NCBI GenBank assembly: GCA_022496185.1
Contig: WTXG01000092.1
Coordinates: 62,001-126,000 of the forward strand
Direction of reading: 5' to 3'
DNA from: Multifurca ochricompacta
Lineage: Eukaryota; Basidiomycota; Agaricomycetes; Russulales; Russulaceae
DNA length: 64,000 nt
The notes under the pieces were generated by a model. The model had not been told where the DNA came from. It ran no database searches and was given only the letters and a program-made list of their open reading frames with translations. The translations under genes and the position numbers were made by a program. This document shows, piece by piece, positions 1 to 64,000 of this stretch (position 1 is its first letter; the number at the start of each line of letters is the position of its first letter).

Positions 1-646
1 AATAATAAAATAATAATGTAAATAAAAGATCCTTTTAATCTTCTGAACATAAAACAACAATTTTTGAGGAATCTTGAGTAGCCATAAATGAACGCATTGT
101 GTCCAAGTGCTTATCTCCTTGACCAGGATGGCCTGGGCCATTTATCTGAAATGTGCAGAAATGCAAAGATTGGTCACACTTGTATAAAATTGAAACCAGA
201 ATAATAAAATAAAAATGGAATAATAAATTATCTTAATCTTATGACCATAAAATAGGAATCTTTGAGGGATCTTGAGTAGCCATAAATGAATGCATTGTGT
301 CTGAGTGTGTATCTCCTTGACCAGGATGGCCCAGGCCAATTGTCCAAAGTGCACAATGCAAGTAAAGAACTTGCATGTGTTTCATTTTATGGGTAACCCA
401 GGTATCAAAACAATTATCCAGGGGTTACCCCTGCCAATTGCTATGTGTTCATCAAATTTTTTTGCATTCTGTGTGGTTATCTGACAGGCTATTCATCAAT
501 GTTCTATAACATCCTATCTAATCATCTCTGTATACTGTATTTTAGTTGTGCTTGTATAAAATTGAAAGCAGAATAATAAAATAAAAATGGAATAATGAAT
601 TATCTTAATCTTCTGAACATAAAACAAGAGCCATTGAGGGATCTTA
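1..646 (+). mobile_element. hAT-2 family fragment, AT-rich internal part
   Basis: This is a truncated copy of the non-autonomous hAT-2 element seen complete at 22571-28895 and, reversed, at 32433-49729. It holds about three tandem AT-rich units, each with the words gagggatcttgag and cattgtgtccaag, plus the ggggttacccctgcc stretch near 420-435. It runs off the left edge and is cut at 646 by a gypsy LTR. It has no coding capacity; the short open frames arise from the repeats. Confidence 0.8.
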
Positions 647-1064
647 TGTTATGAACCCCACTACATCATTTTGTTCTTTCTCTTTCCATGTGACTCATTA
701 TTTGGCTGTGCTTGTCCCTTGTTGATCATGTTTACACTCCCCCTTTGTACTTGTTTGTTCCTTATCTCTGACTCATGCTGTGCTTATCTGTGACTCATAT
801 ATTACACAAGAACTCTTATGTATTTTCCCACCAGAATCGTGACTATACCAGATATGTCTACATATATTCTCATCTGACCCACCTCTGCCCTGTGTCCCCT
901 TTTAGTTACATTATGACTTCATTGATACACCAGGTACGATACTCTGATTAAGACCCTGACCTCTATTACATATATAAGGCCCGCCTAGATAGCCTGTATG
1001 CCTCAGACTTGACTTCTTAATCGACTTGGTGCATTACCTTCTGGGTGATCTCTAAGACCTGACT
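647..1064 (+). mobile_element. Partial gypsy LTR (same family as gypsy-R LTR)
   Basis: It starts TGTTATGAACCCC, contains a TATA motif (tatataaggc at about 971) and the 11-mer AGACTTGACTT at 1005-1015, which is the predicted RNA 5' end in this self-priming gypsy group. It matches, reversed, much of 51491-52349. It is interrupted at 1065 by an opposite-strand gypsy LTR, so its 3' end is not seen. Confidence 0.75.
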
Positions 1065-1652
1065 TGTTACGTCCGGTGCGGGACATTCCACACAACTTGT
1101 GTGACAGCACTGTTTGTATTTCAGATAAGAAACCAATAAGGTCTCTTGGAGTTAATGGGGACAAGTCAAAGTCTCAGGGCTGTTCCTGGGACGATGTTGA
1201 GCAGAGAAGTGCTGAAAGCACTGAGATGATCAAGTCAAGGAGTCAAAGGAGAAGTCCAGAAGACAAGCACCAATGTATTCAATAAGTTGAGTCTGAGGTC
1301 TACAAGGTAGTTACAGTGGACTTATATACGTAACTGGATGAGTGTCTACTAGATAAGAATCACAGAGTCAAGTGGGCCCAAATATATGAAAGTGGATGGT
1401 GTAAAGCCTGGCTTCTGATAGGGGATTAAGTAAATGTCCGGTCTTAGAGATAAGAGTGATAAAAGATAAGGGAAAGCGCAAATCAAGGTAAACAACAGGT
1501 CAACATGTACAAAGGCAGTTATGGGGAGGGGAGTAAGGCATGTGATGGGTCCCAGGATGGAGACATAATCGAGAAGTGGAGGGTAGGTGGGAGTGAAGGG
1601 TTTGCGTTAGGAAGTGTGAAAAACAGGGGGGTACTCGACAAGGGTCGTAACA
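1065..1652 (-). mobile_element. Gypsy LTR, reverse strand
   Basis: A 588-bp LTR with ends TGTTAC and GTAACA, similar to the gypsy-1 LTRs (34002-34555, 48022-48600). On the minus strand it carries AGACTCAACTT (plus-strand 1284-1294). The neighbouring 1653-1807 is the 3' end of the gypsy accessory ORF in the same orientation, so this is the 3' LTR of a truncated gypsy. Confidence 0.85.
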
Positions 1653-1807
1653 TCACCCCCTCTGTTGGCTCGAGCTGACCCAGCTAGAAACGTGTACCGT
1701 CATTGTCCTGTACCAAGTCCACATAATCATCTGCTACATTACGATCTCTGATGGTGTAAGTCTCATCCTCCACACATTGGTGGGTGCATAAAAAGCCATA
1801 AGGGCCT
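1653..1807 (-). pseudogene. 3' end of gypsy accessory Cys-rich ORF (truncated)
   Basis: Reverse-complement reading matches the last ~50 codons of the accessory ORFs at 18821-20014 and 46797-47990, ending in the same TAG codon just before the LTR. The copia LTR that starts at 1808 cuts off the rest. Confidence 0.8.
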
Positions 1808-2274
1808 TGTTGACATGAGACATGTCTGGAGATGCTTCAGGCATCTAAGGATTGCTATAGCTGTAGATAAGATTAGATTAGGTTCCGGAGTTTCGGACTT
1901 TTTACGATATCTTTATTACATTTCTTTCTCACCTTACTCAGCTAATTAGTGATGTACTTAGTAATGCGCAGTAAGCACATGATATCTCCTTGGCCAATGG
2001 CCTTTGTCCCTCATTACTTATTGTCTGGCACTTGTGGACTTATTCCCAGTGTGCACAGACCATTTCCCCTGGCCCCTATGGGTATATAAGGGTGTCTGTT
2101 TTGTCTCTTTCACGTCAGAGTTCTTCTAACCTCTGAAGTGTAAGTTCCCTTTACTATACTTTCTTTTTACCTTTGACTAACCATCTCCTGTAGACTACTT
2201 GTCTTTTAGGTCAGTAGTATAGTTGTATAGAGTTCTTCTAACCTCTGAAGTACTACTTGTCTTTTAGCCTAACC
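1808..2274 (+). mobile_element. Copia-type LTR, 3' end missing
   Basis: It starts TGTTGACATGAG with the family landmarks: gatgcttcaggcat, CCAAT inside tggccaatggcc, TATA at about 2090, and a leader hairpin near 2117-2139. A putative intron 2140-2193 is followed by a joined copy of its flanking exons at 2229-2267. The end is lost where a reverse LTR begins at 2275. Confidence 0.85.
2140..2193 (+). other. Putative LTR-leader intron with spliced-form copy at 2229-2267
   Basis: The donor GTAAGT follows CTCTGAAGT, a branch-like CTAAC lies at about 2177, and the intron ends ctcctgtAG before ACTACTTGTC. The bases at 2229-2267 equal exon 2117-2139 joined to exon 2194-2209 over 39 nt with no mismatch. 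Splicing itself is inferred, not observed. Confidence 0.65.
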
Positions 2275-2783
2275 TGTCGAACAGGCATGTGCGCAGCATA
2301 CTGACTGTTAGTGTTAGTGTGTAAGGCTAGAAAGACAAGTTACTTCAGAGGTAGAAGAAACTCTATATTACTATACTACACACCTAGAAAGACAAGTTCT
2401 ATGTACAGAGTTAGTCTAAAGGTGGTGATGATAGTAGAGAGGACGACTTACACTTCAGAGGTAGAAGAAACTCTGAAGTGTAAGAGATGAAACAGACACC
2501 CTTATATACTATTCAAGGGATGGTCTGTGCACTGGGAATAAGTCCACAAGTGCCGGACAAAGTCCAAACTATAAACAAGAGGGAATAAGGCCATTGGCCA
2601 GTAAAGTATCACATGCTTGTGCATCATTACTAAGGTACATCAGTCAGCTACTGTGGAATGTGAGAAAGAAGGTAATAAAGATATAGTAAAAGTCCGAAAC
2701 TCTGATATCTAATCTAGTCCACTAAGTAGCTAATCTAATCACCTGATGCCTGAAGCATCACTGAACATGTCCTGTGTTCAACA
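2275..2783 (-). mobile_element. Solo copia-type LTR, reverse
   Basis: A 509-bp LTR, starting TGTCGAACAGG and ending TGTTCAACA on the plus strand. It has the same U3, TATA and leader organisation as the LTR at 3675-4185, including the putative intron and the joined copy (junction AAGT/AACTTG on the minus strand). No TSD matches across it; the left flank is the broken end of another LTR, so this is probably a rearranged junction. Confidence 0.85.
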
Positions 2784-3149
2784 TTCTACAGCTTCACAGT
2801 GAAGGGTCTGTCGGCGTTCACAGCGGGATGCGATCAATATCAGACAAGGTGTTACTTTTGCTTTGTTCATGTTTCATAACAATAGAGTAGTGTCAATGGG
2901 TGTTCGTTGTGACTAGGAAAGGGGTGGTCAGACAATATTGGCTGGAGTGCTGCAACCGGGAGATTGCTGGTGACATCCTGGGCTCTCTTGGATAAAGAAT
3001 CATTTGGGGGCTTTCATGTCGGGGGTGTAAATCAATGGCAAGTTCTCACTCGTGCCTCCTACAACTGGAGAGAGGCTCACATTCAAGTTCTTCTGCTGAG
3101 GTCTGATCGTACAATCTGAACGGAACCACATGCTCAAGACTTGACATAA
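2784..3149. other. Unassigned non-repeat sequence
   Basis: I recognise no family here. A minus-strand open frame extends over 3000-3287, but it runs into an LTR at 3150 and has no recognisable domain. The segment may be a remnant of older sequence that received the surrounding insertions. Confidence 0.4.
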
Positions 3150-3674
3150 TGTAATGCTTGGCAGGGCATTTCCTGTGTGACATGCACAGGTCTGCGGGAT
3201 CCATTCAGGGCCTTGGCTGTGGGAGTGGGCTCTGTACTCCCGGGACAGTGCCTCTGGGCTCATGACAAGCCCGGCACAGCCTGGCAAGCTGCACTAGGGC
3301 TGTGCACCGTCCATTTTATGGTGATGGCCGTCCATTTGACGGTAATAAGACAGGTATGGCTGACCCATCCACTGTCCATTTTTTGTACTCACTGGATTGC
3401 TGACGGGTACGGTACAGGTATGGGTACAGCCATTTACGGTATACGGTAGTAGACAGTAGTACTAGAGAAAATAAAGTTGAGCAGGGCAGCATGAACAAGA
3501 AGCTTAGAGTGATAAAGCAATTAATAGGTGTATTCTTGGGAGTATTCTAGAGAGAATATAGAGTCGAGTGGGTAGCACGAGCAAGAGTTTTAGAGCAATG
3601 AAGCGACGGATGGGGATGTTTCTCAAACAGGATAATTTATCAGGGCTATTCTACAGCCCCTTTTATGTAGTTTA

Positions 3675-4185
3675 TGTCGAACAGGCATGATGCGCAGCAT
3701 ACTGACTGTGAAGGTTAGCGGATAAGGCTTAAAAGACAAGTTACTTCAGAGGTAGAAGAAACTCTATATTACTATACTACACACCTAAAAAGACAAGTTC
3801 TATATACAGAGTTAGTCTAAAGGTAGTGAAGATAGTAGAGAGGATGACTTACACTTCAGAGGTAGAAGAAACTCTGAAGTGTAAGAGACGAAACAGACAC
3901 CCTTATATACTCTTCAAGGGATGGTCTGTGCACTGGGAATAAGTCCACAAGTGCCAGACAAAGTCCAAACAATAAACAAGAGGGAATAAGGCCATTGGCC
4001 AGTATGGAATCACATGCTTGTACATCATTACTAAGGTACATCAGTCAGCTACTGCAGAATGTGAGAAAGAAAGTAATAATGATATGGTAAATAGTCCAAA
4101 ACTCCAATATCTAATCTAGTCCACAAAGTAGCTAATCTAATCTCCTGATGCCTGAAGCATCACTGAACATGTCCTGTGTTCAACA
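3675..4185 (-). mobile_element. Solo copia-type LTR
   Basis: A 511-bp LTR inside the 3' flank of hAT-3, with perfect TSD GTTTA (3670-3674 and 4186-4190). Minus-strand reading gives a TATA box, a CTTCAGAG/CTCTGAAG hairpin, a putative intron GTAAGT...ctgtatatAG, and downstream the joined form with junction AAGT/AACTTG. Confidence 0.93.
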
Positions 4186-4541
4186 GTTTATGCTATAGTG
4201 TAGAAACAGGCATGGCGCAGGCTTATATTTTAGATACTGTGATAATACTATCTATTTCACCTTGTTAGCTTAGAGACTTAGATTCTCGCAATAATGTAAT
4301 AGCAACTGCTTTATCTATAGCAGATTTAGTGGCTTTATATACAATTTAGACATACTATAGTATTGCTACTAAATTAAAGTAAACGTCTCGCTTGTTAATG
4401 AATGTGATTTGATCACATGATCGATCTGAGATGTATATACTCAGTATCTAATTAAATGTGAGACATGTTTTGATTTCATCAATTATGTTATCTAAATGTG
4501 ATCACAATTACATTAAGGCATAAAAAAGCATTGTATCTAGG
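4186..4541. other. hAT-3 non-coding 3' region
   Basis: AT-rich sequence between a solo LTR and the stop codon of the hAT transposase. It probably holds the transposase 3' UTR. I see no further gene. Confidence 0.5.
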
Positions 4542-4654
4542 TTAATTGACAGCTGAATGGCCCAGTGCAATATCAGCTTGCATGCGTGCAAGATGCAACC
4601 GCTTCTTGACAAGCATCAGAGTGTGAATGGTATTTGCATTGAGACTGGTGCAAC

Positions 4655-5938
4655 TGTTACAACCCTACTCTTTTTCCTGACCCTGCACACCATGCCTTAT
4701 TCTTTGCACCATCCTTGACCTTCCCCTTCTCTGGACCACTCCCTGATGCCCTTGGTATGCTGCCTTGGGACCTTCTTGATGCCTGTGGCCTGTGTGCCCA
4801 GGACCTTACCCTGATGCCTGTGACCTGTTGCTCACAGGACCAACCTCCCTTGCCACCATTTACACCTAACCTGATGGTAGTTCTGCTGCTACACTGTTGG
4901 ATGTACACCACCCTTCCTTGCTGCTTTGGCTTATGCCTTGGCCACTGCTCCTGACCCTGTCCTTGTGCTTGACACCCATAGGAACCCCTGACATTGTCCC
5001 TGCCAATCTGACCAGTCCAGACAACTAGACGACTTTGGCTTGTACTTGACCCTCTGCCAGTCATGTGACTCCTGGCCATGTGACCCTTGGCCATGTGACC
5101 CTTGGCCATGTGATCCTTGGCCATGTGATCCTTGACCATGTGATCCCTGACCATGTGACTTTGGACCATGTGATCCCTGACCCTGATCACAGCATCTTCA
5201 TCTGATCATTTACTCCTTTCTGATCACATGGCCCATCTGGCTTATCATTCGCTTCTCTGATTCCTGTGGGAGTATTCCCACATCCACCCTGACTCCTGTG
5301 GGACCTGTTATCTCCCCATTTACCCCTGACCCTGGTGGGAATCCTCCCACACTGATATGACTCCTGTGGGGCTGTCCCACATGATTATGCTTCTGATAAG
5401 GCTTATCCTTATCATGGACTATATTTGACATCTTATCTGCTATTGGATGATAAGGACTCTGACCCTGTTCCTGATTAGCTACAAACCAGATCCCCTATAA
5501 GACCCTGTAGACAGTTTGTACAACCCTAGATTTGACCTCTTGTGCCTTCAGCCTATAGATCTTAGACCCCAATACATCAGAAGTCTTTTCCCCCTTTTTT
5601 GCGTCCTTGAGATCCCTGCAGGGACCCCCATTGCCTCTGGCAATGGATGTGTACCCTTCCCTTTGAATCCCTCTGCCACTCCCTAAGGGCTCCAGTGTGC
5701 TTGGTGTGCTTCTGGCACAGCAACTGGGCCCTGTCCCCACTTAACAGCCTTAGGGGATTAGCTCCCTTTGGCTGGCTCATCCCGTCTCCCTCTGTGCTTG
5801 ATTATAGCACCAAACCTTAACTGATCCCGAAGCTAGACAGTGCCCAGAGTCTAGCCTTATTGTGCTAGGCTCGTGGCTGAGGTAATGGACCCGTGCTGAC
5901 CTGTGCATGCCGCACAGAACGCTCTGCTGAGTGTAACA
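4655..5938 (+). mobile_element. Solo long LTR (1284 bp) in hAT transposase
   Basis: Starts TGTTACAACCC, ends GAGTGTAACA, flanked by gcaac/gcaat (one mismatch). It belongs to the family at 32997-48858 and 3150-17762. Internal landmarks are a ~15-bp minisatellite built on ccatgtgaycc (about 5070-5185), three short stem-loops such as TGTGGGAGTATTCCCACA (5262-5360 region), and a cluster of GATAAG/CTTATC sites (5393-5455). Open frames across it are caused by the tandem repeat and have no protein homology that I recognise. Confidence 0.88.
5060..5190 (+). repeat. Minisatellite, ~15-bp unit with CATGTGA core
   Basis: About eight imperfect units of ccatgtgayccytgr in tandem within the long LTR. Related, shorter or diverged versions occur in the other copies of this LTR (33380-33530 and, reversed, 17250-17350). 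The CATGTG core is an E-box-type motif. Confidence 0.8.
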
Positions 5939-7163
5939 GCAATGGAGGGAGATCATGTCATGTCCACCAGAGAATATTCTCTCAACAGCAACAGCAGAGC
6001 CTATGTCAGGTTCGGTCCATTAATAAGAAGATGACTATCATTAAATTAAATTTACTTACCAGGAATGCATAGAATGTCACAAGCCAAACGAAAGAGGTTT
6101 GGGAACTGCGCGTGTCGACCCATCCACCAATGAATTGGATTACAAGTATTGAAATCTTCAGCAGGGAGTTTGAAATATTCTTTGAGTTCATTGATAGAGC
6201 TCTTCTCTTTTCTGCGATACCGAGCAGCAAAGGATTTCTGAGGTGATCCCAAAATAGGCTGCGATGTGACAGGCAAAGATGATGCCGAAGACAATGTACG
6301 ATCATCTGCCTTTGCATAATTTCTGTTGAAGTAATTGAAGAGGCTTGACTTGGAATGTTCAAGATGATCAGAGAGTGCTGGATCGTCATCATAATCCACC
6401 TTCATGCCCTCATATGAGATTCATGGATCAAGCACTAGTGGGATATACAGTTAGTGAGTGACCAATTTAAAATAATCATTGACACACATGCAGCCCAAGT
6501 GTAGAAGGGAGACACATCATACCAGTAGTAATAGTCACTAAGCTTCTGGTGTGCGTCTGTGAGACCAAGTTTGATTTGAGGTGACACTGAGTCAGGAAGG
6601 TTGCGAAGAGTATTCCTGATATCATCTTGTAAGCCTTGAAATATGGCATGGGTCATTGAAAGCATTGGTATTTTTGCAGCAGACATCTCAGTAGTAGCAG
6701 CTCGAAATGATTTCAGCCAGGATGTCACAAGAGCAATAGATTCCCAGTCAGTGTTACTGAGTTCAAGGGCATGGAGATCCTTGTTTTGAGATACATAGGA
6801 GTCGATCATTTTGTGATAATCAAGGGCGCACCCTATAACATGCCAGTAAGAAACCTCATACAAGTAACCATGATAACTCACAAAGCATTTGATGTGTTGA
6901 TGACCATTGGGTTCTCACATTGAGAATGAGTACAAGTGGTGTACTGCAGTCATCTAACATCCTGCCTCCTTCAAGTTGCACAAATTGAATCTCACAAGCC
7001 CAAGATTGACGACATTGGGGGCTTGAACAGACGGCCTTGATGATTTTCCAAAGCTGACCAGAATGTTTCAGTTTAATTGGTGAAGAATGGACCCATTGCT
7101 TACCCTTTCAATAGCAGGCAGTACGCTGTCAGCTGCATCGACGTCAGCTGTATCAGAATCTGT

Positions 7164-7673
7164 TGTTGACACAGGACGTGTCTGGAGATGCTTCAGGCAT
7201 CTAAGGTTCGCTTCAGCTGTAGATTAGATTAGATTAGATTCCGGAGTATCGGACTTTTTATGTTATCTTTATTACATTTCTTTCTCACCTTACTCAGCTG
7301 ATTAGTGATGGACTTAGTAATGCGCAGTAAGCATGTGATATCTCTTTGGCCAATGGCCTTTATCCCTCTCTGTTTATTGTCCGGCACTTGTGGACTTATT
7401 CCCAGTGCGCACAGACCATTTCCCCTGGCCCCATGGGTATATAAGGGTGTCTGTTTTGTCTCTTACACTTCAGAGTTCTTCTAACCTCTGAAGTGTAAGT
7501 TCCTTCTACTTTACTCTCTACTACCTCTAGACTAACCTTGTATATAGACTTGTCTTTTCTAGGTCAGTAGTGTAGTAATATCAGAGTTCTTCTAACCTCT
7601 GAAGCACTTGTCTTTTCTAGCCTAACCCACTACTAACCACAGTTAGTATAACCAGCAGCATCATTGTTTGACA
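7164..7673 (+). repeat. copia-1 5' LTR
   Basis: Starts TGTTGACACAGGACG, ends TGTTTGACA. The U3 has four tandem AGATT units, a palindromic CCAAT box (tggccaatggcc, about 7348) and TATA (gtatataagg, about 7437). The leader has an inverted repeat CTTCAGAG...CTCTGAAG, a putative intron 7495-7547 with branch-like CTAAC at 7532-7536, and the joined-exon copy at 7583-7620. That copy differs from this LTR's own exons only at the junction base (T versus C); the 3' LTR has C. Confidence 0.93.
7495..7547 (+). other. Putative LTR-leader intron (53 nt), joined copy at 7583-7620
   Basis: The donor GTAAGT follows CTCTGAAGT, and the acceptor is tatatAG before ACTTGTC. The joined copy reads GAAG-C-ACTTGTC. 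In the 3' LTR the exon also ends in C (intron 13530-13582, copy to 13654), giving an exact junction match there. Whether the transcript is spliced is inferred from these signals. Confidence 0.65.
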
Positions 7674-7691
7674 GGTTATGGGCCCTGCCGC
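7674..7691 (+). promoter_or_regulatory. Primer-binding site, initiator tRNA-Met anticodon half
   Basis: Directly after the LTR the sequence reads GGTTATGGGCCCTGCCGC. Its first 12 bases are the exact reverse complement of GGGCCCATAACC, the anticodon arm of eukaryotic initiator tRNA-Met. The same site abuts the 5' LTRs of copia-2 and copia-3. Drosophila copia is primed by an internally cleaved initiator tRNA in this way. Confidence 0.85.
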
Positions 7692-8611
7692 TCATACTGA
7701 CTGTTTAAATTCCCTTTGTTCATAAACAGCCCAACTTGCTCTTGCACTCCAAGCTCACAAAAGCTTCAAAGTCTTTCCCACCAGCTTCTTCCAGTGAGCT
7801 TTCCTATTTACTGTCTGTGCACCTTAACACCCCACAGGATGACGCAGTTTACTGCTCATCCTGAACTGTTTGGCTAGCCCTTCGGGGTTCTTGCAAAAGA
7901 TGATGAGGGACCCTAAGCGGGTGAAACATCTTAAGCTCCTTGAGTGCGCACTAGGTATTAGTAACCTTCATAGTTGTAGCTGGGTCTTCGTCCCATAGAT
8001 AGTCTTAGTAGGCCTATAGCCAGAAGCTTGTGGCTTTAAGTCCAGTCAATGCTTGGCTCTGTCTGTAAGCCGGGTTTAGCGACCCGCATGTGGAGTTTAG
8101 GGTCTAGAACAAGGCATGGGTAGTCACTCCCATGACGCTTGGGCTCGATACAAGTAGGCTGCACTACTATAGTCTATACATAGTAGATATAGTCTTCATC
8201 TCTGGGCATAAGTATCCATTGCCTTTGTAGGGTAACCACGCCCTACCAGAGACAGACTTGTCATCTACTCAGTCATGGCCCCAATCATCTAGGGCTTAAT
8301 CATGAACTCCACCACCAGCATTAGAGGAAGGGCTATACACCCTTTGTCTCTAATGGAACTTGCGGTTGGCTCCTTCATGACATGACTCCCAATCCTGGTT
8401 ACACTAGACACTCTGGCCAGTCTACCAGAGCTTATGTCTAGTTACAGGATTGCGCTAGACAGCTTTACTATACCTAGAAAGTCGCACAACAAAGGCAGGA
8501 CCTTCTTAGGTTCTGAAGCATAGCGCCACAGTATGGGGTGGCACTCTTAAGCGAGACCTGGGCACTGGTTCTAACTGCTCCTTGGAACCAGGAACACTTA
8601 TAACATCTCAA
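7692..8611 (+). other. copia-1 untranslated leader
   Basis: About 0.9 kb between primer site and gag ATG, with no long open frame. The same leader is found in copia-2 (39651-40570) and copia-3 (26500-27415). Its conserved length suggests a packaging or regulatory RNA role, but I cannot identify one. Confidence 0.6.
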
Positions 8612-9547
8612 ATGCCGTCTTCAATTGTCTTCCCTCCCTCCTCCAAGATGGAGCGCCTTGATGGCTCCAACTGGCAGGTCTGGTCTGCCAACTTCAATGC
8701 CCTTTTGAGGATGAATGGGCTCAGGAGGCACATTCTTACGCCTTACCCTGATATGCCCCTCCTCCCAGAGGACAAGGAGGAAAAGGAGAAAATGCAGAAG
8801 GAAGTCATTGATCCCATCCTCAGGGAATGGATGGGAGAAGAGGAAATGCTAATTGGGCTCCTCTTTCTTAACGTCACCCAAGAGGTCTACTCCCAAGTAG
8901 CCTCTGATGCCAATTATCCTTCTCTTAGTGAGAAGTATAATAAGTTGGAGCGGCTTTATGGCTCTGTAGGTAGCATGGCCACATATAACTTGTGGCTTGC
9001 CCTGGTGTCCTTCCGTCTTGATGAAGGACAGACATTCAGGACCCAATTACAAAAGGTCCTGGATGCCAGGAGTACCCTTAGGGAGAATGGGATGGAGGTC
9101 AATGACCTCCAGATGAGCTTCATATTGCTGAAAGCTCTCCCTGAATCCTACAGTGCCATTGCCGGCTCTATACTGGCCTCTGGCGATCCAGAGCGGCTCT
9201 CTCCTCAGGACCTTGTGCAGAGGTTCCTAAATGAGGAAAGTCGCCTGGCAGGTCCCTCGGGAAGTGGTAGTGCAGTCCTATCTAAGGCTGCACCTGTCAA
9301 AACTAAAAAACCTACAAATTTATCACCACTTCCCGCTGCTGCCCCTGGTTCACAAGGGGTGGTCTGCTTCTATTGTCAAAAGCCTGGACACAAGTCCAAT
9401 GCTTGCGCAAAGAAGAAAAAGGACCTGGAGAATGCCAAAAAGGGCAAGGCAGGGAACAAGAAGAGGGCTGAGGCCCAACATGTAAATACTATAGCCACTG
9501 TAGTTAATGGTAGTGGCAAAATAGAGGAGGTGCATGAAGCACCTTGA
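8612..9547 (+). CDS. copia-1 Gag
   Basis: 311 codons from ATG 8612; in copia-2 the frame also begins at MPSSIVF, and an upstream TTG is not needed. It starts with a conserved LDGSNWQVW motif, typical of copia Gag, and ends with a zinc knuckle CFYCQKPGHKSNAC (CX2CX4HX4C, about residues 264-277) and a lysine-rich tail. Gag forms the virus-like particle and binds the RNA. It ends at TGA 9545-9547, in the same frame as pol. Confidence 0.93.
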   Translation: MPSSIVFPPSSKMERLDGSNWQVWSANFNALLRMNGLRRHILTPYPDMPLLPEDKEEKEKMQKEVIDPILREWMGEEEMLIGLLFLNVTQEVYSQVASDANYPSLSEKYNKLERLYGSVGSMATYNLWLALVSFRLDEGQTFRTQLQKVLDARSTLRENGMEVNDLQMSFILLKALPESYSAIAGSILASGDPERLSPQDLVQRFLNEESRLAGPSGSGSAVLSKAAPVKTKKPTNLSPLPAAAPGSQGVVCFYCQKPGHKSNACAKKKKDLENAKKGKAGNKKRAEAQHVNTIATVVNGSGKIEEVHEAP

Positions 9548-12500
9548 ATTCGCCTTTATGTTCACACCTATAATCTGGATATCAACTCAGATTATTGGAT
9601 GCTTGATAGTGGAGCAACGGCTCATTTCAGTCCCAACCTTGAAGACTTCGATACATATGAAGTCGACAGAACCCATGAAGTATCACTAGGCGACAACTCC
9701 ATAGTCAAAACAAATGGAGTTGGCACCGTGATCATCAGGACTGATCAAGGTTACGACTTGGAATTGAGCAATGTACTCCATATGCCTGGAGGACATAAAA
9801 TAATCTCCGCCAGTGCCCTAGTAGAAAAAGGGGCAACTGTGTTCTTTGATAATAAGAAGGCAACAATAAAATATGGCGATAACATTATAGCGGAAGCATG
9901 GAAGTTTGGCAAATTGTATTGGGTACTAGGCAAACACGTCCTAAATAGTATCCATACAACTGCATCTGCCTCACTAGAAATCTGGCATCAAAGAATGGGC
10001 CATATGTCTAAAGAAGCCCTAAAGAGATATGCTCCTGAGGCGGTAAAGGCCTCAAAATAAATAATAGCCAAGTGGAAGACAAGCCATGTTATGGCTGTGA
10101 AATGGGCAAGTCCCATCGTCTTCCATTTCCCCCATCTTCAAAGCGTGCATCAGCCCCCCTTGAGATCCTTCATAGTGATCTTGTAGGTCCCTTGCAGTGC
10201 AGTTCAATACAAGGGAATCTTTACTTTGCCACCTTCTTGGACGACTTTAGCAGATACGCTTTAATCATTCCAATGAAGTCAAAAGATCTGTTCACACCAG
10301 TTTTTAATAAACTGAAGACACTACTTGAAAATAAATTCAATCATAAAATCAAGTGTCTTCATACAGATCGTGGTGGCGAGTATGTGAACAAGGCGCTGAA
10401 GGCAACGCTTGAAGATTATGGCATAGAGCATAAACTTATGATGCCGTATAGCCCACAACAGAATGGAAGGGCCGAGAGATTTAATAGAACCATTATGGAA
10501 AAAGGCACTAGCATGCTGCACGATGCTGGCCTATCTCTTGGTTTTTGGGAGTGTGCTGTTGAGACAGCATGTCATATATATAATAGAACTCCCATCCGTT
10601 CTAACAAGTGGAAAACTCCACTTGAGCTTCTGGTTGGGAACAAACCAGATGTCTCGTATTTTAAGGTCTTTGGTTGCAAAGCCTATTACCATGTTCCAGA
10701 GGGCAAGCGGCATAAACTAGATCCCAAAGCCAGGGAAGCCGTCTTTGTCAGGTATGAGCCTACTTCTAAAGGCTATACACTTTGGGATAGTCGTACCCGG
10801 TCTCTCATCTTTTCACGAGATGTTACATTTGATGAGAGATCCTTCCCATCCCGCTCTGATAAGGACAACAGAGCAGACAAATCAATAGAGCAACCTACTG
10901 AAGGTGGCTCCTTTACTTTACCTGGTGGCCCAGTCCAGCCACCACCAGCAACTGCTACGCATGTTCCTGAGGCTCCTCAAGATGAGGAAGGCCTAGAAGA
11001 GGAACAGGAGGACGTCGTACCTCCACAATTACCACAACAGCCTACCACACCCACACGTAATGTAGACACCACACACCCTCAGACTATATATCAGACCCCT
11101 CCATCTCAAATCATGGAACCATCCTCCCCTCCCAAAAGAACCAAGGCAATCAGAAAATCACAAAGGATTGCAGACAGAATTCCTCAACCCAATTTTCAGA
11201 GGACGAGTCCACGCTCTGAACGACGAGATAGGGCAATCCAAGAAGATTTGGACTTGGATACTGCACGTCCCAATCGCAACCGTCGTCTGAATCCTCGCTT
11301 CTACAACGAGGATAATGCAGAGTTTGTGCAAGGTTCTTCCAGACTTGGTCAGATGGATCTACTTAATGCTGCAGGATTGCCTTATAGGGATCCTCTTACA
11401 TTTAAAGAAGCAATGGAGTCTGATAATGCCAGTGATTGGCTTGAGGCATGTCAATATGAAATTGATGCCTTAGAAAAACTTAAAGTGTGGCGCCTTGAAG
11501 ACCTTCCTGAAGGTAGAAAGGCTGTAAAGTCCAAGTGGGTCTTTAAATTGAAAGCAGATGGACGCTTTCGTGCTAGGCTTGTAGCAAAAGGGTTCACCCA
11601 AGTAGAGGGGGTGGACTTCAATGAAACCTTCTCCCCAGTCGCCAGATTTGAGTCTCTTCGACTATTATTAGCGTTGGCCGCGCTTGAGGATTGGGAAATC
11701 CACCAGATGGATGTCAAATCGGCATTCCTACATGGCGATCTGGATGAGGAGATTTACATGGAGCAACCTGTTGGTTTGTCGTTGCTGGACAAGAGTCCAA
11801 AGTTTGTAGGCTACAGAAAGCTCTGTATGGCCTCAAACAAGCTTCCCAAGCATGGAACTTACAATTCCATGCAGTTCTCAATGAACTGAGCTTTACTCGG
11901 ACGTACTCTGATGCAGGAGTATATGTGTATCATCACCAAGAGGGGGATGGTTCACTTTTCGTCATTTTATATGTTGATGACATCACTATACTTGGGTCCT
12001 CCACTAAGAAGATTCAATGGCTGAAGGACTCTCTATCTAGCCGATATGAGATGACCGATCTTGGCGAAATCCAGTCCTACCTTGGAGTTAACATCACCAG
12101 GGACCGTCCTAACAAGACACTGGATATCGACCAGACAGCCTATGTATCCTCCATAGTTGAGAGGTTTGGAATGGGGGATTCCAACCCAGTATATACTCCT
12201 CTACCCTCTGGCGTGGATGTTCATTTGGTCAAGTTTGAAGACCAAGCATCTACCTCTGATATTAAGAGGTATCAGCAGTTAATGGGGTCTCTGCTTTGGG
12301 TGCAGATTGGAAGCAGACCTGACATTAGTTTCGCTGTTGCACGCCTTAGCCAATTTGCTTCCAACCCTTCCCAGCAGCACATGCGACTAGCAAAATATGT
12401 CTTAGCTTATTTAAATGCTACAAAAGACTACAAGTTACGCTATTCTGGAGGGAATGGTGAAGTTGGCCTTCATGGCTTTGCGGATTCCTCATGGGGAGAT

Positions 12501-12932
12501 CAAGAGGACCGCCACTCCACCTCAGGCTATGTCTTTTTCCTTGCTAATGGAGCCATTAGCTGGTGTTCCAGGAAGCAAAAGACAGTAGCACAGTCCACCA
12601 CAGAAGCCGAGTATATGAGCCTTGCTGAGGCTTCAAATCAGGCTGTGTGGTATAGGACATTTATGCAGGAATTGGGATATGAAGTTAGTTCACCCATACA
12701 ACTGCACTGTGACAATAAGGGTGCAGTAGACCTTGCATTAAACCCTGTCACAGGAAGGCGATCAAAGCACATACCGATAAAGTACCATGCCATTAGGGAG
12801 TATGTAGAATCACACCAGATAGACTTGGTGCGAACTCCCACTGGAGAGATGCTAGCAGATGGCCTTACAAAGTCTCTGCCTAGATCATCTTTTGATCACA
12901 TGGTAACTGGATTTGGACTAGTGCTGGAATGA
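9548..12932 (+). pseudogene. copia-1 Pol (protease, integrase, RT, RNase H), two frameshifts
   Basis: The frame continues directly from the gag TGA. Protease: MLDSGATAHF at about 9599. Integrase: GAG-pre-integrase HQRMGHMS and [10 protein letters not shown], then catalytic D (HSDLVGPL), D (HTDRGGEY) and E ([10 protein letters not shown]). [14 protein letters not shown] through YVDDI (about 11958). RNase H: GFADSSWGDQ, STTEAEYMSLAEA and KHIPIKYHAIREYVE. Compared with copia-2 there is one A missing near 10047 (three instead of four) and one T missing near 11775, moving the frame twice. Both lie in short homopolymers, so they may be assembly errors rather than true mutations. Stop at 12932. Confidence 0.92.
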
Positions 12933-13185
12933 GAGAGCTGGAATCTGGAGACTTTGTATACCAGTTTCACTTTCCCACCATGAGCAAAATTCTCGACTTC
13001 GAGAGTGATGCAAGAGGTGTGGTTTCAGTTTGCATAAGAGAATCTAACTCAATATGCCTCTGAACACCATGGTCCTCTCTCTACACTTGAGAGTTAGAGA
13101 AGTTGGATCTCTGGCGATATGTTCGTTCAATTGTGAACAGCAGTGTGCTCATTTAACTCATTCCATCTTAATGATCGATGCCTTC

Positions 13186-13197
13186 ACCATGGAGGGA
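13186..13197 (+). promoter_or_regulatory. Polypurine tract, copia-1
   Basis: catggagggat sits immediately before the 3' LTR and is conserved in copia-2 (reverse, 35067-35078) and copia-3 (23207-23218). Its position fits the plus-strand primer. Confidence 0.7.
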
Positions 13198-13707
13198 TGT
13201 TGACACAGGATGTGTCTGGAGATGCTTCAGGCATCTAAGGTTCGCTTCAGCTGTAGATTAGATTAGATTAGATTCCGGAGTATCGGACTTTTTATGTTAT
13301 CTTTATTACATTTCTTTCTCACCTTACTCAGCTGATTAGTGATGGACTTAGTAATGCGCAGTAAGCATGTGATATCTCTTTGGCCAATGGCCTTTATCCC
13401 TCTCTGTTTATTGTCCGGCACTTGTGGACTTATTCCCAGTGCGCACAGACCATTTCCCCTGGCCCCCATGGGTATATAAGGGTGTCTGTTTTGTCTCTTA
13501 CACTTCAGAGTTCTTCTAACCTCTGAAGCGTAAGTTCCTTCTACTTTACTCTCTACTACCTCTAGACTAACCTTGTATATAGACTTGTCTTTCTAGGTCA
13601 GTAGTGTAGTAATATCAGAGTTCTTCTAACCTCTGAAGCACTTGTCTTTTCTAGCCTAACCCGCTACTAACCACAGTTAGTATAACCAGCAGCATCATTG
13701 TTTGACA
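13198..13707 (+). repeat. copia-1 3' LTR
   Basis: 510 bp, same landmarks as the 5' LTR. Ends TTTGACA followed by TSD TCTGT, after which the hAT transposase reading resumes. Confidence 0.94.
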
Positions 13708-15904
13708 TCTGTGTCTGGTATGTCTATGACATTCTCATCATCCTCACCATCACCTGCTGCATTGTTGTCATGTTCACATGAGAGAGGGATTGTAACATTG
13801 TCTTGGTAGTTGCCACTACGCATGGTGGCTTTTTTCCCTTCAGCCTTTGAGATTGCCCCTATGCCTTTGAGAAGCTGATATTTAAAGATTAGATGTGATG
13901 ACAGAAATAAATATAATTTTATGTAATACCTTGATAGCAGCCAAGTGAATTGTATGAGGCATGCAATGCAACTGTGCATCTTGTGCTGAGAATGGTATCC
14001 CTCATTGTTGGCATCACCATTCCAGTGATTTAACTAGGGTGTTGTTGTTGCTAGCATTATCCATTACAAGGGCAATAATCTGAAATGGATTAGAAACACA
14101 TTTCTAGGCTGAGGATGGGAAACTCACCTTTCCAATGAGACTGTATAACTCTAGTGTAGCCCAAACCGCCTCTGCCATATTCTCTCCTGAATGCTCCCCA
14201 GTAAGTTCTTGGAAGTCAATCAGCAACTCCTCTGGAAGGGGATAATAAGATTATGCCAGTTGAATGAAGGGAAGAGCACAAACCAAGTTGCCCATCATTG
14301 GTCACATAGTGTGCAACAATCGCCAAAAACGTGTACTGATTGCTTGATGTCCATGCATCCAGTGACAAGCACACCTTCCCCTCGAGATTCTGCTCATATG
14401 GATAAATATATGATATGAAGAAAATAAGATAATGCTTACTGAGAACATTTTGCGAATACTTTCGATTATTACCTCACCCATCTTCACAACATGCCACTTG
14501 ATCCCATCACGTTTCAGAATATCCAATGGACCACCATTGTGGTGTGTAAAATCCATCATCTTGATGAATTCAGGTTTCTCAACCTCATCAAACAGCTGGT
14601 TGCAGGCAACGATCCACTCAGTGAGGAGCCATTCAAATGTTTCTTGATCCCATGGAACCTGATCATTGCTTCATGACATCCAGATGTTTGAGAAGCTAAC
14701 ATTACTTACAGTGGTGTGGGCTTTCTGGTCTTCAAAGGCTTTCTTGATGTTTTCAGATGATTGCCCAAGCTTCTTTATGTATTCAGCTTCAGTGTGTCCA
14801 TCAAGTTTCTTTAGTCCAGATGTGATAGCAATCACATCAGGTGTTGGGGGCTCATCATGATTCTTAAGGATATAATAGAGTTGATACATCAGCTTAACAT
14901 GGATGCAGAGATTATTTGTGAGTACTAAGGGAAGCATCATCCATCAGGAATGATAAACAAAAAAATGATAAGATAATGCACCATTTAGATTAGATTTCAT
15001 TGTCTTCTTGATAGTACAAACCTTATGAGCGCCATGAAGGCAACGATAATGTATATCACCATCTTCTCCTGGGGTACTGCATGGCCCATTGGTGACAACT
15101 TCATAGAATAAATATATTGGATTCCTTATATTTCCAGCCTTCTATAAAAACCCAAAATGAGACAAAGATGTGAGAAACACAAGGCAAAACTTGCCTTTTT
15201 GGGGTGAGCATTTCTGAATGAGCTTGTTGGAAGGATGCTTGTATGCATTTCTGCAGTCCGGTGGGGGGTATCTTCATCTTCAATCTCCTTGACCTCAACA
15301 GAACAAGTCCTAGCCTTCTTCCTTGGGGGTGCAGGAGTTGGGTTCGTCTTTATCTTTGATTTTAGGATGTGTGCATGGCCCTTTTTGTTGCTGACCTCTG
15401 GTATGGTTTTTGAGGGTAACATATCAGCTAGCTACAAATTGTTAATTCACCTGACCATGGAATCACATTAAGATATTTCATACCTCTTCATTACTTATTT
15501 CCATGGCATTGCTAGGATCATCTGATCCATCCTCAGCAGAAGAAGCACTAAAGTCAGCATCATCTACATCACTATTGACATCATTCATGACAGCTTGCTT
15601 GCACTTTACAGGGGTCTTGTGTTTGGGGGTGTGTGCAAGGTGCCGGTGGGACAATGGGACAAGATTCCCAAATTCATCAAGCTTCTCCACAGCAATAGCT
15701 GTGGCTAATCATGTACCTGCAGTGGTTTGGACCAGGTGAGAACGTTGACCTGGAAGGATGAGTAAGTATTTCATAGCCACACTCAAATTACACTTGAATG
15801 AACTACTTACCTTGGTTTATGTGGGAACATGGTTGAATAGGTTTGGGGATTTTCGATGCATCAAGCTGTTGACCTTCTGGTCCTTGGGCAGGCTGATCTG
15901 TCAT

Positions 15905-16616
15905 GGTAAGGCAAAGTTGTAAGACTCCACATGGATTGAGGGTCTATTTATTGCATCATGGGGCCTCCTTAACGCAGCGATCTCACCCTCATTTCCCAGC
16001 AATCAACAGAAGAAAATTGAGCATTGTTCTTGTTATTTGGATTAAATTTTAATAATAGTTACTTCTTGAAAAATGGAAGCATACCTGTTGTTGAGATGGG
16101 CTGGTAGCGAGGGCTCCTGATCTTATGATTATGATAAGATAATCTAAAGTGCGTCAGATAATTGATTCAGAGACATTGCACACAACGCATTCTTTCTGTC
16201 TTGTCACATTTAAATAACTATATTTATTCTACTTATTGTTGTGCTCCTCTGAGCAGTATAAAAGGTTGCTACTCTGTATGCATTCACTTCAGCTTTGACC
16301 ACATTGAGTATTAGTTAATTAATCTTATCTCATATTTTTACCATATTTAGCTAACACTTATCTGCTATCTAAATAGGTAAAGATACTATAGTGGGGGAGT
16401 TTTGGTGGCTTAATGACAAGATTAAAGCTCATTCAGTCAATGCTGTCCATGCTGTCTAATGCCATCTATGGCCATCTTTTTGATGGTTTGGATGGCATTT
16501 TCCATACCTGTCCACCGTCCATCTCGACATTGACTTAAGCTCGGTATGGCACAGGTACGGCAACCATACTATGGACTTGTCCATACCATGAGGTACAGGT
16601 ATGGTGCGCAGCCCTA
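15905..16616. other. hAT-3 5' region with degenerate LTR-like segment
   Basis: No gene. It contains the hAT subterminal repeats (GTCCAT, ggtacaggtatgg). Between about 16250 and 16400 there is a tataaaagg box and a stretch resembling the leader of the LTR at 51720-52127 (cttcagctttgacca, gagtatt, tagctaacac, taggtaaaga). It is either an old LTR remnant or the reused promoter of the transposase. Confidence 0.45.
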
Positions 16617-17762
16617 AGCTGCACCAGGCCTTCTTAGCATCAGAAGGGAGAAAATCTGCACCATAACCAGGTGCTGAGGGAGATGGGAAGAGTCAGTCAA
16701 AGGGAGCTAATCCCCTCTGACTGTTAAGCTGGAATCAGGCTTAGCTGCAGTGCTAGAAGCACACCAAGCAGACTAAAGCCAAAGGGAATGAAGGGGAAGG
16801 GGACAGGTTTAAAGGGAAAGGTGCACACCCATTGCCAGAGGCAATGGGGTCCCTTCAGGGAGGTCAAAAAGTGTAAAGGGGCAAAGGGTGCAGTGGATTT
16901 CCAAATCAGAGATATCTAGGCTGAAGGTACAAGATGTCAAGTCTGGGGTTCTACTGACTGTCTACAGGGTCTTAAGTACTGTATCAGAGATCTGGTACTG
17001 TAGATAATCAAGTCCTTATCATCCAATAGTAGCTAAGAGGTCCAGATATAGTCCATGATAAGGATAAGCCTTATCAGAAGCATAATCATGTGGGGCAGCC
17101 CCACAGGAGTCATATCAGTGTGGGAGGATTCCCACCAGGGTCAGGGGCAGATGGGGCAATGACAGGTCCCACAGGAGTCAGATCAGTGTGGGAATACTCC
17201 CACAGGAGTCAGAGAAGAGGGTCAAGTGATTGATGGGTCAGATGATCTAAGGGGTCATGATCAAAGCCCAAGGTCACATGGTCAAAGGGGTCACATGGTC
17301 TGAGGTCATGTGGTCAAGGGTCACATGACAGGTCATGGCTTTGAGTCCATGTCATGTGCCTACAGGTCATGTGGTCTGGAGAGGCAAATGCAAGCCAAAG
17401 TCATCTTGTGTGCAGAGTCAGGTTTGGCAGGGACAGTGTCAGAGATTCCATGGGTGTCAGCCATAGGGATAGGGTACAGATGCTGGCCAAGACAGAGGCC
17501 AAGCATCAGGGGAAAGGGGAATGCAGCCATCAGCACAGTAGCTGAACTATCAGTGAGTCAGGTGCAGGTATCAAGGGTAAGAGGTCCTGTGAGCATCATG
17601 TCACAGGCATCAGGGTAAGGTCCCAAGGCAGCAAGCCAAGGGCATCAGGTCAAAGGTCCTAGGCACAAGGCCATAGACATCAGAGTGTAGAGTTGCAAAG
17701 CCAAGGGTCAGGAGATGGTGTAGTGCCAAGGAGAGACCAGAGAAAAGAGTGGGGTCATAACA

Positions 17763-18741
17763 TGATTGCTCTAAAGCAGTGCTGTTCATACCCTGCAATG
17801 AGTCCATTACAGCAGAAGGAGTAGCCAAGCTCTACCTGGACCACGTCTACAGACACTATGGCCTACCTGAAAAGATCATCTCAGACCGAGATCCACACTT
17901 CACTTCAACATTTGCCCAAGCCCTCTGTAAAACACTGGACATAACCCAGAACATCTCAACAGTCTATCACCTGCAGACTGACAGGCAGTTGGAAAGAACA
18001 AATCAATGGCTGGAACAGTACCTTTGATTCTGGGGCAATGGATGACAAGACAACTGGGCAGACTGGCTGGCAACAGCGGAGTTTGCACATAATTCATGGC
18101 CCAACAGTACTACTAAAGTCTCCCCATTCTCACTTATCATGGGATGGACACTGTGGACCACATGGGCTCACAAACCCACAAATGTCCCATCAGCTGCACA
18201 ATGTATTGACCAATGGGAAGAGATTAGGAAATTGGCCAATGAAAACCTGTTGAAGGCACAAAAGACCCTGTCAGAAAGACCCTTGAGCTTCACACCTTAT
18301 CGAGCCAATGATCTTGTATGGTTGGAGGGAAAGAACATTCACATGTCACACCCAACAGCCAAGTTAGCACCCCAACATCATGGACCATTCATGATAACAA
18401 AGAAGCTGTCAGATGTGTCATATGAACTCAGACTCCCACCTACATGGAAAATTCATCCAGTCTTCCATGCCAGACTTCTGATGCCTTACAAAGAAACATC
18501 CCTGCATGGGGAAAACTTCCCAAGACCCCCTCCTGAATTAATCGATGGAGAAGCAGAATGGGAAGTGGAGCAGATTCTAGATTCCTCACGTAAAGGCCGA
18601 GGGCGTAAACTGCATTACCTAGTCAAATGGAAGGGATTCCCAGACTCTGACAACTCCTGGGAACCAGCTGGGAATATCTTTGCTCTGGTCCTTATCTCGC
18701 AGTTCCATATCCAACACCCAGAAGCACCCAGAGACAGTTAA
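17763..18741 (+). pseudogene. Gypsy Pol C-terminus: integrase core and chromodomain
   Basis: Integrase core with GLPEKIISDRDPHF (second Asp) and QLERTNQWLEQ (catalytic Glu), then a C-terminal tail and a chromodomain: [35 protein letters not shown]. The chromodomain places it in the chromoviruses, which direct integration to chromatin marks. Two in-frame TGA codons (about 18025 and 18040) inactivate it, and the N-terminal part is missing. Confidence 0.9.
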
Positions 18742-18820
18742 AAGGAAATGGTTTCCAGACCCTGATTGAACTCCCCAGTACATGCTCTCCCAGCAACATT
18801 CTAACACCATACAATCCATC

Positions 18821-20014
18821 ATGTCTTTTGTCACTGCCAATGCTGCTGTCAATGCCTTCACCTCCACTGTTGTAACTGTCGAGAATTTCCCTGCTGCTCA
18901 CCCTTCTATGCATCCTTCCTCCCCGATTGATTATGAAGCTGCTGAGATGCGGGTCAAGAACCAGTCTCCCAACCCCAACAATGACTTCAACCATTGTGAA
19001 GAGCCACACCCAAATGATCTGTTGGGCATGGAGTTAGATGACAAAGTCCCAGAATTCCCCTTCTTTACGAATAACCCAAACTCCTCAATGTACTTCCCAC
19101 TCGAAATCACTATGGTGGATGGGATGACTGCCATAGCTAAGTACATCTTTTATACCAATGGAGGAATGGATGTCGCAGGATGCATGAAGAAGAATGGCCC
19201 CATCTATGGGGCACCAGTTTACTTGGAGGAGAGATACACAGGCCGCCTCCATCACACAATGAGTGATGAACAGCTCAGGCATCTAGCTGCCGAGGACTCC
19301 TGAGCCTTTGCCATCGACGAAGTACTGAATGACATGCACCTTCTGCATCTCAAAGCTGAGGTAATGAGACTGCAGAAGAACTTGACATTGTGCACCATGT
19401 TGAACAAACAGTACTGGGAATATGCGAGGCAGATGTCAAGGCTGACCAGTGGGATGTTCCAGGTGGAACAGGAGTTGACAGAGATTAGGAAAAGATTGGA
19501 GATAGGGGACACATATCAGACCATTGCAGAAAGGTATGCTGACACCTATGCGCGACCCCTCCCTCCACAATTGCTGGGAGCTGCCCCGACATTGCTACCA
19601 AATCGATTCAAGATGCCACATCTGCATGAGAACCCTCATGGAGAAACATGTTGGCAGTGTGACAGTAAGTACCACATTAGCTGGAACTGTCCCCTCAACC
19701 GCAAGTGGTGTTGCCACTGCCACAGCAATCTACATTGGAGTCAATTCTGCATCTTCTGCCGAGTAGGGGTAGCTCTGACAATCATCAATCCATCAGGATG
19801 GTGCAGCAAGTGTCTCCGTCACAACACAGGGCACTGCAAGTTGGATTGCCCTATCCATGATCTGTGCCACCCATGTGGTCAGCATGGCCCTTATGGGTTC
19901 CTTTGGACCCATCAATGCCCCCAGGAGTTGGAGGATGAGACCCAGGACAATCGTAATGTAGCTGATGATTACTTGGAGTTGGTACAGGATGATGACGGTA
20001 TGAGTTGTTTCTAG
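18821..20014 (+). pseudogene. Gypsy accessory ORF, Cys/His-rich protein after pol
   Basis: An ORF starting about 80 nt after the pol stop, also present in gypsy-1 (46797-47990) and partly at 1653-1807. The N-terminal half has conserved EFPFFTNNPNSSMYFPLEIT and MDVAGCMKK motifs. The middle is a helical, charged segment (FQVEQELTEIRKRLEIGD). The C-terminal ~130 residues hold at least four CX2C-type clusters (CWQCDSKYHISWNC, CCHCHSNLHWSQFC, CSKCLRHNTGHCKLDC, CHPCGQHG). One TGA at 19301-19303 breaks it. I do not recognise the family; it is not envelope-like, as it has no signal peptide or membrane segment. Confidence 0.8.
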
Positions 20015-20045
20015 CTGGGTCTGCTAGAACCAGAAGAGGGGGTGA

Positions 20046-20611
20046 TGTTACAATCCTTACCGAGCAACCCCATTTTCTTTACCCTCCCCAATGAGGACCC
20101 TTCTCTACCACCTACTCTCCACTTTATGATTATGTCCCCTTCCTACAATCCATCACATGCTCTGCTTCCCTCCCCATGACCTTATCTGTTCATGCTTACA
20201 TATTTGACTCGTTATCTCCTTATCTTTAAGACTGGACACTTACTTAATTCCCTATCAGAAGCTAGGCTTTACGCCCTCCACTTTCAAATATTCGGGCCCA
20301 CTTGACTCCGTGATCCTTATCTCATAGATGCCCATCAGATTACATATATAAGTCTGCTGTAGCTACACTGTAGACCTCAGACTCGACTTATTGAATACAT
20401 CAGTGTTCATCTTCTGGACTCCCCTTTGAAACTCTTTGACTCATCTGTCTCAGTGCTTTCAGCACTTCTCTGCTCAACATTGTCTCAGGGAACAGCCCCT
20501 TTGACTTTGACTCACCCCATCTACTCCAAGAAGCCTTATTGGTTTCTTACCCGAACATACAAGTAATGCTGTTGCACCAGTCATGCAGAATGCCTAACAC
20601 CGGGCGTAACA
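20046..20611 (+). repeat. Gypsy 3' LTR
   Basis: TGTTACAATCC to CGTAACA, 566 bp, with TATA at about 20345 and the RNA 5'-end 11-mer AGACTCGACTT at 20379-20389. Directly followed by a copia fragment. Confidence 0.88.
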
Positions 20612-20923
20612 CTCTCTGAGGCTGCAAATCAGGCTGCGTGGTATAGGACTTTTATGGAGGAATTAGGGTATGAGGTATCCTCCCCTATACTACTCCACTG
20701 TGACAATAAGGGTGCAGTAGATCTAGCATTAAACCCTGTCACAGGAAGGCAGTCAAAGCACATACCCATCAAGTACCATGCCATTAGGGGATACATTGAA
20801 TTGCACATAATTGACTTAGTGCGAACTCCCACTGGTGAGATGCTGGCAGATGGCTTTACCAAGTCTCTACCTAGAGCATTGTTTGAAACCATGGTATATG
20901 GACTTGGATTAGTGCTGGAATGA
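20612..20923 (+). pseudogene. Copia RNase H C-terminus
   Basis: The reading has AANQAAWYRTF, LLHCDNKGAVDLALNPVTGR and KHIPIKYHAIRGYIE, then TPTGEMLADGFTKSLP, collinear with copia-1 12630-12932. Only the last ~100 codons remain. Confidence 0.92.
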
Positions 20924-21414
20924 AAAGAGCTGGAATTTGGAGACTTTGTATACCAGTCTCACTTTCCCACCAGTCAACATGAGTATATTCTCGACCTCAA
21001 GAGTGATGCAAGTGGTGTGTATGCCAGAAGTAGGCATTCAAATATGCCAAGCATTCAGCTTGCATAAGCGAATCTACAACTCATATGCAAAACTCACAAA
21101 CTGCGCTCCTTGTCAACTCATTCTCAACCTAGTTGGCTGGTGACATGTTCATTCAATTGTAATGGCAGTGTGCTCATTCAACTCATTTCCATCTATGACC
21201 AGATGCCTTCAGCATGGAGGGATTATGAACACAGGATGTGTTCAGTGATGCTTCAGGCATCAGGAGATTAGATTAGCTACTTAGTGGACTAGAGTAGATA
21301 TCAGAGTTTTGGACTATTTACCATATCATTATTACTTTCTTTCTCACATTCCACAGTAGCTGACTGATGTACCTTAGTAATGATGTACAAGCATGTGATT
21401 CCCTACTGGCCAAT

Positions 21415-21931
21415 TGTCACAGTTAGGTGCGGAACTGTGTCGGGGATCGTGTGGGAGCTAGCCTCCCAAGTCGCGTCAAGATAAGTCAAGGCTCTAGGTC
21501 ACAGCAAAGTCAAGTTCTGGTCAAGCCCATGATGAAGTCAGAGGGCACACGTGTGAGATTCGAGGTCGACGGCAGAGACTCTAAGTCCTGCAACAAGTTC
21601 AAGATGATGAAGGCTCTCCAAGTCACATCTTGGAGAGTTCAAGTGGGGCTCTAACTGAGAGGATTCGATGAAGTCCGAAGCACCTTTGATTGAACACAAG
21701 AGAACAGACTTAGGTCTGTCTCTCTACTTTACTGTACTTTAAATACAAGTAGTTCTAGCTATGTCATAGTAAATAGAAGGTTCTAGGACTATGACATAGT
21801 ATCTAAATGGTTGTGCAGTGGAGTGAGCTAGAACTAAGGAGAATTAGGAGGGGTTAGGCCCTCAGTAAGCAAAACACCAGTGAAACACAATGTCAAGTCA
21901 TTAGTAACATCGCAGGGAGAATTCTGTCACA
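21415..21931. mobile_element. 517-bp solo LTR-like insertion in a copia LTR
   Basis: Ends TGTCACAG and CTGTCACA with a perfect 5-bp TSD CCAAT (21410-21414, 21932-21936), which happens to split and duplicate the CCAAT box of the host LTR. It resembles a solo gypsy-type LTR. I cannot assign the parent family. Confidence 0.85.
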
Positions 21932-23488
21932 CCAATGGCCTTTATCCCTCTAGTTTATTGTCCAGCACTTGAGGACTTATTCCCAGTGTGCACAGACCAA
22001 TTCCCTTGGCCCCCATGGGTATATAAGGGTGTCTGTTTCATCTCTTACACTTCAGAGTTTTCTTCAATCTCTGAAGTGTAAGTCCTATCTACTCTGCTTA
22101 CTACCTTACCAATAACTAACCATCTCTTGTAGATAACTTGTTCTAGGTGTGTAGTATAGCAATATAGAGTTTTCTTCAATCTCTGAAGTATAACTTGTTC
22201 TAGCTTAAACCACTAACTTCACAGTCAGTATGCTGCACCTCATGCCTGTTCGACACCACTGTAGCTTCTGCAATGCAAGCTGTTTTCTTTGGGCAAAATC
22301 AAGACATATGCCCCTGTGCCCAGCAGTGGAAGCAGTGCCCTTCCTTCATAAGGGTTTTCTTCTCGTCATCTGTAAGTGCTGCTCAAGCTTTAGTTCAGTC
22401 TGCCAAGGTATCCATGGCATTGGGGTCTCGTGGTGTAGTGGGCTTTACCCTGAATGCCACCTTCCATTGTTCTCGGGTTTTACCCTTCTTAGTGTCTATG
22501 CCAAAGTGCATCTGGAAGTCAAGGTAATCCTGCTGCTGTCTCCTAGCAGTGTTTGTCCACTGGTTCCATGTAGTGATTGTCAAGGGTTTTCATACCCATG
22601 CAGGTAAGTGCCATGGGTTTTGCCAGGTACGGGTATGGGTATATGGCTCCCAACCCATGGAAACCTGTACCTGCACAGCGGGTTTGGCAGGTATTGTCAA
22701 ACAATCATGCTGCTGGTTATACTGACTGTGGTTAGTAGTGGTTAGGCTAGAAAAGACAAGTATACTTCAGAGGTTGAAGAAACTTTATATTATTATTCTA
22801 TTGATCTAGAAAAGACAAGTATCTACAAGAGACGGTTAGTCAAAGGTAAAGTAGAAAGTATAGTAGAACTTACACTTCAGAGGTTGAAGAAACTCTGAAG
22901 TGAAAGAGATGAAACAGACACCCTTATATACCCATGGGGGCCAGGGGAAATGGTCTGTGCGCACTGGGAATAAGTCCACAAGTGCTGGACAATAAACAGA
23001 AGAGGGACAAAGGCCATTGGCCAAAGAGATATCACATGCCTACTGCACATTACTAAGTTCATCACCAATCAGCTGAGTAAGGGAGGAAAGAAATGTAATA
23101 AAGATAACATAAAAAGTCCAATACTCCGAAATCTAATCTAATCTTATCTACAGCTGAAGCGAACCTCAGATGCCTGAAGCATCTCCAGACATGTCCCATG
23201 TCAACATCCCTCCATGGTGAAGGCATTGATCATTAGTGGAAATGAGTTAAATGAGCACACTGCCATTCAAAATTGAATGAACATATCACCAGCCAGAGAT
23301 CCAACTTCTCTAACTCTCAAGCGCAGTTTGTGAGCTTTGCGTGCGAGTTGTAGATTTGCTTATGCAAGCTGAAATGCCTACTTCTGGCATGCTCACACCA
23401 CTTGCATCACTCTTGAGGTCGAGAACATGCTCATGTTGCATGGTGGGAAAGTGAGACTGGTGTACAAAGTCTCCAGATTCCAGCTCCT

Positions 23489-26400
23489 TCATTCCAGCAC
23501 TAGTCCAAATCCAGTTACCATGAGATCAAAAGATGATCTAGGCAGAGACTTTGTAAGGCCATCTGCCAGCATCTCTCCAGTGGGAGTTCGCACCAAGTCA
23601 ATCTGGTGTGATTCTACATACTCCCTAATGGCATGGTACTTTATCGGTATGTGCTTTGATCGCCTTCCTGTGACAGGGTTTAATGCAAGATCTACTGCAC
23701 CCTTATTGTCACAATGCAGTTGTATGGGTGAACTAACTTCATATCCCAATTCCTGCATGAACGTCCTATACCATGCAGCCTGATTTGAAGCCTCAGCAAG
23801 GCTCATATACTCGGCTTCTGTGGTGGACTGTGCTACTGTCTTCTGTTTCCTGGAGCACCAACTAATGGCTCCATTAGCAAGGAAAAAGACATAGCCAGAG
23901 GTGGAGTGACAGTCCTCTTGATCTCCCCATGAGGAATCCACAAAGCCATGAAGGCCAACTTCACCATTCCCTCCAGAATAGCACAACTTGTAGTCTTTTG
24001 TAGCATTTAGATAGGCTAAGACATACTTTGCTAGTTGCATGTGCTGCTGGGAAGGGTTGGAAGCAAATTGACTAAGGCGTGCAACAGCAAAACTAATGTC
24101 AGGTCTGCTTCCAATCTGCACCCAGAGCAGAGACCCCATTAACTGCTGATACCTCTTAATTTCAGAGGTAGATGCCTGGTCTTCAAACTTGACCAAATGA
24201 ACATCCATGCCAGAGGGTAGAGGAGTATATACTGGGTTGGAATCCCCCATTCCAAACCTCTCAACTATTGAGGATACATAGGCTGTCTGGTCGATATCCA
24301 GTGTCTTGTTAGGACAGTCCCTGGTGATGTTAACTCCAAGGTAGGACTGGATTTCGCCAAGATCGGTCATCTCATATCGGCTAGATAGAGAGTCCTTCAG
24401 CCATTGAATCTTCTTAGTAGAGGACCCAAGTATAGTGATGTCATCAACATATAAAATGACAAAAAGTGAACCATCCCCCTCTTGGTGATGATACACATAT
24501 ACTCCTGCATCAGAGTACGTCCGAGTAAAGCTCAGTTCATTGAGAACTGCATGGAATTGTAAGTTCCATGCTCGGGAAGCTTGTTTGAGGCCATACAGAG
24601 CCTTCTGTAGCCTACAAACTTTGGACTCTTGTCCAGCAATGATGAAACCAACAGGTTGCTCCATATAGATCTCCTCATCCAGATCGCCATGTAGGAATGC
24701 CAATTTGACATCCATTTGGTGGATTTCCCAATCCTCAAGCGCAGCCAACGCTAATAACAGTCTAAGAGACTCAAATCTGGTGACTGGGGAGAAAGTTTCA
24801 TTGAAGTCCACCCCCTCTATTTGGGTGAACCCTTTTGCTACAAGCCTAGCATGAAAGCATCCATCTGCTTTCAATTTAAAGACCCACTTGGACTTTACAG
24901 CCTTTCTACCTTCAGGAAGGTCTTCAAGGTGCCACACTTTAAGTTTTTCTAAGGCATCAATTTCATATTGACATGCCTCAAGCCAATCACTGGCATTATC
25001 AGACTCCATTGCTTCTTTAAAAGTAAGAGGATCCCTATAAGGCAATCCTGCAGCATTGAGTAGATCCATCTGACCAAGTCTGGAAGAACCCTGCACAAAC
25101 TCTGCATTATCCTTGTTGTAGAAGTGAGGATTCAGACGACAACTCCGATTGGGACGTGCAGTATCCAAGTCTAAATCTTCTTGGATTGCCCTATCTTGTC
25201 GTTCAGAGCATGGACTTGTCCTCTGAAAGTTGGGTTGAGGAAGTCTGCCTGCAATCCTTTCTGATTTTCTGATTGCATGGGTTCTTTTGGGAGGGGAGGA
25301 TGGTTCCATGACTTGTGATGGAGGGGTCTGATATATAGTCTGAGGTTGTGTGGTGTCCACATTATGTGTGGGTGTGGTAGGTGTTGACACAGGACGTGTC
25401 TGGAGATGCTTCAGGCATCTAAGGTTCGCTTCAGCTGTAGATTAGATTAGATTAGATTCCGGAGTATCGGACTTTTTATGTTATCTTTATTACATTTCTT
25501 TCTCACCTTACTCAGCTGATTAGTGATGGACTTAGTAATGCGCAGTAAGCATGTGATATCTCTTTGGCCAATGGCCTTTATCCCTCTCTGTTTATTGTCC
25601 GGCACTTGTGGACTTATTCCCAGTGCGCACAGACCATTTCCCCTGGCCCCCATGGGTATATAAGGGTGTCTGTTTTGTCTCTTACACTTCAGAGTTCTTC
25701 TAACCTCTGAAGCGTAAGTTCCTTCTACTTTACTCTCTACTACCTCTAGACTAACCTTGTATATAGACTTGTCTTTTCTAGGTCAGTAGTGTAGTAATAT
25801 CAGAGTTCTTCTAACCTCTGAAGCACTTGTCTTTTCTAGCCTAACCCGCTACTAACCACAGTTAGTATAACCAGCAGCATCATTGTTTGACAGTAGGCTG
25901 TGGTGGTAATTGAGGAGGTACGATGTCCTCCTGTTCCTCTTCCAGGTCTTCCTCATCTTGAGGAGCCTCAGGAACATGTGTAGCAGTTGCTGGTGGTGGC
26001 TGGACTGAGCCACCAGGTAAAGTAAATGAGCCACCTTCACTAGGTTGCTCTATAGGTTTATCTGCTCTGCTGTCCTTCACAGAGCAGGATGGAAAGGATC
26101 TCTCATCAAATGTAACATCTCTTGAAAAGATGAGAGACCGGGTATGACTATCCCAAAGTGTATAGCCCTTAGAAGTGGGCTCATACCTGACAAAGACGGC
26201 TTCCCTGGCTTTGGGATCTAACTTATGCTGCTTGCCCTCTGGAACATGATAGTAGGCTTTGCAACCAAAGACCTTAAAATACAAGACATCTGGTTTGTTC
26301 CCAACCAGAAGCTCAAGCGGAGTTTTCCACTTATTAGAACAGATGGGAGTTCTGTTATATATATGACATGCTGCCTCGACAGCACACTCCCAAAAACCAA

Positions 26401-26497
26401 GAGACAGGCCAGCATTGTGCAGCATGCTAGTGCCTTTTTCCATAATGGTTCTATTGAACCTCTCGGCCCTTCCATTCTGTTGTGGACTATATGGCAT
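23489..26497 (-). pseudogene. copia-3 partial Pol (integrase core to RNase H)
   Basis: Two open segments, 26497-25893 and 25381-23489, become one continuous frame when the solo LTR and one TSD copy are removed. The first begins at [15 protein letters not shown] (integrase Glu region). The second holds RT with YVDDI and an intact RNase H, ending GFGLVLE then stop. There are no frameshifts, unlike copia-1 and copia-2. Without gag and protease the element cannot be autonomous. Confidence 0.92.
25382..25892 (+). mobile_element. Solo copia LTR in copia-3 pol
   Basis: 511 bp, nearly identical to the copia-1 LTRs, TSD GTAGG (25377-25381, 25893-25897). It includes the putative intron (AAGC/GTAAGT) and the joined copy. 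It is a recent insertion followed by LTR-LTR recombination. Confidence 0.95.
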
Positions 26498-29247
26498 TGT
26501 GAGTTGTTAATAAGTGATCCTGGTTCCAAGGAGCAGTTAGAACCAGTGCCCAGGTCTCGCTTAAGAGTGCCACCCCATACTGTGGTGCTATGCTTCAGAA
26601 CCTAAGAAGGTCCTGCCTCTGTTGTGTGACTTTCTAGGTATAGTAAAGCTGTCTAGCGCAATCCTGCAACTAGACATAAGCTCTGGTAGACTAGCCAGAG
26701 TGTCTAGTGTAAACAAGACTGGGAGTCATGTCATGGAGGAGCCAACCACAAGTTCCATTAGAGACAAAGGGTGTATAGCCCTTCCTCTAATGCTGGTGGT
26801 GGAGTCCATGATTAAGCCCTAGATGATTGGGGCCATGACTAAGTAGATGTCTAGTCTGTCTCTGGTAGGGCGTGGTTACCCTACAAAGGCAACGGATACT
26901 TATGCCCAGAGATGAAGACTATATCTACTATGTATAGACTATAGTAGTGCAGCCTACTTGTATCGAGCCCAAGCATCATGGGAGTGACTACCCATGCCTT
27001 GTTCTAGACCCTAAACTCCACATGCAGGTCACTAAACCCAGCTTACAGATAGAGCCAAGCATTGACTGGACTTAAAGCCACAAGCTTCTGGCTATAGGCC
27101 TACTAAGACTATCTATGGGACAAAAATCCAGCTACAACTATGAAGTTACTAATACCTAGTGCGCACTCAAGGAGCTCAAGGTGTTTCACCCGCTTAGGGT
27201 CCCTCATCACCTTTTGCAAGAACCCTGAAGGGCTAGCCAAACAGTTCAGGATGAGCAGTAAACTGTGTCATCCTGTGGGGTGTTAAGGTGCACAGACTGT
27301 AAATAAGAAAGCTCACAGAAAAAAGCTTGTGGGAAAGATTTTGAAGCTTTTGAGAGCTTTGTGTGCGAAAGTGAGTTGGGCTGATTATGAACAAAGGGAA
27401 TTAATCAGTCAGTATGAGCAGCAGGGCCCATAACCTGTCAAACAATCATGCTGCTGGTTATACTGACTGTGGTTAGTAGCGGTTAGGCTAGAAAAGACAA
27501 GTATACTTCAGAGGTTGAAGAAACTCTATATTACTATTCTACTGACCTAGAAAAGACAAGTATCTACAAGAGACAGTTAGTCAAAGGTAAAGTAGAAAGT
27601 ATAGTAGAACTTACACTTCAGAGGTTGAAGAAACTCTGAAGTGAAAGAGACAAAACAGACACCCTTATATACCCATGGGGGCCAGGGGAAATGGTCTGTG
27701 CGCACTGGGAATAAGTCCACAAGTGCTGGACAATAAACAGAAGAGGGATAAAGGCCATTGGCCAAAGAGATATCACATGCCTACTGCACATTACTAAGTT
27801 CATCACCAATCAGCTGAGTAAGGGAGGAAAGAAATGTAATAAAGATAACATAAAAAGTCCGATACTCCGAAATCTAATCTAATCTTATCTACAGCTGAAG
27901 CGAACCTCAGATGCCTGAAGCATCTCCAGACATGTCCCGTGTCAACAGGTATAGGTGCCAATCATGCATTGACAAGATCAGTAGAAATTCTAAGATAAAA
28001 CACATCTGCAGCCACAAAAATAAAAGATCTCATCTGATGTATGCTATAGGGTATCTTTAAATATGTTCTAGTATTATTATATAAAATATCAAAGCAGATT
28101 AACGGTGCAATGTAAAATAAAAGTGTTATCAGTGATCCACTTCTTGAAAATCATGATGCACCTGTTTTATCAACATGCAACCAATTCTGCCAGTCTGGCA
28201 CTATCTAAAATACTCTCTAGACTACTTTAGACTATAATATAATCTAATTATCAAATTAGTTTACTGAAAAAAGGCCCACGTGTATCTACAAGCTGCATGG
28301 GGCAGCGACTACATTGCATCACATGGTGGTCTGACCTCCTTCCTATTAAGGAAGGTTGACTTAAATGCACAAGGACAGTTGCACTTGTATGAAATGAAAC
28401 CAGAATAATAAAATAATAATGTAAATAAAGGATCCTTTTAATCTTCTGAACATAAACCAACAATATTTGAGGGATCTTGAGTAGCCATAAATGAATGCAT
28501 TGTGTCCAAGTGCTTATCTCCTTGACCAGGATGGCCTGGGCCACTTATCCGAAATGCACAGAAACACAAAGAACAGTCATGCTTGTATAAAATTGAAACC
28601 AGAATAATAAAATAAAAATGGAATAATAAATTATCTTAATCTTATGAATATAAAATAGGAATTTTGAGGGATCTTGAGTAGCCATAAATGAATGCATTGT
28701 GTCCAAGTGCATATCTCCTTGACTGGGATGTCCTGGGCCGGATGTCTGAAATGTGTGATGCAAGTAAAGAACTTGCACGCATTTTCATGGGTGACCTGCG
28801 GGTAACCCGCGGGTTACCCATACCTGTCACTATGGGTATGGGTACGGGTACAGGTACCAACAAGGATACCCCAGGGTTACCCCTGCCAATCACTAGTTCC
28901 ATGACTCAGGGTGATGGAATTGAATGATATTTTTCACCAGGGGATTGGGTAGTCCCTGGGAGAAGAGGTCAAGTGTGGCCTCTTTGTTCACATTGTACCC
29001 CACTCACTTAGCCAGATTGTGAAACTTGGCTACATATCCATCCAAGTTGCCTCTTTCCATTTTCAGAGTTTTTAACTCTCTGGCAGCCTTCTGTTTGGCC
29101 TGCCCATCTGTGAAGGTGTCTTTAAATCTTTGCGCCACTACATCCCACAGATCTTCATCTGTGGTTCTTGTTGACACAAGTGTAGTGCTGCACAATGCAA
29201 CTCTCACATGACCTTGGTATATAAGGTTATGCTCCATGTAGAACCCA

Positions 29248-29321
29248 GGCCATGTAGCTCAGTGGTTAGAGCGCTGGACCCGGATTGTCCAGAGGTCTTG
29301 GGTTCAATCCCCAACGTGGCC
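29248..29321 (+). tRNA. tRNA-like sequence in TRIM LTR 1 (probably a Pol III promoter)
   Basis: 74 nt fold as a cloverleaf: acceptor GGCCATG/CGTGGCC, D-arm GCTC...GAGC, T-arm TTGGG-TTCAATC-CCCAA, variable loop AGGTC. The A box TAGCTCAGTGG and B box GGTTCAATCCC are intact. The anticodon arm is unusual: six pairs (CTGGAC/GTCCAG) around CCGGATT with no U at position 33, so the anticodon is unclear and a decoding tRNA is doubtful. Confidence 0.6.
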
Positions 29322-29376
29322 ATTCCTTTTCTAGAGCGTGGGTTAGGGTCTTACTTAAGGTCCCTTTGCCGGAGTG

Positions 29377-29886
29377 TGTTGAACACAGGACGTGTTCAGT
29401 GATGCTTCAGGCATCAGGAGATTAGATTAGCTACTTTGTGGACTAGATTAGATATCAGAGTTTTGGACTATTTACCATATCATTATTACTTTCTTTCTCA
29501 CTTTCCGCAGTAGCTGACTGATGTACCTTAGTAATGATGCACAAGCATGTGATTCCTTACTGGCCAATGGCCTTATTCCCTCTTGTTTATTATTTGGACT
29601 TTGTCTGGCACTTGAGGACTTATTCCCAGTGCACAGACCATCCCTTAGGAAGTATATAAGGGTGTCTGTTTCGTCTCTTACACTTCAGAGTTTTCTTCAT
29701 CTCTGAAGTGTAAGTCCTCCCTACTCTACTACCTTACCTATAACTAACTGTCTCTTGTAGATAACTTGTTTCTAGGTGTGTAGTATAGTAATAGAGAGTT
29801 TTCTTCATCTCTGAAGTATAACTTGTTTCTAGCCTCACCCGCTAACCCTTCACAGTCAGTATGCTGCACACCTTGCCTGTTTCACA
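29377..29886 (+). mobile_element. Solo copia-type LTR in TRIM LTR 1
   Basis: 510 bp with TSD GAGTG (29372-29376, 29887-29891). It is a diverged lineage (TGTTGAACACAGG...TTTCACA). The leader has the cleanest case of the intron plus joined-copy arrangement (intron 29710-29760, copy 29795-29832). Confidence 0.94.
29710..29760 (+). other. Putative LTR intron (51 nt), exact joined copy at 29795-29832
   Basis: Exon 29687-29709 ends CTCTGAAGT; donor GTAAGT; CTAAC at 29744-29748; acceptor cttgtAG at 29760; exon 29761-29775 is ATAACTTGTTTCTAG. The 38 nt at 29795-29832 equal the two exons joined, with no mismatch. Confidence 0.7.
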
Positions 29887-30075
29887 GAGTGCATGTGGGC
29901 CAACATGGTAGCAGCATGTCATCTACTCTGTGCCTTTGACCCCCTAGAAAGGAAATTGGGAGAGTTTGCATGCACGGTTGCATGTGCGTGGGGGTGTGTT
30001 GACACAAGTGTAGTGCCGCACAATGCAACTCTCACATGACCTTGGTATATAAGGTTATGCTCCATGTAGAACCCA

Positions 30076-30149
30076 GGCCGTGTAGCTCAGTGGTTAGAGC
30101 ACCGGACCCGGATTGTCCAGAGGTCTTGGGTTCAATCCCCAACGTGGCC
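30076..30149 (+). tRNA. tRNA-like sequence in TRIM LTR 2
   Basis: Same 74-nt cloverleaf as 29248-29321 with intact A and B boxes. The anticodon stem has a mismatch (CCGGAC/GTCCAG), so it is less tRNA-like. It is probably promoter sequence rather than a tRNA gene. Confidence 0.5.
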
Positions 30150-30396
30150 ATTCCTTTTCTAGAGCATGGGTTAGGGTCTTACTTAAGGTCCCTTTGCCAG
30201 AGTGTGTGTGGGCCAACAGTTCTGGTTCCAGCTGTAACCCTATTGTTCAACCACTTGATTTGTTCCATGGTCCAATCATCAATGGCATCTCCTCTAATTA
30301 ATGAAAGGAAGGTGTTGGTGTGTTGGAAGGGGTTAACGATTTGTGGGACATTGTGGTTGAAGTTTTTAAACATCTCAAAATCAAGCATAAACTTCT

Positions 30397-31512
30397 TGTG
30401 ATGATTCCAGGACTGGGTGAAGCATCAGAGATCATGTGTCCTTTTCTTATTTTTGATTGATTGTTGTGACTTGCTGATGGACATTAACTCCCATATGACA
30501 TGCTTATGAAGGACCTATTACTATACTTTGATCTGCTTACTGATTTGCTTACTGAGCTTACTAGTTTGCTTAGAGATCAACTTAGAGGGCACAACCCCTC
30601 TCCCTTCTTTATCATTCTGGGGTATTCTACTGTACAACCATTAGAATACCTAGCACATGTTCCAGTAGCTACCAGAATCTCCTTCATAGCATAGCACATG
30701 TATATAAATCCTAGTAACACCTGAACAAGACCTTAAGTCTATTCTTCTGTATCCAATACAGGTGCTTTGGGACTTACTTCATTGTTTTTGAACATTCCAC
30801 TTGAAACCTTTAAGCCACACCTTGAAGGAACTTCAACCCCTGAAACTTGTGGCAGGACTTAGCATCACTGCTCGACTTCACCTTGTGCCTGTGCCCTTTG
30901 ACTGACATAACTGTCAAACAATCATGCTGCTGGTTATACTGACTGTGGTTAGTAGTGGTTTAGGCTAGAAAAGACAAGTAACTTCAGAGGTAGAAGGAAC
31001 TCTATATTACTACACTACTGACCTAGAAAAGACAAGTACTACATAGAGCATTAGTCTAAAGGAAGTAGAGAGTAAACTAAATGGGACTTACACTTCATGA
31101 AGTGTAAGAGACAAAACAGACACCCTTATATACCCCAAGGGATGGTCTGTGTGCACTGGGAATAAGTCCACAAGTGCCAGACAATAAACAATGAGGGACT
31201 AAGGCCATTGGCCAACAAAGAGTCACATGCTTACTGCGCATTACTAAGTACATCACTAATCAGCTGAGTAAGGTGAGAAAGAAATGTAATAAAGATATCG
31301 TAAAAAGTCCAAAACTCCGGAACCTAATCTAATCTTATCTACAGCTAAAGCGATCCTTAGATGCCTGAAGCATCTCCAGACATGTCCTGTGTCAACAATA
31401 ACTAGACTCAAGTCGACTTGACTTGATTAGCTTTGACTTGATAGAGGTCCTTGAACCTTGCCAGATGACCTGGACCCTGAATCTCAACACAGCAGCACAC
31501 CTTGCTGTGACA
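30397..31512 (+). mobile_element. Solo gypsy-type LTR split by a copia LTR
   Basis: TGTGATGATTCC to GCTGTGACA, perfect TSD CTTCT (30392-30396, 31513-31517), 625 bp net. TATA at about 30700 (tgtatataaatcc) gives plus orientation. It lies in the gypsy-R gag; the KK-F codons resume on each side. The parent family is not otherwise present. Confidence 0.88.
30912..31397 (-). mobile_element. Solo copia-type LTR
   Basis: 486 bp, TSD ATAAC (30907-30911, 31398-31402). The upstream leader hairpin is shortened to cttcatgaag, while the downstream joined copy keeps the full-length exon. The junction (AAGT/TACTTG) is the same in intron-flanking exons and copy. Confidence 0.93.
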
Positions 31513-34001
31513 CTTCTTGCTCTGAGAGTGATCCCCAGCAAAGGTTGTTGGCAGGACTCCCAAAAGGTGTCCTGATGGTGGAGGTAGGTTCTGAATTGGA
31601 GCAGGGGGAGTGGGGTCAGGCAGTTGTGCTGCAATGGTAGACATGGTCAGGTAAACAATAGTCAGGGTGTTGGAGGTCTGTCATGTAATCTGGGGAGATA
31701 CCAAAGCAGCTCTACTGAACATGGTGATCTCAGGTGCAACTGTTGGAGCTGTAAAACTAGTGGCTATGACTCATGTGTCTTTGCTGTTTTCTTTGATGTA
31801 TTCTTCAGGTTCTGAGTCTGTGACAATGGCTAGAGGATTCTCTCTCCAAGGTCCTAAGCTGTACTCTGGTGGGGCAGGTCCTGTGGTGACCCAGGAACAA
31901 TGGCTTCTAGAGTAACAGATACAGTACCAAACCCATTTCTGTTTGTTGTATTCAACTGGCTGGTACTGGTCATCATGATAGATTAGTGATGTGCCTGGCC
32001 TGGCTCAAAGCTGGAAGCCAGGCCAAGCCAGGCCATTGTGACAGCCCAGCAAGGGCTTTGGCCTGGCTCAGAGAAACTAAAAGCCAAAGCTGCCAGCTCA
32101 GGCCATGGCTTTCAACAGCACATACAAGTGCAATAGCAATCATCAAAATCAGTAGAAATCTGATCACAAAGTGGTTGATTTGGGTCATGTGATCATGTTT
32201 ATCATGGCATTTCAAACTATTTCTTCAATATAGCTTTGTGATATGTAACACACTAAGTCAGATTTGGATTAGCTGAACTATAACTACTGGTTATATGTCA
32301 TAAAATTTTCTCTGCCAAAAGCCATGGCTTGGGCCAAGCTGTCTGTGGTGGCTTTGGCTTGGCCCAGACTTCAGGAAAGCTGGAGCCACCTCAGGCCAAG
32401 CCAAAGCCATGGCTTTTGGGCCAAGCTGGGCCTAGTGATTGGCAGGGGTAACCCTGGGGTATCCTCGTTGGTACCTGTACCCGTACCCATACCCATAGTG
32501 ACGGGTACAGGTAACCCACGGGTTACCTGTGGGTCACCTGTGAAAATGTGTGCAAGTTCTTTACTTGCATCATGCATTTCAGATACCCAGCCTGGGACTT
32601 CCTGGACCAAGAAGATACACAACACATTCATTTGTGGCTGCTTAAGATCCCTCAATGACTCTTATTCTATGTTCAGAAGATTAAGATAATTCATTATTCC
32701 ATTTTTATTTTATTATTCTGCTTTCAATTTTATACAAGCACAACTAAAATACAGTATACAGAGATGATTAGATAGGATGTTATAGAACATTGGTGAAAAG
32801 CCTGTCAGATAACCACACAGAATGCAAAATAATTTGATGAACACATAGCAATTTGCAGGGGTAACCCCTGGATAATTGTTTTGATACCTGGGTTACCCAT
32901 AAAATGAAATGCATGCAAGTTCTTTACTTGCATCGCACATTTCAGACATCCAGCCTGGGACATCCCAGTCAAGGAGATATGCACTTGGACACAACGTGTT
33001 ATGACCCTACTCTTTTTCCTGACCCTGCACACCATGCCTTATTCTTTGCACCATCCTTGACTTTCCCCTTCTCTGGACCACTCCCTGATGCCCTTGGTAT
33101 GCTGCCTTGGGACCTTCCTGATGCCTGTGGCCTGTGTGCCCAGGACCTTACCCTGATGCCTGTGACCTGCTGCTCACAGGACCAACCTCCCTTGCCACCA
33201 TTTACACCTAACCTGATGGTAGTTCTGCTGCTATACTGTTGGATGTACATCACCCTTCCTTATTGCCTTGGCTTATGCCTTGGCCAGTACCCCTGTCCCT
33301 GTGCTTGACACCCATAGGATCTCTGACACTGTCCCTGCCAAACCTGACTCTGCACACAAGACAACTTTGGCTTGCATTTGCCCCTCCAGACCACATGACC
33401 TGTAGGCACATGACATGGACTCAAAGCCATGACCTGTCATGTGACCCTTGACCACATGACCTCAGACCATGTGACCCCTTTGACCATGTGACCTTGGGCT
33501 TTGATCATGACCCCTTAGATCATCTGACCCATCAGTCACTTGACCCTCTTCTCTGACTCCTGTGGGAGTATTCCCACACTGATCTGACTCCTGTGGGACC
33601 TGTCATTTCCCCATTTGCCCCTGACCCTGGTGGGAATCCTCCCACACTGATATGACTCCTGTGGGGCTGCCCCACATGATTATGCTTCTGATAAGGCTTA
33701 TCCTTATCATGGACTATATTTGACATCTTATCTGCTATTGGATGATAAGGACTCTGACCCTGTTCCTGATTAGCTACAAACCAGACCCTCATACAGTATA
33801 TAAGACCCTGTAGACAGTTTGTACACCCCTAGATTTACCTCTTGGGCCTTCAGCCTAGAGATCTTAGACCCCAGATCTATCAAAGCCTTTTCCCCTTCTT
33901 TTGCCCTTTGAGATCCTACAGGGACCCCCATTGCCTCTGGCAATGGGTGTGTACCCTTCCTTTTGAACCTTCTGCCGCTCTATAGGGCTTCAGCCACTCA
34001 G

Positions 34002-34555
34002 TGTTATGAACAGGCCTAGCAGCCCTATTTCTTCACTCTTCCAACAGGGATCCCACTCGTCCACCAACACTCCACTTCCTCATTACATCTCCATCCTGGG
34101 ACCCCTCACATGCATTGCTTCCGTCCCGTGATCATTGTTTGGACCTATGTACTTATGTTTGCTTATGATTGCCCGTTCTTATCTCTTATCTCTACAACCG
34201 GACACTTACTTAATTCCCTATCAGAAGCCAGGCTTTACGCCTCCGCTTTCGTATCTTCGGGCCACTTGACTCCGTTACCGTTATCTATACGCCGCCCATT
34301 TACATATATAAGTCCGTCCTAGCTACACTGTAGACCTTAGACTCGACTTATTGATACATCGGTGTTGTCTTCTGGACTTCCCCTTGAACCTTGACTCAAA
34401 CATCTCAGTGCTTTCGGCACTTCCGCTTAACATTGTCATGGGAACAGCCCCTTGACTCTGACTCATCCATTCGAACTCAAGAGGTCTATTGACTTCTTAT
34501 CTACAAACGTACAAGCTGTCGACAAGTCATGTGGAACGTTACACCGGATGTAACA
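34002..34555 (+). repeat. gypsy-1 5' LTR
   Basis: TGTTATGAACAGG to GTAACA. TATA (catatataag) at about 34304; predicted RNA start AGACTCGACTT at 34339-34349. Compared with the 3' LTR it lacks many single bases, mostly from runs (for example tttt to ttt, cccc to ccc). Confidence 0.9.
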
Positions 34556-35330
34556 TCTGTCAAACAATGATGCTGCTGGTTATACTAACTGTGGTTAGTA
34601 GCGGTTAGGCTAGAAAAGACAAGTGCTTCAGAGGTTAGAAGAACTCTGATATTACTACACTACTGACCTAGAAAGACAAGTCTATATACAAGGTTAGTCT
34701 AGAGGTAGTAGAGAGTAAAGTAGAAGGAACTTACGCTTCAGAGGTTAGAAGAACTCTGAAGTGTAAGAGACAAAACAGACACCCTTATATACCCATGGGG
34801 GCCAGGGGAAATGGTCTGTGCGCACTGGGAATAAGTCCACAAGTGCCGGACAATAAACAGAGAGGGATAAAGGCCATTGGCCAAAGAGATATCACATGCT
34901 TACTGCGCATTACTAAGTCCATCACTAATCAGCTGAGTAAGGTGAGAAAGAAATGTAATAAAGATAACATAAAAAGTCCGATACTCCGGAATCTAATCTA
35001 ATCTAATCTACAGCTGAAGCGAACCTTAGATGCCTGAAGCATCTCCAGACACGTCCTGTGTCAACATCCCTCCATGGTGAAGGCATCGATCATTAAGATG
35101 GAATGAGTTAAATGAGCACACTGCTGTTCACAATTGAACGAACATATCGCCAGAGATCCAACTTCTCTAACTCTCAAGTGTAGAGAGAGGACCATGGTGT
35201 TCAGAGGCATATTGAGTTAGATTCTCTTATGCAAACTGAAACCACACCTCTTGCATCACTCTCGAAGTCGAGAATTTGCTCATGGTGGGAAAGTGAAACT
35301 GGTATACAAAGTCTCCAGATTCCAGCTCTC

Positions 35331-38300
35331 TCATTCCAGCACTAGTCCAAATCCAGTTACCATGTGATCAAAAGATGATCTAGGCAGAGACTTTGTAAGG
35401 CCATCTGCTAGCATCTCTCCAGTGGGAGTTCGCACCAAGTCTATCTGGTGTGATTCTACATACTCCCTAATGGCATGGTACTTTATCGGTATGTGCTTTG
35501 ATCGCCTTCCTGTGACAGGGTTTAATGCAAGGTCTACTGCACCCTTATTGTCACAGTGCAGTTGTATGGGTGAACTAACTTCATATCCCAATTCCTGCAT
35601 AAATGTCCTATACCACGCAGCCTGATTTGAAGCCTCAGCAAGGCTCATATACTCGGCTTCTGTGGTGGACTGTGCTACTGTCTTTTGCTTCCTGGAACAC
35701 CAGCTAATGGCTCCATTAGCAAGGAAAAAGACATAGCCTGAGGTGGAGTGGCGGTCCTCTTGATCTCCCCATGAGGAATCCGCAAAGCCATGAAGGCCAA
35801 CTTCACCATTCCCTCCAGAATAGCGAACTTGTAGTCTTTTGTAGCATTTAAATAGCTAAGACATATTTGCTAGTCGCATGTGCTGCTGGGAAGGGTTGGA
35901 AGCAAATTGGCTAAGGCGTGCAACAGCGAAACTAATGTCAGGTCTGCTTCCAATCTGCACCCAAAGCAGAGACCCCATTAACTGCTGATACCTCTTAATA
36001 TCAGAGGTAGATGCTTGGTCTTCAAACTTGACCAAATGAACATCCACGCCAGAGGGTAGAGGAGTATATACTGGGTTGGAATCCCCCATTCCAAACCTCT
36101 CAACTATGGAGGATACATAGGCTGTCTGGTCGATATCCAGTGTCTTGTTAGGACGGTCCCTGGTGATGTTAACTCCAAGGTAGGACTGGATTTCGCCAAG
36201 ATCGGTCATCTCATATCGGCTAGATAGAGAGTCCTTCAGCCATTGAATCTTCTTAGTGGAGGACCCAAGTATAGTGATGTCATCAACATATAAAATGACG
36301 AAAAGTGAACCATCCCCCTCTTGGTGATGATACACATATACTCCTGCATCAGAGTACGTCCGAGTAAAGCTCAGTTCATTGAGAACTGCATGGAATTGTA
36401 AGTTCCATGCTTGGGAAGCTTGTTTGAGGCCATACAGAGCTTTCTGTAGCCTACAAACTTTGGACTCTTGTCCAGCAACGACAAAACCAACAGGTTGCTC
36501 CATGTAAATCTCCTCATCCAGATCGCCATGTAGGAATGCCGATTTGACATCCATCTGGTGGATTTCCCAATCCTCAAGCGCGGCCAACGCTAATAATAGT
36601 CGAAGAGACTCAAATCTGGCGACTGGGGAGAAGGTTTCATTGAAGTCCACCCCCTCTACTTGGGTGAACCCTTTTGCTACAAGCCTAGCACGAAAGCGTC
36701 CATCTGCTTTCAATTTAAAGACCCACTTGGACTTTACAGCCTTTCTACCTTCAGGAAGGTCTTCAAGGCGCCACACTTTAAGTTTTTCTAAGGCATCAAT
36801 TTCATATTGACATGCCTCAAGCCAATCACTGGCATTATCAGACTCCATTGCTTCTTTAAATGTAAGAGGATCCCTATAAGGCAATCCTGCAGCATTAAGT
36901 AGATCCATCTGACCAAGTCTGGAAGAACCTTGCACAAACTCTGCATTATCCTCGTTGTAGAAGCGAGGATTCAGACGACGGTTGCGATTGGGACGTGCAG
37001 TATCCAAGTCCAAATCTTCTTGGATTGCCCTATCTCGTCGTTCAGAGCGTGGACTCGTCCTCTGAAAATTGGGTTGAGGAATTCTGTCTGCAATCCTTTG
37101 TGATTTTCTGATTGCCTTGGTTCTTTTGGGAGGGGAGGATGGTTCCATGATTTGAGATGGAGGGGTCTGATATATAGTCTGAGGGTGTGTGGTGTCTACA
37201 TTACGTGTGGGTGTGGTAGGCTGTTGTGGTAATTGTGGAGGTACGACGTCCTCCTGTTCCTCTTCTAGGCCTTCCTCATCTTGAGGAGCCTCAGGAACAT
37301 GCGTAGCAGTTGCTGGTGGTGGCTGGACTGGGCCACCAGGTAAAGTAAAGGAGCCACCTTCAGTAGGTTGCTCTATTGATTTGTCTGCTCTGTTGTCCTT
37401 ATCAGAGCGGGATGGGAAGGATCTCTCATCAAATGTAACATCTCGTGAAAAGATGAGAGACCGGGTACGACTATCCCAAAGTGTATAGCCTTTAGAAGTA
37501 GGCTCATACCTGACAAAGACGGCTTCCCTGGCTTTGGGATCTAGTTTATGCCGCTTGCCCTCTGGAACATGGTAATAGGCTTTGCAACCAAAGACCTTAA
37601 AATACGAGACATCTGGTTTGTTCCCAACCAGAAGCTCAAGTGGAGTTTTCCACTTGTTAGAACGGATGGGAGTTCTATTATATATATGACATGCTGTCTC
37701 AACAGCACACTCCCAAAAACCAAGAGATAGGCCAGCATCGTGCAGCATGCTAGTGCCTTTTTCCATAATGGTTCTATTAAATCTCTCGGCCCTTCCATTC
37801 TGTTGTGGGCTATACGGCATCATAAGTTTATGCTCTATGCCATAATCTTCAAGCGTTGCCTTCAGCGCCTTGTTCACATACTCGCCACCACGATCTGTAT
37901 GAAGACACTTGATTTTATGATTGAATTTATTTTCAAGTAGTGTCTTCAGTTTATTAAAAACTGGTGTGAACAGATCTTTTGACTTCATTGGAATGATTAA
38001 AGCGTATCTGCTAAAGTCGTCCAAGAAGGTGGCAAAGTAAAGATTCCCTTGTATTGAACTGCACTGCAAGGGACCTACAAGATCACTATGAAGGATCTCA
38101 AGGGGGGCTGATGCACGCTTTGAAGATGGGGGAAATGGAAGACGATGGGACTTGCCCATTTCACAGCCATAACATGGCTTGTCTTCCACTTGGCTATTAT
38201 TTATTTTGAGGCCTTTTACCGCCTCAGGAGCATATCTCTTTAGGGCTTCTTTAGACATATGGCCCATTCTTTGATGCCAGATTTCTAGTGAGGCAGATGC

Positions 38301-38714
38301 AGTTGTATGGATACTATTTAGGACGTGTTTGCCTAGTACCCAATACAATTTGCCAAACTTCCATGCTTCCGCTATAATGTTATCGCCATATTTTATTGTT
38401 GCCTTCTTATTATCAAAGAACACAGTTGCCCCTTTTTCTACTAGGGCACTGGCGGAGATTATTTTATGTCCTCCAGGCATATGGAGTACATTGCTCAATT
38501 CCAAGTCGTAACCTTGATCAGTCCTGATGATCACGGTGCCAACTCCATTTGTTTTGACTATGGAGTTGTCGCCTAGTGATACTTCATGGGTTCTGTCGAC
38601 TTCATATGTATCGAAGTCTTCAAGGTTGGGACTGAAATGAGCCGTTGCTCCACTATCAAGCATCCAATAATCTGAGTTGATATCCAGATTATAGGTGTGA
38701 ACATAAAGGCGAAT
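35331..38714 (-). pseudogene. copia-2 Pol
   Basis: Open from the gag TGA through 38663-35856 (protease DSGA, integrase, RT with YVDDI) for over 900 codons. Three single-base losses at 35824-35871 then break the RNase H start; the last ~105 codons (35648-35331) are open again. All three losses are absent in copia-1 and copia-3. If they are assembly errors, this copy may be intact and active. Protease, integrase, RT and RNase H motifs as in copia-1. Confidence 0.92.
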
Positions 38715-39650
38715 TCAAGGTGCTTCATGCACCTCCTCTATTTTGCCACTACCATTAACTACAGTGGCTATAGTATTTACATGTTGGGCCTCAGCCCTCT
38801 TCTTGTTCCCTGCCTTGCCCTTTTTGGCATTCTCCAGGTCCTTTTTCTTCTTTGCGCAAGCATTGGACTTGTGTCCAGGCTTTTGACAATAGAAGCAGAC
38901 CACCCCTTGTGAACCAGGGGCAGCAGCGGGAAGTGGTGATAAATTTGTAGGTTTTTTAGTTTTGACAGGTGCAGCCTTAGATAGGACTGCACTACCACTT
39001 CCCGAGGGACCTGCCAGGCGACTTTCCTCATTTAGGAACCTCTGCACAAGGTCCTGAGGAGAGAGCCGCTCTGGATCGCCAGAGGCCAGTATAGAGCCGG
39101 CAATGGCACTGTAGGATTCAGGGAGAGCTTTCAGCAATATGAAGCTCATCTGGAGGTCATTGACCTCCATCCCATTCTCCCTAAGGGTACTCCTGGCATC
39201 CAGGACCTTTTGTAATTGGGTCCTGAATGTCTGTCCTTCATCAAGACGGAAGGACACCAGGGCAAGCCACAAGTTATATGTGGCCATGCTACCTACAGAG
39301 CCATAAAGCCGCTCCAACTTATTATACTTCTCACTAAGAGAAGGATAATTGGCATCAGAGGCTACTTGGGAGTAGACCTCTTGGGTGACGTTAAGAAAGA
39401 GGAGCCCAATTAGCATTTCCTCTTCTCCCATCCATTCCCTGAGGATGGGATCAATGACTTCCTTCTGCATTTTCTCCTTTTCCTCCTTGTCCTCTGGGAG
39501 GAGGGGCATATCAGGGTAAGGCGTAAGAATGTGCCTCCTGAGCCCATTCATCCTCAAAAGGGCATTGAAGTTGGCAGACCAGACCTGCCAGTTGGAGCCA
39601 TCAAGGCGCTCCATCTTGGAGGAGGGAGGGAAGACAATTGAAGACGGCAT
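38715..39650 (-). CDS. copia-2 Gag
   Basis: 311 codons from MPSSIVF, identical or nearly so to copia-1 Gag, with the CX2CX4HX4C knuckle. It ends with the same TGA (plus-strand tca 38715-38717), and pol follows in the same frame 17 codons before MLDSGA. Confidence 0.94.
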   Translation of the reverse strand: MPSSIVFPPSSKMERLDGSNWQVWSANFNALLRMNGLRRHILTPYPDMPLLPEDKEEKEKMQKEVIDPILREWMGEEEMLIGLLFLNVTQEVYSQVASDANYPSLSEKYNKLERLYGSVGSMATYNLWLALVSFRLDEGQTFRTQLQKVLDARSTLRENGMEVNDLQMSFILLKALPESYSAIAGSILASGDPERLSPQDLVQRFLNEESRLAGPSGSGSAVLSKAAPVKTKKPTNLSPLPAAAPGSQGVVCFYCQKPGHKSNACAKKKKDLENAKKGKAGNKKRAEAQHVNTIATVVNGSGKIEEVHEAP

Positions 39651-40570
39651 TTTGAGATGTTATAAGTGTTCCTGGTTCCAAGGAGCAGTTAGAACCAGTG
39701 CCCAGGTCTCGCTTAAGAGTGCCACCCCATACTGTGGCACTATGCTTCAGAACCTAAGAAGGTCCTGCCTTTGTTGTGCGACTTTCTAGGTATAGTAAAG
39801 CTGTCTAGCGCAATCCTGTAACTAGACATAAGCTCTGGTAGACTGGCCAGAGTGTCTAGTGTAACCAGGATTGGGAGTCATGTCATGAAGGAGCCAACCG
39901 CAAGTTCCATTAGAGACAAAGGGTGTATAGCCCTTCCTCTAATGCTGGTGGTGGAGTTCATGATTAAGCCCTAGATGATTGGGGCCATGACTGAGTAGAT
40001 GACAAGTCTGTCTCTGGTAGGGCGTGGTTACCCTACAAAGGCAATGGATACTTATGCCCAGAGATGAAGACTATATCTACTATGTATAGACTATAGTAGT
40101 GCAGCCTACTTGTATCGAGCCCAAGCGTCATGGGAGTGACTACCCATGCCTTGTTCTAGACCCTAAACTCCACATGCGGGTCGCTAAACCCGGCTTACAG
40201 ACAGAGCCAAGCATTGACTGGACTTAAAGCCACAAGCTTCTGGCTATAGGCCTACTAAGACTATCTATGGGACGAAGACCCAGCTACAACTATGAAGGTT
40301 ACTAATACCTAGTGCGCACTCAAGGAGCTTAAGATGTTTCACCCGCTTAGGGTCCCTCATCATCTTTTGCAAGAACCCCGAAGGGCTAGCCAAACAGTTC
40401 AGGATGAGCAGTAAACTGCGTCATCCTGTGGGGTGTTAAGGTGCACAGACAGTAAATAGGAAAGCTCACTGGAAGAAGCTGGTGGGAAAGACTTTGAAGC
40501 TTTTGTGAGCTTGGAGTGCAAGAGCAAGTTGGGCTGTTTATGAACAAAGGGAATTTAAACAGTCAGTATG

Positions 40571-40589
40571 AGCGGCAGGGCCCATAACC
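40571..40589 (-). promoter_or_regulatory. copia-2 primer-binding site
   Basis: Minus-strand GGTTATGGGCCCTGCCGC directly next to the 5' LTR, identical to copia-1, complementary to the anticodon half of initiator tRNA-Met. Confidence 0.85.
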
Positions 40590-41105
40590 TGTCAAACAAT
40601 GATGCTGCTGGTTATACTAACTGTGGTTAGTAGCGGGTTAGGCTAGAAAAGACAAGTGCTTCAGAGGTTAGAAGAACTCTGATATTACTACACTACTGAC
40701 CTAGAAAAGACAAGTCTATATACAAGGTTAGTCTAGAGGTAGTAGAGAGTAAAGTAGAAGGAACTTACGCTTCAGAGGTTAGAAGAACTCTGAAGTGTAA
40801 GAGACAAAACAGACACCCTTATATACCCATGGGGGCCAGGGGAAATGGTCTGTGCGCACTGGGAATAAGTCCACAAGTGCCGGACAATAAACAGAGAGGG
40901 ATAAAGGCCATTGGCCAAAGAGATATCACATGCTTACTGCGCATTACTAAGTCCATCACTAATCAGCTGAGTAAGGTGAGAAAGAAATGTAATAAAGATA
41001 ACATAAAAAGTCCGATACTCCGGAATCTAATCTAATCTAATCTACAGCTGAAGCGAACCTTAGATGCCTGAAGCATCTCCAGACACGTCCTGTGTCAACA
41101 ACATC

Positions 41106-41116
41106 AAGTCAAGTCT
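41106..41116 (+). promoter_or_regulatory. gypsy-1 self-priming primer site
   Basis: AAGTCAAGTCT lies 2 nt after the 5' LTR end once copia-2 is removed. It pairs with the predicted RNA 5' end AGACTCGACTT at 10 of 11 positions. This is the layout of Tf1-type self-priming. In gypsy-R both parts differ yet pair 11 of 11. Confidence 0.75.
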
Positions 41117-41122
41117 CTCACA

Positions 41123-42633
41123 GTGGCTTCCAGCCGCAGTCAGACCCTCTTCCGGGAAGAACTCATCGAACACAGAGACGAGAATAATCTTTCACAGCAA
41201 GTACTTGGCTCTGCCACCTGGAAAGACTTTGAGTCCGAGTTTGGATATTACGTCTATCACAACGGAAGATACCAACCGGTAGAATATGACGACAAAAAGA
41301 GAGTTTGGTATCGCATCCGATACTCGGACAGCCAACACTCTTGGGTCACTACAGGACCTGCCCCACCCAAATTTGGACTAGGCCCATGGAGAGAGAATCC
41401 CCTGGCCATTGTCACGGACTCCGAACCAGAGGAGTATGTAGAAGAACCCAGTGAAGAAGCACCGGCATTAGCAGCAACTACGTTTCCAGTTGCACCCACA
41501 GTTGTCACGTTCAGAGCACCTGCTTTGACAACTCCCCAGATATCGACACAAACCACCGACACTATTACCCCATCCCGTCCACCCATGTCTACCATTGCCG
41601 CCCAACTTCCGGACCCTGCTCCACCAGCCCCCGTGGCACCACCTCCAAACATCCCCCCCCTTCTGGACATCTGTCAGGAGTGTTACCCCAAACGTTCACC
41701 GGGGACCGCTCACAGAGTAAAAAGTTCATGTTGGAGTTCACAACCTTCAAGAACTTCAATCATGATGTTCCACAGATTGTCAATCCCTTCCAATGTGCCA
41801 ATCTGTTTCTCTCCCTGATCCGAGGGGATGCAGTGGATGACTGGACGATGGAACAGTTGGAATGGCTGAACGAGCAGGTTGAGAGTGGGCGTCGAACCAC
41901 AAGCAAAGGTCTTTGGGAGACCATAGCCGAGAGGTTCAAGGACGCCTTCACAGATGGGCAGGCCAAACAGAAAGCAGCCCGAGAATTAAAGTCCCTCAGA
42001 ATGGAAAAGGGAGAACTTGACGCATATGTGGCCAAGTTCAGAAGTCTAGCCAACAGAGCCGGCTATGATACAGACGAGGAGGCCACACTGGACCTCTTTT
42101 CGCAAGGACTACCCAACCTGCTAGTCAAAAACATCATACAGTTTCACCACCCCCATGATTGGGACACTTGGGTCGATGCTGCACGCCGGCAGCAGCAGGA
42201 CTATCTGGACTTCCAGACACGATTTGGAGTCGATACTAAAAAGGGAAAGACCCGAGACCAGTGGAAGGCCACCTTCGGAGTAAAACCTGCCCAGCATACC
42301 CAGCGGGATCCAAATGCCATGGATACCTCTGCAGATCAAGCTCGAGCTCAGGCAGCACTCATGGAGGATGAGCGGCAGGCATTAATGAAGGAAGGGCGAT
42401 GCTTTCGCTGCAGAGCATTAGGACACATGTCTCGAGACTGTCCCAAGAAGGGGGTGCGCGTCGCCATGGCAACCGTCACATCAGAAAGCCCCGCTCAGAA
42501 TAACCCAACCACTGTGGACAAAAGATCGAAAGAGGAGAAAGCCCAGGATATATGGGCTAATATGATGAAAGAGAGTGAGGAAGTATGCGCCATTTTGGTA
42601 GAGAAGGCGTTTGCGAAAAAGGATTTTTGTTAG
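41123..42633 (+). pseudogene. gypsy-1 Gag (one frameshift)
   Basis: Two overlapping frames, 41123-~41690 and ~41680-42633, joined at a run of eight C near 41652; a ninth C would restore the frame, and gypsy-R supports the joined reading (proline-rich to GVLPTTF). Conserved core FKNFNHDVPQIVNPFQ, RGDAVDDWTMEQLEWLN, ERFKDAFTDGQAKQKAARE, and a zinc knuckle CFRCRALGHMSRDC near the end. There is no ATG at the start: the first residues are encoded from GTG. Capsid and RNA binding. Confidence 0.88.
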
Positions 42634-45600
42634 GCTCAAACCCATCGGCCTGGGCAAGAGCACTCCATGTCACCTCTGTGTATGCTAGTCGATTCAAATC
42701 GTTAAAAATACCAGTTCATTTTGAAACTACACAGAGGATGGCCAACCGAGATATTTTAGTGGACTCTGGAGCCATGGACAATTTCATTCACCCACGACTA
42801 ATCAGAACAATGGGTCTGGGAAGGCTGGCACTTCCCCAGGAAAAGAACATTTGGAACATTGATGGAACAGCCAATCGTGCTGGAAAGATTACCCACTACA
42901 CAGACCTGAAAGTCCAGGTTGGGGAAACAACAAAAGTCATCCACTTCTTAATTACAGATCTAGGAGATGAAGATCTCATCCTGGGATATCCATGGCTTGC
43001 CGCTTTTGAACCAAAGATTAACTGGGCTGATGCGACCATGGATAAAGACTCATACCCAACCATTATCACATCACTAGGTTATGATTATGCGATCAGACAT
43101 CCAGTAGTCAGGACTACATGAACGGAGGAAGGGGATGACCCTGGTCAAGGTTACGTCACCAAAGCATCAGAACTGGCCCAGAAGGCTGTGCAGGGGCAAG
43201 TTGAAAAGACCTACCAAGATATAGTGCCAAGTGCCTATCAGTGGCACTGGAGAATATTCTCTGAGGAAGAGTCGCATCGCTTTCCCCCAGAGCGACCATG
43301 GGATCATGCCATAGAACTCCTCCCAGATACGCCGGTTGCTATAGACTGCAAAGTCTACCCACTGTCCCAGACGGAGCAGGTGGCACTTACTGAATTCCTC
43401 GAAGAGCATCTAGCCAAGGGATACATTCGCCCATCCAAGTCACAGTATGCCTCACCTTTCTTCTTCATCAAGAAGAAAGACAGCAAGTTGCGACCAGTCC
43501 AGGACTACCGAAAAATTAATACGTATACTGTGAAGAACACCTATCCCCTGCCCCTTATTTCCGAACTCATTGACACCATGCAGGATAAGTCCCTCTTTTC
43601 AAAAATGGACGTACGTTGGGGATACAACAATGTCAGAATCAAGGAGGGCGACCAATGCAAGGCGGCATTCAAAACGAACCAAGGATTGTTCGAACCGAAT
43701 GTCATGTTCTTTGGGCTTACAAATTCACCGGCAACATTTCAATCCATGATGAATCACATCTTCCGAGACCTTATCCTTACCGGCGAAGTGGTGGTTTACA
43801 TGGATGACATCCTGGTTGCCACTACCAATGATCTGAATCACCATCGAGAACAAGTCCATCAGGTGCTGGATATATTGCACAAGCACGATTTGTACCTCAA
43901 ACCCACAAAGTGCTCCTTTGAACAGCAAAGCGTCGAGTACTTGGGAGTGATTCTGGAGGGAGGACAAGTGCGCATGGACCCTGTCAAGGTACAAGGAATC
44001 AGGGAATGGCCAATGCCAACTTGCGTCAAGGACATCCGATCCTTTATCAGATTTTGTAACTTCTATTGGCGTTTTGTCAAAGGATTCTCAGGTATAGCAT
44101 GACCCTTGAACGACCTCCTGAAAAAGGACATGCCCTGGCATTGGAATGCCGAACAACAATGAGCATTTGAACAGATTAGAGCTCTGGTTGGCTCTGAACC
44201 AGTACTTACCCAACCTGACCTGAGCCGCCCCTTTGAGCTAGAAGTGGACACCTCCCACTTTGCGAATGGGGCGGTGTTGTATCAAAGAGACAGTCTGCAA
44301 GTGCTTCACCCAGTGGCCTACTATTCAGAAACCTTTTCATCTGCCGAGCGAAATTACGATATTTGGGACCAGGAACTCCTAGCCATAGTCAAAGCGCTAC
44401 GGCATTGGCGGCCATACCTTGCCGGGAATCCCCACAAAACGGTCATCTACACGGATCATTCTAACCTGTTGTACTGGAAAGAGCCCCACAAAATCAGTCA
44501 GCATGTAGCACGAGAGGTCTTAGAGCTCGAGGAATATGACTTTACCCTGAAGCACATCGCAGGAAGTCAGAATGCGTGAGTGGATGCATTATCACGAAGA
44601 CCAGACATGCATACAGGGGGAGACGACAATGACCATGTAACTGTCCTCACAGAAGAAGTGTTCGCAAAAACAGCTGTAGTCAGCCTTCATGATATGGACC
44701 TATGGGCACAAGTCTCCCAAAACATGAACCCAGAACTATGCCGCTCATGGGCTGACGCACACAACCTGAAAGAGATCAACAGTCTTTGGTGGAAAGATGG
44801 AGATCGACTCGTTGTCACCGGTGGTGACAACATTAAGAGGGGGGTGATCCATTTTCACCACGATCTCCCCTCTGCCGGTCATCCAGGCATTGCCAACACT
44901 TACGCCCTCGCCAAATGAGACTACTGGTGGCCCAACATGAAAAAGGATGTTGAAGACTACGTGAAGGGATGTGCAGACTGCCAAGCTAATAAAGTAAACA
45001 CACACCCGCATCCTCCAGCGATGCTTCCCATCACTCCCACTATGTCTCTACCATTCCAGACGATTGCCATGGATTTCATAGTCAAACTGCCCAACTCTAG
45101 AGGCTTTGACTCTATTCTAACCATCACAGACCATGACTACTCCAAAGCAGCGCTCTTCATACCATGCAAGGAGTCTATCACAGCTGAAGGAGTGGCCAAA
45201 CTCTATCTCGACCACATCTACTGACATTATGGCCTCCCAGAAAAGATCATCTCTGACCGAGACCCACGCTTCACCTTGACATTCGCCAGAGCATTATGCA
45301 AGGTTCTGGACATACAGCAAAACATCTCAACAGCCTACCACCCCCAAACAGATGGACAGTCAGAGCGTACCAATCAATGGCTGGAGCAATACCTCCAATT
45401 CTGGTGCAATGGACGACAGGACGACTGGGCAGACTGGCTGGCAACAGCAGAGTTTGCGCACAACTCCTGGCCTAACGGCACGACAAAGACCCCCCATTTT
45501 CCCTTATCATGGGCTGGGTACCATGCACCACATGGACTGATAAGCCAATGAATGTTCCCATGACCTCACAGCGACTTAACCAATGGGACAAGATCTGGAA

Positions 45601-46725
45601 ATCCGCCAATGAAAACCTGCTAAAGGCACAACGAACCTTATCGGATAAGCCTTCCAAATTCACACCTTATCAAGCCAATGAACAGGTTTGGCTGGAAGGG
45701 AAGCACATCCATACGTCACACCCCACAACTAAATTAGCACCCCGACATCACGGACCCTTCAGAATCACGAGGAAGTTATCGGACGTGTCATATGAACTCG
45801 AACTCCCCCCTACATGGAAGATCCACCTGGTCTTCCACGCGAAGCTCCTGACACCATACAAGGAAACATCCATTCATGGGGAGAACTTCCCAAGACCTCC
45901 ACCGGAATTAGTTGACGGAGAAGCAGAATGGGAAGTGGAGCAGATTATAAACTCCGTGTTACGAACTACCCAGCGTACCAAACAGACGGCAAGACGAGGG
46001 GGCTACATCAGCAGTAGCAGTGACAGTAGCCGCGCGGGGTCTGCAAGGACATCGCCGGCTTAGTCATGATGTCCCACGCCGAAGTCCAGAAGACAGATAC
46101 GGCATGAGGTACAGAAGCAGATCACGTGACAGTAAGGTTTGATGCCTCGTGTACAGAAGGACCCTGAACCTTAGTTGACGTGGGAAGACGGTGGCACTGG
46201 TTCTGATGGAAGGTTCCATAGTCACACGTCCAGAACCACAAGCGTCTAGATAAGCCTGATAAGAACGGATGACTAAGTTAGTACCAGCATGTATATATAC
46301 CCTAGCTAGTCTCGCTCAGATGTTCCCCATCTTGAGCTCCTGTGACAATCAGTAGCCTTGTGGACCTTTAACTTCCTTCCTTGCGTCTCACCACCCGAAC
46401 TCGTCCCTTTGGTACTCGTCCTCTGTGACTTGTACACTGAGCCTGTGACTCTGGTAGACCCTGCGTCGGACTTATTGTCTTCCGCATCGACCCAAGATCG
46501 TCCCGACCTTGTCTCTGTGACCTAGCCGCCCGCACTCGACCGCGTACGCCCCTCTGAGCGTAACACTCCACCTATCGAGGCCGAGGGCGCAAACTGCATT
46601 ACCTGATCAAGTGGAAGGGATTCCCAGACTCTGACAATTCGTGGGAACCAGCCAGGAATATCTTCGCCCTGACCCTGATCACGGAGTTCCACTTACGGCA
46701 TCCCCTGGCGCCCAAGAGTAGTTAA
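42585..46725 (+). pseudogene. gypsy-1 Pol with chromodomain, inactivated
   Basis: In the -1 frame relative to gag, overlapping its end. Protease ILVDSGAMDNF (about 42757); RT with KKDSKLRPVQDYRKIN and YMDDIL (about 43799); RNase H FELEVDTSHFANGAVL and YTDHSNLLYW; integrase HHCC region (HHDLPSAGHPG, CADCQ), core DFIVKLP, SDRDPRF, SERTNQWLEQ; chromodomain [16 protein letters not shown] split by a solo LTR at 45957-46565. Inactivating changes: six in-frame TGA codons (43119, 44100, 44160, 44577, 44916, 45222 regions), each matching an expected CGA, and one frameshift near 45500. End TAA 46723-46725. Confidence 0.9.
45957..46565 (+). mobile_element. Solo gypsy-type LTR in the chromodomain
   Basis: 609 bp, TGTTACGAACTACC to GAGCGTAACA, flanked by CTCCG/CTCCA. 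TATA (tgtatatatacc) near 46290. It is richer in CpG than its host element, suggesting a younger or less methylated insertion. Confidence 0.85.
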
Positions 46726-46796
46726 AAGGAGAGCAGGCTCCCGACTTTCCTCCCCAGAACAACGCTTCACCAGCAATGTCCTAATCACTAACCAAT

Positions 46797-47990
46797 ATGT
46801 CTTCTTCCTTCATCGCTGCCTCTGCTGCCATCGATGCCTTCGCTGCTACTGCTGTCATTGTAGAAGCCTTTCCCTCCGCTCATCCCTCCACTCGCCCCTC
46901 CTCTCCCATTGATTATGATGCCGTGGAAGAATGCATCAAGAACCAGTCACCCAATCCCAATGACGACTTCACCCACTCTGAAGAACCCCACCCAAATGAC
47001 CTCCTCGACATGGAACAAGATGATGATGTACCCGAGTTCCCATTTTTCACCAACAACCTGAATTCCTCAATGTACTTCCCCCTTGAAATCACCATGGCCA
47101 ATGGAGAAAAGGTCATAGCTAAGTACATATTCTACACCAATGGAGGAATGGATGTTGCAGGGTGTATGAAGAAGGATGGGCCTGTCTATGGGGCCCCGGT
47201 CTACTTGGAAGAACGGTACACAGGTTGTCTCCACCACACCATGAGCGATGAACAGCTGGGACACCTTGCAGCTGACGACCCCCGTGCATTCGCCATCGAC
47301 GAGGTGTTGAACGACATGCGGCTCCCGCGTCTCAAAGCCGAAGTAATGAGACTGCGGAAGACCCTCACGCTTCGCACCACGCTCAACACCCAGTACAAAG
47401 AATATGCAAAGCAGATGACGAGACTCACGAGGGGCATGTTCCAAGTAGAGCAGGAATTGACAGAGATTCGGAAAAGGTTGGAGATAGGGGATGCGTATCA
47501 GACAATCACGGAGAGGTACGCTGACACTTATGCATGACCTCTCCCCCCATGATCACTAGGCGCGGCACCACAACTGCTGCCGAATCATTTTGAGATGCCA
47601 CACATGCACGAGAATCCCTGAGGAGAGACTTGCTGGTGATGTGATAGTAAGTATCATATCAGCTGGAATTGCCCCCTTAACCACAAATGGTGCCGACACT
47701 GCCAGAGCAACCTCCATTGGAGTCAGTTCTGCATCTTCCGGCATTTAGGTGTTGCCCCCACCATTGTCAACCCTTCAGGATGGTGTGGGAAATGTCTGCG
47801 ACACAACGCAGGACATCATGAGCTCGACTGTCCAGTGTACGACCTGTGTTGCCAGTGCGGACGACATGGCCCATACGGCTTCCTGTGCACACACCAATGC
47901 GCAGAAGAAGAAACATACACCATAGGGGATCAAAATCTGGCAGACGACTATGTGGACTTGGTGCAAGATGATGATGGTGCGCGTTTCTAG
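46797..47990 (+). pseudogene. gypsy-1 accessory Cys/His-rich ORF
   Basis: Starts MSSSFIAASAAIDAF, 71 nt after pol; open to 47537, then TGA codons at CGA positions; end TAG 47988-47990. About 397 codons before decay. N-terminal conserved block EFPFFTNNLNSSMYFPLEIT, helical middle, and several CX2C/H clusters, partly damaged (stop and frame changes around 47610-47640). Conserved position and sequence in three gypsy copies imply it was translated. Function unknown; nucleic-acid binding is the simplest guess from the zinc-like clusters. Confidence 0.8.
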
Positions 47991-48021
47991 CTGGGTCAGC
48001 TTGAGCCAGAAGGGAGGGTGA

Positions 48022-48600
48022 TGTTACAAACAGGGCCTAGCAGCCCTATTTTCTTCACTCTTCCCAACAGGGATCCCACTCATCCACCAACACTCCACTT
48101 CCTCATTACATCTCCATCCTGGGACCCCTCACATGCATTGCTTCCGTCCCCGTGATCGTTGTTTGGACCTATGTACTTATTGTTTGCTTATGATTGCCCG
48201 TTCTTATCTTCTTATCTCTACAACCGGACACTTACTTAATTCCCTATCAGAAGCCAGGCTTTACGCCCTCCGCTTTCGTATCTTCGGGCCACTTGACTCC
48301 GTTACCGTTATCTATAGACGCCCGCCCATTTACGTATATAAGTCCGTCCTAGCTACACTGTAGACCTTAGACTCGACTTATTGAATACATCGGTGTTTGT
48401 CTTCTGGACTTCCCCTTGAAACCTTTGACTCAAACATCTCAGTGCTTTCGGCACTTTCCGCTTAACATTGTCACTGGGGAACAGCCCCCTTGACTCTGAC
48501 TCATCCATTCGAACTCCAAGAGGTCTTATTGACTTCTTATCTAACAAACGTACAAAGCTGTCGCACAAGTCGTGCGGAACGTCTCACACCGGATGTAACA
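48022..48600 (+). repeat. gypsy-1 3' LTR
   Basis: 579 bp, TGTTACAAACAGG to GGATGTAACA. TATA at about 48335; RNA start AGACTCGACTT at 48369-48379. Followed by TSD CTCAG and the rest of the long LTR. Confidence 0.93.
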
Positions 48601-50061
48601 CTCAGCTTGGCCCTGTTCCCACTCAACAGCCTTAGGGGATTAGCTCCCTTTGGCTCACTCTTCCCATCTTCCTCTGTGCTTGGTTATGGCACATTTTCCT
48701 ATCCATCCTGAAGCTAAGAGGCTAGCCCTGTTGTGCTAGGCCTGTTGTAGATCCCAGACCCACAGTGTTGGGTGCCACGGATGTGGCTGACTAGTGCCGG
48801 ACTAGTGGACTCAAGCTGATCGGTGCATGTTGCACAGAATGCTCCACTGAGTGTTACACAACACATTCATTTATGGCTACTCAAGATCCCTCAAAATTCC
48901 TATTTTATATTCATAAGATTAAGATAATTTATTATTCCATTTTTATTTTATTATTCTGGTTTCAATTTTATACAAGCATGACTGTTCTTTGCATTTCTGT
49001 GCATTTCAGATAAGTGGCCTGGGCCATCCCAGTCAAGGAGATAAGCACTTGGACACAATGCATTCATTTATGGCTACTCAAGATCCCTCAAATATTGTTG
49101 GTTTATGTTCAGAAGATTAAAAGGATCCTTTATTTACATTATTATTTTATTATTCTGGTTTCATTTCATACAAGTGCAACTGTCCTTGTGCATTTAAGTC
49201 AACCTTCCTTAATAGGAAGGAGGTCAGACCACCATGCAATGCAATGTAGTCACTGCCCCATGCAGCTTGTAGATACACATGGGCCTTTTTTCAGTAAACT
49301 AATTTGATAATTAGATTATATTATAGTCTAAAGTAGTCTAGAGAGTATTTTAGATAGTGCCAGACCGGCAGAATTGGTCACACGTTGATAAAACAGGTGC
49401 ATCATGATTTTCAAGAAGTGGATCACTGATAACACTTTTATTTTACATCACACTGTTAATCTGCTTTGATATTTTATATAATAATACTAGAACATATTTA
49501 AAGATACCCTATAGCATACATCAGATGAGATCTTTTATTTTTGTGGCTGCAGATGTGTTTTATCTTAGAATTTCTACTGATCTTGTCAATGCATGATTGG
49601 CACCTATACCTGCCAAACCCACCATGCGGGTATGGGTTTCCACAGGTTGGGAGCCATATACCCGTACCCATACCTGGCAAAACCTGTGGCACTTACCCAC
49701 ATGGGTATGAAAACCCTTGACAATCACTAGCTGGGCCAGAACATCACTATGATAGATGTAGTATCCAAACTCAGTCTCAAAATCTTTCCAGATGGCAGAG
49801 CCAAGGACCTGTTGTGAAAGATTATCCTCATCTTGGCAGTTGATGGGTTCTTCAGTGTGCAAGGTCTGGCTTTGGCTAGATGAAGCCACAGTGAGGGAGA
49901 CTCAACTTAATGTAACACCTGGTGTGGGTGTTCAGCACAACATGTGACTTAGTCATGTAGCATAACTACAAGTTCAAGTGCACACTGTGTTTCAAGTGTA
50001 CAGAGTCAAGTGAGAAGTCAATACCAAGGAGTTAATCCCTCAGTACTGGTGAGTGGAGAAG

Positions 50062-51485
50062 TGTTGAACAGGCATGAGGTGCAGCATACTGACTGTAAAG
50101 TTAGTGGGTTAGGCTAGATGAGACAAGTTACTTCAGAGGTAGAAGAAACTCTATATTACTATACTACACACCTAGATGAGACAAGTTCTATATACAAGAG
50201 TTAGTCTAAAGGTGATGAAGATAGTAGAGAGGATGATGTCACAGCTCTATTTTATTTTTCCTTTTGTTTTCTCCCTCTTGGATCACATGACTGTGGGAAG
50301 ATTACCCAGCAGTCTCAACATGTGATCATGGGAATGTAGTTGTGACATGGATCATGTGACCGAGTCACATGTAATAGTCACATGTTGCTTAGTCAGCACA
50401 AGAGCCACTCAAGAATTACAAGTCGACTTTCTATTGTGTTTACCACAATAAGCAGAGGCCCCACAGTCTAGATGGTTCTAGACCAAGTGGAGCTGCTATC
50501 AAGATAAGAGGAGTCCAGCCTAGAAGGTTCTAGGTAAGTGGAGCTCTAGATAAGGGCCCAGGTTGGGCCATGGCCAATTTTAGCACAGAATCACATGTAT
50601 CAGTAGATAGATGTGTTCCAGACCAAAGGGCCAGACTACATATCAGTTATCTACTCCACAGTGACGTCATTATGACATCACACTGTGGAGCATGATCAGT
50701 CAGCAGAGTAAAGCAGCTTACGAATCACAAAGATAAGGCTCAATCAGCAATACAGCTGACTGATACTTGCTGATTCTTGCTTACACCCACTGCTTACCTC
50801 GTTACACTGAGAAATGTATATAAGACCCCCTGTAACAGCCTGTAGCCCCCATCTTGTCCTCTTGGGGCTGCAGGTGAGTAACTGTCTACACGAGTTTGAT
50901 ACATAGTGCTAATGGTATACTGCCTCCCTGTGTGACTCAATCCTTTGGATCTTGTCCTCTTGGGGCTGCAGCTTCTTCCAGTTTCAGAACGCCGTCATCG
51001 TGGTTGAATAAACCACAGTGGGTGACACAGTTCCTGGTCATTGCTTGATGCGTGACGTTTGCCTCCACGGTATGCCCAACGACTTAGGTCACCAACCTTT
51101 GCCCTTCTTTGTTACTAAGTGTACACGGAGCTTCACCCGTTACAGACGACTTACACTTCAGAGGTAGAAGAAACTCTGAAGTGTAGAGGATGAAACAGAC
51201 ACCCTTATATACCCATGGGGGCCAGGGGAAATGGTCTGTGCACACTGGGAATAAGTCCACAAGTGCCAGACAATAATCAAGAGGGATAAAGGCCATTGGC
51301 CAGTAAGAAATCACATGCTTGTACATCATTACTAAGGTGCATCAGTCAGCTACTGCAGAGTGTGAGAAAGAAAGTAATAAAGATATAGTAAAAGTCCGAG
51401 ACTCCGGAATCTAATCTAATCCACAAGGTAGCTAATCTAATCTCCTGATGCCTGAAGCATCACCGAACATGTTGTGTGTTCAACA
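50062..51485 (-). mobile_element. Solo copia-type LTR, itself interrupted
   Basis: Perfect TSD AGAAG (50057-50061, 51486-51490). Net about 510 bp after removing 50237-51144. It has a lineage-specific change TCTCATCTAG (others TCTTTTCTAG) in both the exon after the putative intron and the joined copy. Confidence 0.92.
50237..51144 (+). mobile_element. 908-bp solo LTR with duplicated leader exon
   Basis: TGTCACAGCTC to CCGTTACA, flanked by GATGA/GACGA. TATA (gtatataagacc) near 50818. The leader has a 23-bp direct repeat (50851-50873 and 50949-50971) ending in CAG; the first is followed by GTGAGT, so a 98-nt intron (50874-50971) would end at the second copy's AG. Confidence 0.8.
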
Positions 51486-51719
51486 AGAAGTGCCAGAAGC
51501 ACTGAGACAATTCAAGAGTCAGGTCTTAGAGATCACCCAGAAGGTAATGCACCAAGTCAATTAAGAAGTTGAGTCTAAAGCATACAGGCTATCTAGGCAG
51601 GCCTTATATATGTAATAGAAATTGGAGTCTAAATTGGAGTAAGGTACTCAGTGTATCAACAAAGTCGCAATATAACTACAAGGGGAAACAGAGCAAAGGT
51701 GGGCCAGGTGAGAATATAT

Positions 51720-52127
51720 TGTTGAGCCGGTAATGGATCAGAGTTGGCTGGACCAGATCAGAGGTGACTGGAGTTGCTGGTACAAGATGGAGTTAAGTGG
51801 ACATTGTAATATACCTACTGACATTCCACTTGTTTACTATGATTACTTATGATTAAAGATACAATCCTTTATGACCATAGCACAGCACACTCTTTACAGT
51901 ATTTAAGGACATTATTTCTGTGTTGTACACTTCAGTTTTGACCTTTCACAAACTGAAGTGAGTATTTACTTAGATTATCTTTACCATGTGTATAGCTAAC
52001 ATTACTCATGTAGTTATCTTGCTACCCATTTAGGTAAAGACTAATTAATGTACAGTTTTGACCTTTCACAAACTGAATTATCTTGCTACCTGTTTAGGTA
52101 GTGCTTATCTAACCTCAGCTGCATTCA
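51720..52127 (+). mobile_element. Solo LTR of a third family (LTR-C)
   Basis: About 408 bp, TGTTGAGCCGG to GCTGCATTCA, inside gypsy-R's LTR. The TSD is ambiguous because the target is an AT repeat. TATA-like tatttaagg near 51900, leader inverted repeat CTTCAGTTT...AAACTGAAG, putative intron 51958-52013, joined copy 52053-52097. Confidence 0.8.
51958..52013 (+). other. Putative LTR-C intron (56 nt), joined copy at 52053-52097
   Basis: Donor GTGAGT, branch-like CTAAC 51996-52000, acceptor catgtAG. Exons 51933-51957 and 52014-52033 joined match 52053-52097 at 43 of 45 positions, with an exact junction CTGAA/TTATC. Confidence 0.65.
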
Positions 52128-52349
52128 ATATATATGTAGATGTATCCAGTATAGTTGCAATTCTGGTGGGAAAATATGTAAGAGTCCTGATGTAAAGTAT
52201 GAGTCATAGATAAGCACAGCCTGAGTCAAAGATAAGGAACAAACAAGTGCAAAGGAAGGCATAAGTGTAATCAACAAAGGTCAAGCAGGGCCAAACAATG
52301 AGTCATGTGGCATGAAAAGGAAAAAGACAATGTAGCAGGGTTTGTAACA

Positions 52350-52452
52350 TTACCCCTGCCAATCACTACCCACATGGAGAGGCACAGGAGGGAATCACCA
52401 GAGGCAGAAGTGCATTGGAGGAAGCATCCAATGTGGACAGTAAGAGCATGAC
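52350..52452. other. hAT-2 terminus remnant and unassigned sequence
   Basis: 52350-52368 reads ttacccctgccaatcacta, the right end of a hAT-2 element into which gypsy-R inserted. The rest is not recognised. Confidence 0.55.
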
Positions 52453-52934
52453 TAGTGATGTTCCAGCCCGGCTTGGCCCAAAAGCCACGGCTTTGGCTTG
52501 GCCTGAGGTGGCTCCAGCTTTCCTAAAGTCTGGGCTGAGCCAAAGCCACCACAGATGGCTTGGCCCTGGCCTGGCTTGGCCCAAGCCATGGCTTTTGGCA
52601 GAGAAAATTTTATGACATATAACTAGTAGTTATAGTTCAGCTAATCCAAATCTGACTTAGTGTGTTATGTATTGCAAAGCTATATTGAAGAAAAAGTTTG
52701 AAATGCTGCAATAAACATGATCATGTGACCCAAATCAACCACTTTGTGATCAGATTTCTACTGATTTTGACAATTGCTATTGCACTTGTATGTGCTGTTG
52801 AAAGCCGTGGCCTGAGCCGGCAGCTTTGGCTTTTAGCTTCTCTGAGCTGGGCCAAAGCCCTTGCTGGGCCATCACAACAGCCTGGCTTGGCCTGGCCCAG
52901 CTTCCAGCTTTGAGCTGGGCCAGGCACATCACTA
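52453..52934. mobile_element. hAT-type MITE-1, intact
   Basis: 482 bp, TAGTGATGTTCC to GGCACATCACTA, perfect 8-bp TSD AGCATGAC (52445-52452, 52935-52942). GC-rich ends with ccaaagcc/ggctttgg inverted words. Same family as 31984-49749. Confidence 0.93.
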
Positions 52935-52942
52935 AGCATGAC

Positions 52943-53390
52943 AGTAAGAATCATCATCCTCAGGGTGAGCCTCACTGGCAGCTGTCATGCCATCATAAAA
53001 GTATGAGACTGCCTCAGTGAGGAACTGAGCAGTAGAAAGGGGGGGGGGGAAGGGGCTCAGCAAGAGCAGCAAATTGGTTTGACATTGGAGGGATGATTAT
53101 TGTTTTGTAATGATATTTTGTTGATCAACAATTGATAACTTTCCTTTTTAAAATAATGTCTACATGTCACATGACTTTGATTTGTAATGATATTTTCAAT
53201 AATTTTCCTTTTTAAAATAAATATAATTACAAATCTGAGTCGTGTGACAAGATTACCACTTTAGGGATGTCAGCGGTGGGAGAGAGTTGGGTGAGCTTCT
53301 CCACATCCCGAGCTAACTTTCCACAAGGCTTGATCACTCTCTACTTCTGACATAAGCAAGGCACTGTGCCCATTACATCCTGTGTCAACA
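52943..53390. other. Intergenic, with a small inverted repeat
   Basis: No gene seen. 53166-53190 (tgtcacatgactttgatttg) and 53226-53255 form imperfect inverted arms around an AT-rich loop, probably a small MITE. A related sequence lies at 57345-57400. A run of ten G is at about 53040. Confidence 0.5.
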
Positions 53391-56300
53391 CGAGCCCCAA
53401 TGATAGGCTGCAGCAGTACTACATGCATGATCTTGTGAAGATAGCCAATTGGCCGCTGATCAGCGTTTCGGGACAATGACACAGTTCAGAATTCAATTTT
53501 AACATGGCCCCTCCCTAAGACATTACATAACTAACAAACAAAACACTGATACATTGGGGATCCAAACAAAAAAGATACCATTTCTCCCCTACTCGCCATC
53601 AGTAAGGTGTACCCCGCTCCGTATAGCAACTGAGAACCCTCCATTAGTTCATATTAGCACAATGGGAGCGTACATACACTCATGGAGCAATCCTGGCATG
53701 GGTTACACTTTACTTCGATAATAGTTGCGCAATTTCCTCTTTTCCATTTGCTCTTGCTACTTGGAGCGCGGTCTGGTCGCGGTTATCTTGTATAGATATA
53801 TTTGCACCACGGTCTAAGAGCAGCCGTACAAATGCTAGATCGTATTTCCCGAGGGATGCATGGTGAAGTAGAGTCTCTCCAAACCTATTCTGGTGATTCA
53901 CATTGGCGCCGCGCTCGACCAGTAGTTTTACAACTTCCAAATGGCCCTTCCGCAATGCCACACCGATTGGATTGTCTTGATCCGTAATCCATGTATTTAC
54001 GGTTGCGTTCCCTTGAAGGAGGAGCGCTACGATCTTCTGATGACCATGTTCTGACGCCGAATATAATGCGTACCGGCCGTCTGGATACTGGGTGGATAAA
54101 TATGAATTTCCACCATGCCGCAGTAGTGTCTGCAAAACATCGTAATGTCCTTTTGCACATGCTGCGATCATCGGGGTCCCATAGTGACCAGAAATGTCAC
54201 CAAAATCGTAATGTCTTCTGGACAACAACCATTGAACTATGCCAAGACAGTCGAACTGAGAGGCGTAGTATAAGGGGGTCGCTTGTGGCGGTGATGGAGT
54301 CTCTGACGTCATGGATTCTCCCGACTTTTCATCCACGTCGTATATCCAAATCCACGTAGCAAAGTGCGGTTTACTTGGGTCAAAGAGGCACTTCAGTGCC
54401 TCTTGTATATACTCATCGGCAGGCCTACTTGGGGAATGAATGAGCACGGACTGGGCGGCATAGACGGCAAGAGGGTAGTCGGCGATGCTTTTTTTGTTGA
54501 TCTGTCCGTCTAGCTGGAGTAGAAGGCCCAGGCAGACCTCCGCGACTTTAATATTGGCGGTATTGAGGGAAAGGTGAGGGTGAGGGACACCCCCCGTTGC
54601 TGCCGCGAGGCGGCTCGATAATAAAAACTGCTTCACAGAGAAGTGGGAAAATTGAACAACTGCGGAGCCATCTGTGTTGACAATCACAATCAAACTAGAG
54701 CAAGTGGACAGCAAGGCATCTTCTGGATCTTCAGGGCGCCATCCCGCCTCAAACACAGGTAGTTGATTTGGCCGGAAATCCCACGTGAGGAACTCTGCAA
54801 GTTCCGAAGCGCGAAGTGGGCGAGAAGCCACGGCCAAGAACTGAAAGAGATGGAGGGCACGCGTCCATCTTTTCTTGTCGATATCCTGCAATATGCGTTC
54901 GTATGCTTCTTTCAAGGTCTCGGGGAATTCGTTTAAAGTGTGTCGAATACTTTCACGAAGACATCGGCGCAGCTGGTCCAATTGGCAGAACACCCATCGA
55001 AATCTGTACCAACACGTGAATAAGTCTCGCGTAGCGCAGAGAAAGGCGACACCATACATTCCCCCAGCTTCTTCTGACAGCTTATTGATGACAAAATCCT
55101 TATCTTCCTTTCTCCACTTTTTCATTTTCAGATCTGAGCCAACGAAAAAGTTAATGTAGTCATTGATATCCTCGACATGTCCCATCTCATCATGAAGGGA
55201 CACTATCTGAGATGCCAAGGGCTGAAGAACTTCTCGGATGTCCGTCTCAGCACAGCTGGAGACGCAAATACGCAGATTAGAACCGCGTAAGTTGACAAGC
55301 CATTCCACAAGCTCCAGGATACTTTCTCTTTTGGATGGCGTGCCAGAGCTTTTAGGGGATTCGTCTAGACCATCCAAGATGATATAGATTGGGCCTTGTT
55401 CAGGAAGCGCGAGCATATCCTTCAAGCATTCTAGGAGTGCGTTAATACGTGGTTGCCTCGAGCCCGCGGCATGTGTCGAATATAGGCGAGAAAGAATATC
55501 GGAACAAAGATCGGACTGCTCGCATAGTTGGACAAGAAGAGAAGAGAGTAGGCCGCGGGAGTCTTGCTTCGCCCTGTCCCTGAAATCGAAGTAAAAGTAC
55601 GCCATGGAGGCTAACCCAGCTTCGCGCATTGCTGTGATGTCTTCAATTATGGTTGAGCTATTCGACAATGACGTCAGTGAGCTGACGCAAGAAACGCTGA
55701 CGGAGTTTGCATACCAAAGGACGCTCTTTCCTGATCCCGCTATGAAACAGAGGCGATTTTTATGTGGAAAGGAAAAGAAGAACAGGAAATACGTACGCTT
55801 GCCATGAATCCACAACAGGGAACCCGTCTTTTTCCATTCAGAGAAGGTGTGACCTTGAATGAACCACGCTGCCGTTCCGGGGTGATGAGCCTTGCGCGCC
55901 ATGTCGTGGCTTTCAGACGGATCCGTGGGAGATAGCCAGACTTGTACGTCCTTCACCAGCTGGTCACCTGCGTATGAGGTAGTCTCAGTTTAAGAATGGC
56001 GCTCTCAAGTGGATAACGAACGCTTTGACTTGTCTATTATGTCAGTCGCCAGTCTCTGTACGATAACTGGTACCCATGGTCGGTTATCATGACCCATGTC
56101 TAAAGCGAAACATACCGAGAGCATATTTGATATCATCTGTTGACGCTTTTCCATCTAAATAAGATGCACCAGTTTAGTATAGCGTAGGAAACCGATTGAA
56201 CAAGTATCGATTACCGTCCATAAGTGTCTTCATGTTCTGGACAAGACCGTAAATAATCTCTAGGGCCTGACCCGCGGCTGTCCGAGACTCATTCTGGGAG

Positions 56301-57280
56301 GTATTTCCCAGCCTCTGCAGCACCGCTTCGACATCATTATCTCCCAAGAGCATTTCTCCAAGCCCCTCTGCGTGACCTTGAGCCAGAGCAGCACATCTAT
56401 CAATGAGAAGGACCTACCCAGCCTCCCTTGGTTAACTTGTTGTGTTGCAAGGCCGAGAGTAGAGAGAAGTTGAAGCAATATTTTCACTATTGTCTCCGTC
56501 ATAGCATTCGTAAGAGGGATCTTGAGGTGAGTATTGAGACGTTTGAGAAAGGCTTCGAGAGATCTGAAAAGATCGATGAGCATGTCGTAGTTCATGCTAA
56601 CTTGAGAGCCATCAATGGCCTGTGGTGATAGAGGTTACAAGGATTTCATGAAGGAATTCAACCATATTCGTACTATGAGAAGGACACCAAGTCCAGCAAA
56701 AAACGCTTTGTCGAGAGGGAAAGCCTGAAGAATAGGCGTTATGGCATAGATAGAAGGACGTGGAAGGCCACATTGAGCGTACCAGAGATGTAACTGTGTT
56801 GCCGAGAACTCCTTTGGCAGAGAGCGGGTGTGAGAGACGGACGATCCGCTTAAGCCACTTCATAATTGTTGCGGCATCATCGCCACGGAGTTTGTTTAAC
56901 ACTTGAATTTGGTTTCGAAATGTGGCAACGATGGATTCAGTGGTGTCGCAATTATTGAGATAGATGGCGAGATGGTGTTCAACTAAATTGATCCCTGTCC
57001 GCTTCTCATAATCGCTGAAGGTGGTGTCGAAAAGTGACCTGAGTTCAGATGAGGGGATAAAGTCGCAGAATGTGGTTGATCTGTCATCTCTCTCTTAAAC
57101 TGAGGGAAGGCAAAAGGCCAGTGACTCGCCAGCGACTGCCCCGTTATCGTTCCATCCTAATATCCATCCTGATATATGGCGATCCCACGCAGGTTAGGTA
57201 ATAGAAAGCTCCCACTCCTATGAAGGACCTGGACCGTGCTTCGAGTTGCTGGCATCACCACGTGCTGAACTATTGATTTG
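53391..57280. repeat. Left arm of ~3.9-kb inverted duplication
   Basis: Matches 57752-61630 in reverse complement, including the whole NLR gene, its upstream region and about 320 bp downstream. Outer edges cgagccccaa (53391) and ttggggctcg (61630). Arms differ by scattered substitutions and small indels. Spacer about 470 bp. Confidence 0.9.
53710..57087 (-). pseudogene. NLR-type STAND gene, copy 1 (frameshift in exon 1)
   Basis: Exons inferred from GT-AG signals: 56783-57087, 56674-56724, 56418-56619, 56215-56367, 56116-56154, 55797-55967, 55715-55739, 55058-55657, 53710-55003. Domains as in copy 2: Goodbye-like N-terminal region, NACHT with P-loop GSGKSVL and Walker B IYIILDGLDES, then ankyrin repeats. 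Exon 1 is 305 nt against 306 in copy 2: ttatcccctc has four C instead of five, shifting the frame at codon 12. Everything after is open, so it is either newly inactivated, started further in, or carries an assembly error. The 54-nt intron at 55004-55057 is a multiple of three and stays open if retained. Confidence 0.82.
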
Positions 57281-57911
57281 AAGAGTACAAGTTTAACGTG
57301 TTACACTCTGAAGTCACCTTACTCTCCCTCCACGCTGATATTCCTAAAGTGGTAATATTGTCACATGACTTTGATTTGTAATAATATTTTATAATAAAGT
57401 TGGAATAAGATCACATAAGGATTAGATAAGAACTTTGGCATTCTTGCGCACAGTAGCATCCATTGCAGTTAACCTCATTTATCCTCTACCCAGGTCTTAC
57501 TTTGGTATTGAAATCTCTACCTACACATCCTTTTGACCATCCCACAGTAGCTATTATGTCCCTGTGGTAGCTGCATGATTTAGGCGCTTGACCTTGCAAG
57601 CATGTAATAAAGTTGAATTCAAAAAAAAAATTGAATCAACTACCATTCTAGGTAGTTCCACTTATCCCACCACCTCAGGCTGCATTGATCAGATGGGATT
57701 CTCAACACCTTGTGTTAAGTACAGTCTTGACCTAGACTTGATCCTTTTTTTTCAAATAAATTGTTCAGCACGTGGCGATGCTGGCAGCTCAGGTCCTTCA
57801 TAGGAGTGGGAGCTTTCTATTACCTAACGCGCGTGGGTATATTAGGATGTGGATATTAGGATGGAACGATAACAGGGCAGGCAGGCCCTTTGCCTTCCCT
57901 CAGTTTTAGAG
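57088..57911. promoter_or_regulatory. Shared divergent upstream region of the NLR pair
   Basis: The parts next to each ATG are inverted copies (ggtaatagaaagctcccact and its complement), so both genes carry the same proximal promoter. The middle (57281-57751) is unique, with a MITE-like stretch at 57345-57420 and A and T runs. No gene seen. Confidence 0.6.
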
Positions 57912-60900
57912 ATGACAGATCAACCACATTCTGCGACTTTATCCCCCTCATCTGAACTCAGGTCACTTTTCGACACCACCTTCAGCGATTATGAGAAGCG
58001 GACAGGGATCAATTTAGTTGAACACCAGTTCTTCACCATCCTAAACAGTTGTGACACTGCCGACTCTATCGTTGCCACATTTCGAAACCTAATTCAAGCG
58101 TTGAATATACTTCGTGGCGAGGATGCCACAACAATTGTGGAGTGCCTTGAGTGGATCGTCTACCTTTTGCACCCATTGTCCGCCAACGGAACTCTCGGCG
58201 GCGTAGGTGCTCAACTGGTACGCTACATTGCCGTTTTCACTTTCTTCAAACTGTGTCGTAACGGTTATCTTGCAGTCTTTCTCACTTGATAAAGCAATTT
58301 TCGCTGGACTTGGTGTCCTTCTCATAGTACGAATATTATTAGATTCCTTCATGAAATTCTCGTGACGTCCATCGCCACAGGCCGTCGATGGCTCTCAAGT
58401 TAGCATGAACTACGACATGCTCATCGATCTTTTCAGATCTCTCGAAGCCTTTCTCAAGCGCCTCAATACTCATATCAAGGCCTCACAAACAACTACGACG
58501 ACGGTGCCAGTAGTGAAGATCTTGCTTCAACTTCTCTCTACTCTCGGCCTTGCAACACAACAAGTTAACCAAGGGAGGCTGGGTAGGTCCTTCACATTGA
58601 TAGATGTGCTGCTCTGGCTCAAGGTCACGCAGAGAGGCTCGGAGAAATGCTCTTAGGAGATAATGATGTCGAAGCGGTGCTGCAGAGGCCGGGCAATATC
58701 TCCCAGAATGAGTCTCGGACAGCCGCGGGTCAGGCCCTAGAGATTATTTACGGTCTTGTCCAGAACATGAAGACACTTATGGAAGGTACTCAATACTTGT
58801 TCAATTGGTTTCCCATGCTGTACTAAACTGGTGTATCTTATTTAGATGGCAAAGCGTCAACAGATGATATCAAATATGCTCTCGGTATGTTTCGCTTTAG
58901 ACATGGGTCATGATAACCGACCATGGGTACCAGTTATCGTACAGAGACTGGCGACTGACATAATAGACAAGTCAAAGCGTTAGTTATCCCCTTGAGAGCG
59001 CCATTCTTAAACTGAGACTACCTCATACGCAGGTGACCAGCTGGTGAAGGACGTACAAGTCTGGCTATCTCCCACGGATCCGTCTGAAAGCCACAACATA
59101 GCGCGCAAGGCTCATCACCTCGGAACGGCAGCGTGGTTCATTCAAGGTCACACCTTCTCTGAATGGAAAAAGACGGGTTCCCTGTTGTGGATTCATGGCA
59201 AGCGTACGTATTTTCTGCTCTTCATTTCCTTGCCACCTACAAATCGCCCCTCTGTTCTGTAGCGGGATCAGGAAAGAGCGTCCTTTGGTACGCACGCTCC
59301 GTCAGCTTCTCTTGTGTCAGCGTACTGACGTCATTGTCGAATAGCTCAACCATCATTCAAGAAATCGCAAAAATGCGCGAAGCCGGGTTAGCCTCCATGG
59401 CGTACTTTTACTTCGATTTCAGGGACAGGGCGAAGCAAGACTCCCGTGGCCTACTTTCTTCTCTTCTTGTCCAACTATGCAAGCAGTCTGATCTTTGTTT
59501 CGACATTCTTTCTCGCCTGTATTCGACACATGAGGGAGGCTCTGTACATCCTAGTGATGAAGCACTCCTAGAATGCTTGAAGGATATGCTCGCGCCTCCT
59601 GAACAAGGCCCAATCTATATCATCTTGGATGGTCTAGACGAATCCCCTAAAAGCTCTGGCACGCCATCCAAAAGAGAAAGTATCCTGGAGCTTGTGGAAT
59701 GGCTTGTCAACTTACGCGGTTCTAATCTGCGTATATGCGTCTCTAGCTGTGCCGAGACGGACATCCGAGAGGTTCTCCAACCCTTGGCATCCCAGATAGT
59801 GTCCCTTCATGATGAGATGGGACATGTCGAGGATATCAATGACTACATTAACTTTTTCGTTGGCTCAGATCTGAAAATGAAAAAGTGGAGAAAGGAAGAT
59901 AAGGATTTTGTCATCAATAAGCTGTCAGAAGAAGCTGGGGGAATGTATGGTGTCGCCTTTCTCTGCGCCATTCGAAATTATTCACGTATTGGTACAGATT
60001 TCGATGGGTGTTCTGCCAGTTGGACCAGCTGCGCCGATGTCTTCGTGAAAGTATTCGACACACTTTAAACGAATTCCCCGAGACCTTGAAAGAAGCATAC
60101 GAACGCATATTGCAGGATATCGACAAGAAAAGATGGACGCGTGCCCTCCATCTCTTTCAGTTCTTGGCCGTGGCTTCTCGCCCACTTCGCGCTTCGGAAC
60201 TTGCAGAGTTCCTCACGTGGGATTTCCGGCCAAATCAATTACCCGTGTTTGAGGCGGGTTGGCGCCCTGAAGATCCAGAAGATGCCTTGCTGTCCACTTG
60301 CTCTAGTTTGATTGTGATTGTCAACATGGACGGCTCCCCAGTCGTTCAATTTTCCCACTTCTCTGTGAAGCAGTTTTTATTATCGAGCCGCCTCGCGGCA
60401 GCAACGGGGGGTGTCCCTCACCCTCACCTTTCCCTGAATGGCGCCAATATTACAGTCGCACAGGTCTGCCTGGGCCTTCTACTCCAGCTAGACGGAAAGG
60501 TTAACAAAAAAAGCATCGCCGACTACCCTCTTGCCGTCTATGCCGCCCAGTCCGTGCTCATTCATTCTCCAAGTAGGCCTGCCGATGAGTATATACAAGA
60601 GGCACTGAAGTGCCTCTTTGACCCAAGTAAACCGCACTTTGCTACGTGGGTTTGGATATACAATGTGGATGAAAAGTCGGGAGAATCCATGACGTCAGAG
60701 ACTCCATCACCGCCACGAGCGACCCCCTTATACTACGCCTCTCAGTTTAACCGTCTTGGCATAGTTCAATGGTTGTTGTCCAAGTCACACTCTAGTTTCA
60801 ATAACGTCTCTGGTCACTATGGGACCCCGATGATCGCGGCATCTGCAAAAGGACATTACGATGTTTTGCAGACACTACTGGGGCATGGTGGAAAGTCATA

Positions 60901-61630
60901 TTTATCCACCCAGTGTCCAGACGGCCGGTCCGCATTATATTCGGCATCAGAAAATGGTCATCAGAAGATTGTGGCGCTACTCCTTAAAGAAAACGCAAAC
61001 GTAAATACCTGGTTTATGGACCAAGATAATCCACTCGGTGTGGCATTGCGGAACGGCCATTCGGAAGTTGTAAAATTACTGGTCGAGCGCGGCGCCAATG
61101 TGAATCACCAGAATAGGTTTGGAGAGACTCTACTTCACCATGCATCCCTCGGGAAATACGATCTAGCATTTGCGCAGCTGCTCTTAAACCGTGGTGCCAA
61201 AAAATCTATACAAGATAACCGCGACCAGACCGCGCTCCAAGTAGCAAGAGCAAATGGACAAGAAGAAATTGCGCAACTATTATCGAAATAGAGTGTAACC
61301 CATGCCAGGATTGCTCCATGAGTGTACGTACGCTCCCATTTGGCTAATATGAACTAATGGAGGGTTCTCAGTTGCTATACGGAGCAGGGTACACCTTACT
61401 GATGGCGAGTAGGGGAGAAATGGTATCTTTTTTGTTTGGATCCCCAATGTATCAGTGTTTTGTTTTGTTAGTTATGTTATGTCTTAGGGAGGGGCCGTGT
61501 TAAAATTGAATTCTGAACTGCGTCATTGTCGCGAAACGCTGTATTTAAAAAAAAATCTGATCAGCGGCCAGTTGGCTATCTTCACAAGATCATGAATGTA
61601 GTACTGCCGCAAGCCTAATGTTGGGGCTCG
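57752..61630. repeat. Right arm of ~3.9-kb inverted duplication
   Basis: Counterpart of 53391-57280. It includes NLR copy 2 and the downstream segment to ttggggctcg. Confidence 0.9.
57912..61291 (+). CDS. NLR-type STAND protein: Goodbye-like, NACHT, ankyrin repeats (copy 2)
   Basis: Nine exons: 57912-58217, 58276-58326, 58381-58582, 58633-58785, 58846-58884, 59033-59203, 59263-59287, 59345-59944, 59998-61291. The joined length is 2841 nt, open for 946 codons. Residues 1-~250 resemble the fungal STAND N-terminal 'Goodbye' domain (FDTTFSDYEKRTGINLVEH, FSLDKAIFAGLGVLL, LIDLFRSLEAFLKRL). NACHT: P-loop GKPGSGKSVL near 307-316 is formed across two introns, and Walker B IYIILDGLDES lies near 406-416. 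The last ~200 residues are ankyrin repeats (for example LHHASLGKYDLAF, GHSEVVKLLVERGANVN). Such proteins are cytosolic sensors thought to act in non-self recognition and cell death; the ligand is unknown. Regulation cannot be read. Confidence 0.88.
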
Positions 61631-61785
61631 AGAGACTTATCTGCCTCAAAAGCAAAGACGTTTTTGAGCATTTTTTCCAAAGGAAAGCCATGTGCTTAAA
61701 AATGGTGACAAAAGTGGCGAGGATGGGAAGAACCACAAATAAAGGCATCAATCAACTATGAGAGCAGCACTACACGCCACCACTT
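61292..61785. other. Intergenic, convergent 3' ends
   Basis: The first ~340 bp are the outer part of the inverted duplication (3' UTR of the NLR gene); the rest separates it from the stop of the membrane-protein gene. A run of nine A is at about 61549. No gene seen. Confidence 0.6.
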
Positions 61786-63884
61786 TTATTTGACTTCCCA
61801 CGTCCGTTTCCGCGCAGTACTGACCGACTGCATACGTCTCTGTCTCAATGCCCGTCGCGCCTCCTTCTCCTTCTCGGACAGCCGCGCCCAGCGAGCTATC
61901 AAAGCGCCACCACTTCCTGAGGCTCGGGACATGTCAGATCCGACTGAAGTCGCTGACGATACCATCGACGATGACGACGATGACAAGTGTCGATGGCGCG
62001 AACCATGCTGTCTCTTCGTAGACGTTGTACGACGGCCTCCAACGCCAATGCGCGGGACCTGTGGCGTCGGTGGGAGGTGTGGTAGGCGCGGCGGTATTAG
62101 GGATGATGAGGGCAGAGGCGACGGCAGAGGCGACGACAGAGACAGCGGGGCGGCACGGATGCCTACGGAGGTTGGGACCAGGACTTTGGTAATTCCGAAA
62201 CTATTACTACTGGTGTGGGTGGTAGGCGGAGCGAAGGAATCCGGGACCCCGCGGAAGTGCACGATACCCGCACCCTCGCGCGTCTCTTCGAGCGTCCATG
62301 GCTTCGAGGCCATTGATGCCATCGATGCGGCGCGGGAGATGGCCGGCACGGTAGTTTGCCAATCGTAAGTCGCCGCTAGACTGGAGCGGTCGCGGGCGCG
62401 GGCGCTTAAGGGAGCTCCAGTCGTCAATACGCCGAGGGCGCTCGCAAAGTTATTCCGTAACGAGTTGCGCCAGGTTTCAATTTGTCCTCTTTCGGAAGAA
62501 CGCTCTAGGCGTTCTTTCCATCGATTATTATTCAACGGTGCTGTGGTGGTGATAGGGGCTGGCGGGGGCCGAGGGAGAGGTAGCTGGGGAGGAGGTTTGG
62601 AATGCGGCTCTGGAGGTGGCGTCGGCACAATCCAAGGTACGTCGAGACCGGATCCATTCAGGCTCAAGTACCGCGGCTTAAGCATCGCACTGGACTGAAG
62701 AGGGGTGCCAACGTGGTCAAGCGCCGTTGGTGGTCGACTCGACTCGTCTCCAGAAGTGAGGATGTCGCCAGCGACGAGATTAGCGACTCGCAATGAACCA
62801 ACGTCTTGCATGAGGCCAGGCACGCTCGTGTCGGAATGACGCAATTCCAACGGAAGTGGACGTACGGTAGGGTATGGACCATGCGTAAACGGAGACATGA
62901 GTGCCAGCTCCGGGAGGTGGGGCTGTTTGACCGCTCCATGTGATGAAAGAAAGTTGGTCGTGCTGCGCCGCGGCTCGCCAACGTCTCTATCGCCCACTGG
63001 CTGCCACCAAGACGCAGATGCCCCAGGGGACGAAACGGCCTCATCTGGAAATTTTAAACTTTCTGCCCGCCCCCACCTCCAACCTGACTCCCATGGACGC
63101 CTATAGGTGCGCGAGCGCACGCGGAACCACCATATGAACAGCGTGATGAGGGTGGCAATTCCAGCGATACCTAGCAGAGCAATCCCAGCCCAAAAAGAGG
63201 CACCATGGGTACCAGCGGAGTTGCTTACCGCAGCTGCTGGCGCGACAGCCGATATTGATGATACCGGGGCACCGGAAGCACTAGTTGACAAAGCAGATGT
63301 TGGAGAATCTGTGATCGCCACATAATCTGAAGATGTTGGTGGGCTAGGGCCAAGTGGAGATAACGACGACGACGAGAGAACACTCCCGGTCGGCTATTAA
63401 AAAAAAAATCAAAATCAAATCATTGTAGAAACAACAAACACGTGTCAAAACAACAACAAGCTTACCGAGATGGAAACAGACGGCTATAGAATTCGGTCAG
63501 CTCGCATAATTCGAGCGGAGTAAAGAAATGGAATACTTGTACCGGAGGCGGAGCTGACGTGGAAGGTTTCAAATCCGATCCCGTTAGAGACCCAGTCGGG
63601 GAGCTGAGCGGTGCGATAGAAGGCGATGATGAAGGGGCTACAGAACTGCCATGAGGGGTCACGGACGCGAAGATGGAAGAACTGCCGATGGCGCTTGAAT
63701 CGGCTGGGGGAGAGCCATCGTGAGCTTGCCCCGGGATAGCCTGAGGAACTTGACCGTTCCCGATGACCTCGTACCCAGGTCCTAGAACAAGGCTATTTCC
63801 ATCACTAGAAGAGTCGACGCCTAGAATAGCGTTCTGAGGAATAACTGCATACAAATTGCGGAGCTCGCGAGGAAAGGCACGCAT
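61786..63884 (-). CDS. Ser/Pro-rich single-pass membrane protein, function unknown
   Basis: Two exons: 63884 to about 63464, and about 63380 to 61786 (stop at 61786). The donor is GTAAGC at 63463-63458; the acceptor is uncertain, and an AG within ccgggAG before TGTTCTC keeps the frame. The N-terminal part is Ser/Thr/Pro-rich and probably extracellular. One membrane segment follows, FWAGIALLGIAGIATLITLF, then WWFRVRSR as a positive stop-transfer. The long cytoplasmic tail has proline-rich runs and ends in a basic stretch (EKEKEARRALRQRRMQ). No signal peptide follows the ATG at 63884, so an upstream exon may be missing. The layout resembles fungal cell-surface sensor-like proteins, but no domain proves this. 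It is the only clearly non-duplicated host gene here. Confidence 0.7.
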
Positions 63885-64000
63885 AACAAAAATCGGGGAG
63901 GGGCAAATAAAAAATAAAATAAAATAAAAAATAAAAAAAGCGCGCCTAGTCGCAACACAGAGGGTATCAAGCGCTTCCAGAGCAAACAGGATATCGGGAG
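63885..64000. other. Upstream of membrane-protein gene
   Basis: On the minus strand this is an open stretch followed by a T-rich run (63907-63938) just before the ATG. It could be promoter or an intron with an upstream exon beyond the window. Confidence 0.4.

Follow-up and report, generated by a model that had tools for sequence, protein, structure and literature searches.

An intron that is removed from the genomic RNA of a retroelement by splicing would be expected to disappear from the element. In HIV-1, splicing lies downstream of the primer site and leaves the LTR unchanged, and the foamy-virus splice donor, which is located in R, serves downstream splice acceptors. Among Ty1/copia LTR retrotransposons, Drosophila copia is primed by a half-tRNA-iMet. 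We know of no copia element that carries introns in R-U5 together with a landing site made of joined exons. Spliced HIV-1 RNA is reverse transcribed, according to PMC1868081. In foamy viruses, RNA structure hides the splice donor of R in the 3' LTR, where 13 bases of U3 alter the folding around it (PMC3694450). The base upstream of the HIV-1 transcription start is altered by cap copying and mismatch extension at about 5% per cycle (PMC12172438). On reaching the 5' end of an RNA, MMLV-type enzymes append untemplated bases, and on capped RNA the first base that the MMLV enzyme adds is almost always dC (PMC6885630).

The copia-type LTRs described here appear to carry two short introns in the transcribed R-U5 region and to replicate through a spliced RNA 5' end. 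In the full scheme, which is deduced from sequence comparison and to which we assign a probability of about 0.8, the spliced 5' RNA end would land on a joined-exon copy, termed the echo, and the introns would be rebuilt from an unspliced 3' LTR. The LTR at positions 29377-29886 (+ strand, as are all features in this paragraph apart from the flanking direct repeat) of the window, the whole 64,000-nt stretch that was analysed, is a solo LTR of copia type (TGTT...CACA), which we assign to family 1. It is flanked by a 5-bp direct repeat, GAGTG, at 29372-29376 on the left and 29887-29891 on the right, as a target-site duplication. The TATA box TATATAAGG occupies 29653-29661, with its first base 34 nt upstream of the first exon, E1 (29687-29709), whose A at 29687 is the putative transcription start. 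E1 is followed by intron 1 (29710-29760, 51 nt, GTAAGT...CTAAC...TAG), which would be removed by splicing, and by the second exon, E2 (29761-29775), which ends TCTAG. A 19-nt spacer (29776-29794), the last base of which is a hypervariable position, leads to the echo (29795-29832), in which E1 and E2 are joined without intron 1 and which is the candidate landing site for spliced strong-stop cDNA. Spacer and echo together form the putative intron 2 (29776-29832, 57 nt, GTGTGT...TTTCTAG), and U5 (29833-29886) completes the LTR. An earlier note on this DNA had claimed a GTAAGT, a CTAAC and a terminal AG for the 51-nt segment, and an exact 38-nt copy of the joined exons from which the intron is absent. 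Both claims were reproduced: the coordinates and motifs hold, and 29795-29832 equals 29687-29709 plus 29761-29775 with zero mismatches. Four further points go beyond that note: the layout is common to relatives, each echo tends to match the exons of its own copy, a second intron-like segment terminates with the echo, and a predicted hairpin covers both the start and the 5' splice site. It is noted that two tRNA-Ser-like genes (anticodon GGA), at 29248-29322 and 30076-30150 (+), lie in similar stretches on either side of this LTR; they look like copies of a tRNA-carrying, SINE-like repeat.

Two complete copia elements in the window carry the echo layout in both of their LTRs, one at 7164-13708 (+; 5' LTR 7164-7673, 3' LTR 13198-13707) and the other at 34558-41100 (-; Pol ORF 35856-38663). 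In each of them near-identical LTRs flank the coding part. Open reading frames between LTRs of the echo layout contain the domains Retrotran_gag_2, gag_pre-integrs, rve and RVT_2, that is, a copia-type gag and an integrase placed before the reverse transcriptase. Directly after the LTR stands GGTTATGGGCCC, a candidate primer site that may match the anticodon arm of the initiator tRNA. These elements resemble Ty1/copia elements in their gag and pol domains, in the 5-bp duplication seen at the solo LTR, in the TG...CA-type LTR and, putatively, in GGTTATGGGCCC adjoining the LTR. They differ in that the R-U5 part of their LTR holds two segments resembling introns and a landing site in which the exons are joined. 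The two elements are nearly identical and inverted relative to each other, and a one-base loss in E2 is common to both 3' LTRs and absent from the 5' LTRs, a pattern that favours duplication of a DNA segment over two separate insertions.

The layout was also recovered blindly, by searching both strands of the window for any GT...AG gap, 40-89 nt long, with flanks that are found again in joined form (10+10 nt) no more than 300 nt away. The scan returned 22 matches, compared with none in each of ten first-order random sequences, of which one strand was scanned. By position, 21 of the 22 fall in family 1 LTRs, some of them amounting to no more than the trivial junction of E2 with U5 where the echo ends, and the remaining match belongs to a second LTR family. 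The genome (53.8 Mb, 605 contigs), presumably that of a filamentous and probably basidiomycete fungus, was searched with strict patterns, giving 951 intron-bearing LTR leaders and 32 intronless ones, with E2 attached directly to E1 behind U3, all 32 of the latter being without a spacer and separate echo. The earlier note had held that a survey in which the echo lacks or predates the intron would speak against its reading; from these counts, an echo without the intron is not the common form.

For closer comparison, 172 leaders were assembled from fetched loci and the window. They comprise 134 with the full layout (161-178 nt; 131 of them parsed), 32 intronless leaders (52-59 nt), four LTRs that have intron 1 and no echo (111-114 nt; three of them independent, as two have a common flank) and two sequences that are not LTRs (69-70 nt). 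The 41 leaders not parsed as the full form include, besides the intronless, echo-less and non-LTR sequences, three full-form copies with damaged signals, two of which miss the donor or branch motif and one of which has an intron 2 ending in AAG. One of the 131 parsed copies (L089) has an unparsed E2 and was left out of the echo-exon edit, echo -1, hairpin and donor-openness counts, so that at most 130 copies entered them. A further 70 TATA-like matches were excluded for want of a U5 anchor; on inspection, almost all of them are unrelated sequence or lie on the opposite strand, and a few are LTRs cut or interrupted downstream. It should be mentioned that the family 1 sample is non-random, having been collected by similarity to three query LTRs and with patterns that favour the intronless and echo-less forms, and that several motif counts were aided by a parser which searched for those same motifs. 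The exact leader pattern had no match in viral_contigs and genome_contigs, which are viral and prokaryote collections and say nothing on other fungi.

The echo follows the exons of its own copy. Of the 131 parsed relatives, all arranged as E1-intron-E2-spacer-echo, 99 have an echo identical to their own joined exons, and the agreement spans 79 exon haplotypes, including length changes and shifts of the E2 start. Thirteen different 8-nt E2 starts occur among the 99 exact copies, each directly after the TAG of intron 1. On average the echo is 0.31 edits away from its own exons and 6.18 from the exons of other copies (n=130). When echoes were shuffled within clusters of near-identical intron 1 plus spacer, at most 57 exact matches were obtained in 2000 shuffles, as against the 99 observed. 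In 110 of 130 copies the echo lies nearer to its own exons than to the exons of the closest neighbour that differs; nine copies are ties, and in 11 its own exons are the more distant.

Differences between echo and exons are found in 31 of 130 copies, 26 of them amounting to one edit. Four of the 31 have a T in E1 and a C in the echo where E1 would form a CpG with the G of the intron, and all seven ATAAGT donors follow an E1 ending in C; these cases point to decay of CpG sites once the copy had inserted. LTRs of both families show changes from CG to TG or CA, such as methylation decay would produce, at the E1-intron junction in family 1 and in E2 in family 2. In total, echo and exons differ by 40 edits in 130 copies of ~38 nt (~0.8%), near the 22 differences in ~3.4 kb (~0.6%) between the LTRs of seven presumed elements, whose pairing was taken from distance and strand. 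The closeness of the two values dates the last identity of exons and echo to roughly the moment of insertion.

These observations bear on two other explanations of the echo. If a spliced cDNA had been joined once to an unspliced end, with the layout inherited since and without further role, a single ancestral layout could have passed to all copies; such an accident predicts independent divergence of echo and exons, however, and not 0.3 edits between them as against ~6 between copies, nor would it account for the same design in a family whose Pol is 58% identical and whose LTRs are unalignable. We consider it hardly credible. The strand-transfer origin that the earlier note had proposed for the echo is supported, with the correction that the echo is no one-time relic and seems to be written anew in every cycle. 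An old joined copy might also be kept similar to the exons by ordinary gene conversion, or by recombination between the repeats in the DNA. The repeats probably do recombine, since the 32 intronless and four echo-less LTRs (three independent) look like deletions between repeats. To account for the data, however, conversion would need to act on tracts of 23 and 15 nt, indels included, in nearly every copy, and it makes no hypervariable base at the echo edge that is common to both LTRs of an element. It is therefore an improbable source of the agreement.

That base is found directly before the echo, at position -1, where T occurs in 80 copies, C in 41, A in 7 and G in 2 (n=130). E1, by comparison, is preceded by C in 130 of 130. 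Position -1 of the echo differs in 87 of 204 overlapping close pairs, compared with none to two pairs at each of the positions -2 to -14, 12 pairs at -15 and 3 at -16. Among 37 non-overlapping close pairs it differs in 14, every other spacer position in at most one, and intron 1 at ~2% of bases. In all seven presumed LTR pairs of family 1, both LTRs have the same base at this position. A scrambled base at the echo edge that is fixed before integration is a trace that the end of the strong-stop cDNA can leave at first-strand transfer. In HIV-1 minus-strand transfer (PMC12172438), it is the base immediately preceding the start that is altered, much as the base at the 5' edge of the echo is here; the HIV-1 scar is a G at the U3/R border by the promoter, whereas here it lies at the echo, ~108 nt downstream of the putative start, and is mainly T or C. 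Cap copying, from which scars of this kind are known to arise, would give G, and considering that G is rare at echo -1 (2/130), the letters do not fit cap copying. The C could derive from transcripts that start one base upstream, where C precedes E1, and the T from an added A. With either origin, the RNA 5' end of E1 would have been copied onto the echo.

The distance from the TATA box to E1 is 34 nt in 129 of 131 family 1 copies, and with a TATA box so placed the RNA should start at E1. From this distance together with the strand-transfer scar, we infer that transcription starts at E1. In a conventional LTR, by comparison, the strand-transfer border coincides with the promoter start; here the scar is at the echo and not at E1, the start being placed by the TATA distance. 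One could still suppose that R is the echo, that the RNA starts there, and that E1-intron-E2 is merely duplicated U3 sequence which is never spliced, and the scar at the 5' edge of the echo is indeed what is expected of a U3/R border. The TATA box argues against this arrangement, being 34 nt before E1 in 129/131 family 1 copies and in 40/40 copies of the second family, with none, by reading, at that distance before the echo. Moreover, an arrangement of this kind gives E1 and E2 no reason to change in step with the echo, and we regard it as very improbable.

Intron 1 has the features of a spliceosomal intron, with a GT donor, a branch-like CTAAC, an AG acceptor and the length of a short intron, the motifs being ones that the parser sought. 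Its donor is GTAAGT in 124 copies and ATAAGT in 7 (n=131), its length is 49-57 nt in 130, and it ends in TAG. Intron 2 begins with GTnnGT in 128 of 131 copies while positions 3-4 vary (GTCAGT 67, GTGTGT 57, few others), and it ends in TAG in 131/131 parsed copies at a length of 54-62 nt, which places a GT donor and an AG acceptor at a plausible distance. By reading, many copies are without a clear branch site in intron 2. A simple gene model of the chaperonin genes, from which host intron rules were sought, gave no usable introns. A single large intron from E1 to the E2 part of the echo was considered and rejected: there is no AG directly before E2 in the echo, and the match to E2 would then be left unexplained.

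Based on these signals and on the following argument, introns 1 and 2 would both be removed from the 5' end of the element RNA. If only intron 1 were removed, a spacer and echo would be added in each cycle; for the LTR to stay constant, spacer and echo must also leave the 5' RNA end. With these removed, the RNA begins E1-E2-U5, a sequence no different from echo-U5, and a cDNA that lands on the echo would rebuild the LTR without any change. The landing-site scheme of the earlier note is thus retained with an amendment, as it closes only if 29776-29832 is also spliced from the 5' RNA end, and only one double echo was found. This double echo, one LTR genome-wide or about 1 in a thousand (the pattern would detect 118 of 130 parsed copies if doubled), is L193 on the minus strand of contig C2, which has two identical spacer+echo units, both echoes being equal to its own joined exons. 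It is the product expected from a cycle with intron 2 left in; a tandem duplication could also make it. The same LTR is predicted by a model in which splicing is confined to intron 1, intron 2 is retained throughout, and an E1E2-spacer-echo cDNA lands in register or slips, a model with which the less regular branch region of intron 2 also agrees. However, landing of the cDNA end would in that case add one unit per cycle, and apart from this one LTR no double echo was found, with none of the 172 leaders being of doubled length; in-register transfer, for its part, would not rewrite the echo. We think it very unlikely that intron 2 always remains in the RNA.

In the proposed cycle, with transcription starting at E1, introns 1 and 2 (the latter comprising spacer and echo) would be spliced out at the 5' RNA end to leave E1-E2-U5. 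Reverse transcriptase would copy from the primer site to the cap, yielding a strong-stop cDNA of U5-E2-E1. The 3' LTR would stay unspliced, probably through a hairpin of 12-14 pairs in which U3 sequence, absent at the 5' end, engages the first 5' splice site. The strong-stop cDNA would pair with the echo, in which the exons are already joined, and be extended through the spacer, E2, intron 1, E1 and U3. The new LTR would thereby regain both introns, and its echo would be a fresh copy of the spliced exons of the parent. An echo rewritten in each cycle would make echo and exons change together, scramble one base at the echo edge and let the introns survive RNA-based copying. The earlier note had proposed that a spliced 5' end was joined to an unspliced 3' end at first-strand transfer, for which the echo-exon covariation, the scar at the echo rather than at E1 and the start placed by the TATA box now provide support, and that the echo is a landing site which allows the LTR to keep its intron, with which the covariation and the scar at the 5' edge of the echo agree. 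Compared with the reverse transcription of spliced HIV-1 RNA, in which the LTR is unchanged by splicing, the introns here lie inside the LTR.

The predicted hairpin consists of a 5' arm, CTTACACTTCAGAG (29677-29690, +), and a 3' arm, CTCTGAAGTGTAAG (29701-29714, +), the latter covering the 5' splice site of intron 1. The first ten bases of the 5' arm belong to U3 and would be present only in the transcript of the 3' LTR if the RNA starts at 29687. The predicted energy of the CTTACACTTCAGAG/CTCTGAAGTGTAAG hairpin is -20 kcal/mol (z -7.75). At least 12 of the 14 pairs are kept in 130 of 130 copies, and all 14 in 72, when G-T pairs are counted; with Watson-Crick pairs only, 14 are kept in 70 copies, 13 in 38 and 12 in 22 (n=130). 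The donor of intron 1 is predicted to be more open at the 5' end than in the 3' LTR context in 116 of 126 copies, the mean unpaired value being 0.32 versus 0.17. According to this folding model, a hairpin that depends on U3 could mask the 5' splice site of intron 1 in the 3' LTR and not at the 5' end. For the donor of intron 2, a predicted openness of 0.25 was obtained in both the 5' and 3' contexts, so something else must spare this intron in the 3' LTR, perhaps the RNA ending there. The predicted arrangement would resemble that of foamy viruses (PMC3694450), where a 5' splice site lies in R and U3 bases just upstream of the start, present at the 3' end only, alter the fold over the donor. 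It differs in that the introns here end before the primer site, so that the spliced RNA itself would be the template of reverse transcription.

The 32 intronless LTRs do not serve as proof of landing on E1, because loss of the sequence between E1 and its repeat would yield an identical product and the variable base expected before E1 after such a landing is absent, C being found there in 32/32. Most intronless LTRs may be plain deletions between E1 and its repeat. One intronless 5' LTR (L031, contig C5) has an intron-bearing LTR on the same strand ~6 kb away, and such a partner suggests deletion in place. Two elements (C94, C246) seem to be intronless at both ends.

A second copia family shows the same design. 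Its solo LTR in the window lies at 51720-52129 (+), with the right end uncertain by ~3 nt in an AT run. On the same strand, E1 (51934-51957) is followed by intron 1 (51958-52013, GTGAGT...CTAAC...GTAG), E2 (52014-52033), a spacer beginning GTAAAG (52034-52053), the last base of which is C or T among copies, and an echo of joined E1 and E2 (52054-52097), which in the window copy has two CpG-type differences from E2. The sample comprises the window copy and 39 near-full-length places among the matches listed (40 of 634 candidates scored), and includes 34 distinct sequences. Each of the 40 copies conforms to a pattern based on the echo layout, and the TATA box is 34 nt from E1 in 40/40. E1 equals its part of the echo in 39 of 40 copies, and the whole echo is equal in 26, or in 38 under a lenient mask of CG, CA and TG differences. 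The base at echo -1 is C in 25 copies and T in 15, while the base before E1 is C in 40/40 (required by the pattern, none having failed). Echo -1 agrees in four of four LTR pairs ~4.8 kb apart, and also in a fifth same-strand pair 6.4 kb apart. One copy (L171) combines E1 and intron 1 of one lineage with an echo resembling that of another. Movement of strong-stop cDNA from one co-packaged RNA to a second would have this result, and so would a slip by one base. A hairpin over the splice site is predicted here as well (-15.2 kcal/mol, z -3.58; one copy folded). The LTRs of the two families gave no alignment beyond chance when compared with each other, and their Pol proteins are 58% identical over a 708-aa stretch; with the design common to both, it is likely older than either family.

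In sum, the strategy would consist of genomic RNA that is spliced within the terminal repeat, an echo pad inside intron 2 that is rewritten in each cycle, and a U3-dependent hairpin that retains the 3' intron 1, in a design that persists across copia families as far apart as 58% identity in Pol. We regard this reading as quite probable, and we found no LTR element for which such a strategy is described. A search on introns in LTRs and on retrotransposon splicing met with no such layout in titles or abstract starts of the open-licence literature, which is weak evidence of novelty. If the scheme is true, the elements possess a built-in answer to intron loss, with the introns of the repeat rebuilt from the 3' end in each round. 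A fungal element could then use leader introns, for expression or for removing early poly(A) signals, and still remain intron-bearing in the genome. The LTRs would also be a natural record of first-strand transfer, each insertion storing the spliced exons of its parent, in the echo, beside its own unspliced ones, and strand transfer, co-packaging and start-site choice might be readable from the genome alone. The layout opens plain tests in cultivable fungi.

Several other features of the window were noted. In a family 1 LTR at 30912-31397 (-), the middle of E1 has been lost between the hairpin arms and is kept in the echo; we read this as a deletion at the palindrome, with the echo as a record of the old E1. 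At 41680-44102 (+), a Gag with a zinc knuckle and an RVT_1 reverse transcriptase belong to a retroelement of another type, probably Ty3-like. The regions 53536-57056 and 57944-61465 form an inverted pair, the arms of which are 89-95% alike and contain long NACHT/ankyrin-like open frames, the domain names being assigned by reading.
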